Origin: Pseudoleptotrichia goodfellowii
GTDB lineage: Bacteria > Fusobacteriota > Fusobacteriia > Fusobacteriales > Leptotrichiaceae
Assembly (NCBI RefSeq): GCF_007990505.1
Contig: NZ_AP019822.1
Span: forward strand, 1 to 64,000
DNA length: 64,000 nt
Direction of reading: 5' to 3'
In this document: positions 1 through 64,000 of the stretch, in pieces
How positions within the stretch are numbered: position 1 is the stretch's first letter
Layout: each line of letters starts with the position of its first letter
Position numbers and translations under genes: made by a program
Notes under the pieces: generated by a model
What the model was told of the DNA's origin: nothing
The model's input: only the letters and a program-made list of their open reading frames with translations
The model's database searches: none

Positions 1-142
1 CTGCTCCGGATTTTTATTGAGATTTTTTAATCAACATTCTATAATAAATAATATATTAAATACATTAAATTATTATCAATATTATTATAGTGTGTTATTT
101 TGTTGGAATAAAGAAAAACAGGATTAACTCGGGATAAAAAAC

Positions 143-351
143 TGTGGTTATTTTCAGGAGAAAATGTGGAAAAATAATTACTCACATTTTTTAAACAAAA
201 AATTAAGAAAAAATATTCGGATGTGGATAAAAAAATTTTTTCTTTGAAAAATAAGAAAAGTGATTAATGTGGAAAACTGTATGAAAATGTGGAAAAGTTA
301 AAAGAAATTTTAGAAAATAACCTTGAATTTAGTGGAAAAGTATGTGGAAAA
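143..351. other. oriC: Probable oriC: DnaA-box cluster upstream of dnaA
   Basis: The AT-rich 430 bp before dnaA hold no gene. One perfect reverse DnaA box (TGTGGATAA, 222-230) is surrounded by near-boxes in the same orientation: TGTGGTTAT at 143, and TGTGGAAAA at 165, 268, 288 and 343. Five of the six share the TGTGGA core, and all lie within about 210 bp next to dnaA, the usual place for a bacterial origin. The AT-rich stretch between 30 and 110 could be an unwinding element. Origin function is inferred from position and box clustering; strand-composition skew was not computed. Confidence 0.7.
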
Positions 352-429
352 GTTAGGAAAGGGGTTTCTTGATTAATTGATTTTTTTATGGTATAGTCAT
401 ACTACAAAAATGTTTTAAGGAGTTTAAAA

Positions 430-1791
430 ATGGACGTAAATGCCTCTAATCTGTGGGACAAAATATTGAAGATATTTAAAAATAATACAAGTATGGAAAC
501 TGAATACAATGCTTTTTTCAAAAATGTAAAAGCCGATGATTTTTCAAATAATATACTGTCGCTGAACTGTAATTCACCTCTTATGAAAGAAAAAATGGAA
601 AAATACAAAAATGAAATAGAAGAAACTTTAAATGATATTTTTATATTGTCAAATGAAAAGATCCATATAGTTTTTAATATAAAAAAAGAAGAAGAACCGG
701 GGGAAATAAGTTACAGAATTAAGGAATATAGAAGTACAAATCAAAATTCCTCGATGAAAACAGGACTCAATGTAAGAAACAGACTTGATAATTTTATAGT
801 AGGAGATAACAGCAGAATGGCTTATAATGCCTGTCTTGCAGTTTTGGAAAATGAAGCTCCGGTGTATAATCCTTTGTTTATATACGGAGGTTCGGGACTT
901 GGAAAAACTCATCTCATGCAGGCTGTAGGAAATGCCATTTTAGAAAGAAATCCTGAAAAAAGAGTTCTGTATACTACTACAGAAGAGTTTTCCAACGAAT
1001 TTATTGCTGCAATAAAAGAAGGAAGAATAAAAAACTTCAGGGATACTTTCAGAAATCTTGATGTACTGCTTTTAGACGATATACAGTTTTTTGAAAGAAT
1101 ATTCGGAAGAGGAATGGGAGATACTGAAGAAGAATTTTTTCATACTTTTAATAAATTGCAGGAATCGGGAAAACAGATTATAATGATAAGTGACAGATAT
1201 CCTCAGGATATTAAAAATCTTTCCAAAAGACTGGAATCCAGATTTATTTCGGGATTATCTACGGAAATACTGGAACCGGGCTATGAAACGAGAAAAGCCA
1301 TACTTGAAAATATAGTAGAAATAAAAAATATAGAAATAGACGATAATATTCTCGAATATATAGCCGAGTCGGTAAGTTCCAATGTAAGAGAACTGGAAGG
1401 AATACTTACTCTTATAAATGCAAGAGCAAAACTCTTAAATGAAAAAATAACATTACAACAGGTACAGGATGAACTAAGTACAAGAATGAGAAGTCAGCAG
1501 TCCAAAATAACTGCGGAAAAAATAATAGAAATAGTCTCTCAGGAATATTCAATTCCTGTGTCGGAAATGAAAGCGAGAAAAAAGAAACAGGAAATAGTCG
1601 ATGCGAGACAGACTGCCATGTTTCTTATAAAAAATATACTTGATCTTAATCTGACTACTATAGGAGGGCTTTTCGGAGGAAAAGACCACAGTACTGTTAT
1701 AAGCAGTATCAGAAAAATCGAAGGAAAAATAGAAGAAAATATTGCTTTTAAAAAAGAACTGGACAGAATAAAACAAAAAATAGTAAAATAA
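430..1791 (+). CDS. dnaA: Chromosomal replication initiator DnaA
   Basis: DnaA binds origin DnaA boxes and, as an ATP-bound filament, opens the origin and loads the helicase. The 453-residue length is normal. Visible parts are an N-terminal interaction domain (about 1-85), a charged linker, an AAA+ core with Walker A GGSGLGKT at 153-160 and Walker B LLLDDIQ near 213-219, and a C-terminal DNA-binding domain with the signature GGKDHSTV from about residue 416. The loop after Walker B (ERIFGRGMGDTEEE) looks a few residues longer than usual. AAGGAG at 418-423 fixes the ATG start. The DnaA boxes just upstream could also allow autoregulation. Confidence 0.98.
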   Translation: MDVNASNLWDKILKIFKNNTSMETEYNAFFKNVKADDFSNNILSLNCNSPLMKEKMEKYKNEIEETLNDIFILSNEKIHIVFNIKKEEEPGEISYRIKEYRSTNQNSSMKTGLNVRNRLDNFIVGDNSRMAYNACLAVLENEAPVYNPLFIYGGSGLGKTHLMQAVGNAILERNPEKRVLYTTTEEFSNEFIAAIKEGRIKNFRDTFRNLDVLLLDDIQFFERIFGRGMGDTEEEFFHTFNKLQESGKQIIMISDRYPQDIKNLSKRLESRFISGLSTEILEPGYETRKAILENIVEIKNIEIDDNILEYIAESVSSNVRELEGILTLINARAKLLNEKITLQQVQDELSTRMRSQQSKITAEKIIEIVSQEYSIPVSEMKARKKKQEIVDARQTAMFLIKNILDLNLTTIGGLFGGKDHSTVISSIRKIEGKIEENIAFKKELDRIKQKIVK

Positions 1792-1819
1792 CATTAATAC
1801 TGAAAGGATAAAAAATCCT

Positions 1820-2041
1820 ATGAAAAAAGAAGAAATTGAAGAAATAGAAATAAATACCGAATTTATAAAACTTGATCAGTTTTTAAAGTGGACAAATTTT
1901 GTCATTTCCGGAGCGGAAGCCAAGCTGTTTATACAGGAAGGGCAGGTAAAAGTAAACGGAGATACGGAAACAAGAAGAGGAAAAAAATTATATTCGGGAG
2001 ATATTGTGGAATTTAAAGGAGAAAAAGTAAAAATAAAGTAA
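1820..2041 (+). CDS. yaaA: S4-domain RNA-binding protein, YaaA/RlbA type
   Basis: A 73-residue protein made almost entirely of one S4 RNA-binding fold (LDQFLKW, then EAKLFIQEGQVKVNG, then the GDIVEF strand). In Bacillus the homologue lies between dnaN and recF and associates with ribosomes. Here it lies between dnaA and recF, 28 bp after dnaA, with a GAAAGGA ribosome-binding site. Position and S4 pattern together support the family call. The exact RNA target cannot be read from the sequence. Confidence 0.85.
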   Translation: MKKEEIEEIEINTEFIKLDQFLKWTNFVISGAEAKLFIQEGQVKVNGDTETRRGKKLYSGDIVEFKGEKVKIK

Positions 2042-2072
2042 TTCTAAAAGATTTTTCCGAAAAGGACAGTAT

Positions 2073-3167
2073 ATGTATTTGAAACAATTGAGTTACAGTA
2101 ATTTCAGGTGTCTGGAAGATACTAAAACCGAACTTGACAGAAATTTTAATTTAATATACGGAAAAAATGGACAGGGTAAAACATCTTTTATCGAAGCTGT
2201 TCATTTTTTAGCGACCGGAAAAAGTTTCAGAACAAAAAAAACGAAAGAACTTTTCAGATATAATAAAAACAGAGTTATTGTGTTCGGAAAATATATAAAT
2301 AAAAATGAAGAAGAAAATATTTTGGCAATAGATGTGAACGAAGAAAAAAAGGATTTTTATATAAACAGAAATAAAAATAAATATATTGATTATGTGGGAC
2401 TTTTAAATATAATATCTTTTATTCCCGAAGATATAGAAATAATAGTGGGAAATCCTTCAATAAGAAGAAATTTTTTTAATTATGAAATTTCTCAGGCGAA
2501 AAAAGATTATTTAAAATCGATAGTGGATTTTGAAAAAATACTGAAAACAAGAAATAAACTGATAAAAGAAAAAAAGACTCGTGAAGAAATATACAGCATA
2601 TATAACGAAAAATTTATGGAAGAAGGGACGAATATAATTATTCACAGAAGGGAATTTATAAAAAATATATCTATTTTGCTGAATCTTAATTACAGAAAAC
2701 TTTTTGATCCGAAGTCCGAACTTAAACTGAAATACGACTGTTTTTTAGGTGATATTGATAAAAAAACAAAAGAAGAAATAAAAGAAAAGTTTTCGGAAAA
2801 TATAAAAAGAAAAGCGGAAAGAGAAAAAATACTCGGATACAGTCTGACAGGACCTCAAAAAGACGATTTTATATTTGAATTAAACGGGAAAAATGCAAAA
2901 TCTTTTTCTTCTCAGGGAGAAAAAAAATCTATTATTTTTTCGCTTAAAGTTTCGGAAATAGATATGCTTGTAAAAGAAAAAAATGAATATCCTCTGTTTA
3001 TAATGGATGACATAGCTTCATATTTTGACGAAGTGAGAAAAAAGAGTATTCTTGATTATTTTATAAATAAAAAAATACAGTGTTTCATAACTTCCACAGA
3101 AGATTTGAATATTAAAGGGAAAAAATTTATTATTGAAAAAGGGAAAGTGATAACAGATGAAAAGTAA
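2073..3167 (+). CDS. recF: DNA replication and repair protein RecF
   Basis: RecF is an SMC-like ATPase that helps load RecA at single-strand gaps. The 364 residues contain the N-terminal NFRCLE start, Walker A GKNGQGKT at 30-37, the ABC-type signature around SSQGEKKS (near residue 280) and Walker B LFIMDD followed by the D-loop region (near 308-315). The gene begins 31 bp after yaaA, and its 3' end overlaps the following dciA-like gene by 11 bp, so translation of the two is probably coupled. Length and motif order are standard. Confidence 0.96.
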   Translation: MYLKQLSYSNFRCLEDTKTELDRNFNLIYGKNGQGKTSFIEAVHFLATGKSFRTKKTKELFRYNKNRVIVFGKYINKNEEENILAIDVNEEKKDFYINRNKNKYIDYVGLLNIISFIPEDIEIIVGNPSIRRNFFNYEISQAKKDYLKSIVDFEKILKTRNKLIKEKKTREEIYSIYNEKFMEEGTNIIIHRREFIKNISILLNLNYRKLFDPKSELKLKYDCFLGDIDKKTKEEIKEKFSENIKRKAEREKILGYSLTGPQKDDFIFELNGKNAKSFSSQGEKKSIIFSLKVSEIDMLVKEKNEYPLFIMDDIASYFDEVRKKSILDYFINKKIQCFITSTEDLNIKGKKFIIEKGKVITDEK

Positions 3168-4143
3168 TATAAAAAGTACGGAAAATATAGTTTCGGATAT
3201 TACAAAGACCAAAAAGTCCCTATTTAATAATGAAAATTATATATTATGGAAAATAAAGAAAAACTGGATAAATATTACGGGAGAAGAAATAGGCGGAAAA
3301 TCTTTTCCGAAATACCTTTATAATAAGAAAATGACTTTAAATGTGGAAGATTCTCTTATTCATCACAGTATTTTAGTACATACAGGTGTGATTATCGAAA
3401 AAATAAACGACTTTATTCAAAAAGAAGCGGTAAACGAACTGGAAATAAGAAAAATCGAAAAAAAACCGAGAAGAAACATTGTAAAAAATTTAACTGAAAG
3501 TAACGAAGAAAATATTGAAATCAATGAAGAAAAAATAAATGAAAAGACGGATTTTGAAGAAAATATAGAATTATCGGCTTTTGAAACAGAAAAAATAAAA
3601 AAAAGTATAAGTAAAATTGATAAAAAATATAAGGATATTGGCGAAAAGCTTGAAAAAATAGCTTTAAACAGAAAAAAAAAGGATATTTATTTACTTTCTA
3701 AAGGATATATAAAATGTAAAAATTGCGGTGATATATTTTATCCTTCTGGAAAAAATGAAATATGTCCTTATTGTTGTGAAAAAGAAGAAAATGAAAAAAT
3801 TGAAAAAATGTCCGCAATAATAACGGGGAATCCTTTTATAGGGGAAAATGAAGCTGTAAAAATAAGCGGAACGGACAGATATACTTATTATAAAGTAAGA
3901 GATATTTTAGCCCAGCGGGCGTATAACGATCTTCTGTATTTTTATATTACAAAAAATATAGAGATAAAATACAGCGAAGATTATGAAAGTGAAATAAGAA
4001 AAGAAGCAAATACGGACTTTGAAATTTATGTGAAAAATTATATAGACTACAAAGTAGGTACTGATAATAAAGAAATATACAATATTGAAAGAAAAAAAGT
4101 GATATCAGGACTGAGAAAAAGAAAAGAGTATCAAAAAAGATAA
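3157..4143 (+). CDS. dciA: DciA-like (DUF721) protein with zinc ribbon
   Basis: The N-terminal part (about residues 20-110) reads as the DUF721/DciA fold: LWKIKKNWINITGEEIG, then strands around LYNKKMTLNVED. DciA is the common bacterial loader or partner of the DnaB helicase, and it often sits after recF. The protein is long for the family at 328 residues. A charged linker is followed by a Cys4 zinc-ribbon pattern, C187-x2-C190 and C203-x2-C206, then a C-terminal extension of unknown role. The 11-bp overlap with recF indicates co-translation. DciA identity rests on N-terminal pattern and context; the zinc ribbon and tail are unusual. Confidence 0.7.
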   Translation: MKSNIKSTENIVSDITKTKKSLFNNENYILWKIKKNWINITGEEIGGKSFPKYLYNKKMTLNVEDSLIHHSILVHTGVIIEKINDFIQKEAVNELEIRKIEKKPRRNIVKNLTESNEENIEINEEKINEKTDFEENIELSAFETEKIKKSISKIDKKYKDIGEKLEKIALNRKKKDIYLLSKGYIKCKNCGDIFYPSGKNEICPYCCEKEENEKIEKMSAIITGNPFIGENEAVKISGTDRYTYYKVRDILAQRAYNDLLYFYITKNIEIKYSEDYESEIRKEANTDFEIYVKNYIDYKVGTDNKEIYNIERKKVISGLRKRKEYQKR

Positions 4144-4231
4144 TGAAAATCCTTTAAAAAACAAAAAAAGGAAAGCTATTTATAAAAAACTCAAAAAATG
4201 TTATAATTATAAAAAAGAAAAGGAATGAAAA

Positions 4232-4498
4232 ATGTATCTGTATATTGAGAATAACATTTTTATAAATTTGAAAGAAATAGAGTTATTAATGGATTATAAA
4301 GATTTTATTTCAAACGGAAACAACAAAAAGATAATGGAAAAAGAAAAAAGAAGAATACTGGATCTGACTGAAAATGAAAAGAAAAGAAGAACTCTGATAT
4401 TTACGGAAAAATTTGTATATATATCTTCGTATACAAACAGAGCTCTTAAAATGCGGGCGGATGAATATGATAAATTGGTAAATAGTATAGTTTTTTAA
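4232..4498 (+). CDS. remB: RemB/YaaB-like (DUF370-related) small regulator
   Basis: An 88-residue protein starting MYLYIENNIFINLKEIE. It resembles Bacillus YaaB/RemB in length, in the N-terminal MYIHLGDDF-like strand and in the C-terminal SSYTNRALKMRA segment, which corresponds to YYSPLSSSTLKKRA. Bacillus remB also lies between recF and gyrB, so position supports the call. RemA and RemB control biofilm-matrix genes in Bacillus; the role here is unknown. A TATAAT (4202-4207) and AAAAGGA site lie just upstream. Similarity was judged by eye. Confidence 0.6.
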   Translation: MYLYIENNIFINLKEIELLMDYKDFISNGNNKKIMEKEKRRILDLTENEKKRRTLIFTEKFVYISSYTNRALKMRADEYDKLVNSIVF

Positions 4499-4509
4499 CG
4501 AGGAGAAAA

Positions 4510-5526
4510 ATGAAAATACAAAATTTATTGCAAGAAGCTGTAAAATCATACGAAGAAATGAAATACGATGATACGGTTTTATATTTGGAAACAGTACTCG
4601 AAATTGATAAAAATAATTATGAAGCCCTTATTTTACTTACAAGAGTTTACACAGGATCAGGATTATTTAAAGAAGCTCTTCAGTATTGTGAAAGAATTTA
4701 TAAAAATTATCCTGAAGATTCTCTTGTTTTATTTAATATGGGATATATAAATCAATCTCTCGGTAAACCTAAAAAAGCAATATTTTATTATGATAAATAC
4801 CTTAAATACGAGGAAGATTATCATGTGCTGCTGAATATAGGACTTTCATATATGGATATGAAATATTACAAAAAAGCTATGAGTGTAATAGAAAAGGCTA
4901 TAAAAATGGAACCCGAAAATTCCGACGGATATCTGGACAAAGCGGAATGCTTTACAAAGCAAGGGAAATATGACGAGGCAATAAAAATATATGAAGAAAG
5001 ACTGAAGAATCCCGAAAATAATATAGAAGAATACTATATTTATACAAAAATAGCCGATGTTAAAGAAAGAGCCGGAGATATAGAAGAAGCTTTGAAAAAT
5101 TACAATATAGCGATAAACTGTGAAAATGTAGATGAACTTGTCTACGAAGCTTTTTATGAATTTCTTTTAAGAGCCGACAGAAAAGATGAAATAGAGCTTA
5201 TGCTTATAAATTACGCAAATAGCCCTATTCCAAGAGAGAGATCATTAAATCTCGAAGGAAGATATGCGGCTTACATAGAAGACTTTGAAAGAGCGAGAAA
5301 AGTATGCGAAAAACTCTTGATTTTAAATCCCGATAATCCGTTACATTATTTTAATTCGGCATATATTTGGGAAATGCTTAAAGATTTTGATAAAGCCCTT
5401 GATTTTATAAAAAAAGTCGAAAAAAAAGTAGACGACAAAGAACTTATAAAAAATGCAAGAAAAAGAATTATGAAATCCAGAAGAGAATATATGAAATCTC
5501 TAAATAAAGCTGAAAATAAAAGATAA
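4510..5526 (+). CDS. Tetratricopeptide-repeat (TPR) protein
   Basis: A 338-residue, mostly helical protein built from consecutive TPR units (for example YEEMKYDDTVLYLETVLEID, then KKAMSVIEKAIKMEPENSD, then YDEAIKIYEERL). There is no signal peptide or membrane segment, so it is probably a cytoplasmic scaffold. GAGGAG precedes the ATG by five bases, and the gene follows remB by 11 bp. TPR arrays bind partner proteins; none can be named here. Confidence 0.8.
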   Translation: MKIQNLLQEAVKSYEEMKYDDTVLYLETVLEIDKNNYEALILLTRVYTGSGLFKEALQYCERIYKNYPEDSLVLFNMGYINQSLGKPKKAIFYYDKYLKYEEDYHVLLNIGLSYMDMKYYKKAMSVIEKAIKMEPENSDGYLDKAECFTKQGKYDEAIKIYEERLKNPENNIEEYYIYTKIADVKERAGDIEEALKNYNIAINCENVDELVYEAFYEFLLRADRKDEIELMLINYANSPIPRERSLNLEGRYAAYIEDFERARKVCEKLLILNPDNPLHYFNSAYIWEMLKDFDKALDFIKKVEKKVDDKELIKNARKRIMKSRREYMKSLNKAENKR

Positions 5527-5540
5527 AGAGGCATAAAACA

Positions 5541-6365
5541 ATGATAAAAGAAGAGAATTATAAAATAAAAGAAGGATATGATAAAGAAATTTTATCGGAT
5601 GTATTGAAAAATTTTGATACAACAGGAAGCTTTGTCGTTCAGGGTGCAAGAAATCAGATAAAAAAGTTTGTAATAATAAATAACGGTAAAGAAAAAGAAA
5701 TAAATATAAAAAGATTCGGGAGGAAAAATATTCTGACAGAACTTATTTATAAGTTTTTCAGAGCATCAAAAGCAAAAAGATCATACGAGTTCGGAAATAG
5801 ACTTCTTCAAAAAAACATAAAAACACCCGAACCGATAGCTTATTTTGATGAATATACAGACGAAAAAACAGGAGAAAAAAGAAGTTTTTATATAAGTGAA
5901 GAGCTGAAATATGAATTTACATGCAGAGAAGTTTTCTGGGATGAAAAAACATCTACTGAAATAGATGAGCTGATCTTAAAAGATCAGGATAAAATAATCA
6001 GAGAATTTGCCGAATTTACTTTTGATTTACATGAAAAAGGTATAAAATTTGAAGATTATTCGCCGGGAAATGTTCTCATAAAAAGGGAAAAAGACGGGAA
6101 ATACGGTTTTTATCTTGTGGACTTAAACAGAATGAGTTTTGAAAAAAGCCTTGATTTTAATTCCCGAATGAAAAATGTTTCGAGAATGATGGAATTTAAG
6201 AAATATGCGGAAAAATTTTCCGAAGAATACGCAAAACTTTATAAAAAACCTTATGAAGAAGTGTTTAAAAAATTGTATTACTATATAACGATACATAAAT
6301 ATAGAGTATTATTTAAAGATAATACGAGATTTTTGAGAGAAATATTCAAATCAAAAAGAAGATAA
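5541..6365 (+). CDS. LPS-kinase-like protein (WaaP/InaA/Kdo-kinase fold)
   Basis: The 274 residues follow the small kinase fold of lipopolysaccharide kinases: a glycine-poor N-lobe (FVVQGARNQIKKFVI), a likely Lys strand (INIKRFG), a catalytic-loop equivalent LHEKGIKFEDYSPGNVLI with D then N, and a metal-binding VDLNRM in place of DFG. Family members phosphorylate core sugars of LPS at the inner face of the inner membrane. It lies 14 bp after the TPR gene and 30 bp before gyrB. The substrate is not visible, and a protein-kinase role cannot be excluded. Confidence 0.72.
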   Translation: MIKEENYKIKEGYDKEILSDVLKNFDTTGSFVVQGARNQIKKFVIINNGKEKEINIKRFGRKNILTELIYKFFRASKAKRSYEFGNRLLQKNIKTPEPIAYFDEYTDEKTGEKRSFYISEELKYEFTCREVFWDEKTSTEIDELILKDQDKIIREFAEFTFDLHEKGIKFEDYSPGNVLIKREKDGKYGFYLVDLNRMSFEKSLDFNSRMKNVSRMMEFKKYAEKFSEEYAKLYKKPYEEVFKKLYYYITIHKYRVLFKDNTRFLREIFKSKRR

Positions 6366-6395
6366 GAAATAAAATTATAGAAACGGGAGGAAAGA

Positions 6396-8378
6396 ATGGC
6401 TAATAATTACGGAGCCGAGAATATTAAAGTACTGGAAGGACTGGAAGCGGTAAGAAAAAGACCGGGAATGTATATAGGTTCGACATCATCGAGAGGACTT
6501 CATCACCTTGTCTGGGAAATAGTGGACAACAGTGTGGATGAGGCATTGGCAGGAGTGTGTGATAATATAATTGTCAAAATTTTGAAAGATAATGTAATAG
6601 AAGTTTCCGATAACGGAAGGGGAATACCTTTTGCCACTCACGAAACGGGAAAATCTACGTTGGAAGTAGTTATGACGGTACTTCACGCCGGAGGAAAATT
6701 TGATAATGACAACTATAAAGTATCGGGAGGACTTCACGGAGTAGGAGTATCGGTAGTAAACGCATTGTCCGAGTGGCTCGAAGTAACTGTAACAAGGGAC
6801 GGGCAGATAGTAAGACAGACATATAAAAGAGGAGAGCCTGTATCAGATGTGGAAAAAATAGGAGAGGCATCTCCTGAAGCTCACGGAACAACGACAAAAT
6901 TTAAAGCAGATCCTGAGATTTTTGAAACGACAGTTTATGAGTTTTCGGTGTTGGAGTCGAGATTAAAAGAGCTTGCTTATTTGAATAAAGGTCTGACGAT
7001 AACATTAATAGATGAAAGAGATCAGGAAAAAATAAAAGAAGAAAAATTTTTATTTGAAGGCGGAATAATAGATTTCTTAAATGAGATAGCCGATGAAGAA
7101 AAAATAACCGACGAAGTAATATATATGAGTGACACTTACGAAGTCGAAGCAGCTAAAGAAGTAGAAACTGTTGATGAAAACGGAAATACTGTAAAAAAAA
7201 TGAGAGCTGCAAAATTTGTGGAAGTGGAAATTGCCATGAGTTATACAATTTCTCAAAGAGAAAATGTTTATTCTTTCGTTAATAATATAAATACTCACGA
7301 AGGCGGAACTCACGTGAGCGGTTTCAGGACAGCTCTTACGAGAACAATAAACGATATTGCAAAACAGATGAATATCGTAAAAGATAAAGACGGTACTTTT
7401 CAGGGAACAGACGTAAGAGAAGGTCTTGTCTGTGTAATAAGTGTGAAAATACCCGAGCCTCAATTTGAAGGACAGACAAAAACTAAACTGGGAAACAGCG
7501 AAGTTACAGGAATTGTATCGAATATAGTCGGAAACAATCTGAAATTTTATCTGGAAGATCATCCGAAAGAAGCTGAAAAAATAATAGAAAAAATGACTAT
7601 GTCAAAAAGAGCAAGAGAGGCTGCAAAAAAAGCGAGAGAACTTGTATTAAGAAAAAATACTCTTGAAGTGGGATCACTTCCGGGAAAACTTGCAGACTGT
7701 TCTTCCAAAGACCCGTCCGAGTCGGAAATATTCATAGTCGAAGGAAACTCTGCGGGAGGTTCGGCAAAACAGGGAAGAGACAGAAGATTTCAGGCAATAT
7801 TACCTCTTAGAGGGAAAATACTGAATGTAGAAAAGTCGGGAATGCACAAGTTGCTTGAAAATGCCGAAATAAGAGCTATGATAACAGCATTCGGAGCGGG
7901 ATTCGGTGATGATATGGACTTGGAAAAACTGAGATATCACAAAATCATAATTATGACCGATGCCGACGTCGACGGAGCTCATATAAGAACATTGATGCTT
8001 ACGTTCTTTTACAGACAGTTAAGAGAGCTTATAAATGAAGGATATATTTACATAGCACAGCCGCCTTTATATAAAGTTCAGGCAGGAAAAGCAATAAAAT
8101 ATGCTTATTCCGATGAGCAGATGAAAAAGATAACGTCTGTACTTGAAAGAGATAACAGAAGATATACAATACAGAGATATAAAGGTTTGGGAGAAATGAA
8201 TCCTGAGCAGCTTTGGGAAACGACACTGGATCCTGAAGTAAGAACATTGCTCAAAGTTACCATGGAAGATGCTTCTTATGCTGACAAAATGTTCAATATA
8301 CTGATGGGAGATAAAGTCGAGCCAAGAAGACAGTTTATAGAAGAAAATGCAAATTATGTAAGAAATTTGGATGTATAA
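6396..8378 (+). CDS. gyrB: DNA gyrase subunit B
   Basis: The ATPase subunit of gyrase, 660 residues. Motifs in order are the GHKL N-box with E41 and N45 ([10 protein letters not shown]), [15 protein letters not shown] near 110-118, the transducer domain, and the TOPRIM domain with EGNSAGGSA (E449) and DADVDG (D522, D524, D526). The short C-terminal part ends ANYVRNLDV, as in Gram-positive and fusobacterial GyrB. GGGAGG precedes the start. Pairing with gyrA downstream supports GyrB over ParE, though the two genes are 375 bp apart. Confidence 0.97.
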
Positions 8379-8418
8379 TTTTACATATACGCTTTTTGAA
8401 AAAAGCTTAGCAAAAACT

Positions 8419-8545
8419 GTCAACACAAATTTTTTCTAACTCGAAATTTACTCATTACGTTATAAAAACAACAAACTCGCTTTGCTCGAACAGTTGTTTT
8501 TATAACACTTCATTCGTATTTCTCGAAGAAAAATTTGTATGTTGA
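8419..8545 (-). repeat. Dispersed palindromic repeat, R family, gyrB-gyrA copy
   Basis: A nested imperfect palindrome. The outer arms are 8419-8437 and 8527-8545 (TCAACA then ACAAATTTTT on each side). The inner arms are perfect, GTTATAAAAACAAC at 8459-8472 and its complement at 8493-8506, around a 20-base loop. Read on the minus strand it has the same part order as the 153-bp repeats of the toxin array at 46634-57973: CAAATTT arm, inner arm, loop with GAGCAAAGCGAG (GAACGAAGTGAG in the array), and complement arms. The adjacent hairpin GCTTTTTGAAAAAAGC at 8391-8406 corresponds to the array repeat's terminal CCACTTTTTCAAAAGTGG hairpin. Confidence 0.75.
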
Positions 8546-8572
8546 GAAATTAATATTTGAAATTTGTAAAAA

Positions 8573-8647
8573 CCCGCATTTTCGGAGTCGACGAAGGAGC
8601 GGAGAACGCGGGTAGCGGGAGTATGAGGGCGGCAATGAGCCCTTATT
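8573..8647 (-). repeat. GC-rich dispersed repeat, copy 1 (REP-like)
   Basis: A GC-rich island of about 75 bp in AT-rich DNA. Its reverse complement matches 25941-26014 over nearly its whole length, including the blocks CTCATACTCCCGCTACC and GTCGACTCCGAAAATGCGGG. It folds: CCCGCATTTTC at its left end pairs, allowing G-U pairs, with GAGAACGCGGG about 25 bases on. No ORF or transposase is associated. Together with the neighbouring R element it separates gyrB from gyrA. The remaining bases to 8753 contain another short hairpin (CTACTTT...AAAGTAG, 8707-8731) and the gyrA ribosome-binding site. Confidence 0.75.
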
Positions 8648-8753
8648 AAACAATCATAGCGAACGGACATTTTTAAGTATATAAAGTTCGAGTTGCTTGT
8701 TTTTTGCTACTTTTTTTGGAAAAAAGTAGATATAAAAAAACGGAGGTGCAAGA

Positions 8754-11315
8754 ATGTCTGATGATATCAGAGATGACGAAGAAAAACAGGAAGATATAAT
8801 AGAAGAAACCAATGATGACGATAAGAATATTATCGTCGAGGAAATTAAAGAAACGAATATGACAAACGAAGTAAATATTTATATAGAAGATGAGATAAAA
8901 GCATCTTATCTGGATTATTCCATGAGTGTTATAGTAAGCAGGGCATTGCCTGACGTAAGAGACGGGCTGAAACCTGTTCACAGAAGAATACTGTTTGCTA
9001 TGAACGAAATGGGAATGACTCACGATAAGCCTTTTAAGAAATCGGCAAGAATCGTCGGAGAAGTTTTGGGTAAATTTCATCCGCACGGGGATTCATCTGT
9101 ATATAATGCGATGGTAAGACTTGCTCAGGACTTTAATATGAGATATCTTCTGGTAGATGGTCACGGAAACTTCGGTTCTGTTGACGGAGATGAAGCTGCG
9201 GCAATGAGATACACAGAAGCGAGAATGGCTAAAATAACGGCAGAATTACTTGCAGACATTGATAAAAATACGATAGATTTCAGAAAAAACTTTGACGAAA
9301 GTCTGGATGAGCCTACAGTATTGCCGGCAAAACTGCCGAATCTTCTTTTAAACGGTTCTACAGGAATAGCGGTAGGTATGGCGACAAACATACCTCCTCA
9401 CAATTTATCGGAAATTTGTGACGGAATAGTAGCGTTAATTGATAATCGTGAAATATCCGTAGACGAACTGATAAATTATATAAAAGGGCCTGATTTTCCT
9501 ACAGGAGGAATAATTAACGGTAAACAGGGAATATACGAAGCATATAGAACAGGTAGAGGAAAAATAAAAGTAGCAGGAAAAGTAAAAATAGAAACTTCAA
9601 AGACCGGAAAAGAATCGATAATCGTTACAGAACTGCCTTATCAGGTAAATAAAGCAAGACTTATAGAAAAAATTGCCGAACTTGTAAGACACAAAAAATT
9701 AACAGGTATTTCCGATTTGAGAGATGAGTCTGACAGAGAAGGTATAAGAATCGTTATAGAGCTTAAAAAAGGTGAAGAAAGCGAGCTTATATTAAATAGT
9801 CTTTACAAATTCACCGATTTGCAGAATACTTTCGGTATAATAATGCTTGCTCTTGTAAATAATGCTCCGAGAGTACTTAATTTAAAGCAGATACTGGAAA
9901 ATTATCTGGAACACAGATATAATGTTATTACAAGAAGAGTTCAGTTTGAACTGAATAAAGCTGAAAACAGAGCTCATATATTGGAAGGATTTAAGATTGC
10001 CCTTGACAATATTGATGAAGTAATAAGAATAATAAGAGGTTCGAAAGATGCCAATGAAGCGAGAGAAAAATTAATAGCAAGTTTCGGATTTTCGGAAATT
10101 CAGGCAAAAGCAATTCTTGATATGAGATTGCAAAGATTGACAGGCTTGGAAAGAGATAAAATCGAACAGGAATATAGAGAATTAATGTTATTGATAGAAG
10201 AATTAAGATCCATACTTGCCGATGACTCCAAAAAATACAGAATTATAAAAGACGAAGTAATTAAGTTAAAAGAAGATTTCGGAGATAAAAGAAGAACGGA
10301 AATAAAAGAAGCAAGAGTGGAAATCGGAATAGAAGATTTGATAAAAGATGAAGATGTAGTAGTTACGTTGACTGAAAAAGGTTATGTAAAAAGGACTTCC
10401 ATAGATACTTATCATTCCCAAAGACGTGGAGGAATAGGAGTAAATGCTACAAATACAGTCGAAGACGATGTAATAAAAGATATGTACATAGCTAAAAACC
10501 TTGATACACTTCTTATATTCACGACAAAAGGAAAAGTATTCAGCATGAAAGTTTATGAAATACCTGAAGCAGGAAAACAAGCGAGAGGAAAACTCATAAG
10601 CAATCTTATTAAACTTTCCGAAGACGAAAGAGTAAGTACGGTAATAAGAGTTCGTGAATTTGAAAAAGATAAAGCAATATTCTTTATAACAAAAGACGGA
10701 GTGGTTAAGAAAACCGACCTGACTTTATTTGCAAATATAAATAAAACAGGAATAAGAGCATTGACTTTACGTGATGAAGACGAACTTAAATTTGCGGGAT
10801 TGACAAGCGGAAGTGAAAAAGATGAGATATTTATCGCTACAAGAAACGGTATTTCCATAAGATTCTGTGAAGAAGATGTAAGGGTAATGGGAAGAACTGC
10901 AGCAGGAGTAAAAGGAATAACATTAAGAGATAAAGACTATGTTGTGGCTGCGGTTATAATAAATCCTGAAAAAATATCCGAAGAATTAAGTGTTATGACT
11001 ATTACCGAAGAAGGATACGGGAAAAGAACGGCTCTCAGCGAATATAAAGTACAGTCAAGAGGCGGAAAAGGAATAATAAACTTAAAAATTAATGAAAAAA
11101 CAGGAAAAATAGTCGATGTCAAAATAGTTGACGATAAAACCGAAATAATGCTTATAACTTCCGAAGGAACATTGATAAGAACAAAAGTGGATACTGTTTC
11201 GGTAATAGGAAGATCCACATCGGGAGTCAGAATTATGAAAGTAAGAAATGAGGAAAAAGTGGCTTCTGCAGTAAAAATAGCCGAAAATCCTGAAGAAGAA
11301 AAAGAATTAAGTTAA
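8754..11315 (+). CDS. gyrA: DNA gyrase subunit A
   Basis: The breakage-reunion subunit of gyrase, 853 residues. An acidic N-terminal extension of about 40 residues precedes the usual start region ([20 protein letters not shown]). The catalytic tyrosine is Y153 in [10 protein letters not shown]. The quinolone-resistance region reads [11 protein letters not shown]114 corresponds to E. coli S83, but the D87 position is N118. The C-terminal beta-pinwheel has a GyrA box starting at Q556, QRRGGIG, with Ile where Lys or Arg is usual. GGAGGT eight bases before the ATG supports the long start; the Met at residue 36 is an alternative. Confidence 0.97.
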
Positions 11316-11328
11316 AAAAATTTTGGAA

Positions 11329-11347
11329 GAGGGTAATTGTTACCCTC
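11329..11347 (+). terminator. Possible weak terminator after gyrA
   Basis: A perfect short hairpin, GAGGGTAA-TTG-TTACCCTC, begins 13 bp after the gyrA stop. It has no immediate T-run (a TTTTTTT run follows about 20 bases later), so termination is uncertain. Confidence 0.35.
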
Positions 11348-11431
11348 ATCTTCGGTTATATTGAGTTTTTTTGAAAAATTTAGGCATTTAAAAATTAGGG
11401 AATTATATATTAATAAAAGGGAGTGATTGCA

Positions 11432-12187
11432 ATGCTAATGAAAAAGGCTTTATTTCTGGTATCTTCGGAAAGTGAAATTGAGACTTTGAAAGAATTCGGA
11501 AAAAAATTCAGAGAAAAATATAATGTTGAAACAGATGCATTATATGTAAAAGACGTTCTGAAATATGAAATATTTCCTGTAACAATAGAGGGAATAGGAG
11601 TAAATATAGGTTCAAATTATGCTTTTAAAGAATATATGGAACTTGAAGAAAGAAATTTCAATAATGTAAAAGAAAAATTGGGGTCCGAGTTTTCCAAAGT
11701 TTATTCCGAAGACGGAGAAACAATAGAAACGGCTCTTAACGAGTTGAAAAAATATGACTTGATAGTAGTAGTGAAAAATGAAAAAGTAAGCCCTTATTTA
11801 AAAGAACTTTTAAGAAGTAACTTTAAACCGCTTATTATATTGCCTAATGTAACCGAGTTTTCATTTGACAAAATACTTTTACTGGATGACGGAGCTTATA
11901 ACGCAAACAAAACATTATATACTTTCTTTTATATGTTTGACGAACAGAAAGTCGATGTTTTAAGGGTAAATGTGGACTCTAAAGATTATTTGAAAGAAAG
12001 ATTCGGAGATAACTGCAATCTTGTAGAAAAAGAAGGAGATCCTTTCAAAACAATAATGGAAGAATCGGAAAAATACGATTTTATTTTAATGGGAGATTTA
12101 AGATATACAATAATGGTCGAAAGAATTACGAGAAAATTAGGTGTAAAATTACTTGAAAATCTTAAAAAACCTATATTTATAGTATAG
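11432..12187 (+). CDS. Universal-stress-protein-like (UspA-fold) protein
   Basis: About 251 residues that look like two UspA-type halves. Each half starts with a beta-strand (KALFLVSSESEIET; then DKILLLDDGAYNAN) and ends with a hydrophobic strand (LIVVVKNEKV, KPLIILPN; then YDFILMG, KPIFIV). No membrane segments or signal are seen. I prefer the ATG at 11432, eight bases after AAAAGGGAG, over the upstream in-frame GTG at 11423, which overlaps that site. The ATP-binding G-x2-G-x9-G-S/T motif is not evident, so the family call is moderate. Confidence 0.55.
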   Translation: MLMKKALFLVSSESEIETLKEFGKKFREKYNVETDALYVKDVLKYEIFPVTIEGIGVNIGSNYAFKEYMELEERNFNNVKEKLGSEFSKVYSEDGETIETALNELKKYDLIVVVKNEKVSPYLKELLRSNFKPLIILPNVTEFSFDKILLLDDGAYNANKTLYTFFYMFDEQKVDVLRVNVDSKDYLKERFGDNCNLVEKEGDPFKTIMEESEKYDFILMGDLRYTIMVERITRKLGVKLLENLKKPIFIV

Positions 12188-12202
12188 AAAGAAGGAAAAA
12201 TA

Positions 12203-12652
12203 ATGAAAATACTGATTTGTTCAGACAGCCATACAAGACTTGATTATTTTCAAAAAGTAATAGACTTGGAAGAGCCTGAAATGATTATTTTCGGAGGAGA
12301 TCACAGTACGGATGCTATTGATATGTCCCTTGTATACAGTGAAATTCCTTTTAAAATTGTAAGAGGAAATACCGATTATTTCGATAAAGATACGAGAGAT
12401 ATTGAGATTTTTGAAGTAAACGGAAAAAAAGTTTTTTTGACTCACGGGCATCTTTTCGGAGTAAAAAGTAACTTAAATGAAATTGAGAAAAAAGCCGTTT
12501 CAAAAAATTCGGATATATGTATTTTCGGTCATACACACAGAGAATACATGAAAGAAATTGACGGAGTAACATATTTGAATCCGGGAGCATTACAGGACAG
12601 AAAATATGTAATTTATGACGGGAAAAAATTTGAACAGAAAGTTTTGAAATAA
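12203..12652 (+). CDS. YfcE/MJ0936-type metallophosphoesterase
   Basis: A 149-residue calcineurin-like phosphoesterase with all five metal-binding blocks in order: DSH (residues 8-10), GGDH, GNTD, THGH and GHTH. Enzymes of this size hydrolyse phosphodiesters with Mn or Ni; the natural substrate is usually unknown. GAAGGA precedes the ATG. The gene follows the Usp-like gene by 15 bp and is probably co-transcribed with it. Confidence 0.9.
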   Translation: MKILICSDSHTRLDYFQKVIDLEEPEMIIFGGDHSTDAIDMSLVYSEIPFKIVRGNTDYFDKDTRDIEIFEVNGKKVFLTHGHLFGVKSNLNEIEKKAVSKNSDICIFGHTHREYMKEIDGVTYLNPGALQDRKYVIYDGKKFEQKVLK

Positions 12653-12709
12653 AAAGTACTGATGCTTTAAGGATTGGGAAATATGCTGCTTTAAAAAATA
12701 TAGACGAAA

Positions 12710-13591
12710 ATGGGGGCTAAGTCGAAAGTGAACATTCAAAAAAGATATATTAATCATTATTATGCAGTTCTGGCAGCTTTGTTTTATGCTTTAAATGTAC
12801 CTGTAGCCAAAATTTTATTAAAAGATATAAATGAAGTAATACTGGCGGGACTTTTATATTTAGGTGCAGGAATGGGAATGACTGGAGTAGTATTTTTCGG
12901 AAAAAAGAATGTTTCCGAAAAAGAAAAGCCCTTTGAAAAAAAGGATGTAAAATATATATTCGGAATGATAGTTCTGGATATTTTTGCTCCGATTTTTCTA
13001 ATGACGGGCTTAAATAAAGCTCTGCCTGAAAATGTATCATTACTTAACAATTTTGAAATAGTAGTTACAAGTTTAATAGCATATTTTATATTTCGGGAAA
13101 AAATTTCCAAAAGATTGGCGACAGGACTGTTTTTAGTGACTTTATCAACAATAATACTGAGTTTTCAGGGAATAAAAAGCTTTTCTTTTTCAGAAGGCTC
13201 GTTATTTGTAATATTGGCATGTTGCTGCTGGGGGCTTGAAAATAACTGTACGAGAATGCTTTCTCAAAGCGATCCAAAAAAAATAGTTATAATCAAAGGA
13301 ATAGGTTCGGGTCTTACTGCGTTTTTAATAGGTGTCTTTTTAAGATATCCTTTACCGTCTTTAATGACAATGATTTATTCTTTATGTTTAGGGTTTGTGT
13401 CTTACGGGCTCAGTGTGTATTATTATGTTAAGGCTCAGAGATATCTGGGGGCAAGTCGAACAAGTGCTTATTACGCACTTACTCCTTTTATAGGAGTTAT
13501 ACTTTCTCTAGTTTTATTCAGAGAAATGCCGACGGTAAATTTCTGGATAGCTTTAGTAGTAATGGGAATAGGAATATTTTTTACAAATTAA
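12710..13591 (+). CDS. EamA/DMT-family transporter
   Basis: A 293-residue integral membrane protein with about ten hydrophobic segments arranged as two EamA repeats (AALFYALNVPVAKILL in the first, LACCCWGLENNCTRML in the second). This matches the 10-TMS drug/metabolite transporter superfamily; the substrate cannot be predicted. The start is uncertain: the ATG at 12710 lacks a clear ribosome-binding site, whereas an in-frame GTG at 12728 lies ten bases after GGGGGC. A strong terminator follows directly. Confidence 0.85.
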   Translation: MGAKSKVNIQKRYINHYYAVLAALFYALNVPVAKILLKDINEVILAGLLYLGAGMGMTGVVFFGKKNVSEKEKPFEKKDVKYIFGMIVLDIFAPIFLMTGLNKALPENVSLLNNFEIVVTSLIAYFIFREKISKRLATGLFLVTLSTIILSFQGIKSFSFSEGSLFVILACCCWGLENNCTRMLSQSDPKKIVIIKGIGSGLTAFLIGVFLRYPLPSLMTMIYSLCLGFVSYGLSVYYYVKAQRYLGASRTSAYYALTPFIGVILSLVLFREMPTVNFWIALVVMGIGIFFTN

Positions 13592-13592
13592 A

Positions 13593-13632
13593 AAAATGAG
13601 GACTTATCAGCATATTTTAGTCCTCATTTTTA
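13593..13632 (+). terminator. Rho-independent terminator after the EamA gene
   Basis: The 12-bp arms AAAATGAGGACT and AGTCCTCATTTT surround a 14-base loop and are followed by TATAG. The A-run on one side and T-run on the other could make it act in both directions, serving the minus-strand operon ending at 13747 less directly. Confidence 0.8.
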
Positions 13633-13746
13633 TAGATAGAAACACATAATTTTAAAAAATATTATTTTTTATTTTTGAATAATTCAAAATTTATCTGAAA
13701 TAGCTATTTTTGTATCATATCGGATAATCGAAGTCCTTATTATCTC

Positions 13747-14106
13747 TTATTTATTTTTATGATTATTTTTCGCTTTAAGAATGATCCCGTTACGTGCGTC
13801 AATTTCATATTGGTACCTGGTCTTATCTACATAAAATTCTATTTTATAAATAAGAACATCTTTCTTTTTGTGCAGTCCGATTTTTTTAAATTTGGCATTA
13901 TTCTTTGAAACTCTTGCATGATTAAGAGCTATTTCTTTTGCTTTTTCCGAAGAAATTTTATTTTTTAAATCGGCATTACTTCTTTTATAGGAAAAATCAG
14001 TAGAAAACATATTTTTTCCTTTTCCGATTCCGAAAGTAACTGCAGAAAATAAAATCATAAATAATAATATTTTTAAAAATTTACGGTTCATATCGGTATT
14101 TTTCAC
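13747..14106 (-). CDS. Exported PepSY-domain protein
   Basis: 119 residues: an N-terminal signal or anchor (FLKILLFMILFSAVTFG), then one PepSY domain with KAKEIALNHA and the closing YEIDARNGIILKAK. PepSY domains inhibit or modulate proteases and occur in small envelope proteins near two-component systems, as here. The start may be Met6 (14091) instead of Met1. It lies 6 bp after the DUF3060 gene in the same direction, so the two are probably one transcript, perhaps controlled by the adjacent sensor/regulator pair. Confidence 0.8.
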   Translation of the reverse strand: MKNTDMNRKFLKILLFMILFSAVTFGIGKGKNMFSTDFSYKRSNADLKNKISSEKAKEIALNHARVSKNNAKFKKIGLHKKKDVLIYKIEFYVDKTRYQYEIDARNGIILKAKNNHKNK

Positions 14107-14112
14107 CCCTTT

Positions 14113-14589
14113 TTATCTTTTGGAAACAGTACTGTCTGCTCCTGTCACTGAAATCGAAGGTTTCCCGGATTTTGAAGGAGCCGTTTTATAATAAATTTTA
14201 TTTGAAGTCCCGTAAACGTTTATGCTTGAAACAGAATCAAGAGTTACTGTATTGTCTGCACCGTTTACTGTAAGAGAAGATACATTCCCTTTTACTGTAA
14301 TATGATTTGAAGCTCCTGTTATTTCCAGAGATTCACCGTTTAATGTAACGGTTTTTGTTATAGAAGCCCCGTTTATTACAATTTTTTTACCTTTAGTCGA
14401 TTTTGCTTTTTTACTGCTGTTTTTTGTTTCCGAATCTTGTGCATTAATATTGATATTACCGTCGGAAACATTTACAGAAGTACTTCCCGGAGTTTTAATT
14501 TTAATCTGATTGCCCACTTTTACCGTACCTGCATTTAAAAGAGCGGATGTTACCAGTGTCAAAACTGTTAATTTAATAAAATTTTTCAT
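14113..14589 (-). CDS. Exported DUF3060-like protein
   Basis: 158 residues with a cleavable signal peptide (KLTVLTLVTSALLNAG), a Ser/Lys-rich stretch, then a series of short beta repeats of the form ITGASNHITVKG, VNGADNTVTLDS, VYGTSNKIYY and VTGADSTVSK. These repeats are typical of DUF3060 proteins, which are predicted to form a small exported beta-solenoid. AGGAGG precedes the ATG, and GGTATAATTTAG just upstream on the minus strand (TATAAT about 14623-14628) is a plausible -10. The function is not established. Confidence 0.7.
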   Translation of the reverse strand: MKNFIKLTVLTLVTSALLNAGTVKVGNQIKIKTPGSTSVNVSDGNININAQDSETKNSSKKAKSTKGKKIVINGASITKTVTLNGESLEITGASNHITVKGNVSSLTVNGADNTVTLDSVSSINVYGTSNKIYYKTAPSKSGKPSISVTGADSTVSKR

Positions 14590-14679
14590 AAAAAAACCTC
14601 CTGAATTTTAGTATACTAAATTATACCAAAAAATGCTTAAAGAAAAATGAGAGGTTTGAAAATTTTAAATATTAAAATT

Positions 14680-16077
14680 TTATAATTTATTGTTTAGAGG
14701 AAGTTCTACTGTGAATGAGGTTCCTTTATTTAGCTCACTTTTTACAGAAATACTTCCTTTATGAGCTTCGACTATCCATTTTACCATTGAGAGTCCAAGT
14801 CCTGACGAGTCGGAAGATCTTGAAGAATCTACCTGATAAAATCTTGTCCATATTTTATTTATATTTTCTTGGGCTATTCCTATTCCGTTGTCGGAGATTT
14901 TGCTTATAATTTTATCTTTAAATTTGAATAATTCAATATTTATATATCCGTTTTCTTTTCCGTAATTGACAGCATTTGTAATAAGATTTATAAAAAGTCT
15001 CATTATAAGTATTTCATCTGCAGGAATTACAATATCAGGACTTATAACCGAATTAATTTTTATATTTTTTTTATCTGCAGCAATTTGCTGAGTGTCAATT
15101 ATAATATCAAGCAGTTCACTTAAATTTACTTTTTCAATATTCAGTTTCTGGTGTCCTTTATCCATTTTTGAAAGCATCAAAAGTTGAGAAATCATTTGAG
15201 ACATTTTTATTGACTCTTTTAACACCGATTTTAAAGAGTTTTCCATTTTTTCTTTGGATTCAGTGTGGTTTAAACCGTATTCACTTTGGGAAATAATGAC
15301 CGATATAGGCGTACGCAGTTCATGAGAAACGTCAGAAGTAAACTGTACTTCGTTTTCAAAAGAAGTTTGGAGTCTGTTGAACATCGTATCAAAAGTATTT
15401 GCCAAAGTATGAATTTCATCTTTTCTCTGTTGCCCTAAATTTATTCTTCGGGACAGATCATTTCCTGCGTTTATATTTTCTGCAGTAAGCCTTATTTTTT
15501 CAATAGGCTTGAAGCCGTTTTTTGTTATTATATACCCGCTTATTCCTGCAAAAAGAAGGAAAAAAGGCAAAATAATCAGTGAAATGGAAATTATTGTTTC
15601 GATAGCTTTTTCCGCAAGAGAGGAAGGAATAACACCTCTAATCCACAAATCACCATAATTCGGAATATATTTTTTATTTTCATATACATACCATTTTTCA
15701 TCTCCTTTTCTTATAGTTCTTATGGTATTTTCATGAAAAGGAGAATTTTCAAAGTTAAAATCGCTCAAAGCACTTCCGTAAATAAATTCAAGGTCTTTAT
15801 TGTATATTGAAATCTCTATATTATTTCTCAAAAGTACAAGGCTTTCATCAAAATCGGGCTCATTATTATCGGAAATTTCGATTTGACCGAAAACACTGTT
15901 TACTGTATTTTTTAAATCTTCATGAATAGAATTACGAATTAAATTATCACTTATGTAAAAAATTATAGAAAGAAAGAAAATTACAAGTCCTGTCATAAGT
16001 CCCATATACCAGAAAGTAATTTTCAACTTTAAAGAAACGGAAATTCTGTTCAGAATATTCCTGAAAAAATTACTCAT
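14680..16077 (-). CDS. Sensor histidine kinase
   Basis: A 465-residue membrane kinase. A first transmembrane helix near residues 18-45, a periplasmic sensor of about 120 residues (with IRGVIPSSL), and a second helix near 160-185 are followed by HAMP, the H-box SHELRTP with phosphate acceptor H252, and a HATPase domain (N-box NLITNAVNYG, DNGIGIA, SSGLGLSMV). It overlaps the response-regulator gene by 8 bp. The layout resembles CusS/QseC-type sensors; the signal is unknown. Genes for PepSY and DUF3060 exported proteins lie directly downstream and are candidate targets. Confidence 0.93.
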   Translation of the reverse strand: MSNFFRNILNRISVSLKLKITFWYMGLMTGLVIFFLSIIFYISDNLIRNSIHEDLKNTVNSVFGQIEISDNNEPDFDESLVLLRNNIEISIYNKDLEFIYGSALSDFNFENSPFHENTIRTIRKGDEKWYVYENKKYIPNYGDLWIRGVIPSSLAEKAIETIISISLIILPFFLLFAGISGYIITKNGFKPIEKIRLTAENINAGNDLSRRINLGQQRKDEIHTLANTFDTMFNRLQTSFENEVQFTSDVSHELRTPISVIISQSEYGLNHTESKEKMENSLKSVLKESIKMSQMISQLLMLSKMDKGHQKLNIEKVNLSELLDIIIDTQQIAADKKNIKINSVISPDIVIPADEILIMRLFINLITNAVNYGKENGYINIELFKFKDKIISKISDNGIGIAQENINKIWTRFYQVDSSRSSDSSGLGLSMVKWIVEAHKGSISVKSELNKGTSFTVELPLNNKL

Positions 16078-16747
16078 CTTCCACCTTCAATATATAGCCG
16101 ACTCCGTAAATATTATGAATAAGTTTCGGAGAGAAATCGGCATCGATTTTTTTTCTCAAGTATCTTATATAAACTTCGATAACATTGCTTCCGCCTTCAT
16201 AGTCATAATTCCATATATGTTGCTCTATTTTATCTTTGGAAAGTATTTTTCCTCTGTTTCTAATCATATATTCGAGTATTGTAAATTCACGCTTGGACAG
16301 TTTTATAGGAATATCATCACGAAAAACCGAGTGTGAGTTTGTATCCACAGTTAAATTTGCTACAGTAAATACATTACCTGAACTGTTGGAATCTTTTCTT
16401 AACATTACTCTTATTCGGGCAAGAAGCTCTTCAAAAGCAAAAGGTTTGGTCAAATAGTCGTTAGCTCCCGAATCAAGCCCTTTAACTCTATCTTCTATAC
16501 TGTCTTTTGCTGTTAAAAAGAGGACAGGAGTGTCTATGTTTTTTGAACGTATAGTTTTTAGAACTTCGTAACCGTTTAACTCGGGCAACATAATATCCAG
16601 AATTATGGCATCGTATTCTGTTAAAAGAATATTATCAAGTGCATCTTTCCCGTTATAACACCAGTCTACCCCGTAATGCTCATCTTCCAGTCTTTTTACA
16701 ATTACTTCATTTAAACTTTTTTCATCTTCAACAACTAAGATTCTCAA
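16070..16747 (-). CDS. OmpR-family response regulator
   Basis: 225 residues: receiver domain (VVEDEKSLNE, phosphoacceptor D51 in LDIMLPELNG, Lys in LTKPFAF) and a winged-helix OmpR effector (LSKREFTILEYMIRN, then YIRYLRKKID and VGYILK). The gene starts with TTG (16745-16747) behind AGGTGA; no ATG fits. It is the cognate regulator of the overlapping kinase gene. Confidence 0.95.
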   Translation of the reverse strand: MRILVVEDEKSLNEVIVKRLEDEHYGVDWCYNGKDALDNILLTEYDAIILDIMLPELNGYEVLKTIRSKNIDTPVLFLTAKDSIEDRVKGLDSGANDYLTKPFAFEELLARIRVMLRKDSNSSGNVFTVANLTVDTNSHSVFRDDIPIKLSKREFTILEYMIRNRGKILSKDKIEQHIWNYDYEGGSNVIEVYIRYLRKKIDADFSPKLIHNIYGVGYILKVEDE

Positions 16748-16767
16748 ATTATCACCTGCTTTACTTT

Positions 16768-17841
16768 TTATTCAGAAAAAATATTTTCTTTAAAAATAAT
16801 TTTACGTTCCGAATGATTATATTCAATTTTCAGCCCGTAGGGCAAAACACAACGGGGATAAGCATGCCCGAAATTTACGTTATAGAGTACAGGGAGTTCG
16901 GGATTATCTACGACTTCTTTTAAAATAGACTTATACTCTTCATAATAAGCTTCATCCTGAGGTTTTCCGACAATTATTCCGCTTATTACTTTAAAAACAC
17001 CTTTTTCTTTAATAGCTTCAAGCATCTTTTTGTATTTTTCGGGAGAAGATTTTCCTTCGGCAGTTTCTATAAACAGAATCTTTTCTTTCCATTCGTCTTT
17101 TGTCGGAAATATGTTGTATTTATCGCATATTTCTTTCTGTTCACTGAATCTTTCGCCCGAAATAACATTATAAATAGATTCAATACAGCCGCCCAAAAGT
17201 TTTCCACTGAAATTTTCTTTTCCCTGTAAAAGTTCAAATCCCCGATTTTCTTTATGGGAAATTCTCGGTATTCCTAAAGATTTCTCGGAAAAATCGGTTC
17301 TTTCTTCGTACCATATATCGCTTGAGTTTATTTCGTTTAAAGCACTTCCCGAATATATATTCCAGTATTTTTCCGTATAAGGCAGTAAATTATCGTCAAG
17401 CTCTGCAATATCCGTTAAAAAAGAAGGTCCGTAAAAACTTTGCATTCCCAATCGATGAAACATCAAATGATGGACTGTAGTATCGGAAAATCCTGTAAAC
17501 AGTTTCGGATTTTCTTTTACAAGTGAGATAAATTCTTCATCTTCCATAAGATAAGGAAAAATTTTATATCCGTCAATTCCTCCGATAGCACATAAAATCC
17601 CTTTAATATCAGGATTTTTAAAAGCATTTTTTAAGTCTTCGGCTCTTTTTTCAGGATGATTTTCCAAATATTCGATGCCTTTCAGTGAATTAGGCATAAA
17701 AACGACATTAAATCCCATTTTTTCAAGTCTTTTTGTTCCCAGTAATTTTTGGTGATTACAGAAACTTTCTCCCAATACCCCCCTCGACAGGCTGACGACA
17801 GCGACAGTATCTCCTCTTTTAAGTGATTTCGGTTTGTTCAT
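16768..17841 (-). CDS. S66-family peptidase (LD-carboxypeptidase/MccF-like)
   Basis: A 357-residue serine peptidase of family S66, cytoplasmic by lack of a signal. The nucleophile elbow is GFSDTT (GYSD in many members), the Glu is probably in IETAEGKSSPE and the His in VNFGHAYPR, giving the Ser-Glu-His triad. Relatives recycle peptidoglycan tetrapeptides or, as MccF, cleave microcin C-like nucleotide peptides. The start at 17841 is preceded by AAAGGAA. A longer reading to 17877 lacks such a site. The sequence cannot separate LdcA from MccF function; the internal pattern looks closer to MccF. Confidence 0.85.
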   Translation of the reverse strand: MNKPKSLKRGDTVAVVSLSRGVLGESFCNHQKLLGTKRLEKMGFNVVFMPNSLKGIEYLENHPEKRAEDLKNAFKNPDIKGILCAIGGIDGYKIFPYLMEDEEFISLVKENPKLFTGFSDTTVHHLMFHRLGMQSFYGPSFLTDIAELDDNLLPYTEKYWNIYSGSALNEINSSDIWYEERTDFSEKSLGIPRISHKENRGFELLQGKENFSGKLLGGCIESIYNVISGERFSEQKEICDKYNIFPTKDEWKEKILFIETAEGKSSPEKYKKMLEAIKEKGVFKVISGIIVGKPQDEAYYEEYKSILKEVVDNPELPVLYNVNFGHAYPRCVLPYGLKIEYNHSERKIIFKENIFSE

Positions 17842-18002
17842 GTCAGTATTCCTTTCGATTATAAGTTTTTGTAACACGGTTTTATTTTATTATATCATAT
17901 TTTTAAAACAAAAAAATCTTTGAATTATAAAAATTGTTCAATAGCTCTCTCATTATAGAGATAAATAAATTTTATTTTATAATAAAAATCATTGAATCGT
18001 TA

Positions 18003-18031
18003 TTGACTTTTAATATTTTGTAAAGTATAAT
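18003..18031 (+). promoter_or_regulatory. Sigma70-type promoter for the small exported protein
   Basis: TTGACT (18003-18008), a 17-bp spacer, then TATAAT (18026-18031). It lies 28 bp before the ATG of the gene at 18059. Confidence 0.75.
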
Positions 18032-18058
18032 ATAAATAAAGTTTAAGGAGTGGTTTTT

Positions 18059-18307
18059 ATGAAAAAATTAGTTTTATGTTTATTTTTAATGTTCGGATTA
18101 CTAAGTTTTTCTGAAAGATTTGTAGAAGAATGCAAAATTCTTTCGAGTTCTTATTCTCATATGCGTTGTCAAAGTTTGGATTCAGGTAAAATTTTCCATT
18201 TTTTATATCCACGAAATACATTGGGGATAGGGCAAGTTTATAAAGTGTGGTTTACAGGAAGCGGATACAGAAATTTGCAGCTAAGTTATTTTGAATATTT
18301 GTATTAA
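18059..18307 (+). CDS. Small exported protein of unknown function
   Basis: 82 residues, not recognised. A cleavable signal peptide (KKLVLCLFLMFGLLSFS) is followed by a mature part of about 64 residues with two cysteines (ECKILSS and RCQSLDS) that could form a disulfide. AAGGAG lies 11 bases before the ATG, and a consensus promoter lies upstream. The GTG at 18050 is too close to the ribosome-binding site to be the start. It is a single-gene unit ending before a long inverted repeat. Confidence 0.7.
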   Translation: MKKLVLCLFLMFGLLSFSERFVEECKILSSSYSHMRCQSLDSGKIFHFLYPRNTLGIGQVYKVWFTGSGYRNLQLSYFEYLY

Positions 18308-18352
18308 AATTATTTGAACAGAAAATTTTTGTGTTGTAATTAATTATAAATA

Positions 18353-18468
18353 AAAAAGGACTATTTTAGTAAAAAAATTAAAATGCTAAAATTTATAAAA
18401 TACAGAAATTATAAATAACAGAAATTTAAAAATTTATGATAATTTTTCATTTTAAATAGTCCTTTTTT
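18353..18468. terminator. Long-loop inverted repeat, possible bidirectional terminator
   Basis: The 15-bp arms AAAAAAGGACTATTT (18353-18367) and AAATAGTCCTTTTTT (18454-18468) are perfectly complementary and enclose about 86 AT-rich bases. Each arm carries a T- or A-run, so it could terminate both the upstream plus-strand gene and the minus-strand genes ending near 18471. The long loop is unusual for a simple terminator. Confidence 0.5.
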
Positions 18469-18470
18469 TG

Positions 18471-18842
18471 TTATTTTGATTTTAATTCACTTTCAGAATA
18501 AATCTCTACAAAAGTTAATTTGTTGCCGTCAGGATCTTTAAATTACAGATATTTAATAACATCGAGAATATCTGTTATTTCTTCATCATTGATTACAGAC
18601 ATTTCTTTTAAACGATTATATTCTTTTTCAAGATTTTCAACTTCAAAATTAACGACGTTATCACTATTTTCTGTTTTTCCCTCAAAAAGCTGAATCCAAA
18701 CAGGTCCTGTTTTATATTCAATTATTGGAGAATCTACAGAAGGAACAGATTCTTCTTCAGGTTCAAAAATATCTTTGTACCATTTTGCAGATTTTTCGAG
18801 ATTATTTACGGGAATCCCTATTGCTACACTTTTAATTTTCAT
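18471..18842 (-). pseudogene. VOC/glyoxalase-family protein with an in-frame stop
   Basis: The first 99 codons encode a vicinal-oxygen-chelate protein (SVAIGIPVNNLEKSAKWYKDIF, WIQLFEG). A TAA at 18543-18545 then interrupts the frame. The same frame continues with the family's conserved end, FKDPDGNKLTFVEIYSE, to a stop at 18471. The expected residue at the stop is probably Tyr (TAC or TAT to TAA). The truncated product lacks the final beta-strand and a likely metal ligand (Glu). The gene abuts the upstream AHSA1-like gene, which is also cut by a nonsense codon. Confidence 0.8.
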
Positions 18843-18847
18843 AATAA

Positions 18848-19297
18848 CTATCCTTTCTTTTCTATTTTTTCCTGTAATACATTAAACAAATTATTCCAAC
18901 AATTTTCAAACCATTTTCTTGCTGTTTCCCAGTTTTCGCCTTCTTTTCAACCGCTATGAATTAAATTGACTTCACAGGAATCGTTATTTTCCTTAGAAAA
19001 CAGTACGCAAACATGAGTTAAAGGATCGGAATAATTCATAAATTCCGAAAATTCAAGAGAACATTTCCACTCGAAACACAATAATCGGGAAGGCTCTATT
19101 GCAGTAATTTTACAACCGATGGTACTGTTGATTTCTTTGTTATCATCCCAGAATAATTCGTATTTTCCGTTTGTTACAGGCTCGATATCGGCATGCTTGC
19201 ATAACCATGTTGAAATAAGTTCATTTTTTGTGAACATTTCAAAAGCATATTTTGTATCACATTTTAATTTGACTTTGCAGTGGATGATTTTATTCAT
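18848..19297 (-). pseudogene. AHSA1/SRPBCC-family protein with an in-frame TGA
   Basis: The open part (116 codons) is an AHSA1-like SRPBCC domain (IHCKVKLKCDTKYAFEMF, LLCFEWKC), ending LIHSG at a TGA (18947-18949). The same frame then reads KEGENWETARKWFENCWNNL and runs to TAG at 18848. Family members have W directly after HSG, so TGG to TGA is the simplest explanation. The missing part is the C-terminal helix that closes the ligand pocket. Both truncated genes lie divergently from an AraC-type regulator. Confidence 0.8.
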
Positions 19298-19430
19298 AAT
19301 TTATCCTTTCTTTGGTAATAAGATTTTGTTTTAATTTTATTATAACAGCAATCATTAAAAAAATCTTATCATGAATTGCGTTTTTTGTACTTTGTATGTT
19401 AAAATTAATAAAAATTACGGAGATTTATAT

Positions 19431-20225
19431 ATGGATATAAAGATTATTGCCGAATATATGAGAGAAAAACTCGAATCGTACGATGAGAATGAAAAATTTT
19501 CAATAAAAGAGATTGCTGAAAAATTCGGTTACACGAAATATGAGTTCAGCAGAAAATTCAAAAAGGAAACAGGATTTTCAGCCAAAGAATTTGTTTCTGT
19601 ATTAAAACTTGAAAAATCATTACAAAAGCTTATAAAAGAAGATAAAAGTGTTATTCTTGCACAACTGGAGTCGGGCTATGAAAGTTCAAGCTCATTTTCC
19701 AATATATTCAGGAAAAATACAGGACTTTCGCCGAGAGAATACAGAAAAAATATTGAAAAACTGCATGAAATTGTGAATAAATATAAGGAAAATAAAGAGT
19801 CTTCAGAAGAAACTTATTATGAATATATGAAAAGCAACGGGAAAAGTACCTGTACAGTTTATTTGAAATATCCTGAAAATTATAAAAGTGAAATGACTTT
19901 TGTAGGATTATTTAAAACACCTATACCGAATCATGCTCCTGTTATCGGAAAAGCTGTAATTCCTAAGAAAGTAAATAATAGATGTACTTTCAAAAATATC
20001 CCTGACGGAAAGTATTATATTTTGGCATGTTCAGTTGAAAAAAACGGGAAAATTTTCAGATACTTCGATTTGAAAAACTGTCTTCGGGGGAAAGTCGAAA
20101 AGCAACTGATTTTTCCTTCGGAAAAAGAAGAAAAATTTGAAATTTTATTCAGAGAAGCAATTCCCGAAGATCCGCCTATTTTGATTAATCTGCCGAATTT
20201 ACTGTTTAAAGTTATCGGAAAATAA
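19431..20225 (+). CDS. AraC-family transcriptional regulator
   Basis: About 264 residues. The double helix-turn-helix is N-terminal (FSIKEIAEKFGYTKYEFSRKF, then the second HTH ESGYESSSSFSNIFRKNTGL and PREYRK), followed by a C-terminal domain with beta-strands (MTFVGLFKTPIPN, KYYILACSVEKNG) that I do not recognise. I prefer the ATG at 19431, eight bases after CGGAG, over the upstream in-frame start at 19371. It is divergent from the AHSA1/VOC pair and may control it. Confidence 0.85.
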   Translation: MDIKIIAEYMREKLESYDENEKFSIKEIAEKFGYTKYEFSRKFKKETGFSAKEFVSVLKLEKSLQKLIKEDKSVILAQLESGYESSSSFSNIFRKNTGLSPREYRKNIEKLHEIVNKYKENKESSEETYYEYMKSNGKSTCTVYLKYPENYKSEMTFVGLFKTPIPNHAPVIGKAVIPKKVNNRCTFKNIPDGKYYILACSVEKNGKIFRYFDLKNCLRGKVEKQLIFPSEKEEKFEILFREAIPEDPPILINLPNLLFKVIGK

Positions 20226-20333
20226 TAAATTTGAAACAGAAAAATTTTTATGTTTTTCAGATAAAAATAAAAGGAAGCTTTATTGCCTTCAATAATAAGG
20301 AAATTATCGCTCCCATTTTATAAGATTTTTGTA

Positions 20334-21191
20334 TTATTCTTTATAAGTATCGCATCTTTTAAACCAGCCTGCAAGCCATTTTTTCTCATTTCTTGAAGGA
20401 TCGGAATTATTTACTCTTCTTTGAAGAACAAATTTTGCCGAATTGCTGAATTCTTCCAAAGCTGCTTTACCTGAACCTTCCCCTTTCATATTTTCGAGAA
20501 CTTGTAAGAGTCCCCAGCCTTCCCCTTTGTATCTTTCTTCGGAATTTGTTCCTTCGCCTTTAAAGTTTACATAATCAATCAAAGGATACAATCCGTTAGG
20601 AGAATTTGCCACTCTGTAAAACTGTTTTATTACATTTTCTTTATTTTCGGAAATTGCCGACATTTTATCAAGAGAGGCTTCCATTCTTTTATAAATAAAC
20701 TCGATTTGAATATCTTTTGTATTGTATAAAAAGTCAATAAGTTTTTCTATATCGGGATTTTTTTCGTTTTTCAGTTTTATAAGTTCTTCTCTGCTCTTCC
20801 ATGGAGCATATTTATTTTTTTCCAATATTTCAGGTAATTTAATATTTCTTATTTTAAAATATTCTATCAGTGGCGGAAAACTCTCTTCAAAAATTCCTTT
20901 TTCATTTTCTTTGTACCATATAAAATGCCCTATTCCCAATGAAGGAAAATTTTCTCCGGTATTCCAGTAGACAAGGTTATCTTTTACACTGCCTGCTTCG
21001 TTTTGGAATATTTTATCGGCAATAATATCAAGTTCTTTTTTTGTAGGGGAAATAATTGTTTTTGTGTTAACAGCATTGCTTTTTACAACAGACGATTTTT
21101 TCGGAGAAACCGCATAAGCTGCAGAAAATATTGTTAATGCAGAAAAAAAGGCGATAAGTTTTCTTTTTGATAAAAAGTTTAAATTTTTCAT
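20334..21191 (-). CDS. Exported protein of unknown function
   Basis: 285 residues with a signal peptide (KLIAFFSALTIFSAAYA) after a basic N-terminus. The mature part has conserved-looking blocks, FQNEAGSVKDNLVYWNTGE, PSLGIGHFIWY and KGEGWGLLQVLENM. The E...W...GIGHFIWY arrangement is reminiscent of lysozyme-like proteins, but I cannot support a catalytic assignment. GGAGG precedes the ATG on the minus strand. It is monocistronic, convergent with the AraC gene. Confidence 0.6.
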   Translation of the reverse strand: MKNLNFLSKRKLIAFFSALTIFSAAYAVSPKKSSVVKSNAVNTKTIISPTKKELDIIADKIFQNEAGSVKDNLVYWNTGENFPSLGIGHFIWYKENEKGIFEESFPPLIEYFKIRNIKLPEILEKNKYAPWKSREELIKLKNEKNPDIEKLIDFLYNTKDIQIEFIYKRMEASLDKMSAISENKENVIKQFYRVANSPNGLYPLIDYVNFKGEGTNSEERYKGEGWGLLQVLENMKGEGSGKAALEEFSNSAKFVLQRRVNNSDPSRNEKKWLAGWFKRCDTYKE

Positions 21192-21310
21192 TTTTCGGAT
21201 ACCTCCCTGAATTTGTTTTATTATATATTATACCATATGAAATTATTATAGAAAAAAATTTCGATATAATGTAAAATATAAAAAATAAAGAAAAGAGGAA
21301 AACTTGGAAA

Positions 21311-21979
21311 ATGCTTAAAAATAGAAATAAATCAAAAGATTTTTTTGAACAGGGTACAGTTTCTCTGGCAAAAGAACTTTTAGGAAAATTGATAATCGTG
21401 AAAAACGGAGATAAAATATTGAGCGGCTATATTACTGAAACGGAAGCGTATCTCGGAATAATTGATGAGGCATGTCACGGATATGACGGGAAAAGAACTC
21501 CGAAAGTAGAGGCTTTGTATCAGGAAGCGGGAACCGTGTATATTTACACAATGCACACTCATAAAATGCTTAATATAGTTTCATGTGAAGAAGGAAATCC
21601 TCAGGCAGTATTAATTCGGGGAATAGAGCCTGCGGCAGGAAAAGAAGTAATGGAAGAAAACAGAGGAAAAACAGGTGTATTAGTGAGTAACGGACCGGGA
21701 AAACTGACAAAAGCTATGGGGATAAAAGATAAATTCAATATGTCAAAAATTGGAATTTTAAGCGAAAAAACCGATATGAAAAAAATAAAAGAAAATATAA
21801 TTTATATTGATTTTGAGAAAAGTAAAATTCCTGCAGAAATAAAAGTAAGTCCAAGGATAGGTATTCCCGATAAAGGAATATGGACGGAAAAGCAGCTTCG
21901 TTTTTATGTTGCAGGAAACAGATATGTTTCCGGAATGAGAAAGAGTGAATATACGGATAAATGTTGGAAAGACCTTTAA
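21311..21979 (+). CDS. mpg: 3-methyladenine DNA glycosylase (AAG/Mpg family)
   Basis: 222 residues matching the AAG fold: LAKELLGKLIIV at the N-terminus, the catalytic region ETEAYLGIIDEACHGYDGKRTP with the general-base Glu, YTMHTHKMLNIVS, and AVLIRGIEPAAG. The enzyme removes alkylated and deaminated purines. AAAGAGGAAAAC precedes the start. Length is typical. Confidence 0.95.
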   Translation: MLKNRNKSKDFFEQGTVSLAKELLGKLIIVKNGDKILSGYITETEAYLGIIDEACHGYDGKRTPKVEALYQEAGTVYIYTMHTHKMLNIVSCEEGNPQAVLIRGIEPAAGKEVMEENRGKTGVLVSNGPGKLTKAMGIKDKFNMSKIGILSEKTDMKKIKENIIYIDFEKSKIPAEIKVSPRIGIPDKGIWTEKQLRFYVAGNRYVSGMRKSEYTDKCWKDL

Positions 21980-22140
21980 TATAAGAATAAAAATTTAAAA
22001 AATCATAGAGAAATCTAATATTTATGAGTTATACTTTATTAAAATTTATAGAAAATATAAAGGCGGAACAGAGTCCGAATTTAATCGGAGAATTTCAATT
22101 TTTTGGACATAAATTAAAAATTTCTATATAATTAAATCAA

Positions 22141-22208
22141 GGAAAGGAGTGGAGATGTAAAAATGAAGGCTTAACGGCTTTTTCAGTTAATACATCCCCA
22201 AAAATTAA
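22141..22208 (+). promoter_or_regulatory. Structured leader before the PpiC lipoprotein gene
   Basis: A strong Shine-Dalgarno sequence (GGAAAGGAGTGG, 22141-22152) lies more than 55 bases before the ATG at 22209, and nothing similar is closer. Between them a hairpin can form: GATGTA (22154-22159) with TACATC (22191-22196), plus an inner stem TGAAGGC/GCTTTTTCA. Folding would bring the ribosome-binding site to about 12 unpaired bases from the ATG. The stretch 21980-22140 otherwise shows nothing recognisable. Confidence 0.4.
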
Positions 22209-23108
22209 ATGAAAAATAAAATTAAAATTTTAATCGTCACTGTATTGTGTATATTAGCTTTAGCATGTGGAAATACAAGAGGAAAAAGCGGAAAGGTCGT
22301 ATTTGAATCTGAAGATAAAAAAATAAAAGTTTATGAATCGGAAGTAAATTTTCAATTGGAAAGAGAACTTGAGGCTGCAGGTGCCGAATTAAAAGATGTA
22401 CCTAAAGAACAGCTTGAACAAATGAAATTAAATATCGTAAAAAATATAGCTACAACGAGAGCTTTTGCTTTAAAAGCGAAAGAAAAAAAGCTTGACAAAG
22501 ATAAAAAATATACCGAAGGTGTGGAATTTACAAAAGAAAATTTCCTTGCATCTGTTGCGATGATAGACAGACTGAGCTCGGTAAATGTTACAGATGACGA
22601 AGCAAAAAAAATATACGAAGCAAATTTAAAAAACTTTGAAAGACCTGAAGATTCGGTAAGATTACAGTTAATTGTTACTCCTGCGAGTGAAAAAGATAAA
22701 GCTGAAGCTGCATTAAAAGAAGCAAAAGCAAATCCGGGTAAATTCGGAGAGCTTGTCAGAAAATATACAGGAGTACAAAACGGTTCGACAGGAGAAACTG
22801 ACGAAATACCTATGTCTGCTCTTGCAGAAAAATACGCACCTATAAGCGAAGCCGTAAAAAATGCTCAAAAGGGTCAGATTATCGACAATGTTATAATTGT
22901 AGGAGATGAAGCTTATATAGTAAAAGTATTGGAGAAAAATCCTAAAGGAGTTGTGGCTTTTGATGTAGTAAAAGATCAGATAAAAGCACAGATGAAAGCT
23001 TCAAAAAGACAGGAAGAAACACAAAAATTTATGGAAGATGTTACAAGAGAGTTTAAATTGGATAAAATAAATAAAGATACTGTTAAACTTCCTGAAACAA
23101 AAAAATAA
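22209..23108 (+). CDS. PpiC/SurA-like peptidyl-prolyl isomerase lipoprotein
   Basis: 299 residues with a lipoprotein signal (lipobox LALAC, Cys20). An N-terminal SurA-like helical region (about 35-135) is followed by a parvulin-type rotamase segment (VRLQLIVTP, GKFGELVRKYTG, SALAEKYAPISEAV, YIVKVLEKNP) and a C-terminal helix. It probably assists folding of exported proteins in the periplasm. The next gene also encodes a lipoprotein, 36 bp downstream. Confidence 0.8.
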   Translation: MKNKIKILIVTVLCILALACGNTRGKSGKVVFESEDKKIKVYESEVNFQLERELEAAGAELKDVPKEQLEQMKLNIVKNIATTRAFALKAKEKKLDKDKKYTEGVEFTKENFLASVAMIDRLSSVNVTDDEAKKIYEANLKNFERPEDSVRLQLIVTPASEKDKAEAALKEAKANPGKFGELVRKYTGVQNGSTGETDEIPMSALAEKYAPISEAVKNAQKGQIIDNVIIVGDEAYIVKVLEKNPKGVVAFDVVKDQIKAQMKASKRQEETQKFMEDVTREFKLDKINKDTVKLPETKK

Positions 23109-23144
23109 AAATTGAAATATCAAAGATTTGAGAGGTAAAAGAAG

Positions 23145-23555
23145 ATGAGAAAAAGTTATTTTATTATGTTATTAATTTCTATTGGAATGATCTCCTGTAC
23201 ATCGGGAGATCCTTATGCGGGAAGTTCAAGCTCAGGTACAACTTCAGGATCCCGTGTGGAAAGTAAGCCTGCTCCTAACAAAGTAACTCCTTCTAAAAGT
23301 AACTCGGGAGGAGAAATAGACAATAAATTTGATGCTACAGATGAAAAAATAGTGGCATTTATAGATCAGAAAGTATACGAAGATGCTGCACAAATCAGAC
23401 AGGTTACAGTTGACAGCTTGAATAAACTGTTAAAGGAAAAAAATATAAGAATGACAAAAAGAGAGTTTTTGGCAAGAACTTATCAGATTATAAGAGATAA
23501 CAACATGAATTCGTTTTACTTGGCTGCAGGAAGATTACTGAATCAGTTAAAATAA
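23145..23555 (+). CDS. Putative lipoprotein of unknown function
   Basis: 136 residues, not recognised. The lipobox is GMISC (Cys18), followed by a Ser/Gly-rich linker of about 40 residues and a compact helical C-terminal part (DEKIVAFIDQKVYEDAAQIR, TYQIIRDNNMN). AGAGGT lies close to the start. It is in the same direction and spacing as the PpiC gene and the next membrane protein, suggesting one envelope operon. Confidence 0.7.
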   Translation: MRKSYFIMLLISIGMISCTSGDPYAGSSSSGTTSGSRVESKPAPNKVTPSKSNSGGEIDNKFDATDEKIVAFIDQKVYEDAAQIRQVTVDSLNKLLKEKNIRMTKREFLARTYQIIRDNNMNSFYLAAGRLLNQLK

Positions 23556-23582
23556 TAAATTTCGGCAAAAAGGAGGCATAAC

Positions 23583-25076
23583 ATGAAGTTTTTAAAATTT
23601 TTGTTGGTTTTAGTAATAATTGCAGTAATCTTCGCTTTGGGAGGAGTAATTTTTTCAAACAGAATAATTGCTCATTTAACGAAAACCGATAGTTCAAGAT
23701 TTGAAAATTTGAAATATTCCATTAAAGACGGGGAAATCGTATTTGATAATTTTATATTGAATGGAGAAAAATTAGGAAAAGGGAAAGCCAAAATAAAAAT
23801 AGTACGTGGAGGAAAATTCGGAATATCGCCTGAAGTGAAACTGGAATCAATGGAGCTTCAGGAAGTAAAGTCTGAATTACTGTATAATGCGGCTGATCCT
23901 CAGATAGATTCTTTTATTGAAAAGATTAATGTTCCTGCCGAGCATGAAAAAATAGTCAAAACAACAAAAAGCTATATAAAAGAAACAACTGCAAGAATAA
24001 ATAATCTGGATAAGAATATTGATGACTTCTTTAATATGAAAAAAGGAAATATCGAAGCTGTAAATAAACTGAAACAGGATTACGGTTTATCGACTGATTT
24101 GAAAGAAAAATCTTCAAAATTAATCGAATTGAACAAAGAATTGAAAAATTTTAATGAGCAGATTAATACGGAAAAAGAAAAAGTGAATAAAGAAATATCG
24201 GAAATCGAAGCTGAAAGAAGTATAATGATTGAAAATATTTCGGGAGATTTGGATAAACTGGAAAAAATAATATCTTTGAATGATATGGAAAATCTTAATT
24301 CGTATATATTTCTGGAAAGAGGAAGAGAAATTGCGATTTCTTTAAATAAAACACTGAAAGCTGTAAAATTTATAAAAAAAATTAAAGATAATTCAGGACT
24401 TTCTATTTCCTCTATTTCTGTAAATGACGGAGAAATTGTTTTTTCGGGATTGGAAAAAGGAAATAAAACATCTAAAGGGCAGGTAACGTTGGGTGATAAT
24501 ATAAAAGCCGATGTTACAGAAACTGATAAAGGATATGAAATTTTCTATAATAAAGATGATATTGCTTTAAAAACTTTATTTGGTGAAAGGATAACTTCTA
24601 CTGTCGAGTATTCCAAAAAAGATTTGATTGAAGGAAAGGCTTTAAATCTGATTTCGGAATTGACTTTTGAAAATAATAATTTTAAAAACTTGAATAAAAC
24701 GAATTTATCCGAAGAAGATAAAAAAATGCTTGAAGAAAAGATAAACAGCATGAAATCCGAACGTTATAATGAGATAATGAAAGAGTATGAGGATCAGACA
24801 AAATCTATTGAAGGTTTGATTGACGATATTTATGCGAAAGAAGGAAAACTCGATAAACTTCAGAGAGGACTTTTATCTTTAAGTACGATTCTCAATGTAA
24901 ATGATTTTGTGAACGGGGATAATTCAGCGACACCTACTGTAAATACGGAAACGAATATAAATAACGAAGCTGAAAAACCTAAGGAAAATAACAACGGAAA
25001 CGAGAATAAAAATTCTGTTTCGGGAGATTCAACTGCAAAAGATGTAAAAGATGAACTAAAAAAAATATTTAATTAA
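23583..25076 (+). CDS. Membrane-anchored AsmA/TIGR03545-like protein
   Basis: 497 residues: one N-terminal transmembrane helix (FLLVLVIIAVIFALGGVIF), then beta-rich segments (SIKDGEIVFDNFILNG, ISSISVNDGEIVFSG) flanking a long coiled coil (about 150-230), and a low-complexity Asn/Glu-rich tail. The repeated xxDGEIVFxx strands before and after the coiled coil resemble AsmA-like/TIGR03545 envelope proteins. Function is unknown. AAGGAGG lies eight bases before the ATG. Confidence 0.55.
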   Translation: MKFLKFLLVLVIIAVIFALGGVIFSNRIIAHLTKTDSSRFENLKYSIKDGEIVFDNFILNGEKLGKGKAKIKIVRGGKFGISPEVKLESMELQEVKSELLYNAADPQIDSFIEKINVPAEHEKIVKTTKSYIKETTARINNLDKNIDDFFNMKKGNIEAVNKLKQDYGLSTDLKEKSSKLIELNKELKNFNEQINTEKEKVNKEISEIEAERSIMIENISGDLDKLEKIISLNDMENLNSYIFLERGREIAISLNKTLKAVKFIKKIKDNSGLSISSISVNDGEIVFSGLEKGNKTSKGQVTLGDNIKADVTETDKGYEIFYNKDDIALKTLFGERITSTVEYSKKDLIEGKALNLISELTFENNNFKNLNKTNLSEEDKKMLEEKINSMKSERYNEIMKEYEDQTKSIEGLIDDIYAKEGKLDKLQRGLLSLSTILNVNDFVNGDNSATPTVNTETNINNEAEKPKENNNGNENKNSVSGDSTAKDVKDELKKIFN

Positions 25077-25086
25077 AGGGTTATAT

Positions 25087-25332
25087 ATGAGATTGGATAA
25101 ATTTTTAAAAATAACAAGAATAATAAAAAGAAGAACTGTTGCAAAAGAGTTGGCGGATAACGGAAATATTTCCGTAAACGGAGAAGAAAAAAAATCTTCT
25201 TATAATATAAAAAAGGGAGATATTCTTGATATAAAATATTTTAATAAAAATATAAAAATAAAAATAAAAGATATTCCTCCTGAAAATTTAAAAAAAGATT
25301 TTATTGATGAATATATTGAATTAATAAGTTAA
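25087..25332 (+). CDS. rqcP: S4-domain ribosome quality-control factor RqcP (YabO)
   Basis: 81 residues starting MRLDKFLKITRIIKRRTVAK and continuing ELADNGNISVNG, the hallmark of RqcP/Hsp15-like S4 proteins. RqcP binds stalled 50S subunits and supports alanine tailing by RqcH. It lies 10 bp after the preceding gene and ends before a terminator. Hsp15 is the alternative; the short length favours RqcP. Confidence 0.8.
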   Translation: MRLDKFLKITRIIKRRTVAKELADNGNISVNGEEKKSSYNIKKGDILDIKYFNKNIKIKIKDIPPENLKKDFIDEYIELIS

Positions 25333-25369
25333 AAACAGGAATTATATTTAAAAATAAAATGATAATTGA

Positions 25370-25404
25370 AAGGCTCTATTATAAATGTTTAGAGCCTTAT
25401 TTTT
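25370..25404 (+). terminator. Rho-independent terminator after rqcP
   Basis: AAGGCTCT and AGAGCCTT form an eight-base-pair stem around a 13-base loop, followed by ATTTTT. It closes the lipoprotein-rqcP transcript. Confidence 0.8.
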
Positions 25405-25446
25405 AATTATTGAAGTGAAAATTTTTAAAAACATTGTTATTTTCAC

Positions 25447-25474
25447 TTGTTTTTTGAAAATAATGAGGTATAAT
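25447..25474 (+). promoter_or_regulatory. Probable spoVG promoter
   Basis: TTGTTT (25447-25452), a 16-bp spacer, and TATAAT (25469-25474). It shares the AAATAAxGAGGTATAAT-like -10 surroundings with the promoter at 60615. Confidence 0.55.
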
Positions 25475-25514
25475 AATTATGGAAAACACATCTTATTTTA
25501 GCAAGGAGAAGCGT

Positions 25515-25790
25515 ATGAAAATAACAGATATCAGACTCAGACTCGGAAAAGGCTCTGAGGAAGGCGGAAAGTTAAAAGCATATGTAGACATTACGTTTGA
25601 TGAATGCTTCGTTATTCACGGGCTAAAAGTTATTGAAGGACAAAACGGACTTTTTGTTGCGATGCCCTCAAGAAGAATGCCTAACGGAGAGTTTAAGGAC
25701 ATAGCTCACCCTATTACTCCGGAATTAAGATCCGAATTGACAAGAGTAATTTTGGAAAACTATGAAAAAGAAAATGTAGAAGCCGAATAA
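25515..25790 (+). CDS. spoVG: SpoVG-family regulator
   Basis: 91 residues beginning MKITDIRLRL, with KLKAYVDITFDECFVIHGLKV, GLFVAMPSRRMPNGEF and DIAHPI, the standard SpoVG pattern. SpoVG is a small site-specific DNA/RNA-binding protein that tunes development and virulence genes. AAGGAG nine bases before 25515 sets the start; an upstream in-frame ATG (25479) lacks such a site. The gene is monocistronic between two terminators. Confidence 0.95.
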   Translation: MKITDIRLRLGKGSEEGGKLKAYVDITFDECFVIHGLKVIEGQNGLFVAMPSRRMPNGEFKDIAHPITPELRSELTRVILENYEKENVEAE

Positions 25791-25833
25791 CTGCAATATA
25801 GTTAATGACTTATTTTAAATGCCTACAATGAAA

Positions 25834-25863
25834 AAATACCGGACATATGGTCCGGATTTTTTT
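25834..25863 (+). terminator. Rho-independent terminator after spoVG
   Basis: CCGGAC (25839-25844) pairs with GTCCGG (25850-25855), and the stem is extended by A/T bases. A run of seven T follows. Confidence 0.85.
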
Positions 25864-25940
25864 GTTTATTAATCGGGAATATGATATAATTTAAAAAATG
25901 AAAAACAAAAAAGCAGAAAAGGAAGGAGAGAATTATTTTT

Positions 25941-26014
25941 ATGAGGGCTCGTTGCCGTCCTCATACTCCCGCTACCTGTGTTCTACGCGACTGCGTCGAC
26001 TCCGAAAATGCGGG
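25941..26014 (+). repeat. GC-rich dispersed repeat, copy 2, in the pth leader
   Basis: This matches the reverse complement of the element at 8573-8647. It sits exactly between a strong ribosome-binding site (GGAAGGAGAG, 25921-25930) and the pth coding region, and its first three bases are the ATG of a short open frame. Its GC content is far above the surroundings. Confidence 0.75.
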
Positions 26015-26042
26015 GGAAGGAATAATGATTTGTAGAAAATGA
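25941..26042 (+). CDS. Leader ORF made of repeat sequence, overlapping pth
   Basis: A 33-codon open frame (starting MRARCRPHTPAT, ending ICRK) begins 10 bases after GGAAGGAGAG and ends with TGA at 26040-26042. This overlaps the pth ATG at 26039 as ATGA. Most of its codons come from the GC-rich dispersed repeat. pth has no good ribosome-binding site within the usual distance (the nearest GGGAAGG is about 20 bases away), so pth translation probably depends on coupling to this frame. Expression of the peptide is inferred, not shown. Confidence 0.5.
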   Translation: MRARCRPHTPATCVLRDCVDSENAGEGIMICRK

Positions 26043-26605
26043 AATTAATAGTAGGACTGGGAAATCCTGGAGAACAGTATAAACTGACAAGACATAATAT
26101 AGGTTTTATATTTATAGATGAATATTTAAAAGAAAACAATATAAACGATATGAGAGAAAAATATAAATCGGAATTTATACAGACGACTTATAAAGGGGAT
26201 AAAGTGTTTTATCAGAAACCGCTTACTTTTATGAATTCAAGCGGAGAAGCTGTGGGAGAGGCTGTCAGATTTTTCAAAATAGATCCCGAAACGGAACTTT
26301 TTGTTATTTATGATGATATGGATATGGAGTTCGGGAAGCTGAAAGTAAAAAAAGACGGAAGATCTGCAGGTCATAACGGAATAAAGTCGATAATACAGCA
26401 TGTCGGCGAAAAGTTTGTGAGGATAAAATACGGGATAGGAAAACCGAAATCAAAAGATGAGACTATAGGATTTGTTTTAGGAAAATTTTCTCCTGAAGAA
26501 AAAGAAACACTGAAAGAAAGCAGAGAAAAAATCTTTAACCTAATAGAAGATATTAAAAACGATATGACTTTGGAAAGACTTATGAACAAGTATAACACAA
26601 AGTAG
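26039..26605 (+). CDS. pth: Peptidyl-tRNA hydrolase
   Basis: 188 residues with all Pth landmarks: VGLGNPGEQY, catalytic H19 in LTRHNIGF, KPLTFMNSSG, YDDMDMEFGKLK, SAGHNGIKSI, and RIKYGIGKP. The enzyme recycles peptidyl-tRNA released from ribosomes. The start fits the family N-terminus exactly, although a repeat-derived leader ORF overlaps it. The RluA-family gene follows by 12 bp. Confidence 0.97.
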   Translation: MKLIVGLGNPGEQYKLTRHNIGFIFIDEYLKENNINDMREKYKSEFIQTTYKGDKVFYQKPLTFMNSSGEAVGEAVRFFKIDPETELFVIYDDMDMEFGKLKVKKDGRSAGHNGIKSIIQHVGEKFVRIKYGIGKPKSKDETIGFVLGKFSPEEKETLKESREKIFNLIEDIKNDMTLERLMNKYNTK

Positions 26606-26617
26606 ACAGGGAAAAAT

Positions 26618-27499
26618 ATGAAAAAGTTTAAATTGGAAAAACAGTACCAGAGAATGAAAATATCCCAATATTTGAGAGAAGTGCAGAATTATTCAGGAAG
26701 AAGTTTGAGAAATGTGGAAGTGTTTTTAAACGGAAAACAGGTAAGGACTACAAAAAAACTTCCTTCAAGCGGAATTTTAAGAGTAATCGAAAAAGAAAAA
26801 GGAACGGATATAAAGCCGATAAAACTTGATTTGGATATTGTTTATGAAGATGATGATTTGCTTGTTGTAAACAAAGAGCCGTTTTTACTGACACATCCTA
26901 CTCAGAAAAAAGTTGATTTTACACTGGCAAACGGGATAGTTCATTATTTTAAGGAAAAATACGGAAAAGAAACTGTTCCGAGATTTTATAATAGACTGGA
27001 TATGAATACGTCGGGCCTTATAATTATTGCGAAAAACAGTTTTGCACAAGCATTTTTACAAAATTTTTCCGATTTTGAGAAAAAATATCTTGCAATAGTG
27101 GACGGAATTATGGAGTTTGATGAAGAAATAGTCATAGAAAAGCCTATTTACAGGGATGGAGATAAACTTGAAAGAATAATAGACGAAAGAGGTCAATATG
27201 CGAAAACAGCAGTAAGACCTTTAAAAAAATATCCCGAAAAAAATGTGACTCTTGCGGAATGTGAGCTTTTTACAGGGAGAACCCATCAAATAAGAGTACA
27301 TTTAAAGTCTGTAGGACATACAATAGTCGGAGATGAACTTTACGGCAAGGGAATCGATGAAAAAAGAGGAATAAAAAGGCAATTTTTACATGCGTATAAA
27401 GTAAAATTTACTCACCCTGTGAAAAAAGAAGAAATAGAACTGGAAATACCTTTATTTGACGATATGAAAGAATTTCTCGGAGAGGATATCTTGAAATAA
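26618..27499 (+). CDS. RluA/RluD-family pseudouridine synthase
   Basis: 293 residues. An S4-like N-terminal part (GRSLRNVEVFLNGKQV) precedes the catalytic domain, with IVYEDDDLLVVNKEP, the active-site RLD (D128) in NRLDMNTSG, TGRTHQIRVHL and GDELYG. It modifies uridines in rRNA or tRNA. The family has several members per genome, and the exact target site cannot be told. It probably shares the transcript with pth. Confidence 0.93.
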   Translation: MKKFKLEKQYQRMKISQYLREVQNYSGRSLRNVEVFLNGKQVRTTKKLPSSGILRVIEKEKGTDIKPIKLDLDIVYEDDDLLVVNKEPFLLTHPTQKKVDFTLANGIVHYFKEKYGKETVPRFYNRLDMNTSGLIIIAKNSFAQAFLQNFSDFEKKYLAIVDGIMEFDEEIVIEKPIYRDGDKLERIIDERGQYAKTAVRPLKKYPEKNVTLAECELFTGRTHQIRVHLKSVGHTIVGDELYGKGIDEKRGIKRQFLHAYKVKFTHPVKKEEIELEIPLFDDMKEFLGEDILK

Positions 27500-27527
27500 A
27501 AAATTTTCCCTGAAAGGAGAAATATTT

Positions 27528-30278
27528 ATGAAATATATTCAGGAAATGAAAAGTTACAGAGGGAACAGCGGAATATTTGAAGAAAAAACAGGAAAGAAAG
27601 CTCAAAATCTTTTGGAATTGGCAAATCAGGGATTTAATGTTCCTAATTTTTCGGTAATTGACAACAGATATTTTAAAGAAGTGATATTTAAAGAGATACA
27701 GGACAGTAATCGGAATAAAGGCATTCTTGGAGAAATAAAGGACTGGAAAAGTATTTTCGGTGAAAATACCGAAGAAAAAATAGAAAATATAATAAAAATC
27801 ATAAAAGAACATAAACCTCAAAAGGAATTTCTCGAAGAAATAGAAAAAGTGATCGGAAAAGACGAATATTATGCTGTAAGATCATCTTCTGTGGAAGAAG
27901 ACAGTGATAATTTTTCTTTTGCAGGGCAGTTTGAAACATTTTTATACGTAAGAAAAGAAAATATAATCGAAAAAATAAAGGAAGTTTGGCTTTCGTCCTT
28001 TTCTTCCCACGTAATGAAATACAGAAAAGAAGGAAATATAAACAACGAAATAAATGTTCCTGCAGTTATTATACAGGAAATGGTAAATTCTGAAAAGGCG
28101 GGAGTGGCTTTCAGCGTAAATCCTGTAAACGGAAATACCGACGAAATTGTCATCTCGGGAACTTACGGCTTGGGAACGAGTATAGTTGACGGAGATGAAA
28201 ACGGAGATTTGTATATTTACAATAAAAATACGCGGGAGATAAAAAAGGAAATAAAAACAAAAAAGATAAGACAGACTCTCGATTTTGAAAATAAGAAAAT
28301 AAAAACAGAAGAAATAAATATAGATGACGAAATTTTAAACGAAAAAGAAGTGGAGGAACTTGGAGAAAATATTATAAATATAGAAAAATGTTACGGAAGA
28401 CCCCAGGATATAGAGTGGGCTTATGAAAAAGGAGAACTTTATATATTACAGTCAAGACCCATTACAACATTAAAAAAAGATACGGATAATATATCTAATA
28501 TTATAATATGGGATAACAGTAATATTGTAGAAAGTTATCCGGGTATCAGCCTTCCGCTTACGTTCAGTTTTATAAGAACGGCATATTCGGGAGTTTATAA
28601 AAGATTTTCCGAGATTACGGGAGTACCGTCTAAAGTTGTGGAAAGCTATCAGGTCGTTTACGATAATATGTTAGGGCTTTTAAAAGGAAGAGTTTATTAT
28701 AACCTGATAAACTGGTATAAACTGCTTTTATTGTTTCCTAATGCCAAAAATAACAGTAAATTTATGGAACAGATGATGGGAGTGAAGAAAGAACTGTCTC
28801 AGGAAAATTTGAGTGAAAATCTGTTACAGGCAAACGAAAAAATGTCTTTTTTGGAGAAAAATGTAAATAAAATTCAAAAATTGAAAGCGGGACTTGCGAT
28901 ATTTTTTAATATGTTTCTGATAGAGAAAAAAGCGGAAAAATTTTATAAAATCATAAATGAAAACCTGAATAATGAAAAAATAAATTTAAGTGATATGAAT
29001 ATAACGGAACTTAAAAAATATTACAGGTTTTTGGAAAATAAGTTTTTGAAAAACTGGGAAATACCTATTATAAATGATTTTCTTGTGATGATATGGTTCG
29101 GGATCTCAAAAAAAATCGCAGAAAAGTATATAAAAGAAAATGCGGATGAAGTGCATAATATACTTATCGCTCAGGAAGGACAGCAAATGATAAGTGTGGA
29201 GCCTTCAAAATACATTGAAAAATTGAGTGAAATGCTGAGAAAAAATGAGATATTGAAAGATGAAGTGAAGTCAATAATAGAAAATGCGGAAAAAGAGAAA
29301 AAAACCGAAACAGGAGAAAAAATTTTATTCGGAAATCTTTACAATATTTCGTCTTTAACAAAAAACAGCGAATTTAACAGAGTTTTAAATGAATATATGG
29401 AAAAATTCGGAGACAGAACAGTTCAGGAGCTGAAATTAGAGTCGCTTACATTAAAAGAAGAACCGCTGTTTTTTATAAAAATGATATATTCTCTTTCGGG
29501 AGTAAAAAGTGAACAGGAACATAGTAAAAGAAATATAGCCGATGAGCAGAAAAAAATATACGACGGACTGAAAATAGGATTTGTAAAGAAATATATACTG
29601 AAAAAGTCTGTATTTTATGCGAAAAAATTTATAAGATTAAGGGAAAATCTGCGGTATGAACGGACAAAAGTGTTCGGTACTGTAAGAAAAATTATGAAAC
29701 AAATCGGAATATATTTAAAAGAAGATAACATTACAGAAAATGAAAGAGATATATTTTATCTTACGATAGAAGAAGTATTCGGACTGATGGACGGGGCAGT
29801 CATAGACGTAAATCTGAAAGAGCTTGTAAAATTAAGAAAAGAAGAATATAAGAAATATGAAGAGGGAATTATACTGCCTGACAGATTTTTGACTAAGGGA
29901 TTTTTAGGAGAAGATTTTTACTACGAAGATTTATCGGCAGCCGCTCAGAATAACGAGGAACTGAAAGGGACGGGCTGCAGCAAAGGAATAGTAAAAGGAA
30001 AAGTCAAAGTCGTTTTGGACCTTGTAAATGACGAAGTGAAAGAAGGGGATATTGTAGTGACAAAATCTACGGATCCGAGCTGGGTTATGGTATTTCCTCT
30101 GTTAAAAGGGCTTATCGTGGAAAAAGGAAGTCTTTTGTCTCACAGTGCGATTATTTCACGTGAAATGAATATACCTGCAATAGTGGGAGTACAGGGTGCA
30201 ACGGGCCTTTTAAAAACGGGAGATTACATTCAGTTTGACGGAAGTACAGGAATAATAAAAAAATTGGAGGAAGTATAA
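27528..30278 (+). CDS. PEP-synthase-like phosphotransferase lacking the PEP barrel
   Basis: 916 residues. The N-terminal ATP-grasp/PEP-synthase domain (AVRSSSVEEDSDNFSFAGQF, VIIQEMVNSEKAGVAFSVNP, DIEWAYEKGELYILQSRP) is followed by a long helical middle and a C-terminal swivelling phosphohistidine domain (VTKSTDPSWVM, LLSHSAIISRE with H872, IPAIVGV). The PEP-binding TIM barrel of true PEP synthase is missing. This is the layout of rifampicin phosphotransferase-type enzymes, so it probably transfers an ATP-derived phosphate to another acceptor. It heads an apparent lipid-related operon, so the acceptor may be a lipid precursor (inference). Confidence 0.8.
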   Translation: MKYIQEMKSYRGNSGIFEEKTGKKAQNLLELANQGFNVPNFSVIDNRYFKEVIFKEIQDSNRNKGILGEIKDWKSIFGENTEEKIENIIKIIKEHKPQKEFLEEIEKVIGKDEYYAVRSSSVEEDSDNFSFAGQFETFLYVRKENIIEKIKEVWLSSFSSHVMKYRKEGNINNEINVPAVIIQEMVNSEKAGVAFSVNPVNGNTDEIVISGTYGLGTSIVDGDENGDLYIYNKNTREIKKEIKTKKIRQTLDFENKKIKTEEINIDDEILNEKEVEELGENIINIEKCYGRPQDIEWAYEKGELYILQSRPITTLKKDTDNISNIIIWDNSNIVESYPGISLPLTFSFIRTAYSGVYKRFSEITGVPSKVVESYQVVYDNMLGLLKGRVYYNLINWYKLLLLFPNAKNNSKFMEQMMGVKKELSQENLSENLLQANEKMSFLEKNVNKIQKLKAGLAIFFNMFLIEKKAEKFYKIINENLNNEKINLSDMNITELKKYYRFLENKFLKNWEIPIINDFLVMIWFGISKKIAEKYIKENADEVHNILIAQEGQQMISVEPSKYIEKLSEMLRKNEILKDEVKSIIENAEKEKKTETGEKILFGNLYNISSLTKNSEFNRVLNEYMEKFGDRTVQELKLESLTLKEEPLFFIKMIYSLSGVKSEQEHSKRNIADEQKKIYDGLKIGFVKKYILKKSVFYAKKFIRLRENLRYERTKVFGTVRKIMKQIGIYLKEDNITENERDIFYLTIEEVFGLMDGAVIDVNLKELVKLRKEEYKKYEEGIILPDRFLTKGFLGEDFYYEDLSAAAQNNEELKGTGCSKGIVKGKVKVVLDLVNDEVKEGDIVVTKSTDPSWVMVFPLLKGLIVEKGSLLSHSAIISREMNIPAIVGVQGATGLLKTGDYIQFDGSTGIIKKLEEV

Positions 30279-30279
30279 A

Positions 30280-31404
30280 GTGAAAAGTGAAGTCAGAGAA
30301 AATAAGGTTGATTTTTCATTAATAAGGTACTCGCAATGTTGGGAGGACACGGAAGTTTTGCTGGAAGGACTTGACATAAAGGAAAATGATGTGTGTCTGG
30401 GTATTCTTTCGGCAGGGGATAATGTATTTTCCATGCTTACAAAAAATCCTTCAAAAATAATAGCCCTTGATATAAGTTTTCCCCAGATTGCTCTTGTGAG
30501 ACTGAAAATAGAAGTATTTAAAGAGTTTTCTTATGAAAAAATGCTCGAATTTATCGGAGTAAAAAAATCGGATAAAAGAGCTGAAATGTATGAAAAAATA
30601 AGAGGGAATCTCGAAGAAAAAGTCAGAGAATACTGGGATTTTAACAAAGAAGCCGTTCAAAGCGGAGTTATCCATACGGGAAAATTCGAGAAATTTTTCA
30701 GCCTTTTCAGAAAAAGAATATTGCCTTTTGTTCACTCAAAAAAGCAAGTGGAGGAATTTCTTTCTGAAAAATCCGAGGCGGAAAGAACCGAATATTATAA
30801 TAAAAAATGGAATAATTTCAGATGGAAAATGATGTTCAAACTGTTTTTTTTAAATTATATTGTAGGAAAATTCGGAAGAGATAAAGAATTTTTTAAATAT
30901 GTGGAAAAAGATATTTCAAAAGTAATGACCGAAAGAAGCAGGTACGCCTCGTGTGAACTTTCTCCTTATGAAAATCCTTATCTTAACTATATTCTTACAG
31001 GGAATTACCGTTCGGACTGTCTGCCTTATGTTTTAAGAGAGGAAAACTTTGAAAAAATAAGGGAGAATATTCATAAAATAGAAATTGTACAAAATTCTAT
31101 GGAAGAATATCTGGACGGAACAGATTTGAAAATAAATAAATTTAATTTAAGTGATATTTTTGAATATATGTCTTTGGGAAATTATGAAAAATTAATGGAA
31201 AAGATTTATGAGAAATCCGCTGATGAAGCAAAACTGGTATACTGGAATCTGGTTGTGGAAAGAAATACAGGACTTATAAAAGGCGGAAAAGAAAAAAGAT
31301 TTGAACGCTCGGAAATGATTGATAAAAAGCTTCACAAAAAAGATAAAACGTTTTTTTATACTGATTTTGTTGTGGAAAAGGTGATAAAAAATGGAAATAG
31401 TTAA
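30280..31404 (+). CDS. BtaA-like (DUF3419) aminocarboxypropyl transferase
   Basis: 374 residues starting at a GTG nine bases after TTGGAGG, directly after the preceding gene. Blocks typical of BtaA are clear: YSQCWEDTEVLLEGL, the SAM site GILSAGDN, and ALDISFPQIALVRLKIEVF. BtaA moves the 3-amino-3-carboxypropyl group of SAM to diacylglycerol, giving diacylglyceryl-homoserine, the first step of betaine lipids. No BtaB N-methyltransferase is next to it, so the product may be used differently. The 3' end overlaps the next gene by 14 bp. Confidence 0.82.
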   Translation: MKSEVRENKVDFSLIRYSQCWEDTEVLLEGLDIKENDVCLGILSAGDNVFSMLTKNPSKIIALDISFPQIALVRLKIEVFKEFSYEKMLEFIGVKKSDKRAEMYEKIRGNLEEKVREYWDFNKEAVQSGVIHTGKFEKFFSLFRKRILPFVHSKKQVEEFLSEKSEAERTEYYNKKWNNFRWKMMFKLFFLNYIVGKFGRDKEFFKYVEKDISKVMTERSRYASCELSPYENPYLNYILTGNYRSDCLPYVLREENFEKIRENIHKIEIVQNSMEEYLDGTDLKINKFNLSDIFEYMSLGNYEKLMEKIYEKSADEAKLVYWNLVVERNTGLIKGGKEKRFERSEMIDKKLHKKDKTFFYTDFVVEKVIKNGNS

Positions 31405-32722
31405 GATGATAGTTGTTTTAATAATTTTCATGCTGTTTTTTCTGCTATTGAATAAACTCGAAAAAAGTGAAAAACTTAATTCGGAACTTATAAGAAAAAT
31501 ACTTCATATAGGCTCGGGATTCGGAGGATTGACACTGCCTTTTCTTTTTAAAAGAAAAATCTCTGTTATAGTGTTGGGAGTAATATTTCTTATACTGCTT
31601 ATAGGCATAAGAATAATAAAGAATAAAATAACGGGACTTAAACAGGTAATAGAAACAAAAAACAGGAAAACACTGGGAGATATATATTTTATCATGAGTA
31701 TACTCGGCTTGTGGATAGTATCAAGCGATAATAAAGTAACGTATGCACTGCCTTTGGTAATACTTATGTTTTCCGATGCTTTTGCTGCATTAATAGGAGA
31801 ATTTTACAGTAAATTCAAGTTTGATACGGGGTTCGGAACAAAGTCCGTTGAAGGTTCGGTAGTATTTTTTCTGACAACATACTTTGTCTGTATTAATTTC
31901 TTTCTTGTTTTCAGTGATTTGAAAAATATAAATATTGTCCTGTTATCATTGCTTTTAAGTATACTGACTATGATTCTCGAAGTCATTTCATGGAACGGAC
32001 TTGATAATCTTTTTGTACCTTTTTTCGTATATCTGTTTTTGAAACTGAATACAAATCTCGGTACAAAAGAGCTTGTGCATAAGTTTTGGGTAATTGTTGT
32101 GTTATTTATAATTATTATACTTAATCGAAAAAAAACCACGCTTACAAGAATTGCTCAGACAGGAAGTCTGTTTTTTCTCTATCTTGTTATGATAATAGGG
32201 GGTATAAAATGGCTTATTCCGCCATTGATAATGTATCTCGGATACTATCATTTTACGCCGAAAGTCGAAGGGCAGGTAAAAGATTCGCTGAAAGGACTTC
32301 TTGCCATAGCTTTTTCCACGTTTGTATGGCTCGCATTGGCAACAATACTGGATAAAGAGAGGTTATATCTGGTGTATATTTTCTCGTTTTCTTTACATTT
32401 CGGGCTTATAAATCTTATAAGGGACAATGCCGGAAATGTAAACAGAGAAACGTTCAGAATGAGATTTTTAGCAGGAAGTACAGGAAAAGCACTGTTATTT
32501 TTCGGATGTAATTACTTATTTTTATCAATGATTCGGGATTTTAAAATGCTCGCAGGAGTTATAATTCTCCTGATCGGAGGAATATTTTTATACGAAACTT
32601 CGATGAAAATATATTATATTATCGAAAAAGAAAAGGAATTAAGCGGAGAAAGTAAGGTGTTTATAGCATCGGGAACAGTATTTTTATGCTCGTTGCTGCT
32701 CACAGGAATAGGAATGTTGTAA
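31391..32722 (+). CDS. SEC59/DGK1/VTE5-like lipid kinase, two-part membrane protein
   Basis: 443 residues with about 12 membrane segments. The N-terminal half has dolichol/phytol-kinase features: IRKILHIGSG, a MFSDAFAALIGE segment with conserved Asp and Gly, TKSVEGS, and SWNGLDNLFVP. Relatives use CTP to phosphorylate polyprenols, phytol or diacylglycerol. The C-terminal half repeats a membrane pattern (KVEGQVKDSLKG) and may be a degenerate second unit. The gene overlaps the BtaA-like gene, so production is coupled. Confidence 0.72.
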   Translation: MEIVKMIVVLIIFMLFFLLLNKLEKSEKLNSELIRKILHIGSGFGGLTLPFLFKRKISVIVLGVIFLILLIGIRIIKNKITGLKQVIETKNRKTLGDIYFIMSILGLWIVSSDNKVTYALPLVILMFSDAFAALIGEFYSKFKFDTGFGTKSVEGSVVFFLTTYFVCINFFLVFSDLKNINIVLLSLLLSILTMILEVISWNGLDNLFVPFFVYLFLKLNTNLGTKELVHKFWVIVVLFIIIILNRKKTTLTRIAQTGSLFFLYLVMIIGGIKWLIPPLIMYLGYYHFTPKVEGQVKDSLKGLLAIAFSTFVWLALATILDKERLYLVYIFSFSLHFGLINLIRDNAGNVNRETFRMRFLAGSTGKALLFFGCNYLFLSMIRDFKMLAGVIILLIGGIFLYETSMKIYYIIEKEKELSGESKVFIASGTVFLCSLLLTGIGML

Positions 32723-32750
32723 AATCTAATTTGAAAGAAGCGGATATGTT

Positions 32751-33773
32751 ATGAAAATGAAAAGATACGTAATAATGAAAGATAATCAGACTGAAAATAC
32801 CGTTTTGGAAAAATACATTGCGGAAAATAATATTTCTGAAGAAGAAATTCAAAAAATAAAAATAGAAAGACCGTCAGAAATAACAGTTTTTTACAGTGAA
32901 TCTGGAGAAACTGAGGGAAATCTTTATTTATGGCATAACAGACCTGATTATAATGGAAAAAAAACGTCATATATAGGAAATGTAACTGTAAATGAGGCGT
33001 TTCGTGAAAAAGGCAGTGAAATTTTGGAAGAGATTTTTAAACAGTTGAAAAATGAAAAAGTTCAGGTAATAATAGGGCCTTTAAACGGAACGACATGGAA
33101 TACTTACAGGTATGTAACGGAAAAAGGAGAAAGACCGAAGTTTTTAATGGAGCCATGGAACGAGGATTATTATCCTGATTTATTTGAAAAGACGGGATTT
33201 GTTTCTCTTGCCGGATATATTTCTTCAATATCCGAAAATATGAAAAAAAGTGAAAATATAAAAAGAAAAATGGAAAAGATAAAAAAGTTCGATTTTTATA
33301 ACGATATAAAAGTTGAAAGTATTGAAAATAAAGATTTAAACGAAGTTTTAAATGATGTGTACGATTTGACAATAGAAGCTTTTAAAAACAATTTTTTGTA
33401 TACGGAACTTGACAGAGAAATATTTTTGAAAATGTATATGAGCTATAAAGACAAGCTTGTAAAGCAGTTTTTTAAACTGGTATATTTAAAAGAGGAACTT
33501 GTCGGATATGTATTCGGAATACCTGATTATGCCGAACTTTACTATAAGAAAAAAGTTGACACCGTAATACTGAAAACGATAGCAGTAGCACCGAAATATA
33601 ACGGAAAAGGTATCGGATATATTTTAATAGACGAATTTATAAAAGAAGTTCAAAATAACGGTTACAGTAATATAATATACGCATTGATGCATGAAAGCAA
33701 CGTGTCGAAAAATACAGGATTATTACTTGGGGAGAAACTGCGGGAATACACTTTATTTATAAAAGAATTGTAA
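32751..33773 (+). CDS. GNAT-family N-acetyltransferase
   Basis: 340 residues with the acetyl-CoA motif in the C-terminal third (LKTIAVAPKYNGKGIGYILI). The N-terminal half carries a weaker second GNAT-like region (IGNVTVNEAFREKGSEILEE), so this looks like a tandem-GNAT protein. A GAAAGAAG site lies near the start. Because it sits among lipid genes and follows a BtaA-like gene, the acceptor could be an amino group on a lipid head; that is inference. Confidence 0.78.
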   Translation: MKMKRYVIMKDNQTENTVLEKYIAENNISEEEIQKIKIERPSEITVFYSESGETEGNLYLWHNRPDYNGKKTSYIGNVTVNEAFREKGSEILEEIFKQLKNEKVQVIIGPLNGTTWNTYRYVTEKGERPKFLMEPWNEDYYPDLFEKTGFVSLAGYISSISENMKKSENIKRKMEKIKKFDFYNDIKVESIENKDLNEVLNDVYDLTIEAFKNNFLYTELDREIFLKMYMSYKDKLVKQFFKLVYLKEELVGYVFGIPDYAELYYKKKVDTVILKTIAVAPKYNGKGIGYILIDEFIKEVQNNGYSNIIYALMHESNVSKNTGLLLGEKLREYTLFIKEL

Positions 33774-33813
33774 TATTATAATCAAAAATAAAAATATTTG
33801 AGAGGAGTTTAAT

Positions 33814-35418
33814 ATGACAATAGCTGACAAGATTAAAGAGTTAAAAGACAGACATCCTTATAAAACTGCACTAGTAGACTTGAAAACAGGAGATAAAGCC
33901 AACTTTAACCATATGGATGTAAAATCCGATAAAATATGTACTTATTTGGAGAATAAAGGCTTTAAAAAAGGGGATAAAATAGTCGTTTTTGTGCCGATAG
34001 GAGTGGAGTTTTATATAATTTTACTGGCAATATTCAAAATGGGGTTACAGGCGGTGTTTATAGATCCTTATGCCGATACCGAACATATAAACAAATGTTG
34101 TGAGATGATTTCTCCCGAAGGAATAATAGGGAGTGGAAAAACTATTTTAAAAGGATTTTTCCTGAAAGGAATAAGAAAAATCGGGAAAAAGATAAATTAT
34201 AATAAAATGCTTGAGCAGTCTGAAAGCCTGCCTCCGATGAAAAAGAGAAAGCCTAAAAAGTACGAAAGAGAAGAAGAACATATCAATGAAAATACACCCG
34301 CTCTGATAAGTTTTACGAGCGGAAGTACAGGGTTTCCTAAAATCATCATGAGAACTCACGGATTTTTAATGGGACAGCATAAAGTTCTTGAGAAAAATTT
34401 GAAATTTGAAAAAGAAACGTCGATTTATTCGTCATTTCCTATTTTTCTGCTGTCTCATATGGCGACAGGAGCGACTGTCTTTATTCCTGATATAGATATG
34501 AGTTCGCCTATGGAAGCAAATCCGAAAGAAGTAACGGAACAAATTAAGAAAAACAATATACAGAATATAATATTACCGCCTGTAATATTGGAAAATATTG
34601 TAAATTATGTAGAAAAAAATAATATGACATTGAAAAATGTTCAGACTGTATATACAGGAGGAGCACCTGTCTTTCCGAAACTTATGCAGAAAATAGACAA
34701 AATCTTTGAAAATGTCAAAGTAAGAGCATTGTACGGTGCGTCAGAAGCCGAGCCTATTTCAATACTGAACTACGAGGATATAACCGAAGAAGATATTGAA
34801 AATATGAAAAACGGCTACGGGCTTTTAGTCGGAAGAAAAGTGGATGAAATTGACCTAAAAATAGAAGAAATTTCTGAAAAAGCTGATGAAAAAATGAATG
34901 AATCAGAAAACGAAGGCTTTGAGAAAAAAAGTGAAGCAGAAAATAAAAAGTCGGAAAATAAAGAAGATAAAAATACGGGAATTAAAGGAGAAATACTTGT
35001 AAAAGGGGAAAATGTGCTGAAAGGTTATTTGAATATTCCCGAAAGCCCTGATAAAAAATGGCATAAAACAGGAGATACGGGCTATATTAATGAAAAAGGA
35101 CAGCTTGTACTGCTGGGAAGAGTTAAAGGAAGAATAAGAATAAACGATAATATTTACTATCCTTTCAGCATAGAAACGGCATTTTCTTTCTGTGAGGCTT
35201 TAAAAAAATCGATTTTGACTTCAAAAGATGATAAACTTTATCTGATTACCGAGAGAAATCCTGATTTTGAAGGAAATTTGGAAGAAAATGAAGAAATTAA
35301 AAAATTAAAAGAGAAATTCGGGATATTTAAAATCGTGGAGGATGAAATACCTGTAGATAAAAGGCACAACAGTAAAACTGATTATAAAAAATTGGAAGAA
35401 TTGAAAGAAAAACTCTAA
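33814..35418 (+). CDS. AMP-binding acyl-CoA synthetase-like ligase
   Basis: 534 residues of the ANL adenylate-forming superfamily: phosphate loop FTSGSTGFPK (near residue 167), YGASEAEPI, the hinge region HKTGDTGYINEKG, GRVKGRIRIND, and a C-terminal Lys in DKRHNSKTDYKKLEE. A Lys/Glu-rich insertion of about 50 residues (EISEKADEKMNES onward) precedes the EILVKGENVLKGY strand and looks like a disordered loop. It probably activates a fatty or other carboxylic acid for the lipid pathway around it. Confidence 0.88.
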   Translation: MTIADKIKELKDRHPYKTALVDLKTGDKANFNHMDVKSDKICTYLENKGFKKGDKIVVFVPIGVEFYIILLAIFKMGLQAVFIDPYADTEHINKCCEMISPEGIIGSGKTILKGFFLKGIRKIGKKINYNKMLEQSESLPPMKKRKPKKYEREEEHINENTPALISFTSGSTGFPKIIMRTHGFLMGQHKVLEKNLKFEKETSIYSSFPIFLLSHMATGATVFIPDIDMSSPMEANPKEVTEQIKKNNIQNIILPPVILENIVNYVEKNNMTLKNVQTVYTGGAPVFPKLMQKIDKIFENVKVRALYGASEAEPISILNYEDITEEDIENMKNGYGLLVGRKVDEIDLKIEEISEKADEKMNESENEGFEKKSEAENKKSENKEDKNTGIKGEILVKGENVLKGYLNIPESPDKKWHKTGDTGYINEKGQLVLLGRVKGRIRINDNIYYPFSIETAFSFCEALKKSILTSKDDKLYLITERNPDFEGNLEENEEIKKLKEKFGIFKIVEDEIPVDKRHNSKTDYKKLEELKEKL

Positions 35419-35441
35419 ATCTTTGAAAAGGAGAAAGTCGA

Positions 35442-36455
35442 GTGAATAACAAAATAATGGTAACTGAAAGAATAAAAAATTTTAAAATATATTTGGACGA
35501 AAGATTTCCTGCAAGAAAAAATTCTTTTTTCGTACTTATGTTTACTCTGTCGGCATACGTTTATACAGGGTTTCTTTATAATATGAAAATTTTAGGAATG
35601 ACAGGAAATGATCCTGACAGGATTCCAATGCCTTTACACAAAGTAATTCCTTTATTTATAATTATTCTGATGTTTTTCTTTCAGTTAAGACTGACCGATG
35701 AATTTAAAGATTATGAAGAAGACTTGAAATATAGACCTTACAGACCTGTACAGCGGGGTATAATAACACTGAAAACATTGAGAAATATAGGAATAGTAAC
35801 TGTCATTATGCAAATAATATCGGCATTTTTAATAAATCCGAAAATATTGATTTATATGAGTTTTGTCTGGATCTATATGTTTTTAATGGCAAAAGAGTTC
35901 TTTATAAAAGAGTGGCTTACGAAAAGAATTGTAATTTATGCTCTTTCCCACGTAGTAATAATGATATTTATAAATCTCGTTATTATTAAGGCTGCAGGAT
36001 TTATAATGACATCACACGAAATGACTGATTTGTCGGTTTTTGAAATTTATAGAGGAATAATACCGTTTCTAATGCTCGGATATTTAAACGGAATGGTTCT
36101 CGAAATAGGAAGAAAAACGAGAAAATCTGATGAAGAAGAACACGGTGTGGAAACATACAGCAAACTTTGGGGCAGAAAAAAAGTGGTGTATATTTTGTGC
36201 GGACTTTATATTTTGGACTATATTCTCGTTATGCTCGGATTATTACAGACAAATGAAAAGTATTTTCTCTTGGGAATGACGGTATTGACTATAGTTTTAG
36301 CGGTATCAGTATATTTTATGATAAAATTTTTAAAAAAAGATTTATCGGGAAAAGTTCCCGAAAATGTGTCGGGACTCTGGATTTTGTTTTCATGTCTGAC
36401 AACAGGACTGTTTCAATATACAGTTTTTTACATATTCAGTCTATTGAAAAGTTAA
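35442..36455 (+). CDS. UbiA-family prenyltransferase
   Basis: 337 residues and eight or nine membrane helices. The first Asp-rich motif is DEFKDYEED in RLTDEFKDYEEDLKYRPYRP. The second is weaker, in the EIGRKTRKSDEEEHGVETYS region. The family attaches isoprenyl chains to aromatic or glycerol-phosphate acceptors. The start is GTG, eight bases after AAAGGAG. It is the last gene of the operon, and a gap promoter overlaps its 3' end. Confidence 0.82.
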   Translation: MNNKIMVTERIKNFKIYLDERFPARKNSFFVLMFTLSAYVYTGFLYNMKILGMTGNDPDRIPMPLHKVIPLFIIILMFFFQLRLTDEFKDYEEDLKYRPYRPVQRGIITLKTLRNIGIVTVIMQIISAFLINPKILIYMSFVWIYMFLMAKEFFIKEWLTKRIVIYALSHVVIMIFINLVIIKAAGFIMTSHEMTDLSVFEIYRGIIPFLMLGYLNGMVLEIGRKTRKSDEEEHGVETYSKLWGRKKVVYILCGLYILDYILVMLGLLQTNEKYFLLGMTVLTIVLAVSVYFMIKFLKKDLSGKVPENVSGLWILFSCLTTGLFQYTVFYIFSLLKS

Positions 36456-36472
36456 ATGATTTGTGATATACT
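36444..36472 (+). promoter_or_regulatory. gap promoter
   Basis: TTGAAA (36444-36449), a 17-bp spacer, and TATACT (36467-36472), 46 bp before the gap ATG. The -35 overlaps the end of the UbiA gene. Confidence 0.6.
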
Positions 36473-36518
36473 CAAATTGTGAATAAAATAATAAAATTTT
36501 TTAGGAGGTAATAGTAAT

Positions 36519-37526
36519 ATGGCAGTTAAAGTAGCAATTAACGGATTTGGAAGAATAGGGAGATTGGCATTAAGATTAATGGCAAATGATCCTGAATTTG
36601 ATGTAGTTGCAATTAACGATTTGACAGATGCGGCTATGTTGGCACATTTGTTCAAATACGATACAGCACAAGGAAGATTTGACGGAGAAATCCAAGTTAA
36701 GGAAAATGCATTCGTAGTAAACGGAAAAGAAATTAAAACTTTCGCAGATGCAGATCCTGAAAATTTACCATGGGGACAATTAGGAGTAGATGTAGTTTTG
36801 GAATGTACAGGATTCTTCACTTCTAAAGAAAAAGCCGAAAAACATATTAAAGCAGGAGCTAAAAAAGTAGTTATATCAGCACCTGGTTCAGGAGAAATGA
36901 AAACAGTAGTATTTAATGTGAATAACAATATTTTGGACGGTTCAGAAACAGTAATTTCTGCTGCTTCTTGTACAACTAACTGTTTAGCACCTATGGCTAA
37001 AGTTTTACAAGATAAATTCGGAATTGAAGTAGGATCAATGACTACTATCCACGCTTACACAGGAGATCAAAATACATTGGATGCACCTCACAGAAAAGGT
37101 GACTTCAGAAGAGCAAGAGCTGCCGCTGCAAATATAGTACCTAATACTACAGGAGCTGCAAAAGCTATAGGATTGGTTATACCTGAATTAGCAGGAAAAT
37201 TGGACGGAGCTGCTCAAAGAGTACCTGTTCCTACAGGATCATTAACTGAATTAATTTCAGTTTTAAACAAAAAAGTTACTAAAGACGAAGTTAATGCAGC
37301 TATGAAAGCAGCATCTAACGAATCATTCGGATATACTGAAGAACCTCTAGTATCTTCTGATATAGTTGGAATCCATTTCGGTTCATTGTTTGACGCAACT
37401 CAGACAAAAGTTATCGAAAGCGGAGACAAACAATTAGTTAAAACAGTTTCATGGTATGACAATGAAATGTCTTACACTGCTCAATTAGTAAGAACATTGA
37501 AATACTTTGTTGAATTGGCAAAATAA
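36519..37526 (+). CDS. gap: Glyceraldehyde-3-phosphate dehydrogenase
   Basis: 335 residues: the NAD fold [14 protein letters not shown], active site [12 protein letters not shown] with C151, [26 protein letters not shown], and [11 protein letters not shown]. The glycolytic enzyme acts in the cytoplasm. TAGGAGG precedes the start. Codon choice (many CCT, GGA, TTA and AAA; few rare codons) is more uniform than in its neighbours, as expected for a highly expressed gene. It has its own promoter and terminator. Confidence 0.99.
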
Positions 37527-37555
37527 TAGTTTAAATAATAAAAGCAGTTATTTAT

Positions 37556-37609
37556 ATCAGCCCTTTGGTTTATAGTTTTATTTTTATAAATCGGAGGGTT
37601 GATTTTTTT
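37556..37609 (+). terminator. Rho-independent terminator after gap
   Basis: ATCAGCCCTTTGGTTTATAG pairs, with several G-U pairs, with TTATAAATCGGAGGGTTGAT, and TTTTTT follows. This long stem separates gap from the exoprotein region. Confidence 0.8.
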
Positions 37610-37720
37610 GGATAAATTTTGAGACAGTATAGATAGAAGCTTTTAATTAATGAAAAAAACGTCTATTATTTAAAAAATCATAAAATTTATTAAATTTTTA
37701 CTGTTTTGTAAGAATATTTG

Positions 37721-37749
37721 TTGAAATTTTAAAGAAAATAAGGTAAAAT
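37721..37749 (+). promoter_or_regulatory. Promoter of the exoprotein (cdiA-like) gene
   Basis: TTGAAA (37721-37726), 17 bp, TAAAAT (37744-37749). The block TTTTAAAGAAAATAAGGTA is nearly identical to the corresponding block of the promoter at 60615-60643. No other promoter this clear was seen inside the array. Confidence 0.6.
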
Positions 37750-37803
37750 ACATTATTATAATATATAAATGAAAATGAATAAAACATTAGGAGCGTGAGA
37801 TAA

Positions 37804-38280
37804 GTGAAAAAGAGTAGAGCTTTTGAAGGACTGAGTGAATATTTCAAAAACAGAATCTTACAAAAAATAATAGCTTTTGTAATGTTACTGTTTTTTAATT
37901 TTAATATATTCGCTGACATCGTGCCTGACCCTGTCAGTATAGGGACAAGGGTAACAAAAACTGCTTCAGGGGTGGATCAGATAGATATAGCAGCACCTAA
38001 TAAGAACGGCACAAGTTATAACTCTCTGAAAGAATTACAGGTAAGTGAACAGGGACTAATCTTAAACAATAATAAAAATGTAGTCATAAATACACAAATC
38101 GCAGGACTGGTAGTAAGAAACAGAAATCTTGATAACGGACCTGAAGCAAATCTCATAATAACAGAGGTTACAGGGAAGAATAAAACAAACATAAACGGAA
38201 TAGTGGAAGTGGCAGGAAAAAGAGCAGACCTCGTTATGGCAAATAGGAACGGAATATTTGTTAATGGCGGGGGTTTTTAA
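37804..38280 (+). CDS. Two-partner-secretion exoprotein, N-terminal TPS fragment
   Basis: 158 codons from a GTG behind AGGAGCG. A long extended signal region (KNRILQKIIAFVMLLFFN) is followed by a TPS (haemagglutination-activity) domain: the motifs INGIVEVAGKRADLVMANRN and GIFVNGGGF are diagnostic. This domain leads export through a TpsB/CdiB-type outer-membrane partner. The frame stops at TAA 38278, where the TPS domain should continue. One missing T in the T5 run (38274-38278) restores LNSDRVTLTTGSLQMKDGD downstream. No TpsB gene is present in the window. Confidence 0.85.
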   Translation: MKKSRAFEGLSEYFKNRILQKIIAFVMLLFFNFNIFADIVPDPVSIGTRVTKTASGVDQIDIAAPNKNGTSYNSLKELQVSEQGLILNNNKNVVINTQIAGLVVRNRNLDNGPEANLIITEVTGKNKTNINGIVEVAGKRADLVMANRNGIFVNGGGF

Positions 38281-38866
38281 ATTCCGACAGAGTGACATTG
38301 ACAACAGGAAGTCTTCAAATGAAAGACGGAGATTTAGTAGCAATAGACGTGTCACAAGGACATATAGGAATAGGAGAAAAGGAATAGATGCATTAAGCTT
38401 GACAGATCTTGAATTATTGGGGAAAACGATAGATATAGCGGGAGTAATAAAAGCATCAAGAGAAACAAGAGTAATGGTATCGGCAGGAGGACAGACATAC
38501 CAGTATAAGACAAAAGAAGTAAAAAGTAAAGGTGAAACATACAGCGGAATAGCAGTAGACGGAAAAGCAGCAGGAAGTATGTATGCAGGAAAAATAGATA
38601 TAATATCAAATGATAAGGGAGCAGGAGTAAATACAAAAGGGGACTTGGTAAGTGTAGATGATGTAGTATTGACAGCAAACGGAGATATAACAACAAACAA
38701 AGTAAATGCAGGAAAGAAAGTAGTATATAAAACACCGAAGAAAGTAAGAATAAAAGGAGAAACAACATCAGGAAAGAAAGTACAGATAAAAGCAAAAGAA
38801 ACAGAAATAGATGCAAAAGTGATAACTGGATATTTGGAAGAAGCATTAGGAGAAAAAAGCATTTGA
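38258..38866 (+). pseudogene. Exoprotein middle fragment, frames broken at homopolymers
   Basis: Between the TPS fragment and the main frame the coding sequence crosses frames four times. The suspected sites are T5 at 38274 (one base short), the A-run at 38377-38380 (one short), the A-run ending near 38858 (one extra), and A4 at 38894-38897 (one short). With these corrected, a continuous protein reads from the TPS domain through IDALSLTDLELLGKTIDIAG, typical of FHA proteins, into the main frame at 38918. Either the gene is decayed here or the sequence carries homopolymer errors. Confidence 0.75.
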
Positions 38867-38917
38867 GATAGAAAGTGACAAGACAAAAATAACATCAAAA
38901 TAGAAGTACAGGGAAAA

Positions 38918-41900
38918 GTGGATATAAAATCCAAAGAAACAGAAAATAAAGGGGAAGTATTTGCAACAGAAAAAATAAACATAACAGGACAAAAACTGGA
39001 TAACAGTAATGGAGAAATAAGAAGTAACAGAAAAATAGAACTGGATGTAACAAACACAGTAAATAAAAAAGGATATATATTATCAGACGGACTGACAAAG
39101 GAAGAAGCAAAACAGGAAGAGGAAAGTAAAAAGGAAGACAATAAAAAAGTAGATACAGAAACAGAAAAAGGAATAAATATAACAGGAGCAGTAGATAATA
39201 CAGAAGGATTAATAAAAGGAAGAGAAGTAAGAATAGGAGGAAATCTTACAGGAAACGCTAAAGGAAAAGTAGAGTCTATAGGAGCCTTAACTTTAGATGG
39301 AAAAGTAATAGACAATAAAAACGGAACACTAAAAGGAAACATCAAAAAAATAGATGCAAATAAATTCATAAATGATGAAGGAAGGATATTAACAAACGAA
39401 AAACTCGATATAGCAGCAAAAGAAGGAAGCAATGTAAGAGGAGAAATATTCGGTTCCGAAGGAGTAAAAATAGTAGGAGAAAAACTGAATAACTTATCAG
39501 GAGAAATAAGAAGTAACAGAAAAATAGAATTGGATGTAGTAAATACAGTAAATAAAAAAGGATATATATTATCAGACGGACTGACAAAGGAAGAAGCAAA
39601 ACAGGAAGAGGAAAGTAATAAAAAGGAAGAAAACACAAAAGCAGAAACAGAAAAAGGAATAAATATAACAGGAGCAGTAGATAATACAGAAGGATTAATA
39701 AAAGGAAGAGAAGTAAGAATAGGAGGCAATCTTACAGGAAATGCCAAAGGTAAAGTAGAATCTATAGGAGCCTTAACTTTAGATGGAAAAGTAATAGACA
39801 ATAAAAACGGAACACTAAAAGGAAACATCAAAAAAATAGATGCAAATAAATTCATAAATGATGAAGGAAAGATATTAACAAACGAAAAACTTGATATAGC
39901 AGCAAAAGAAGGAAGTAACATAAGAGGAGAAATATTCGGCTCTGAAGGAGTAAAAGTAGTAGGAGAAAAACTGAATAACCTGACAGGAATAATAAGAAGC
40001 AACGGGAAAATAGACCTTAATGTAAAAGAAACAATAAACAGAGAAGGATATATATTATCAGACGGAATAACAAAAGAAGAAGCACAAAAATGGGAAGTGA
40101 AAGAAAAAGGACCTGAGAAAAAAGAAGACAAGAAAGAAGAAAGTAAGAAAGACGAAGTAAAAGAGCAGACAACAGGAGTAGAATTAAAAGCAGATAGACT
40201 TGATAATACAAAAGGAATAATAGCAAGTTTAGGACAAACAACGTTAAATGTAGGAAAAGTATCAAACGGAGAAGGAAAAATAGTATCAAGAGGTGTAGTG
40301 GAATTAACTACGCCTAATGAGTACGAATATGAAGGATTAGTAGAAGGAGATGCAGTAACAACATTAAACGGAAAAAAAGTAACAATAAAAGAAAAAATGC
40401 AAAGAAAAAATACATTGGAGTTAATAGGGCAGGAAGGAATAATACTAAAAGATGAAATAGTATCGGGGATATTAAGACTGGATACGAAATCGGACTTAAA
40501 GAATGCCAAAGATATAAGAGGGCTGGATACATTATCAGTAACAGCAAAGAATATAGAAAATGAAGGGAATCTGTTATCGGATAAGAATCTTTATGTAAAA
40601 GCTGAAGGAAAGCTGTTAAATAAGGGAACAGGCTTAATAAAAGGTAAAGAAAATACATATTTAGAAGGAAGTATAATAGAAAACAACAGAGGGAAAATAT
40701 TATCAGAAGGAAGTTTGACATTAATAGCGGAAACATTAATAAGAAATGACAATGGAAAAATAGATGCAAAAGGAGATATATACGGAGAAGTAAAGAATGG
40801 TCGTTTTGAAAATATAGGAACAGCAGACATAGAAATAATAGATACTGTAAGATATGAAGCGACAGGAACAGAAGGAATAGGGTATACAAGAGGCGGAATA
40901 TTTTCAAGATTGAGAAGAAATAGCGGAAGAAATAATAAAAATGAAGAAAAAAGAGAGATACGTGAAAGAGGAGTAAACTTTAACGTAGAGGCTTCAAATA
41001 TAACAAGTGACGGAAGCATAACAATAAAAGCGGAAAAGGGAGATGTAATAAATAAAGACGGAGGAAATATAAAAGCTCAAAAAGGTATTTATGTGAAAGC
41101 TCAAAATGTATATAATATTGGGAAATATATACAGGACGAAAAAGATAAAAACCTGACAGTATTGGGAGCAGGCGGCAGAATAGAAGGAGCCGATGTATAT
41201 ATGGAAGTAACGGGAAAAGTAGTGAACGGTACAGAAGAATATACAAAAGGCATATACAGAAGAGAAGACGGAGTATTGGTAGATAACAGAAAAGTAGGAA
41301 TGGTAATAAATCCTTCAAGTATAATAGGAAGTCAAAGTACAGTAATAAAAGCGGGAGAACTTGTAAATACATCGCAAATAGGAGAGGCAGGAAAAGGAAC
41401 AACATTTATAGATGTAAAAGGAAAAATAGTAAATGCAAGTATAGGAAACAACATAGCAAAAATAGAAGGAAAAGATGTAATTGTAGAAGGAAACAAAGGA
41501 GTAACAAATACAGGTGCAGTAATTTCAGGAACAGAATTTACGAAAGTTACGTCTAAAGACGGAAAAGTCTTAAATGAAAGTACAATAACATCCCAGACAA
41601 TAATGTTACAACCGCAAAGTGGAGGATTAAGAGGATTTATAGTAAGAAGAGCATCAGCTCCTGAAGTAATAGGAGTAACAGAAAGTATAAGAAATATAGG
41701 GAAAATAGAAGGAAATGGTCTTGTTTATGTAGAAGGAAAAGAAGTGGAAAATGTAGCCGGAAACATAAAAGGAAAAGGCGGAACATATATAAAGAGTACA
41801 GAAAAAGATATAGTAGATAAAACAATAAGTTTACAGGACAGTAAAAAAGGAGTGACAGAAACAGTAACGGAAACAAGACAGGTAAGAGATAAGAAATTAG

Positions 41901-44900
41901 TACGTCGTGGAGGAAGAGACGGAGAAGAAAGAGAAATGGAATACGGACCGTCAAAAACTGTACAGGTACAGGTTTCAAGATATTGGGATACAGTAAATAA
42001 AATGAACACAGTATCAGGAATAATAGGAGAAGGAAAAGACACAATACTTGATTCGGCAAAAGACATAGTTCTTGAAAGCAGCGATTTAAGAGCACAAAAT
42101 GATGTAGTGCTGAATGCGAAGAACTATCTTTTGATGTTCTCGACAGTGGACACTGAATATAAATTCAGAACACAGACAAGTACAAGCGGAGGAGGACTGA
42201 GAAGAAAGAAAACGACGACAGAAACATGGATACAGGATAATGTTTATGCAAATCCTGTGGAAATAACAAATGAAGGAAATGTCCTTATAAACTATAAAGG
42301 GATAGGAAAAGCTGCGGACAATAAGGGAGTATTTGCACAGGGAGTAAACTTTAAAACAAAAGGGCAGATAGTAGGATTGTCTGACGGAAATATATATTTA
42401 CAAGGTACAAAAGACAGAATAAAAAATATATATGATTCACATACAGTAAAAAGTTTCTGGGGAGTAACATATAAAAGAAGAAGTGACTATATAAGTGATG
42501 ATAAGGAAAAATACAGACATAGTCAACTATACGGAGAAAGCGGAGTAAAAATGGACTCTGAAGGAAAATTGAGAATAGAGGGAGTAGATATACAAACAGT
42601 AGGACCTGTATTTTTAAGAGGAAAACTCGGAGTAGAAATAGTACCGGGAACGGAAATAAGCAGCAGATATGAAGAGCATTTATCAAAAGGATTAAAATTT
42701 ACAGCAAATAAGGGAGGAGTATTTGCAGGAGTAGAAAAAGGTAAGAATGAAATATCGACACAGACGATAAAAAATGTCGGAAGTATAATAAACTCCAAAG
42801 GTGGAGGAGTAAAAGCAGAAGGAGACCATATAATATCAATAGGAAGTAAAATAGGAGCAGCAGGGGATATTATACTGGACGGAAAAAACGGAGTAGTATT
42901 AAAAGACGGAGAAAATTTTGCAAGTATAAGAGAGCAGAATGAAAAAATAAGAGCAGGATTATTTGCGACAGCGGACGGTAAAAAGCTGTCAGCATCGGCA
43001 GGAGTAGAAGCGGCATATTCCAAAGACTATAACGGCAGAACGATGATAACACCTGAAAAGAATGTACTTGTAACGAATAAGAATATATTAATAAAATCAG
43101 ATGAAGGAAATGTATTGTTACAGGGAGATTTTGGAGCTAAAGAGAATATAGGAGTATTTGCAGAAAAAGGAAAAATCTATATAAAAGACTCAACGAGTGA
43201 GATACTGACAAACAGCCAAAGTGTAAATGCAAGAGCAGCATTGGCAGTAAGTCTTAATTTAGGCGGAATAAAAGATACTTTTAAATCTTATAAAGATTAT
43301 TTTAAAGCAATAAAAGAATTGCCTAATATAGGAAGAGTAGGAAGCTTTATAAAAGACATAGCAAAAGGTAAAGACCTTATGGAAAGTCTTGAAGGAAAAG
43401 AAGATACAATAAATGCTTTAAATAATTACTTTAAAGGACCAAGTTCGGGAGGTGTTCATGCCGGCTTAGACTTAGAAGCAAGTGTAAGTCAAGGAAAATC
43501 AGCAAGTAAGTATATTCAAAATATAGCAGCAAATATAAGAGCAGGAAAAGATATTGTTCTTAAAAGTAATGAATTGGAAATATATGGAGGAATAATAAAA
43601 GGAGATAATAATGTATTTTTAGAATCAAATAAAATAAAAATACATGGCTCTGAAGACACTTATGAAAATAAATCTAAAAATATATCGGTAAGCGGAAAAT
43701 ACGGTATATGGGGAACGAATTCAGGAAATGTAGGAGGAAACGTAGGATATTCCCAAAGTAAATCTGAAGGAAAGACATATAATAACAGCCAAATAATAGC
43801 AGGAAATAAGTTGTACTCAAGATCTGATGAACTTATAATAAAAGGAGGAAACTTAAAAGGAAAAGAAACAGATGTGGAAACAAAAAAACTTGTATTGGAA
43901 AGTTTACAGGATACATCAAAATATAGAGAAATAGGAGTAGGAATAGGAGTAAATGCAGGTAAAGGAAAAGAAAAATATACTTATTCAGGAAACGGAGAAG
44001 TAACAGCAGTAAAAGGAGATAAAGAGTGGGTAGGAACCCAAAGCAGTATAATAGGAACAGAAAAAATAAGAGTAAAAGCAGATGAAGGATACTTAAAAGG
44101 CGGTTTGATAGGAAATATAGATGAAAACGGAAAAGACAGAGGAAATTTAACAGTAGAAATCAAAAATCTGCTGACAGAAGATATAGAAAGCAAAGATAAA
44201 CATGTAGGAGTAGGAATAAGGGCAAGTATAACGGAAAGAGAAAAAGTACCTACAGATCAGCAGATACACTTAAAAGATGAAAACGGTAATCCTATAAAAG
44301 GAAAAGAAGACAAAGTAGGCACAGATTATGGAGCATCAATAGAAGGTCATGACAGAGAAAAAGTAACAAGAGCAACAATAGGAAATGGTGTATTGTTGGT
44401 AGGAGAACAGAGTGGACCTTTAAATAGAGATGTATATAGAGCAGATGAGATATTGAAAGATGTGAATATAAAGAAAGTAAATGTGGACTTTGTGGAAACG
44501 AAAAAAGGTTGGGGAGAAATAGGAGGAATACTGGCAACAGATGCAGGAGTAATAGGAAAGTTAGCAGATGATGTAAATGAGAAACTGTTAAATAATGAAC
44601 CTAAGAACATACAGGGAGAATGGACAGAAAAAGTTTACAAGACAATAAGAAGAATAGAAGATTTTGTAGATAAAAAACTTTATAATGAGTCACTTGCATT
44701 AATACCGACATCAGGACAACATGGAGGAATTCTGGATGCTTTCAAATATTTCGGTAAAAAAGATCAATTGGATATGTATCATATTGTAGTTCAACAAGAT
44801 GAAAATGGAAAAAGAATAATAACAGGACAAAAATTAAAAGATCCGAGTCAGATAAAAACAAAAGAAATATTTGTAAACGGGATGTCAGAAGAATTAGAAG

Positions 44901-45955
44901 GATCGATAAACAATGCAATAAATCAATTATCTTCAGCAGCAGACAGAAAAAGAATAGATAACGGAGGAAAATTTGAAGTTACGTTGATTTACAATAAGAC
45001 AAGAGGATATTATCCGGATGTAGTTGAATCGGTAATAGGAAAAATGGCAGATGGAAGCAAAACAAACTTTAGAATGACAACGGGAGTTTCAAGAGGACTA
45101 TCGGATATACTTACACGTTTAGATTCGAGCAGAGAATATAATATCACGACATACAGCCAAGCAAATATAATAATGATGGGAGCATTAAATTATCTGAACA
45201 ATAAAGGGAAAACACTGAATGGTAATATAACGTTATATCATACAGGAACGCCGATAGCTCCAAAAGCATTTGATGCATTAACAGGGAAATTGAACTTTAT
45301 AAACGGAGTATCAATGATAAATACATTAGACCCTGTAGGTAGTGAAAATGGAAAATTGATGGGACTAAAAGGAATAGTATCTGAAACAAGAGATTATAAT
45401 GAAAAACCGAGAACCAAAAGAGATGCTTTAGCACCGAAGATAGCAATTATAGGACCATCAATGTTAAGAGATCAGGTATACCCGATGTTGACTTTAAAAG
45501 AAAAAGAAGAATATACTCCAGAGGAAATATCAAGTATAAGTCAAGCTCACGGTTTTAAGAATGGTAAACAATTTACAGGGTATGCGATGAATTATCATGG
45601 AAGATATATGTATGAGGATAGAGAATTTGTAGCTAGAGAATTGGAATTGTTAAATTCAGGAAAATCAGCAATAGAAGTAGAAAAAGAAATAAATAAAATA
45701 AGGGCTGAAAGACAAAATATTATGCTTGATAAAATGAAATACGGTCCAGTTGTTACAAATAATCAGATAATAGATTTTAGAACAAATATTTTATTTGATG
45801 AATTTGTGGAAAATCTTGGAGCTCAATGGAGAGAAAGAGAGAAAATACCTGAGAATAAAAGAACAGGAGATTTGCATATGAATGGTAATACTAAAAGAAG
45901 TGCAACGCAATCAATAGATGACATGGTTGCGAATTTGAGAAGAAGGGTGAGATAA
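38918..45955 (+). CDS. CdiA/FhaA-like exoprotein with C-terminal hydrolase-like toxin
   Basis: 2345 codons continuing the exoprotein. FHA-type beta-helix repeats dominate residues 1-1800, with an approximately 162-residue unit repeated near the start. The block KVTRATIGNG (from about 1815) and NRDVYRADEILKDV match the segment that often precedes the pretoxin in CdiA proteins. The last 330 residues look like an alpha/beta hydrolase: strand plus LIYNKTRGYY (near 2021), S2080 in TTYSQAN, D2138 in NTLDPVGS, and H2227 in NYHGRYMYE. The C-terminus ends QSIDDMVANLRRRVR. A lipoprotein gene starts directly at the stop. The GTG at 38918 is only the formal start after the frameshifts. Confidence 0.8.
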   Translation: MDIKSKETENKGEVFATEKINITGQKLDNSNGEIRSNRKIELDVTNTVNKKGYILSDGLTKEEAKQEEESKKEDNKKVDTETEKGINITGAVDNTEGLIKGREVRIGGNLTGNAKGKVESIGALTLDGKVIDNKNGTLKGNIKKIDANKFINDEGRILTNEKLDIAAKEGSNVRGEIFGSEGVKIVGEKLNNLSGEIRSNRKIELDVVNTVNKKGYILSDGLTKEEAKQEEESNKKEENTKAETEKGINITGAVDNTEGLIKGREVRIGGNLTGNAKGKVESIGALTLDGKVIDNKNGTLKGNIKKIDANKFINDEGKILTNEKLDIAAKEGSNIRGEIFGSEGVKVVGEKLNNLTGIIRSNGKIDLNVKETINREGYILSDGITKEEAQKWEVKEKGPEKKEDKKEESKKDEVKEQTTGVELKADRLDNTKGIIASLGQTTLNVGKVSNGEGKIVSRGVVELTTPNEYEYEGLVEGDAVTTLNGKKVTIKEKMQRKNTLELIGQEGIILKDEIVSGILRLDTKSDLKNAKDIRGLDTLSVTAKNIENEGNLLSDKNLYVKAEGKLLNKGTGLIKGKENTYLEGSIIENNRGKILSEGSLTLIAETLIRNDNGKIDAKGDIYGEVKNGRFENIGTADIEIIDTVRYEATGTEGIGYTRGGIFSRLRRNSGRNNKNEEKREIRERGVNFNVEASNITSDGSITIKAEKGDVINKDGGNIKAQKGIYVKAQNVYNIGKYIQDEKDKNLTVLGAGGRIEGADVYMEVTGKVVNGTEEYTKGIYRREDGVLVDNRKVGMVINPSSIIGSQSTVIKAGELVNTSQIGEAGKGTTFIDVKGKIVNASIGNNIAKIEGKDVIVEGNKGVTNTGAVISGTEFTKVTSKDGKVLNESTITSQTIMLQPQSGGLRGFIVRRASAPEVIGVTESIRNIGKIEGNGLVYVEGKEVENVAGNIKGKGGTYIKSTEKDIVDKTISLQDSKKGVTETVTETRQVRDKKLVRRGGRDGEEREMEYGPSKTVQVQVSRYWDTVNKMNTVSGIIGEGKDTILDSAKDIVLESSDLRAQNDVVLNAKNYLLMFSTVDTEYKFRTQTSTSGGGLRRKKTTTETWIQDNVYANPVEITNEGNVLINYKGIGKAADNKGVFAQGVNFKTKGQIVGLSDGNIYLQGTKDRIKNIYDSHTVKSFWGVTYKRRSDYISDDKEKYRHSQLYGESGVKMDSEGKLRIEGVDIQTVGPVFLRGKLGVEIVPGTEISSRYEEHLSKGLKFTANKGGVFAGVEKGKNEISTQTIKNVGSIINSKGGGVKAEGDHIISIGSKIGAAGDIILDGKNGVVLKDGENFASIREQNEKIRAGLFATADGKKLSASAGVEAAYSKDYNGRTMITPEKNVLVTNKNILIKSDEGNVLLQGDFGAKENIGVFAEKGKIYIKDSTSEILTNSQSVNARAALAVSLNLGGIKDTFKSYKDYFKAIKELPNIGRVGSFIKDIAKGKDLMESLEGKEDTINALNNYFKGPSSGGVHAGLDLEASVSQGKSASKYIQNIAANIRAGKDIVLKSNELEIYGGIIKGDNNVFLESNKIKIHGSEDTYENKSKNISVSGKYGIWGTNSGNVGGNVGYSQSKSEGKTYNNSQIIAGNKLYSRSDELIIKGGNLKGKETDVETKKLVLESLQDTSKYREIGVGIGVNAGKGKEKYTYSGNGEVTAVKGDKEWVGTQSSIIGTEKIRVKADEGYLKGGLIGNIDENGKDRGNLTVEIKNLLTEDIESKDKHVGVGIRASITEREKVPTDQQIHLKDENGNPIKGKEDKVGTDYGASIEGHDREKVTRATIGNGVLLVGEQSGPLNRDVYRADEILKDVNIKKVNVDFVETKKGWGEIGGILATDAGVIGKLADDVNEKLLNNEPKNIQGEWTEKVYKTIRRIEDFVDKKLYNESLALIPTSGQHGGILDAFKYFGKKDQLDMYHIVVQQDENGKRIITGQKLKDPSQIKTKEIFVNGMSEELEGSINNAINQLSSAADRKRIDNGGKFEVTLIYNKTRGYYPDVVESVIGKMADGSKTNFRMTTGVSRGLSDILTRLDSSREYNITTYSQANIIMMGALNYLNNKGKTLNGNITLYHTGTPIAPKAFDALTGKLNFINGVSMINTLDPVGSENGKLMGLKGIVSETRDYNEKPRTKRDALAPKIAIIGPSMLRDQVYPMLTLKEKEEYTPEEISSISQAHGFKNGKQFTGYAMNYHGRYMYEDREFVARELELLNSGKSAIEVEKEINKIRAERQNIMLDKMKYGPVVTNNQIIDFRTNILFDEFVENLGAQWREREKIPENKRTGDLHMNGNTKRSATQSIDDMVANLRRRVR
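38989..40020 (+). repeat. Internal tandem repeat of about 490 bp in the exoprotein gene
   Basis: The unit starts at 38989, 39479 and (partial) 39965, giving a period of 486-490 bp or about 162 residues. Copies share GEIRSNRKIELDV, KKGYILSDGLTKEEAKQEEE, the run from INITGAVDNTEGLI to NDEG, and EGSN.RGEIFGSEGVK. The first two are nearly identical and the third diverges after its first quarter. Such units extend the beta-helix and can change number by recombination. Confidence 0.85.
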
Positions 45956-46480
45956 ATGAAAAAGAATATAATTTTAATATTAAGTTTAATAATGCTGTCA
46001 TCATGTATAACAGATATGTCCCAATTAACAGGACCGATTCCTAAGAAAGGATATTCAGATTATGGAGCAGAATTTACAGAAAAGGATATATTAGGAAGAA
46101 GAAAAGTAGTAGCACAAATATCAGGATACAATATAAAAATGCCGGAGAATATGGTTTTTAAATATGGAAAATCAGCAACTACAGATGAATTGTTCGGCAA
46201 AAAAAGAAAATATTTATATGATGAAGTAACAAAAACGGGAACTCAAGTGTTTTTGATAGAAGAATCAATGTTGGAGTTAAAGACGTATATAGCTAAAAAA
46301 GAAGGAAGTATCTATGAAATTGGTAACGGAAAATATAGAATAACAACAGGACCGTTTCAGTATCAAATGATGATAGAGATAAAATCGGGATTATATATAG
46401 CTTGTAAAGCAGCTTCTCCTGAAATAGAAAAAGGAGTTCCTGTATGTGAAGCCATAGTAAAAGTAATGAAAAGCCAATAA
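45956..46480 (+). CDS. Lipoprotein, candidate immunity protein A (family 1)
   Basis: 174 residues starting directly after the exoprotein stop. The lipobox is LSSC (Cys17) with Ile at +2, so the protein is probably an outer-membrane or periplasm-facing lipoprotein. The mature part has GPIPKKGYSDYGAEF, KDILGRRKVVAQISGY, ELFGKKRKYLYDE and a closing Cys in VCEAIVKVMKSQ. Homologous genes lie at 56212, 57278 and 59762, each behind a toxin segment. The immunity role is inferred from position, size and variability between copies in the middle third. Confidence 0.65.
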   Translation: MKKNIILILSLIMLSSCITDMSQLTGPIPKKGYSDYGAEFTEKDILGRRKVVAQISGYNIKMPENMVFKYGKSATTDELFGKKRKYLYDEVTKTGTQVFLIEESMLELKTYIAKKEGSIYEIGNGKYRITTGPFQYQMMIEIKSGLYIACKAASPEIEKGVPVCEAIVKVMKSQ

Positions 46481-46512
46481 AAAATTATTTTGATAGAAAG
46501 GAAGAATTAAAG

Positions 46513-46620
46513 ATGAAGAGAAAAATATTTTTATTGTTATTAATTATAGGACTTGCATTGATATTAAGTTCTTGTATTCCTACTTGTCAGTTAGGATTGG
46601 ATTGTTATCCTGGTCATTAA
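46513..46620 (+). CDS. Micro-lipoprotein, 35 residues, copy 1
   Basis: A short frame behind AAAGGAAG. It has a signal (FLLLLIIGLALI), the lipobox LSSC (Cys21), and a mature peptide of only 15 residues, CIPTCQLGLDCYPGH, with three cysteines. A near-identical copy at 60326-60433 follows a homologous immunity gene. Conservation of the gene, its ribosome-binding site and its place after immunity family 1 argues that it is real. The order toxin, immunity, small lipoprotein is similar to colicin operons with lysis lipoproteins, but no function is shown. Confidence 0.65.
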   Translation: MKRKIFLLLLIIGLALILSSCIPTCQLGLDCYPGH

Positions 46621-46633
46621 TTTAATAATAAAT

Positions 46634-46786
46634 CCGACATTCAAATTTCTCTACGAAAAAATACGGGAGTGAGTGATGAAAAATCATTGTCTGAACGAAG
46701 AGAGTTTATGATTTTTCAAACGAACGGAGTATTTTTGAAGGTAGAGAAATTTGAGTTGGAAATTTTGTCCACTTTTTCAAAAGTGG
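46634..46786 (+). repeat. R repeat copy 1 (153-bp palindromic cassette boundary)
   Basis: First of eight array copies, all 153 bp (one is 154). Arms CAAATTTCTCTAC and GTAGAGAAATTTG lie near the ends; inner arms TGAAAAATCAT and ATGATTTTTCA surround a loop holding GAACGAAGTGAG. The copy ends with an independent hairpin CCACTTTT-TC-AAAAGTGG. Together the parts form one long cruciform or RNA stem. Copies lie 9-27 bp after the preceding lipoprotein gene. Copies 1, 7 and 8 are followed by a shared ATAAATTTTTAAA spacer. Confidence 0.9.
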
Positions 46787-46802
46787 ATAAATTTTTAAAT
46801 AA

Positions 46803-49439
46803 TTGAATGTAAGTTTCGACACAACAAAAAGTGCGAGTCAGTACTTGAAAAATGTAACAACAAATATGAGAGCAGGACAGGATATATTGCTAAAGAGTCA
46901 AGAACTGGAAATAAACGGAAGTTTTATAAGAGCAGAAAATGACTTGGAAATGGATGCCAAGAAGATAAAACTGGAAGCATCGGCAGACAGATACAGTGCA
47001 AAATCAAGAAGCATAGGAGCAAACTTAGGAATAACATTATGGGGAGCAGAAGGAGTATCGGCAGGAGCAAATTACGGTACGATGAAATCAGAAGGCACAA
47101 TGTATAATAATACACAAATACAGGCAGGCAATAAACTGAAAATAAAAGCCGACAATATGGAAATAAGAGGGGGCAGAGCAGTAGGTAAGCATGTAGAAGC
47201 GGATATAAGAGAAAATCTGTTGGTAGAAAGTTTACAGGATAAAGAGGAGATGAAACAGATAGGAGTGAATGTAGGCTACAGTATGCAAAAGGGAAAAGGT
47301 CAGGACGGAAAACCTGACAACAGACATAACGGAAGTTTGGGAGGCAATTACGGAAGAAAAGATAAGGCATGGGTAGCTGAACAAAGCGGAATAATCGGAA
47401 CAGAGAGTGCAGATGTAAAAGTAGGCAAAGAATTGGCACTGATAGGAGGGATAATAGCCAATATAGATGAGAATGGAAAAGACAAAGGAAACTTGACATT
47501 ATCATATGGAAGTTTAAGAACACAGGATATAGAAAGTCATGATAAACTGATAAACTTAAATGGAAATATAGAAATAAACCAAAGATCAAGAGATAATAAT
47601 ACAGAATTAGTTTTAAATAATAAAAAAGGAAAGAATAAAACCAGAGATAATGTAAAAGAAGTTCCAAACAGAGTAGATGAAACATACGGAGTAGGAGTAG
47701 AAGGACACGAAAGAGAAAAAGTAACAAGAGCAACAATAGGAAACGGAGCAATAAACTCGGGAAAAGGGATAGAAGTAGGAGTAAACAGAGATATAACGAG
47801 AGCAGAGGAAATGCTTAAAGATGTAAATGTACAAAAGACAGAATTTATATTTAAGAGCGAACCGAACAGCTGGGGAGATTTTAATAAAATAATGTCAAGT
47901 AATGCAGGAATAATAGGAGATTTTCTGGATGATATAAAAGAACATACAGGAAATAAGGTAAGAACGAATTATGAAGATAAGTTTAGAACAAAAACAAGTT
48001 CAGCAATAGCATCTGTAGAGTCTAAATTAGTAAAACTGAACAATATGACAGGTTCACTTATGCCATTACAGGAACATCATGGAGGATTGTTAGAACAAAT
48101 AGTAAGAACAGTAAGAAAAGATAAAGCCCCTATAATAGAAGTAACATTGCAAAAAGGTAAAAATGGGGAAATGCTGATGGGAATGGTTGAAAAAAGAAGA
48201 CTGTCAGAAGTAGGAATTGATAAAGACGGAAAAAGATTGAAAAATGTTCAGGCATTTATAAATGGGATAACAGAAGTAAAATCAAATGCGACAAGAAATG
48301 CTATATTTAAAAATATGACAGAAGAGAATAAAAAGAGATTTGCAAATGGAGAAGAAGTAAAAATAGCGTTGGTGTATAATCCGTCGAGAGGAATGGTATC
48401 TGATCTGTTTGAAAGTTTTATGGGAAAAGTATTTGATGGAAGTTTATCAAGTTTAGGATTGTCGACAGGAATCTCGAGAGGAACAGCGATAGCGTTGGCA
48501 TCAGGAGCAGAGGGAGTAAATTATGACTTGGGATTATACAGTCAAGGAAATATAGTAGGGTTAGGAGCATTTAATATATTAAAAAATAACGGAATAAAAT
48601 TAGGAGATGGACAAGGAAGTTATAAAGTAGGAATGTATGGAACACCGATAAGAAGAAATACGATACAGGAATTTGAAAATTCATTGGGAATAACATTTAG
48701 AGGAGCAGCCTTAAATACACCTGACTTTGTGGCGAACTCTAAAAAGATATTAGGATTATCAGGAGAGTCTAGATTGATAAATGCATTAAATGTAAACAGT
48801 GTAAAAGAACATTCATGGAAAGATAATACAGGGAATTGGTGGTTTGCAGGAAAAGCAATATTTAGAGAACAAAGAATGCCGGGATTATTTATACCTGTGT
48901 TGCCTGGAGATAAAAAGATATTAGAAGAAGATTATTTGTATTCAAAGGTAGTTACAAATGATGAAATATCTAAAATAAAAGAAAATTATAAAAATTCTAT
49001 AAACAATAAAACTGTTTCTGAAAAAGGAATAAAAAGCTTAATAAGTAATCCTCACGGAACTTATGTATATGAAAGTGCGGAAATATCGGAACAAATATAT
49101 AATAAGTTTGAAGAATATAAAGGTGCAAATAATACGAGAAAAGAAGAGATATTAGGCGAAGTAATAGAGTTGTATAGAAAAGATCAGGCATTAAAATTAG
49201 ACTTAGCAATGCATGGACCTGCGATACTGGATAACAGTCCATTCTTATTAAAAGCAAGAGATGAATATAACAGAGAAGAGTTAATAAGAGAATACAAAGC
49301 AGGTAGATATCAGGATAAGGGATTGCCGGGAATTATGAATGTAGGAATGCCTGGAGAAGAGAACAGAGCAAGAAAAGACTTAAAAGCATCTGATATAACG
49401 AGTTACTTAAGAAAGTTAAGACAGGGAGTTGAAAGATAA
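46803..49439 (+). CDS. Orphan toxin module B (5'-truncated exoprotein end)
   Basis: 878 codons from a nominal TTG with no ribosome-binding site, homologous to the main exoprotein from about residue 1515 to its end. It contains RATIGNG...NRDITRAEEMLKDVNV and a diverged hydrolase-like end: LVYNPSRGMVSD, S580 in LYSQGN, D641 in LNTPDFV, and H751 in NPHGTYVYE. The C-terminus ends SDITSYLRKLRQGVER, unlike module A. As a cassette without TPS domain or start it is probably silent until recombined into the full-length gene. Confidence 0.75.
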   Translation: MNVSFDTTKSASQYLKNVTTNMRAGQDILLKSQELEINGSFIRAENDLEMDAKKIKLEASADRYSAKSRSIGANLGITLWGAEGVSAGANYGTMKSEGTMYNNTQIQAGNKLKIKADNMEIRGGRAVGKHVEADIRENLLVESLQDKEEMKQIGVNVGYSMQKGKGQDGKPDNRHNGSLGGNYGRKDKAWVAEQSGIIGTESADVKVGKELALIGGIIANIDENGKDKGNLTLSYGSLRTQDIESHDKLINLNGNIEINQRSRDNNTELVLNNKKGKNKTRDNVKEVPNRVDETYGVGVEGHEREKVTRATIGNGAINSGKGIEVGVNRDITRAEEMLKDVNVQKTEFIFKSEPNSWGDFNKIMSSNAGIIGDFLDDIKEHTGNKVRTNYEDKFRTKTSSAIASVESKLVKLNNMTGSLMPLQEHHGGLLEQIVRTVRKDKAPIIEVTLQKGKNGEMLMGMVEKRRLSEVGIDKDGKRLKNVQAFINGITEVKSNATRNAIFKNMTEENKKRFANGEEVKIALVYNPSRGMVSDLFESFMGKVFDGSLSSLGLSTGISRGTAIALASGAEGVNYDLGLYSQGNIVGLGAFNILKNNGIKLGDGQGSYKVGMYGTPIRRNTIQEFENSLGITFRGAALNTPDFVANSKKILGLSGESRLINALNVNSVKEHSWKDNTGNWWFAGKAIFREQRMPGLFIPVLPGDKKILEEDYLYSKVVTNDEISKIKENYKNSINNKTVSEKGIKSLISNPHGTYVYESAEISEQIYNKFEEYKGANNTRKEEILGEVIELYRKDQALKLDLAMHGPAILDNSPFLLKARDEYNREELIREYKAGRYQDKGLPGIMNVGMPGEENRARKDLKASDITSYLRKLRQGVER

Positions 49440-49579
49440 TGGAAAAGAAAGTAATGTTAGTAATAGGGCTGATGATGTTATTAAATTCGTGTGGAATGTT
49501 GGGTTTAGTAAGATATGGAATAGAAAAAACTATAGATGATTTTAAAGAGGATGAATTAACAGAACCTATAAAAAAATAA
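49439..49579 (+). CDS. Truncated lipoprotein, immunity family 2, copy B
   Basis: 46 residues overlapping the module B stop as TAATG. The signal and lipobox (LLNSC, Cys18) and the RYGIEKT segment match the family-2 proteins at 50150 and 52215, but the remaining 100 or so residues (PINK.VQF, KTGYGIP, NGF.KTC) are missing. It looks like an immunity gene truncated by deletion before repeat copy 2, which would leave module B unprotected unless another copy acts. Confidence 0.6.
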   Translation: MEKKVMLVIGLMMLLNSCGMLGLVRYGIEKTIDDFKEDELTEPIKK

Positions 49580-49606
49580 ATAGACTTATAATTAAAAATA
49601 ATATTT

Positions 49607-49759
49607 CCAACATTCAAATTTCTCTGTGAAAAAATACGGGAGTGAGTGATGAAAAATCATTGTTTGAACGAAGTGAGTTCATGATTTTTCAAACGAACAG
49701 AGTATTTTTGAGGGTAGAGAAATTTGAGTTGGGAGTTTTGTCCACTTTTTCAAAAGTGG
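49607..49759 (+). repeat. R repeat copy 2
   Basis: Same 153-bp element as at 46634. It is followed by GGGTATCAACT, the junction sequence shared by copies 2-5, and a toxin tail. Confidence 0.9.
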
Positions 49760-49772
49760 GGGTATCAACTTC

Positions 49773-50150
49773 AATGTTTATGAGAGTGCTGAGATATCGG
49801 AACAAATATATAATAAGTTTGAAGAATATAAAAGTGCAAATGACACAAGAAAAGAAGAAATACTGGGAGAAGTAATAGAGTTGTATAAAAAAGATCAGGC
49901 ATTAAAATTAGACTTAGCAATGAATGGACCTGCGATATTGGATAACAGTCCATTCTTATTAAAAGCAAGAGATGAATATAACAGAGCGGAGTTAATAAGA
50001 GAATATAATGCGGGAAGATATCAGGATAAGGGTTTACCAGGAATTACGAAAATAGGAATGCCTGGAGAAGAGAGAGGAGAAAGAAAAGAGTTAAAAGTAT
50101 CAGACATAACAAGTTATTTGAGAAAGTTAAGACAGGGAGTTGAGAGATAA
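49773..50150 (+). pseudogene. Orphan toxin tail, cassette 3
   Basis: About 125 codons equal to the end of module B (from NVYESAEISEQ to LRQGVER). The first ATG is at 49881. The segment begins a few residues after the catalytic His of module B, so it lacks the predicted active site. It is open throughout, has no own start, and overlaps the next lipoprotein gene as TAATG. It looks like a homology arm rather than an active toxin. Confidence 0.75.
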
Positions 50151-50626
50151 TGCAAAAGAAAGTGATGTTAGTAATGGGATTAATGCTATTATTAAGTTCA
50201 TGTGGAGAGTTGAGATATGGGATTGAAAAGACAGTATTTGAGATGGAACAGGATAAAGAGGAAAAAGAAGCAACTAAAAAAGATGGTCCAGGAGCAGTTT
50301 CGAGAGATAAATATAGGGGGGGAGTAGAAGAAATAGTAAAAGATATATCAAAAAGACCTATAAATAAAAGAGTACAATTTGAAGGGGTTGCTTTAATAAT
50401 ACCGGAAGGTACAGTAATAAATTCAAAACAAGGAAATATAATAGATATGAAGACGGGATATGGAATACCTATAACATTTTCAGGAAGTAGTAGTGGGTGT
50501 ATTGCAAAAAAAGTAAAAGAAAATATAGATTATGGAATATTTTATAATAAAACTATACCTGAAATAAGCAAAATAGCACAAAAAATAATAAGTATAAATG
50601 GATTTAAAAATACTTGCAGTAAATAA
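50150..50626 (+). CDS. Lipoprotein, candidate immunity protein 3 (family 2)
   Basis: 158 residues with the lipobox LLSSC (Cys18) and Gly at +2. After the RYGIEKTVFEMEQ segment comes a charged variable linker, then the conserved core: KRPINKRVQF, LIIPEGTVINSKQGNIIDMK, TGYGIPITF, and the end INGFKNTCSK. Two late cysteines may pair. It is the best preserved family-2 member together with 52215. The role is inferred from position directly behind a toxin tail. Confidence 0.7.
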   Translation: MQKKVMLVMGLMLLLSSCGELRYGIEKTVFEMEQDKEEKEATKKDGPGAVSRDKYRGGVEEIVKDISKRPINKRVQFEGVALIIPEGTVINSKQGNIIDMKTGYGIPITFSGSSSGCIAKKVKENIDYGIFYNKTIPEISKIAQKIISINGFKNTCSK

Positions 50627-50634
50627 AAAAATAT

Positions 50635-50787
50635 TCAACATTCAAATTTCTCTACGAAAAAATACAGGAGTGAGTGATGAAAAATCATTGTCTGAACAAA
50701 GTGAGTTTATGATTTTTCAAACGAACAGAGTATTTTTGAGGGTAGAGAAATTTGAGTTGGGAGTTTTGTCCACTTTTTCAAAAGTGG
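50635..50787 (+). repeat. R repeat copy 3
   Basis: 153 bp, starting 9 bp after the preceding stop. It is identical in layout to copy 2. Confidence 0.9.
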
Positions 50788-50800
50788 GGGTATCAACTCC

Positions 50801-51178
50801 AATGTATACGAGAGTGCCGAGATATCAGAACAAATATATAATAAGTTTGAAGAATATAAAGGTGCGAGTAATACAAGAAAAGAAGAGATATTAGGAGAAG
50901 TAATAGAGTTGTATAAAAAAGATCAGGCATTAAAATTAGACTTAGCAATGAATGGACCTGCGATATTGGATAATAGTCCATTCTTATTAAAAGCAAGAGA
51001 TGAATATAACAGAGCAGAGTTAATAAGAGAATATAATGCGGGAAGATATCAGGATAAGGGGTTACCAGGAATTATGTAAATAGGAATGCCTGAAGAAGAG
51101 AGAGGAGAAAGAAAAGAGTTAAAAGTATCAGATATAACGAGTTATTTGAGAAAGTTAAGACAGGGAGTTGAGAAATAA
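50801..51178 (+). pseudogene. Orphan toxin tail, cassette 4, with nonsense codon
   Basis: Same tail as cassette 3, but the GLPGI(M/T) segment is followed by TAA (51077-51079) where sister copies read AAA or AAT. The frame then continues to the usual end and to the TAATG overlap. There is no start codon upstream. The point stop supports the view that these tails are not selected as proteins. Confidence 0.75.
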
Positions 51179-51658
51179 TGGAAAAGAAAATAATGATAGT
51201 AATAGGGCTAATAATGTTATTAAGTTCATGTGGAGAGTTGAGATATGGGATTGAAAAGACAGTAGATGAAGCAAGAGAAGATAGAGAAATAAAGGAATGG
51301 AGAAAAAAATGCAGGAGGAGCAATAGGCAATAAAAATTATGAGTCTTCTGTATTAGAAGTAATAGAAGATATATCAAGACGCCCAATAAATAAACATGCA
51401 CAATTTGGGGGAATTACGTTGTTGATACCAGAAAATACAATCATAAATCAAAAAGTAGGAAATATAGTTGACGAAAAAACAGGATATGGAATACCTGTAA
51501 GTTTTGATGAAGTTAAGCGTTGTACATCAATATTTTATAGAAAAAAAGTAAATGACCAAACTTTTATTAGAATACTTTATAATGAAAAAGATCCAAAAAT
51601 AAGTAATATTTCTCAAAAAATAATAAGAACAAACGGCTTTACAAAGACTTGTAATTAA
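51178..51658 (+). pseudogene. Frameshifted lipoprotein, immunity family 2, copy 4
   Basis: The first frame (51178-51333) gives the signal, lipobox LLSSC and RYGIEKT. The conserved core (SRRPINKHAQF, LLIPENTIINQKVGNIVDEK, TGYGIPVSF, TNGFTKTCN) is in another frame ending at 51658. The shift maps to the A7 run at 51303-51309. One base restores a protein of about 160 residues. Either decay, slippage-based switching or a sequencing error could explain it. Confidence 0.7.
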
Positions 51659-51670
51659 GTAAAATAAAAT

Positions 51671-51823
51671 CCAACATTCAAATTTCTCTGCGAAAAAATA
51701 TGAGAGAGAGTAATGAAAAATCATTGTTTAAACAAAGTGAGTTTATGATTTTTCAAACGAGCGAAGTATTTTTGAGAGTAGAGAAATTTGAGTTGGAAGT
51801 TTTGTCCACTTTTTCAAAAGTGG
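51671..51823 (+). repeat. R repeat copy 4
   Basis: 153 bp, slightly more diverged (GAGAGAGAGTAATG in place of GGGAGTGAGTGATG, and GAGCGAAG in the right arm). Confidence 0.9.
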
Positions 51824-52215
51824 GGAGTATCAACTCCAATGTATACGAGAGTGCCGAGATATCGGAACAAATATATAATAAGTTTGAAGAATATAAAAGT
51901 GCGAATAACATAAGAAAAGAAGAGATATTAGGTGAAGTAATAGAGTTGTATAAAAAAGATCAGGCATTAAAATTAGACTTAGCAATGAATGGACCTGCGA
52001 TATTGGATAATAGTCCATTCTTATTAAAAGCAAGAGATGAATATAACAGAGCAGAGTTAATAAGAGAATACAATGCGGGCAGATATCAGGATAAAGGCTT
52101 ACCAGGAATTACGAATATAGGAATGTCTGGAGAAGAGAGCAGAGCAAGAAAAGACTTAAAAGCATCTGATATAACGAGTTACTTAAGAAAGTTAAGACAG
52201 GGAGTTGAGAGATAA
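51700..52215 (+). pseudogene. Orphan toxin tail, cassette 5, in frame with its R repeat
   Basis: The toxin tail (from 51838) is the same as in cassettes 3, 4 and 6. Here alone the repeat's internal open frame (EKSLFKQSEFMIFQTSEVF...) runs in frame into the tail, giving 171 codons. The fusion results from one or two extra junction bases (GGAGTATCAACT) and is probably accidental. The catalytic residues are absent. Confidence 0.6.
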
Positions 52216-52676
52216 TGGAAAAGAAAGTAATGATAGTAATAGGACTAATGATGTTATTAAATTCATGTGGAATGTTAAGATACGGAGTAGAAAAAACAGT
52301 GTATGAAATGAAAGAAGAAAAATATGCAAATTCATTAAAAGAAAAAGAAGCAGGAGGAGCAGAGGAAAAAGATAAAAAGATAGTGGAAGGAGTGATAAAA
52401 GATATACTAAAACGACCAATAAATAAACATGTACAATTTGGAGAAATTACGTTGTTGATACCGGAAAATACAAGATTGAATATGAAGGTTGGAAATATAG
52501 TAGATGAAAAGACAGGGTATGGAATACCAATTACATTTTCGAAAGAACTTCATTGCATAGAAAAAATACATAATAATAATAAATATAGTATATTTTATAA
52601 TAAAACTATACCTGAAATAAGTAAAATAGCACAAAAAATAATAAATATAAATGGTTTTAAAAACACATGTAATTAA
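52215..52676 (+). CDS. Lipoprotein, candidate immunity protein 5 (family 2)
   Basis: 153 residues; lipobox LLNSC (Cys18). It has RYGVEKTVYEMKEEK, a Glu/Lys-rich linker, the core KRPINKHVQFGEITLLIPEN and KTGYGIPITF, and the end INGFKNTCN. It is intact and overlaps the toxin tail stop as TAATG. Compared with copy 3 the core is conserved but the segment after TGYGIPITF differs (SKELHCIEKIH against SGSSSGCIAKK), a candidate specificity region. Confidence 0.7.
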   Translation: MEKKVMIVIGLMMLLNSCGMLRYGVEKTVYEMKEEKYANSLKEKEAGGAEEKDKKIVEGVIKDILKRPINKHVQFGEITLLIPENTRLNMKVGNIVDEKTGYGIPITFSKELHCIEKIHNNNKYSIFYNKTIPEISKIAQKIININGFKNTCN

Positions 52677-52689
52677 ATAAAAATAAAAA

Positions 52690-52842
52690 CCAACATTCAA
52701 ATTTCTCTACGAAAAAATATGGGAGTGAGTGATGAAAAATTATTGTTTGAACGAAGTGAGTTTATGATTTTTCAAACGAACGGAGTATTTTTGAGGGTAG
52801 AGAAATTTGAGTTGGGAGTTTTGTCCACTTTTTCAAAAGTGG
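52690..52842 (+). repeat. R repeat copy 5
   Basis: 153 bp, with TTATTG instead of TCATTG next to the inner arm. Otherwise it is like copies 2 and 3. Confidence 0.9.
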
Positions 52843-52855
52843 GGGTATCAACTCC

Positions 52856-53227
52856 AATGTATACGAGAGTGCCGAGATATCAGAACAAATATATAATAAG
52901 TTTGAAGAATATAAAGGTGCGAGTAATACAAGAAAAGAAGAAATACTGGGAGAAGTAATAGAGTTATATAAAAAAGATCAGGCATTAAAATTAGACTTAG
53001 CAATGAACGGACCTGCGATATTGGATAACAGTCCATTCTTATTAAAAGCAAGAGATGAATACAACAGAGCAGAGTTAATAAGAGAATACAATGCGGGCAG
53101 ATATCAGGACAAGGGATTGCCGGGAATTATGAATGTAGGAATGTCTGTAGAAGAAAAAAGAAAAGAGTTAAAAGTATCGGATATAACGAGTTACTTAAGA
53201 AAATTAAGACAGGGAGTTGAGAGATAA
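52856..53227 (+). pseudogene. Orphan toxin tail, cassette 6
   Basis: About 123 codons, open from NVYESAEISEQ to LRQGVER; the first ATG is at 53003. Two codons shorter than cassette 3 near the GMSVEEKRKEL segment. It overlaps the next lipoprotein gene as TAATG. Confidence 0.75.
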
Positions 53228-53702
53228 TGGAAAAGAAAGTAATGATAGTAATAGGGCTAATGATATTATTAGGTTCATGTGGAGAGCTGAGATATGGTAT
53301 TGAAAAGACGGTATTTGAGATGGAGCAGGATAAAGAAACAAAAGAAATGAGAAAAAAAATGTTTCGGGAGCTATTTTAAATAATCATTATAAAGAAAAAG
53401 TAGAAGAATCTATAAAAGATATAGATAGAAGGAATATAGACAAAAGAGTAAAATTTGAAAATATAACATTATTAATACCATCAAATACAGAGATAAATTT
53501 TAAAAACGGAACCATAATAGATTTAAGAACAGGTTACGGTCTTCCTATTTATTTTGTTAAAGATGATCATTGTAATAAAATAGAATTTACCAAAAAGGTT
53601 AATGGAGAATATTATAGAATAAGTTATTACGGGGCTAATGTGAATAATTTGGCTCAAAAAATAATAAGAGCAAACGGTTTTACGAAGACTTGTAGTAAAT
53701 AA
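53227..53702 (+). pseudogene. Frameshifted lipoprotein, immunity family 2, copy 6
   Basis: The first frame (53227-53379) encodes the lipobox LLGSC and RYGIEKTVFEMEQDKE. The rest (KVEESIKDIDRRNIDKRVKF, LLIPSNTEINF, RTGYGLPIYF, ANGFTKTCSK) follows in another frame to 53702. The shift is at or near the A8 run (53352-53359). This is the most diverged family-2 member, with different residues through most of the core. Confidence 0.7.
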
Positions 53703-53711
53703 AAATAAAGA

Positions 53712-53864
53712 CCAACATTCAAATTTCTCTACGAAAAAATATGGGAGTGAGTAATGAAAAATCATTGTTTGAACGAAGTGAGTTTATGATTTTTCAAACG
53801 AAAGGAGTATTTTTGAGGGTAGAGAAATTTGAGTTGGAAGTTTTGTCCACTTTTTGAAAAGTGG
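53712..53864 (+). repeat. R repeat copy 6
   Basis: 153 bp. The terminal hairpin is CCACTTTTTGAAAAGTGG. It is followed directly by exoprotein-like sequence of module C instead of the usual spacer. Confidence 0.9.
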
Positions 53865-56210
53865 GATTTTCAAAATAAGAATAAGTCCAGAAATATATCA
53901 GTAAGCGGAAAATACGGTATATGGGGAACAAATTCAGGAAATGTAGGAGGGAACGTAGGATATTCCCAAAGTAAATCTGAAGGAAAGACATATAATAACA
54001 GCCAAATAATAGCAGGAAATAAGTTGTATTCAAGATCTGATGAACTTATAATAAAAGGAGGAAACTTAAAGGGAAAAGAAACAGATGTGGAAACAAAAAA
54101 ACTTGTATTGGAAAGTTTACAGGATACATCAAAATATAGAGAAATAGGAGTAGGAATAGGAGTAAATGCAGGTAAAGGAAAAGAAAAATATACTTATTCA
54201 GGAAACGGAGAAGTAACAGTAGTAAAAGGAGATAAAGCATGGGTAGGAACCCAAAGCAGTATAACAGGAACAGAAAAAATAAGAGTAAAAGCAGATGAAG
54301 GATACTTAAAAGGCGGTTTGATAGGAAATATAGATGAAAACGGAAAAGACAGAGGAAATTTAACAGTAGAAATCAAAAAGCTGCTGACAGAAGATATAGA
54401 AAGCAAAGATAAAAAGGTAGGAGCAGGAATAAGAGCAAGTATAACAGAAAGAGAAAAAGTACCTACAGATCAGCAGATACACTTAAAAGATGAAAACGGT
54501 AATCCTATAAAAGGAAAAGAAGACAAAGTAGGAACAGATTACGGAGCATCAATAGAAGGTCATAACAGAGAAAAAGTAACGAGAGCAACAATAGGAAACG
54601 GAGTGTTGACGGTAGGAGAACAGAATGGACCTTTAAATAGAGATGTATATAGATCAGATGAAATATTGAAAGATGTGAATGTAAAGAAAGTAAATGTGGA
54701 CTTTGTGGAAACGAAAAAAGGTTGGGGAGAAATAGGAGGAATACTGGCAACAGATGCGGGAATAATAGGCAAGTTTGCAGATGATGTAAATGAGAAACTG
54801 TTAAATAATGAACCAAAGAACATACAGGGAGAATGGACAGAAAAAGTCTACAAGACAATAAGAAGAATAGAAGATTTTGTAGATAAGAAGTTGAAAAATG
54901 AAACTTTACCTATAATACCGACGGCAGGACAAAATGGAGGAATGCTTGAAGGAATACAAATGTATTTCAAAAAAGATAAATTTGATATATATGATATAGT
55001 GCTGGAAGAAGATAAAAATGGGAAACCGGTTATAACAGGAAAGAAATTAAAGAATGCATCAGAGATAACAAATAATGAAATACTTATAAACGGAATGACT
55101 GAAGAATCCGAAGGTTCTATAGCAAATGCAATAAATCAGTTAGTATCAATGGATGAAATAAAAAATAAAATGAAAAAAGAACCTGTAAAAATAACATTAA
55201 TTTACAGCAAAACGAGAGGAGGAATAATTGACGGAGCCGAAGCAGTGTTAGGAAAAATGTTTGACGGAAGTAAAACTAATTTTCATCTTACAACAGGAAC
55301 GTCAAGAGGATTAGCGGATGTATTAATGCAATTAGATCCAAAACGGGAATTCAATATAACGACATACAGCCAAGCAAATATAATAATGATGGGAGCATTA
55401 AATTATCTGAACAATAAAGGAAAAACACTGAATGGTAATATAACGTTATATCATACAGGAACGCCTGTAGTACCGATGGTATTTGATAATTTGGCGAAGA
55501 AGATGAATTTTATAAACGGAGTATCTTTAATAAATTATCTTGATCAAGTTGGAAGTGAGAAGGGAAAATGGAACGGAATAAAAGGACTCATTTCGGAAAC
55601 AAGGGATTACGATGAAAAACCGAGAGATAAAAGAAACAGTTATTCGGGAATACCGATTTTCGGACCATCAACAATGAGAGATCAAAGATATGTATTCATG
55701 AAACTTCCTACAATAGAAGAATTTGACAAAGAAAAAAATGGAAAATATGCATATGCCAAAGATGAGATAATGAGAAATAATAATCTGAAAACTGATAAGG
55801 AATTTAAAAAGTTTATAGAAAACAATCATAGATGGTATAGAATAGAAGACAGAGATATAGTAAAGGAAATGTTACAATATTCAATGCAATATAACCCTTA
55901 TATACCAGGAAAAGAGCAAATGAATATAGTTAATTCTATAGAAACTATAAGAGGAGCAAGAAAAGATGCGATGGTAGAAAAATGGATGAGAGGAGCAGAT
56001 TTGATAGACAGAAATGAAATAAAAGAATTCAGATTAAATGCTCTGTATGATGAATATAAGGAAAATCTGGATGCACAATGGCGTGAAAAGGAAAATATAG
56101 CAGGATTAGTTAATATCTATAATCAAAAAATTAATCAAACTATACCAAGAAAAAATCCGACACAGTCAATAGATGATATGGTAGAAAATTTAAGAAAGCA
56201 GGTAAGATAA
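53829..56210 (+). CDS. Orphan toxin module C (5'-truncated exoprotein end)
   Basis: 793 codons from a nominal TTG inside repeat copy 6, so no real start is evident. From about 53880 it is nearly identical to the main exoprotein gene at 43680 onward for over 1 kb. It then diverges in the hydrolase-like end: LIYSKTRGGIIDG, S514 in TTYSQAN, D572 in NYLDQVGS, H667 in NNHRWYRIE, and the end QSIDDMVENLRKQVR. It probably arose by duplication and exchange of the toxin end. Confidence 0.75.
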   Translation: MSWKFCPLFEKWDFQNKNKSRNISVSGKYGIWGTNSGNVGGNVGYSQSKSEGKTYNNSQIIAGNKLYSRSDELIIKGGNLKGKETDVETKKLVLESLQDTSKYREIGVGIGVNAGKGKEKYTYSGNGEVTVVKGDKAWVGTQSSITGTEKIRVKADEGYLKGGLIGNIDENGKDRGNLTVEIKKLLTEDIESKDKKVGAGIRASITEREKVPTDQQIHLKDENGNPIKGKEDKVGTDYGASIEGHNREKVTRATIGNGVLTVGEQNGPLNRDVYRSDEILKDVNVKKVNVDFVETKKGWGEIGGILATDAGIIGKFADDVNEKLLNNEPKNIQGEWTEKVYKTIRRIEDFVDKKLKNETLPIIPTAGQNGGMLEGIQMYFKKDKFDIYDIVLEEDKNGKPVITGKKLKNASEITNNEILINGMTEESEGSIANAINQLVSMDEIKNKMKKEPVKITLIYSKTRGGIIDGAEAVLGKMFDGSKTNFHLTTGTSRGLADVLMQLDPKREFNITTYSQANIIMMGALNYLNNKGKTLNGNITLYHTGTPVVPMVFDNLAKKMNFINGVSLINYLDQVGSEKGKWNGIKGLISETRDYDEKPRDKRNSYSGIPIFGPSTMRDQRYVFMKLPTIEEFDKEKNGKYAYAKDEIMRNNNLKTDKEFKKFIENNHRWYRIEDRDIVKEMLQYSMQYNPYIPGKEQMNIVNSIETIRGARKDAMVEKWMRGADLIDRNEIKEFRLNALYDEYKENLDAQWREKENIAGLVNIYNQKINQTIPRKNPTQSIDDMVENLRKQVR

Positions 56211-56211
56211 G

Positions 56212-56757
56212 ATGAAAAAAATAGTAATGTTAATGTTAAGTTTAATGTTTATAGTGTCATGCAGTTTCTTTTTACAGGATTCGTCAGAATGGTCAGGACC
56301 GCATGCAAAGAAAGGGCAAGCAGATGCAGGAGCAGATTTTGGAGAAGAAGAAATATTGGGAAGAAGAAGAGTAAAGCAACAAATATCAGGATACAGTATA
56401 ACGATGCCGGAAGACATGGAGTTTAAATATGGTTCAACAGTATATGGAACAGATAAATTATTTGGGAAAAAGAGAAAATATTTATATGATAATAGGACTA
56501 AGACTGGAACAAGCGTATATTTAATAGAGGAATCAATAGAAAAATTAATTAGCTATAGTGAAAATGATGCATACATTTGGAAAAATGAAATAAAAAAAAA
56601 TGGGAGATATAAAATGGAAGCAAAAGCTTACAACTCTAGAGGGGGGATATTAGTAGAAATAAAACCTAATTTATATGTTGTCTGTGGGTCTAATAATAGA
56701 AACTATGTGGGTACTGAACAGTGTGAAGCAATAGTAAAAGTAATGAAAAGCCAGTAA
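56212..56757 (+). CDS. Lipoprotein, candidate immunity protein C (family 1)
   Basis: 181 residues, starting one base after the module C stop. Lipobox FIVSC (Cys17) with Ser at +2. The core has SGPHAKKGQADAGADF, EEILGRRRVKQQISGY, KLFGKKRKYLYDNRTKTGT and the end QCEAIVKVMKSQ. Compared with protein A, the ends are conserved and the middle (after YLIEES) differs, as expected if immunity specificity follows the different toxin ends of A and C. Confidence 0.7.
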   Translation: MKKIVMLMLSLMFIVSCSFFLQDSSEWSGPHAKKGQADAGADFGEEEILGRRRVKQQISGYSITMPEDMEFKYGSTVYGTDKLFGKKRKYLYDNRTKTGTSVYLIEESIEKLISYSENDAYIWKNEIKKNGRYKMEAKAYNSRGGILVEIKPNLYVVCGSNNRNYVGTEQCEAIVKVMKSQ

Positions 56758-56769
56758 ATAAAATTAGAT

Positions 56770-56923
56770 CCGACATTCAAATTTCTCTACGAAAAAATAT
56801 GGGAGTGAGTGATGAAAAATCATTGTTTGAACGAAGTGAGTTTATGATTTTTTCAAACGAACGGAGTATTTTTGAGGGTAGAGAAATTTGAGTTGGAAGT
56901 TTTGTCCACTTTTTTAAAAGTGG
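56770..56923 (+). repeat. R repeat copy 7
   Basis: 154 bp; one extra T in the right inner arm. Followed by the ATAAATTTTTAAA spacer and the AAGTTTCGACACAACAAAA segment also found after copies 1 and 8. Confidence 0.9.
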
Positions 56924-56943
56924 ATAAATTTTTAAAAAATTAA

Positions 56944-57276
56944 ATGCAAGTTTCGACACAACAAAATTTACCTAAGGAATTTCAAGAAAAAATAATTGGT
57001 TCAATAGATGAAATAAGAGAAGCAAGAAAAGATGCGATGGTAGAAAAATGGATGAGAGGAGTAGATTTAATAGACAGAAATGAAATAAAAGACTTCAGAT
57101 TAGATGCTCTATATGATGAATATAAGGGAAATCAAGATGCACAATGGCGTGAAAAGGAAAATATAGCAGGATTAGTTAATATCTATAATCAAAAAATTAA
57201 TCAAACTATACCAAGAAAAAATCCGACACAGTCAATAGATGATATGGTAGAAAATTTAAGAAAGCAGGTAAGATAA
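56944..57276 (+). CDS. Orphan toxin tail, cassette 8 (module C type)
   Basis: 110 codons. The first ten (MQVSTQQNLP) derive from the spacer also seen before module B, and the rest copy the last 95 codons of module C (from ARKDAMVEKW to LRKQVR). The predicted Ser, Asp and His are all absent. No clear ribosome-binding site precedes the ATG. Probably a silent recombination arm that carries the next lipoprotein gene. Confidence 0.6.
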   Translation: MQVSTQQNLPKEFQEKIIGSIDEIREARKDAMVEKWMRGVDLIDRNEIKDFRLDALYDEYKGNQDAQWREKENIAGLVNIYNQKINQTIPRKNPTQSIDDMVENLRKQVR

Positions 57277-57277
57277 G

Positions 57278-57808
57278 ATGAAAAAAATAGTAATGTTAAT
57301 GTTAAGTTTAATGTTTATAGTGTCATGCAGTTTCTTTTTACAGGATTCATCAGAATGGTCAGGACCGCATGCAAAGAAAGGACAAGCAGATGGTGATACA
57401 GATTTTGGAGAAGAAGAAATATTGGGAAGAAGAAGAGTAAAGCAACAAATATCAGGGTACAGTATAACAATGCCGGAAGATATGGAGTTTAAATACGGTT
57501 CAACAGTATACGGAACAGATAAATTATTTGGAAAAAAGAGAAAATATTTATATGATAATAGGACTAAGACTGGAACAAATATATATTTAATAGAAGATAC
57601 AATAGAGAATATGAATGAAGATAATAACTCGGTAGTCTATAGAAAGTCTGAACAAAACGGTAGGTATAGAATGGATTTCTCAGGGCGTTCATCGGGAGTT
57701 GTTGTAAAAATAAAGTCTAATTTATATGTAGCTTGTAACTCTAATAATAGAAACTACGTAGGGACTCGACCATGTGAAGCTATAGTAAAAGTAATGAAAA
57801 GCCAGTAA
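57278..57808 (+). CDS. Lipoprotein, candidate immunity protein 8 (family 1)
   Basis: 176 residues, very similar to protein C over the first 120 (lipobox FIVSC, HAKKGQAD, EILGRRRVKQQISGY, LFGKKRKYLYDNRTKTGT). It then differs sharply (IENMNEDNNSVVYRKSEQNG) before the shared end CEAIVKVMKSQ. The sharp border between conserved and variable parts looks like the result of recombination or diversifying selection at a specificity region. Confidence 0.7.
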   Translation: MKKIVMLMLSLMFIVSCSFFLQDSSEWSGPHAKKGQADGDTDFGEEEILGRRRVKQQISGYSITMPEDMEFKYGSTVYGTDKLFGKKRKYLYDNRTKTGTNIYLIEDTIENMNEDNNSVVYRKSEQNGRYRMDFSGRSSGVVVKIKSNLYVACNSNNRNYVGTRPCEAIVKVMKSQ

Positions 57809-57820
57809 ATATAATTAAAT

Positions 57821-57973
57821 CCGACATTCAAATTTCTCTACGAAAAAATACGGGAGTGAGTGATGAAAAATCATTGTTTGAGCGAAGTGAGTTTATGATT
57901 TTTCAAACGAACGGAGTATTTTTGAGGGTAGAGAAATTTGAGTTGGAAGTTTTGTCCACTTTTTCAAAAGTGG
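57821..57973 (+). repeat. R repeat copy 8
   Basis: 153 bp, last copy of the array, with the same ATAAATTTTTAAA spacer as copies 1 and 7. Confidence 0.9.
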
Positions 57974-58031
57974 ATAAATTTTTAAAAGATTAAATGTAAG
58001 TTTCGACACAACAAAAAGTGCGAGTCAGTAT

Positions 58032-59036
58032 TTGAAAAATGTAACAACAAATATGAGAGCAGGACAGGATATATTGTTAAAGAGTCAGGAGCTTGAAATA
58101 AACGGAAGTTTTATAAGAGCGGAAAATGACTTAGAAATGGATGCCAAGAAGATAAAACTGGAAGCATCGGCAGACAGATACAGTGCAAAATCAAGAAGCA
58201 TAGGAGCAAACTTAGGAATAACATTATGGGGAGCAGAAGGAGTATCGGCGGGAGCAAATTACGGTACGATGAAATCAGAAGGCACAATGTATAATAATAC
58301 GCAAATACAGGCAGGCAATAAACTGAAAATAAAAGCTGACAATATGGAAATAAGAGGAGGCAGAGCAGTAGGCAAACATGTAGAAGCGGATATAAGAGAA
58401 AATCTGTTGGTAGAAAGTTTACAGGATAAAGAGGAGATGAAACAGATAGGAGTGAATGTAGGCTACAGTATGCAAAAAGGAAAAGGTCAAGATGGAAAGC
58501 CTGACAACAGACATAACGGAAGTTTGGGAGGCAATTACGGAAGAAAAGATAAGGCATGGGTAGCTGAACAAAGCGGAATAATCGGAACAGAGAGTGCAGA
58601 TGTAAAAGTAGGGAAAGAATTGGCACTGATAGGAGGGATAATAGCCAATATAGATGAGAATGGAAAAGACAAAGGAAATTTGACATTATCATATGGAAGT
58701 TTAAGAACACAGGATATAGAAAGTCATGATAAAATGATAAACTTAAATGGAAATATAGAAATAAACCAAAGATCAAGAGATAATAATACAGAATTAGTTT
58801 TAAATAATAAAAAAGGAAAGAATAAAACCGGAGATAATGTAAAAGAAGTCCCAAACAGAGTAGATGAAACATACGGAGTAGGAGTAGAAGGACACAAAAG
58901 AGAAAAAGTGACAAGAGCAACAATAGGGAATGGAACAGTAAATTCAGGAAAACCTATAGAAGTGGGAGTAAACAGAGATATAACGAGAGCAGAAGAGATG
59001 CTAAAAGATGTAAATGTACAGAGAATGGTAATATAA
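58032..59036 (+). pseudogene. Orphan module B copy, N-terminal part, cassette 9
   Basis: 334 codons from a TTG without ribosome-binding site, nearly identical to module B codons 14-340 (46842-47825). The copy ends abruptly at DVNVQ, where the sequence jumps to the end of module A in another frame, so the frame stops at 59036. The hydrolase-like part of module B is missing. Confidence 0.75.
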
Positions 59037-59761
59037 CGTTATATCATACAGGAACACCGATAGCTCCAAAAGCATTTGATGCATTAACAGGAAAATTACA
59101 CTTTACAAACGGAGTATCAATGATAAATACACTAGATCCTGTAGGTAGTGAAAGAGGAAAACTGATGGGATTAAAAGGAATAGTATCCGAAACAAGAGAT
59201 TTTGATCAAAAGCCAAGAACCAAAAGAGATGCTTTGTCATCGAAGATATCGTTTATAGGACCGTCAATGTTAAGAGATCAGGTGTATCCGATGCTGACTT
59301 TAAAAAAGAAAGAGAAGTATACTCCGGAGGAAATATCAAGTATAAGTCAGGCTCATGGGTTTAAAAAGTATAAGCAATTTACAGGTTATGCGATGAATTA
59401 TCACGGAAGATATATGTATGAGGATAGAGAATTTGTAGCCAGAGAATTGGAACAGTTAAATTCAGGAAAATCAATGGATGAAATAAAAGAAGAAATCAAT
59501 AAAATAAGAGCAGAAAGACAAAATGTTATGTTTGACAAAATGAAATACGGTCCTGTAGTAACTACAGAACAAATAATAGATTTTAGGACAAATATTTTAT
59601 TTGATGAATTTATAGAAAACCTTGGAGCCCAATGGAGAGAAAGAGAGAGAATACCTGAGAATAGAAGAGTAGAAGATTTGCATATAAATGGTAATACTAA
59701 AAGAAATGCAACACAATCAATAGATGATATGGTTGCAAATTTGAGAAGAAGGGTGAGATAA
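59024..59761 (+). pseudogene. Module A toxin end without nucleophile, cassette 9
   Basis: From NGNITLYHTGTPIAP to the end NLRRRVR this copies the last 245 codons of the main exoprotein (45219-45955). The first ATG is at 59120. It keeps the predicted Asp (NTLDPVGS) and His (NYHGRYMYE) but lacks the segment with TTYSQAN, so it has no Ser nucleophile. It is out of frame with the preceding module B piece: a deletion chimera. Confidence 0.75.
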
Positions 59762-60292
59762 ATGAAAAAGAATATAATTTTAATATTAAGCTTGATAATA
59801 CTGTCATCATGTATAACAGATATGTCCCAATTAACAGGACCGATTCCTAAAAAAGGATATTCGGACTACGGAGCAGAATTTACAGAGAAAGATATATTGG
59901 GAAGAAGAAAAGTAGTAGCACAAATATCAGGATACAATATAAAAATGCCTGAGAATATGATTTTTAAATATGGAAAATCAGCAACTACAGATGAATTGTT
60001 CGGTAAAAAAAGAAAATATTTATATGATGAAGTAACAAAAACTGGGACTCAAGTGTTTTTGATAGAAGAATCGATAGAAAAAATGAAAGATTATGGGAAA
60101 AGAAAAGGGGAGTCTTATGTATTTTCAGAAGAAAATAAAAGATATAAAATTGGAATCTCATTGTTGGATGAAGTGTCAGTTATGATAGAGATAAAACCTG
60201 GATTATATATAGCTTGTGAAGCGGAAGAAATAGGTTCTAGGAAAGCTGTCCCTATATGTGAAGCCATAGTAAAAGTAATGAAAAGCAGATAG
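59762..60292 (+). CDS. Lipoprotein, candidate immunity protein 9 (family 1)
   Basis: 176 residues, starting at the stop of the module A remnant. It is almost identical to protein A over the first 100 residues (lipobox LSSC, GPIPKKGYSDYG, ILGRRKVVAQISGY). It then differs in the middle (IEKMKDYGKRKGESYVFSEE against LELKTYIAKKEGSIYEIG) and ends CEAIVKVMKSR. It may protect against a variant of toxin A. Followed by the second micro-lipoprotein gene. Confidence 0.7.
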   Translation: MKKNIILILSLIILSSCITDMSQLTGPIPKKGYSDYGAEFTEKDILGRRKVVAQISGYNIKMPENMIFKYGKSATTDELFGKKRKYLYDEVTKTGTQVFLIEESIEKMKDYGKRKGESYVFSEENKRYKIGISLLDEVSVMIEIKPGLYIACEAEEIGSRKAVPICEAIVKVMKSR

Positions 60293-60325
60293 AAAATTAT
60301 TTTATATAGAAAGGAAGAATTAAAG

Positions 60326-60433
60326 ATGAAAAGAAAAATATTTTTATTGTTATTAATTATAGGACTTGTATTAGTATTAAGTTCTTGTATTCCTACTTGT
60401 CAGTTAGGATTAGATTGTTATCCGGGTCATTAA
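60326..60433 (+). CDS. Micro-lipoprotein, 35 residues, copy 2
   Basis: Same peptide as the copy at 46513 apart from two Val-for-Ala/Ile changes in the signal region. The mature CIPTCQLGLDCYPGH is identical. AAAGGAAG precedes the start. Only conservative changes separate the copies, which supports a real, constrained peptide. Confidence 0.65.
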   Translation: MKRKIFLLLLIIGLVLVLSSCIPTCQLGLDCYPGH

Positions 60434-60614
60434 TTTAATTCAAGTAAATATTCTATAATAAAAGTGAAAAAAAGAAGTATATGCTTTAGAAAAAACAGTA
60501 AGATAAAAATAAATGAAAATTTTGGTTATTTAAAAATTGGGTTTTAGGGTTTGTTTTTTGTTTATAATAACATTAAATAAAATTTTAGATATAAAATAAC
60601 TTAAAAAATTCAAG

Positions 60615-60643
60615 TTGACTTTTAAGGAAAAATAAGGTATAAT
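60615..60643 (+). promoter_or_regulatory. Promoter of the autotransporter-like gene
   Basis: TTGACT (60615-60620), 17-bp spacer, TATAAT (60638-60643), 61 bp before the ATG at 60705. The spacer and -10 surroundings resemble those of the exoprotein promoter at 37721. The rest of 60434-60704 is AT-rich with no other feature seen. Confidence 0.75.
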
Positions 60644-60704
60644 AATTAATCAAATAAATAAAGTTGAAAGAAAATTTTTAAAAAATGATATTTTGGAGGT
60701 AAAA

Positions 60705-61994
60705 ATGAAAAAATTACTATTATTAGGAGCATTGATTGCAAGTGTAAATGCATATTCATTATCTTTCAGTGGTGTTAGTACAGGTAGTGGTGCAAGTTAT
60801 TCAGGAGGTTCTATAAGCACATCTGCAGGAACATTTTCAGGAAATTTTACAATTAATGCAGGAGATTTTACTTTAACATTAAATCCTACTGATAAAATTA
60901 CTTCGGGAACATCTGTAACTGTATCACCTGGAGCAAATTTTAAAGTAGTAAATTCAAGAGGTACTGTAATTGGAACAATAGCAGGAGGAAATACTTTTAA
61001 TTTTACAAATCAGGTAACAGGAAATGATACAACATTCAATACAGCACCTACTCCTAGTCCAACACCGACACCTACTCCAACGCCTACCCCTACACCAACT
61101 CCGGTTCCAACACCAGGGACACCATCTGCGAAAGTTTATATACCTAGATCAAAAGTTGATTTGGAATTGACTAAAAATATAACTTCAAGTGGATTTAAAA
61201 GTTTGGAAGATGCACAGAATAATAATGGAACAGGGTTAGATATTCAATATATTGGAGGAGTAGGACGTTATACTGATAATTCTCAAGTTATAAAATACGA
61301 TTCAAAAAGCAACGGAGTAGCATTAATAGGAACTAAGAATTTCGGAAACTTCACATTAGGAGGAGGATTTGGATATCAAAAATCAAAAGTAAAATATAAA
61401 GAAACATTTGACGGTATAAAAGAAAACTTAGATTCTTACCAGTTTATGTTAAGTGGAAAATATAATTTTACTGAAAATGTTGATTTGGCAAGTGTATTGA
61501 CATATTCTCATAATAGTCATAAATATGAAAATAAGGATAAAGTAATTATTGAAGGAGTTAAATTTAATTCAAATATTATTGACTTCCAAACAAGATTAGG
61601 ATCTAAATTCAGTGGAAATATAGGTTATGTAAAACCTTATGTAGGATTGGGAGTAACAAGAGTTGAAGAAAGTGCAATAGATAAATTAAATGCTTCAAAA
61701 GCTAGAGGAACAAGTGGAAATGCAAATTTAGGAGTATACGGACAAGTTGCATTAGGATCAGCAGTTGATTTATTTGGAAATGTAGAATATGAACACAGAT
61801 TTAACAATAAATCTTATCATAGAGACAGAGATGTAAAAGGCGGAAGAAAAATAGAAGGGTTGGATTATGATGGAGGAATGAAATTAGGATTGGGATTGAA
61901 ATATAAATTTTCTAAATTCAATATAACAACAGCTTATGAGTTAAATGATGATAAAAACAGTGTATTTAAAGTAGGATTCGGAGGAGAATTCTAA
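60705..61994 (+). CDS. Autotransporter-like outer-membrane beta-barrel protein
   Basis: 429 residues. A signal peptide (KKLLLLGALIASVNAYS) is followed by a short Ser/Gly/Thr-rich passenger of about 90 residues, a Pro-Thr repeat linker (about 112-138), and a C-terminal region of about 275 residues with alternating beta-strands, ending GFGGEF with terminal Phe as in autotransporter barrels. TGGAGGT eight bases ahead supports the ATG at 60705 over an upstream TTG. It is not a TpsB-type transporter (no POTRA pattern seen), so it is not an obvious exporter for the exoprotein. Confidence 0.82.
   Translation: MKKLLLLGALIASVNAYSLSFSGVSTGSGASYSGGSISTSAGTFSGNFTINAGDFTLTLNPTDKITSGTSVTVSPGANFKVVNSRGTVIGTIAGGNTFNFTNQVTGNDTTFNTAPTPSPTPTPTPTPTPTPTPVPTPGTPSAKVYIPRSKVDLELTKNITSSGFKSLEDAQNNNGTGLDIQYIGGVGRYTDNSQVIKYDSKSNGVALIGTKNFGNFTLGGGFGYQKSKVKYKETFDGIKENLDSYQFMLSGKYNFTENVDLASVLTYSHNSHKYENKDKVIIEGVKFNSNIIDFQTRLGSKFSGNIGYVKPYVGLGVTRVEESAIDKLNASKARGTSGNANLGVYGQVALGSAVDLFGNVEYEHRFNNKSYHRDRDVKGGRKIEGLDYDGGMKLGLGLKYKFSKFNITTAYELNDDKNSVFKVGFGGEF
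61044..61120 (+). repeat. Pro-Thr codon repeat in the autotransporter linker
   Basis: About ten CCN-ACN dipeptide codon pairs encode (Pro-Thr)n. Codons vary at third positions, so this is a protein-level linker more than a pure DNA microsatellite. Confidence 0.7.
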
Positions 61995-62035
61995 TTCCGA
62001 AGTAAATAGCTAATAATCTTAATTAATTTTATAAC

Positions 62036-62077
62036 AGGACACTTTGATTATGGAAACGTATGAAAGGTGTCTTTTTA
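62036..62077. terminator. Terminator between the autotransporter gene and birA
   Basis: GACACTTT and AAAGGTGTC (one G-U) form a stem around a loop of about 17 bases, followed by TTTTTA. The minus-strand birA gene ends at 62075, so the hairpin may serve both genes. Confidence 0.7.
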
Positions 62078-62797
62078 CTTTTCAATCATAATTTTTTCGC
62101 TCATAATTTCTCCGAACGAAAAAGAATGAAGTTCATTATTAATCAAAACTTCGATTTCCCCGTCATTATTTATATTTTGTGCAATTCCCGACTTAAGATT
62201 TTTACCGCTTTTTATACTGATTTTTTTATTTTTCAGAAAATTTCTCAAATTGATTTCCGAAAGTATTTCATTCCACAGTCCGTTAATAAAATCAGCATAT
62301 AAAGTTTTAAACTCTTCTACGATAAAAAGAGCTGTTTCGGTAATATTATACTGTTTTCCGGTTTTTTCCGAAAGAGATACTGCAATGTTTTTAAGGTTTT
62401 CAGGTAAATGATTATTAATGTTTATGCCGATACCTATATAAAAATTATCTCCGCTTCTTTCGGACAAAATACCGCACAATTTTTTTCCGTCAAGATAAAT
62501 GTCATTGGTCCATTTAAACATATAGCCAAGTTTTTCCAGCCTGTTTAGTCCCTTTATAACAGAAAGCCCTGCAATCAAAGGCAATTTTAAATATTCAGTG
62601 TCATCAAAATCTCCTTCTTTTTTCACAAGAAAAGTAAAAAGAGCCATTCCCTTATCGGAAAACCAGACATTTTCACGACGAGCTTTCCCTTCTGTCTGAG
62701 TTTCAGCAATTACAATATCAAAATTCCCGAATTTATCAGAATTTTTTTTCATGTATTCGTTTGTGGATGTGAGAGTTTCAAATTTATAAATTTTCAT
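62075..62797 (-). CDS. birA: Biotin--[acetyl-CoA-carboxylase] ligase (catalytic type)
   Basis: 240 residues of the biotin protein ligase catalytic and C-terminal domains: TSTNEYMKKN, AETQTEGKARRENVW (GRGR-like biotin/ATP loop), FKWTNDIYLDGKKLCGIL and IGIGININNH. There is no N-terminal DNA-binding helix-turn-helix, so it should not act as a biotin repressor. AAAGGAG eight bases upstream fixes the start. It attaches biotin to carboxylase carrier proteins. Confidence 0.93.
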   Translation of the reverse strand: MKIYKFETLTSTNEYMKKNSDKFGNFDIVIAETQTEGKARRENVWFSDKGMALFTFLVKKEGDFDDTEYLKLPLIAGLSVIKGLNRLEKLGYMFKWTNDIYLDGKKLCGILSERSGDNFYIGIGININNHLPENLKNIAVSLSEKTGKQYNITETALFIVEEFKTLYADFINGLWNEILSEINLRNFLKNKKISIKSGKNLKSGIAQNINNDGEIEVLINNELHSFSFGEIMSEKIMIEK

Positions 62798-63002
62798 ACT
62801 GTTTCTCCTTTAAATTGCAGTTTTTATAATATAATTTTATATGATAACAATAAAAATTTCAATAAAAATTCGTTTTAAAATTTGCTTTTTGGAAAAATGA
62901 TAGTATAATTATATAAAACAATATAGCCACTACGAACAAAAATAAATAAAATTTAATTTTATAAATAATAATTTTAAAATATTTCAAAGTGGAGGTAATA
63001 TC

Positions 63003-64000
63003 ATGAGAACATACGGACTCGAAAAATTGGGAATTATCAATACAGGAAAAGTTCATCGAAATCTGTCTTCGACCGAACTTGTTGAAATTGCCGTCAGTAA
63101 AGGAGAAGGAAAATTATCAAAGACAGGAGCTTTAGTAGTAACGACAGGAAAGTATACAGGACGTTCTCCTGAGGATAAATTTATAGTAGATACTCCGGGT
63201 ATTCACGATTCTATTGCATGGGGAAAAGTGAACAGACCTATTGAAAAAGAAAAATTTAATGCTATTTACGGAAAACTTATTTCTTATCTTCAAAACAGAG
63301 AAATTTTTATTTTTGATGGATTGGCAGGAGCCGACCCCGTTTGCAGAAAAAAATTCAGAATTATAAATGAACTCGCCAGTCAGAATCTTTTTATACATCA
63401 ATTATTAATAAGACCTACAGCTGAAGAACTTGCAAATTATCATATGCAGGACTTTACAATTATTGCGGCACCGGGCTTTAAATGTAATCCGAAAATTGAC
63501 GGAACTCATTCGGAAGCTGCCATTATTCTCGATTATGAAGCAAAAATAGGAATTATATGCGGTTCGCAATATTCAGGAGAAATCAAAAAAAGCGTATTTT
63601 GTGTAATGAATTATCTGATGCCTAAACAGGATGTTCTTCCGATGCACTGCTCGGCAAATATAGATCCTGTAACAGGGAAAACAGCTATTTTCTTCGGATT
63701 GTCCGGAACGGGTAAAACTACATTGTCTACAGATCCTAACCGAAAACTTATAGGAGATGACGAACACGGCTGGTCCAATCACGGAATTTTCAACTTTGAA
63801 GGCGGATGTTACGCAAAGTGTATAGATTTAAAGGAAAAATACGAGCCTGAAATTTTTCATGCAATAAAATTCGGAAGTCTTGTAGAAAACGTTATAATGG
63901 ATTCCAATACAAGAGAACTTGATTTTAAAGACAGAACTCTTACTGAAAATACTCGTGTAGGATATCCTATTAATTATATAGATAACGCACAAATTCCGGG
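63003..64000 (+). CDS. pckA: Phosphoenolpyruvate carboxykinase (ATP), 5' part
   Basis: The first 332 codons of pckA; the gene runs past the window edge. Visible are TTGKYTGRSPEDKFIV, the substrate-binding MNYLMPKQDVLPMHCSAN, and the ATP P-loop GLSGTGKT at 232-239, then DDEHGWSNHGIFNFEGGCYAK with metal-binding Asp. The enzyme interconverts oxaloacetate and PEP. GGAGGT precedes the ATG by seven or so bases; TATAAT at 62904-62909 is a plausible -10. Confidence 0.97.
   Translation, partial: MRTYGLEKLGIINTGKVHRNLSSTELVEIAVSKGEGKLSKTGALVVTTGKYTGRSPEDKFIVDTPGIHDSIAWGKVNRPIEKEKFNAIYGKLISYLQNREIFIFDGLAGADPVCRKKFRIINELASQNLFIHQLLIRPTAEELANYHMQDFTIIAAPGFKCNPKIDGTHSEAAIILDYEAKIGIICGSQYSGEIKKSVFCVMNYLMPKQDVLPMHCSANIDPVTGKTAIFFGLSGTGKTTLSTDPNRKLIGDDEHGWSNHGIFNFEGGCYAKCIDLKEKYEPEIFHAIKFGSLVENVIMDSNTRELDFKDRTLTENTRVGYPINYIDNAQIP

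Follow-up and report, generated by a model that had tools for sequence, protein, structure and literature searches.

The gene array and its borders

Which compound could be made by six adjacent genes that bring together relatives of a betaine-lipid enzyme, a PEP synthase, a lipid kinase, an acyltransferase, an adenylating ligase, and a prenyltransferase? The question is raised by positions 27528-36455 of contig NZ_AP019822.1 from Pseudoleptotrichia goodfellowii, which lie within the 64,000-nucleotide stretch that was analysed ("the window", positions 1 to 64,000). The ORF list of the window contains six intact ORFs in this region, all on the + strand. They code for a PEP-synthase-like kinase devoid of a PEP barrel (PPSL, 27528-30278, 916 aa), a BtaA-like protein from a distinct subfamily of DUF3419 SAM 3-amino-3-carboxypropyl transferases (30280-31404, 374 aa, GTG start), a membrane protein predicted to be a CTP-dependent lipid kinase (SEC59L, 31391-32722, 443 aa), a tandem GNAT N-acyltransferase (32751-33773, 340 aa), an adenylate-forming ligase related to PRK09274 and OleC (AMPL, 33814-35418, 534 aa), and a UbiA-family prenyltransferase (35442-36455, 337 aa, GTG start). 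The successive intergenic distances are 1, -14 (an overlap), 28, 40, and 23 bp, in agreement with an earlier note that had described a compact array in one direction with gaps of 1-40 bp or overlaps.

Both bordering genes, which we consider to be outside the cassette, are also on the + strand. A gene resembling RluA-family pseudouridine synthases (26618-27499, named from its sequence) ends 28 bp before the PPSL gene, and a GAPDH gene from the ORF list (36519-37526) follows the UbiA gene after 63 bp. The same two genes adjoin the cassette in locus L021. A promoter-like match (36444-36472) and a terminator-like hairpin (37556-37603) are consensus matches only.

Conserved linkage and distribution

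All six genes are present in each of 13 Fusobacteriota relatives. Outside of this phylum they are found together in 30 of 41 loci with full flanks, on a single strand in 30 of 30 cases. Full flanks were defined as a minimum of 5.9 kb to the left and to the right of btaA, which applies to 53 loci in total; loci with shorter flanks were excluded. Loci L030 and L031 coincide with L017 and L018 and do not enter the tables, L016 (E 9.4e-4) was set aside as a chance match, and the input of the tree comprised those 59 rows in which both genes were long enough. Among the 41 non-fusobacterial loci, UbiA and PPSL are each encoded in 40, GNAT and AMPL each in 37, and SEC59L in 33. The carriers belong to about 13 further phyla, as judged from their recorded names.

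In terms of gene order, 68 of 72 loci can be derived by rotation from a single circular arrangement. The GNAT gene directly precedes the AMPL gene wherever both are present (63/63), and in 12 loci this pair has shifted jointly to the opposite side of the cassette. Two fusions occur, each in one open frame: PPSL-BtaA in L107 and AMPL-UbiA in L197. The earlier note had treated the genes as one functional unit, an idea that it would have given up if they were not linked elsewhere; the linkage is far beyond chance, and the six genes are one conserved enzyme set. Rotations that start with PPSL or AMPL were seen in five loci outside the Fusobacteriota, mostly on contigs which are cut at their left end.

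The set has a patchy distribution, being found in 14 of 98 Fusobacteriota, and one copy resides on a plasmid (L168, Roseinatronobacter). SEC59L is lacking from 8 of the 41 non-fusobacterial loci, GNAT or AMPL from up to 4 each; because of these absences, the product may vary or the genes may sit elsewhere. Two genomes from the same genus retain lone AMPL genes and no other cassette genes, and AMPL may therefore have a role of its own. Loci L039, L072, and L096 have, within the cassette or next to it, transporter genes of the RND/MMPL-like type, named from sequence with a profile made from two of them; these are in keeping with a lipid product. A survey of conserved neighbours for further common genes returned solely an HMG-CoA-reductase-like gene, and no methyltransferase, regulator, resistance gene, or dedicated export gene.

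The six enzymes

Catalytic residues are retained in PPSL, in AMPL, and in the divergent reductase that is described below. PPDK_N (218 bits) and the PEP-utilizers mobile domain (82 bits) are the only Pfam domains of PPSL; a PEP/pyruvate-binding barrel is absent, as the earlier note had stated, so that the protein does not classify as a PEP synthase or PPDK. Its top NCBIfam match is NF004881 (703.7 bits, below the cut-off of 883), and the scores with rifamycin phosphotransferase (282 bits), PigC (299 bits), and RedH (306 bits) are all below the respective cut-offs of 999, 1300, and 1350. The closest solved structures, 5fbs and 5hv1, are deposited as PEP synthase; we take them to be rifampin phosphotransferases. 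Rph, PigC, and RedH share with PPSL the combination of PPDK_N and phospho-His domains without a PEP barrel, and they retain the catalytic His, which in PPSL is His872 in GSLLSHSA, invariant in the alignment of homologues. PPSL differs from them by scores far under the curated cut-offs, by a different middle domain, and by its fixed neighbourhood of lipid genes, but it may still act in a similar way.

The BtaA-like protein is a member of DUF3419 (PF11899; 222.9 bits against a cut-off of 28.2, residues 12-365). Its median identity to four rhizobial DUF3419 proteins is 25%, compared to 58% within the cassette set; 15 positions are common with the rhizobial proteins and about 40 are cassette-specific. 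A thioredoxin match (E 0.023) in the sequence search against solved structures was rejected as implausible and weak. BtaA and BtaB make betaine lipids (DGTS) in Rhodobacter and rhizobia. Like the cassette, their pathway has a DUF3419 enzyme which moves the aminocarboxypropyl group of SAM. In contrast to it, the cassette has five to six other conserved enzymes and a tandem GNAT in the place of the N-methyltransferase, and no BtaB is encoded in the six-gene set or among its conserved neighbours. The complete set of a BtaAB system is thus not present, as the earlier note had observed for the vicinity of the genes, and the best match in the genome to a btaB-like methyltransferase from Rhizobium is a weak one with 46 bits, 26% identity, and one internal stop.

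SEC59L has no family match in Pfam or NCBIfam and no match to sequences of solved structures (E up to 1). It carries the residues D129, A133, G136, KS (151-152), EGS (154-156), E197, W201, G203, D205, N206, and P210, corresponding to a motif D..AA..G..KSxEGS..E..GDN..P that is invariant among the homologues and presumably resembles the dolichol/phytol-kinase pattern. In the structure model (pLDDT 87.2), residues 41-222 align to CdsA (4q2g), a CTP-using membrane enzyme, with a modest Z of 8.8 (rmsd 4.3, 159 residues, 21% identity). Other matches of the fold search (a designed helical protein with Z 9.4, pyrophosphatases with Z 7-8, prenyl synthases with Z 5-7) were set aside because Z values in this range are common for helical models. 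Motif and fold are suggestive of SEC59, VTE5, and Dgk1 kinases and of CdsA, and SEC59L is predicted to be a CTP-dependent lipid kinase with a dolichol/phytol-kinase-like N-terminal half. Unlike SEC59, VTE5, and Dgk1, it lacks a family match and has an additional C-terminal helical half, which is absent from short homologues. The label "SEC59/VTE5-like" from the earlier note may hold for the motif and the fold and has no match at the level of curated families.

The GNAT assignment was corroborated by the predicted structure (pLDDT 87.8; Pfam score 47 bits). One chain contains two GNAT folds and has kept the CoA-binding motif; it aligns over its whole length to the tandem GNAT MAB_4324 (Z 21.1, rmsd 4.1, 288 residues) and to mycothiol synthase MshD (Z 19.4, rmsd 3.7, 266 residues). 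It differs from MshD and other tandem GNATs in that the identity is 10-12% and the N-terminal repeat has a conserved motif of its own, GPxxGxTWxxYR. A search against sequences of solved structures gave no match (E up to 0.01). A defence system was considered and dismissed, PADLOC having returned a single marginal GNAT match (E 0.00058).

AMPL belongs to the adenylate-forming superfamily (AMP-binding domain, 145 bits), its adenylation motifs and K521 being kept. Its scores are below the NCBIfam cut-offs both for NF006754 (337.6 versus 478 bits) and for olefin beta-lactone synthetase (202.4 versus 850 bits). In fungal siderophore biosynthesis, SidI and SidF form a comparable pair, and bacterial ceramide synthase is a GNAT; the cassette would be similar to these in having an adenylating ligase and a putatively amine-acylating GNAT. 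The earlier proposal of an N-acylation gains support from the MshD-like fold, from the invariable GNAT-AMPL adjacency, and from a PF00551 formyltransferase in L079 and L081, two loci devoid of GNAT. Since both of these loci keep AMPL, the ligase may not feed GNAT.

The UbiA protein matches PF01040 (48.9 bits, cut-off 34.2) and has the Asp-rich first motif (DEFKD...D...RPxRPVxRG), while the second (ExGRKxR) is atypical. The solved structures nearest to its profile are the isoprenoid transferases DGGGP synthase (6m31, E 2.6e-5) and chlorophyll synthase, in line with the isoprenoid part envisaged in the earlier note.

A seventh gene in many relatives

A gene for a divergent class-I HMG-CoA-reductase-like protein is present in 29 of the 53 full-flank loci (counting that of L077 despite its 197 bits and an odd frame containing X) and absent from the cassette of the window; it was thus not visible to the earlier note. 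The catalytic Glu, Lys, Asp, and His positions are kept as in the archaeal (6hr7) and human (1dq8) class I enzymes. Unlike these enzymes, the protein has Glu in place of Ser in the loop of the HMG-binding pocket and DA(S/A)GQN in place of DAMGMN. Its profile scores 600-780 bits in cassettes versus 48-55 bits for two ordinary HMG-CoA reductases.

Among the 53 loci, 27 have both this reductase and SEC59L, 2 the reductase alone, 18 SEC59L alone, and 6 neither, which is too weak for claiming a coupling. A search of 50 cassette genomes, of which 42 were picked for having no such reductase near the cassette and 8 were positives, detected an HMG-CoA reductase of any kind in 27 and none in Calothrix NIES-4105 (G125). 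With one exception, every Leptotrichiaceae genome of at least 90% completeness encodes an ordinary HMG-CoA reductase, with or without the cassette. Mevalonate as a building block, initially suggested by the reductase of the cassettes, was rejected as a general rule, given that only 27 of 50 genomes have the enzyme and that its presence in Leptotrichiaceae is independent of the cassette.

Proposed pathway

We tentatively favour the view that the six genes, or seven with the divergent reductase, form a transferable cassette for the biosynthesis of an envelope lipid not yet described, an isoprenoid-containing, N-acylated homoserine ether; this is the likeliest of the readings, though we hold it with reserve. 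UbiA would attach or supply the isoprenoid chain. The BtaA-like enzyme would move the 3-amino-3-carboxypropyl group of SAM onto a lipid hydroxyl, the product being a homoserine ether whose amine is free; diacylglycerol as the acceptor is an assumption taken over from the BtaA family. This amine would be N-acylated by the tandem GNAT, not N-methylated as in betaine lipids. AMPL may activate an acid, either the acyl group for GNAT or the homoserine carboxyl, while PPSL and SEC59L may phosphorylate or activate lipid intermediates. The reductase, where present, could turn a thioester into an alcohol. The scheme builds on the observed gene content, linkage, catalytic motifs, and folds; the reactions, with their substrates and order, and the product are deduced.

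A bolder variant for the full seven-gene cassette, which we regard as a long shot, is a pseudo-sphingolipid, a second independent invention of a ceramide-type architecture with methionine replacing serine. Here, the BtaA-like enzyme would link the homoserine backbone by an ether bond to a long isoprenoid or lipid alcohol, GNAT would N-acylate it like a ceramide synthase, AMPL would activate the homoserine carboxyl, the reductase would reduce it to an alcohol, and SEC59L would phosphorylate that alcohol; forms without the reductase, as in the window, would keep the acid.

Alternative explanations

The product may not be a structural lipid at all and could instead be a soluble or secreted specialised metabolite such as a signal, an antibiotic-like compound, or a chelator, which we consider unlikely. 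The scores of PPSL with PigC and RedH are close to that with rifamycin phosphotransferase, patchy occurrence and a plasmid copy are usual for such metabolism, and transporters are close to the cassette in three loci. On the other hand, BtaA, UbiA, and, as predicted, SEC59L come from families that act on membrane lipids, the conserved neighbourhood offers none of the accessory genes of regulation, resistance, or export, and several hosts are free-living, with no biosynthetic gene cluster context apparent. The corresponding scheme, with a BtaA-like enzyme that puts the aminocarboxypropyl group on a small prenylated acceptor, a PPSL that condenses like the prodigiosin ligases, and AMPL plus GNAT adding an acid, is doubtful to the same degree.

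Another idea is that PPSL condenses its substrates as a ligase-type enzyme and that AMPL is OleC-like, in which case the key bond would be a C-C bond, an amide, or a beta-lactone and homoserine would be minor. The 202 bits of AMPL with olefin beta-lactone synthetase, the resemblance of PPSL to PigC and RedH, and the BtaA-PPSL fusion in L107 are compatible with it. We find it improbable, as AMPL stays below the OleC cut-off, OleA, OleB, and OleD are not conserved in the cassette, and PPSL stays below every cut-off and has its nearest solved relatives among what are presumably rifampin O-phosphotransferases. Finally, ordinary DGTS synthesis by BtaA and a BtaB encoded elsewhere, next to unrelated genes, would explain the DUF3419 membership and the weak methyltransferase match in the genome; however, the neighbours are linked, not unrelated, their conserved neighbourhood is devoid of a methyltransferase, and the BtaA-like protein represents a separate subfamily distant from the four rhizobial proteins, two of which are encoded beside a SAM methyltransferase. 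We thus regard this explanation as hardly tenable.

Relation to the literature and implications

A search of open-access papers did not find a description of the gene set, and within this scope the earlier statement that no described pathway has exactly this set holds up. PMC12419801 does not describe it either. With respect to the proposed N-acylated homoserine-ether lipid, the earlier reading is supported in part (one unit, no btaB, support for the GNAT and UbiA steps) and is extended by the seventh gene of many relatives; diacylglycerol as acceptor, a membrane lipid as product, a ligase that feeds the GNAT, and a polyprenol as substrate of SEC59L are its conjectural elements.

The cassette, a small and conserved set that has been spread by transfer, unites two or more enzyme subfamilies for which no function has been described, among them PPSL and the divergent reductase. 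If the pseudo-sphingolipid variant were true, ceramide-type architecture would be spread over more than a dozen phyla. If the proposed envelope lipid is real, surveys of phosphorus-saving lipids should not count DUF3419 genes outside of btaA-btaB pairs as genes for betaine lipids, and a lipid class would have been overlooked in cultured bacteria, among them Leptotrichia, Calothrix, Brevibacillus laterosporus, and Methylomonas.

Gene content of the cassette and its flanks

The six cassette ORFs are intact and occupy positions 27528-36455 on the + strand, with intergenic gaps of 1, -14, 28, 40, and 23 bp. The ORF coordinates thus bear out the compact, unidirectional layout described in the earlier note. 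Sequence inspection revealed purine runs resembling ribosome-binding sites before most of the starts. An rluA-like gene ends 28 bp before the run, and the gene for GAPDH starts 63 bp past it. The promoter-like match ahead of the GAPDH gene (36444-36472) is weak evidence, because the scan total of 60 is only about one standard deviation above that of shuffled sequences (49.3, sd 8.3). Beyond the GAPDH gene, a large filamentous-haemagglutinin/TpsA-like adhesin (37804-45955) seems to be broken, as by frameshifts, into three ORFs (37804-38280, 38258-38866, and 38918-45955, all +), for which phase variation, decay, or sequencing error may be the cause.

A domain search of gene 1 found a PPDK_N ATP-binding domain and a phospho-histidine mobile domain and no PEP barrel, in agreement with its reading as a barrel-less PEP-synthase-like kinase (PPSL). 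The protein is under the cut-off for every named NCBIfam model. Its closest solved structures, 5fbs and 5hv1, are deposited as PEP synthase; we take them to be rifampin phosphotransferases. In an alignment of 19 relatives, the catalytic histidine (H872) does not vary. Family, motif, and fold evidence likewise upholds four further identities: gene 2 is a member of the DUF3419/BtaA family (domain search); gene 4 is a tandem GNAT, the structure model of which (pLDDT 87.8) matches MAB_4324 (Z 21.1) and mycothiol synthase MshD (Z 19.4); gene 5 encodes an adenylate-forming ligase in which the adenylation motifs and K521 are conserved; and gene 6 is a UbiA protein, the profile of which, searched against solved structures, picks up digeranylgeranylglyceryl phosphate synthase at E 2.6e-5 and chlorophyll synthase at E 0.001. 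The assignment of gene 3 as SEC59/VTE5-like is tentative. It has no family match among Pfam and NCBIfam models. Residues 41-222 of its structure model (pLDDT 87.2) match CdsA over 159 residues with an rmsd of 4.3 (Z 8.8, not decisive alone), and its invariant residues follow the pattern of dolichol and phytol kinases.

Conserved linkage across bacteria

The neighborhood survey suggested by the earlier note was run and confirmed that the genes form a linked unit. Of 98 Fusobacteriota genomes, 14, all from one family, carry the BtaA-like gene, and all six genes are present in each of the 13 fusobacterial relatives fetched. From these and the window, gene-content profiles were made. A five-sequence BtaA alignment was searched against contigs of 84,980 species, and the best 80 of 286 relatives were used. 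Among the 53 loci with at least 5.9 kb on both sides of btaA (full-flank loci), UbiA and PPSL are present in 52 each, GNAT and the ligase in 49 each, and the SEC59-like gene in 45. The complete set occurs in 30 of the 41 non-fusobacterial full-flank loci and, among the matches listed, always on one strand (30/30). By record titles, these matches cover about 13 further phyla, including Cyanobacteriota, Pseudomonadota, Planctomycetota, Acidobacteriota, Deinococcota, Bacteroidota, Gemmatimonadota, Chloroflexota, and Bacillota. Fusions in single open frames, PPSL-BtaA in L107 (7106-11173) and ligase-UbiA in L197 (10530-13142, -), tie further steps together.

Deviating arrangements also occur. One cyanobacterium has btaA by itself, with reductase, UbiA, and PPSL grouped at another genome site (L084, L184). 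PPSL-like proteins (E <= 1e-150) were found in 22 of 244 genomes sampled from the phylum of Calothrix; among ten such places inspected, L195 has the full set, L193 and L196 have PPSL only, and in several others the sets are partial, more divergent, or rearranged. A verrucomicrobial variant (L034, 4622-9266) carries an 840-aa class-III aminotransferase protein and a second PPSL-type protein between PPSL and BtaA, and has neither the SEC59-like gene nor the reductase.

Gene order and mobility

Five or more of the six genes are present in 72 loci, and in 68 of these they lie on one strand as a rotation of a single cyclic order, reductase-UbiA-PPSL-BtaA-SEC59-like-GNAT-ligase (6/720 for a random six-gene order). 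Three rotations are real. One starts with reductase or UbiA; another, in 12 loci, with GNAT-ligase; and the third, which the window shares with 11 Leptotrichiaceae loci, starts with PPSL and ends with UbiA. The rotations could have originated via circular intermediates, or by tandem duplication followed by loss. A Roseinatronobacter plasmid carries the set, which the start of the circular record cuts at the reductase. A BtaA and PPSL tree (59 rows, quick method) splits several phyla, with four changes for Cyanobacteriota, four for Pseudomonadota, and three for Planctomycetota; this fits transfer but is no proof of it, because some rows are metagenome bins. Within the genus of the window, only the ligase separates the rluA-like gene from GAPDH in G085 (L182, 8850-10436, -), and in G086 it follows the rluA-like gene up to the contig end (L183, 1-576, -). 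This genus has therefore gained or lost the other five genes at that site.

Proposed product and novelty

BtaA chemistry would lead to a product with a free amine. The earlier note saw no BtaB nearby, and this stands: btaB is not among the conserved cassette neighbors, and the nearest match in the window's own genome is weak. The BtaA-like step would yield a homoserine ether, the amine of which would then be N-acylated. Acylation by the GNAT is plausible: its fold, and a PF00551 formyltransferase in two loci lacking GNAT (L079, 3774-4517; L081, 12405-13193, -), are as expected for amine acylation or formylation. Both loci fall within a subtype that has long branches and a divergent UbiA and ligase. 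GNAT and ligase adjoin in all 63 loci having both, which fits activation by the ligase of the acid for the GNAT; the retention of the ligase in the formyltransferase loci, however, fits better with its acting on another carboxyl. An isoprenoid part is pointed to by the relatives of UbiA. Our favored product is a homoserine-ether lipid, N-acylated and with an isoprenoid portion; with every reaction inferred, it is in our judgment a serious candidate, if somewhat short of probable. RND/MMPL-type transporter genes, named from sequence, lie in or beside the cassette in L039 (7857-10001), L072 (3729-5993), and L096, and are possible exporters of the product.

The open-access literature, to which the search was confined, mentions DUF3419 itself; as the earlier note had supposed, a description of the six-gene set was not found there. 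Every family is already known, and the combination is apparently new among DUF3419-based aminolipid pathways. Within the cassette set, BtaA-like proteins have a median identity of 58%; against four rhizobial DUF3419 proteins, two of which adjoin a SAM methyltransferase, identity is about 25%. A DUF3419 gene on a Rhizobium plasmid (L169, 835-4065) has a third context, with an MBL-fold hydrolase and a 'CoF synthetase' and without BtaB or the cassette, perhaps another aminocarboxypropyl pathway.

A divergent reductase as seventh gene

A class-I-like HMG-CoA-reductase homologue is present in 29 of the 53 full-flank loci, in most cases directly upstream of UbiA. The cassette-linked divergent form was found in L028 (3210-4481) and 36 further loci; among fusobacteria, L028 and L029 have it, and it is absent from the window and from 11 other Leptotrichiaceae loci. 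Catalytic positions are kept, the HMG-binding-loop serine (S684 in human numbering) is replaced by glutamate, and the DAMGMN motif reads DA(S/A)GQN. A profile built from five cassette copies scores 600-780 bits on cassette copies, compared to 48 on an ordinary reductase in the window's genome and 55 on one in G103. These pocket and motif changes and the score gap suggest that the cassette reductase may act on a substrate other than HMG-CoA. In automatic annotation, it may be mistaken for part of the mevalonate pathway.
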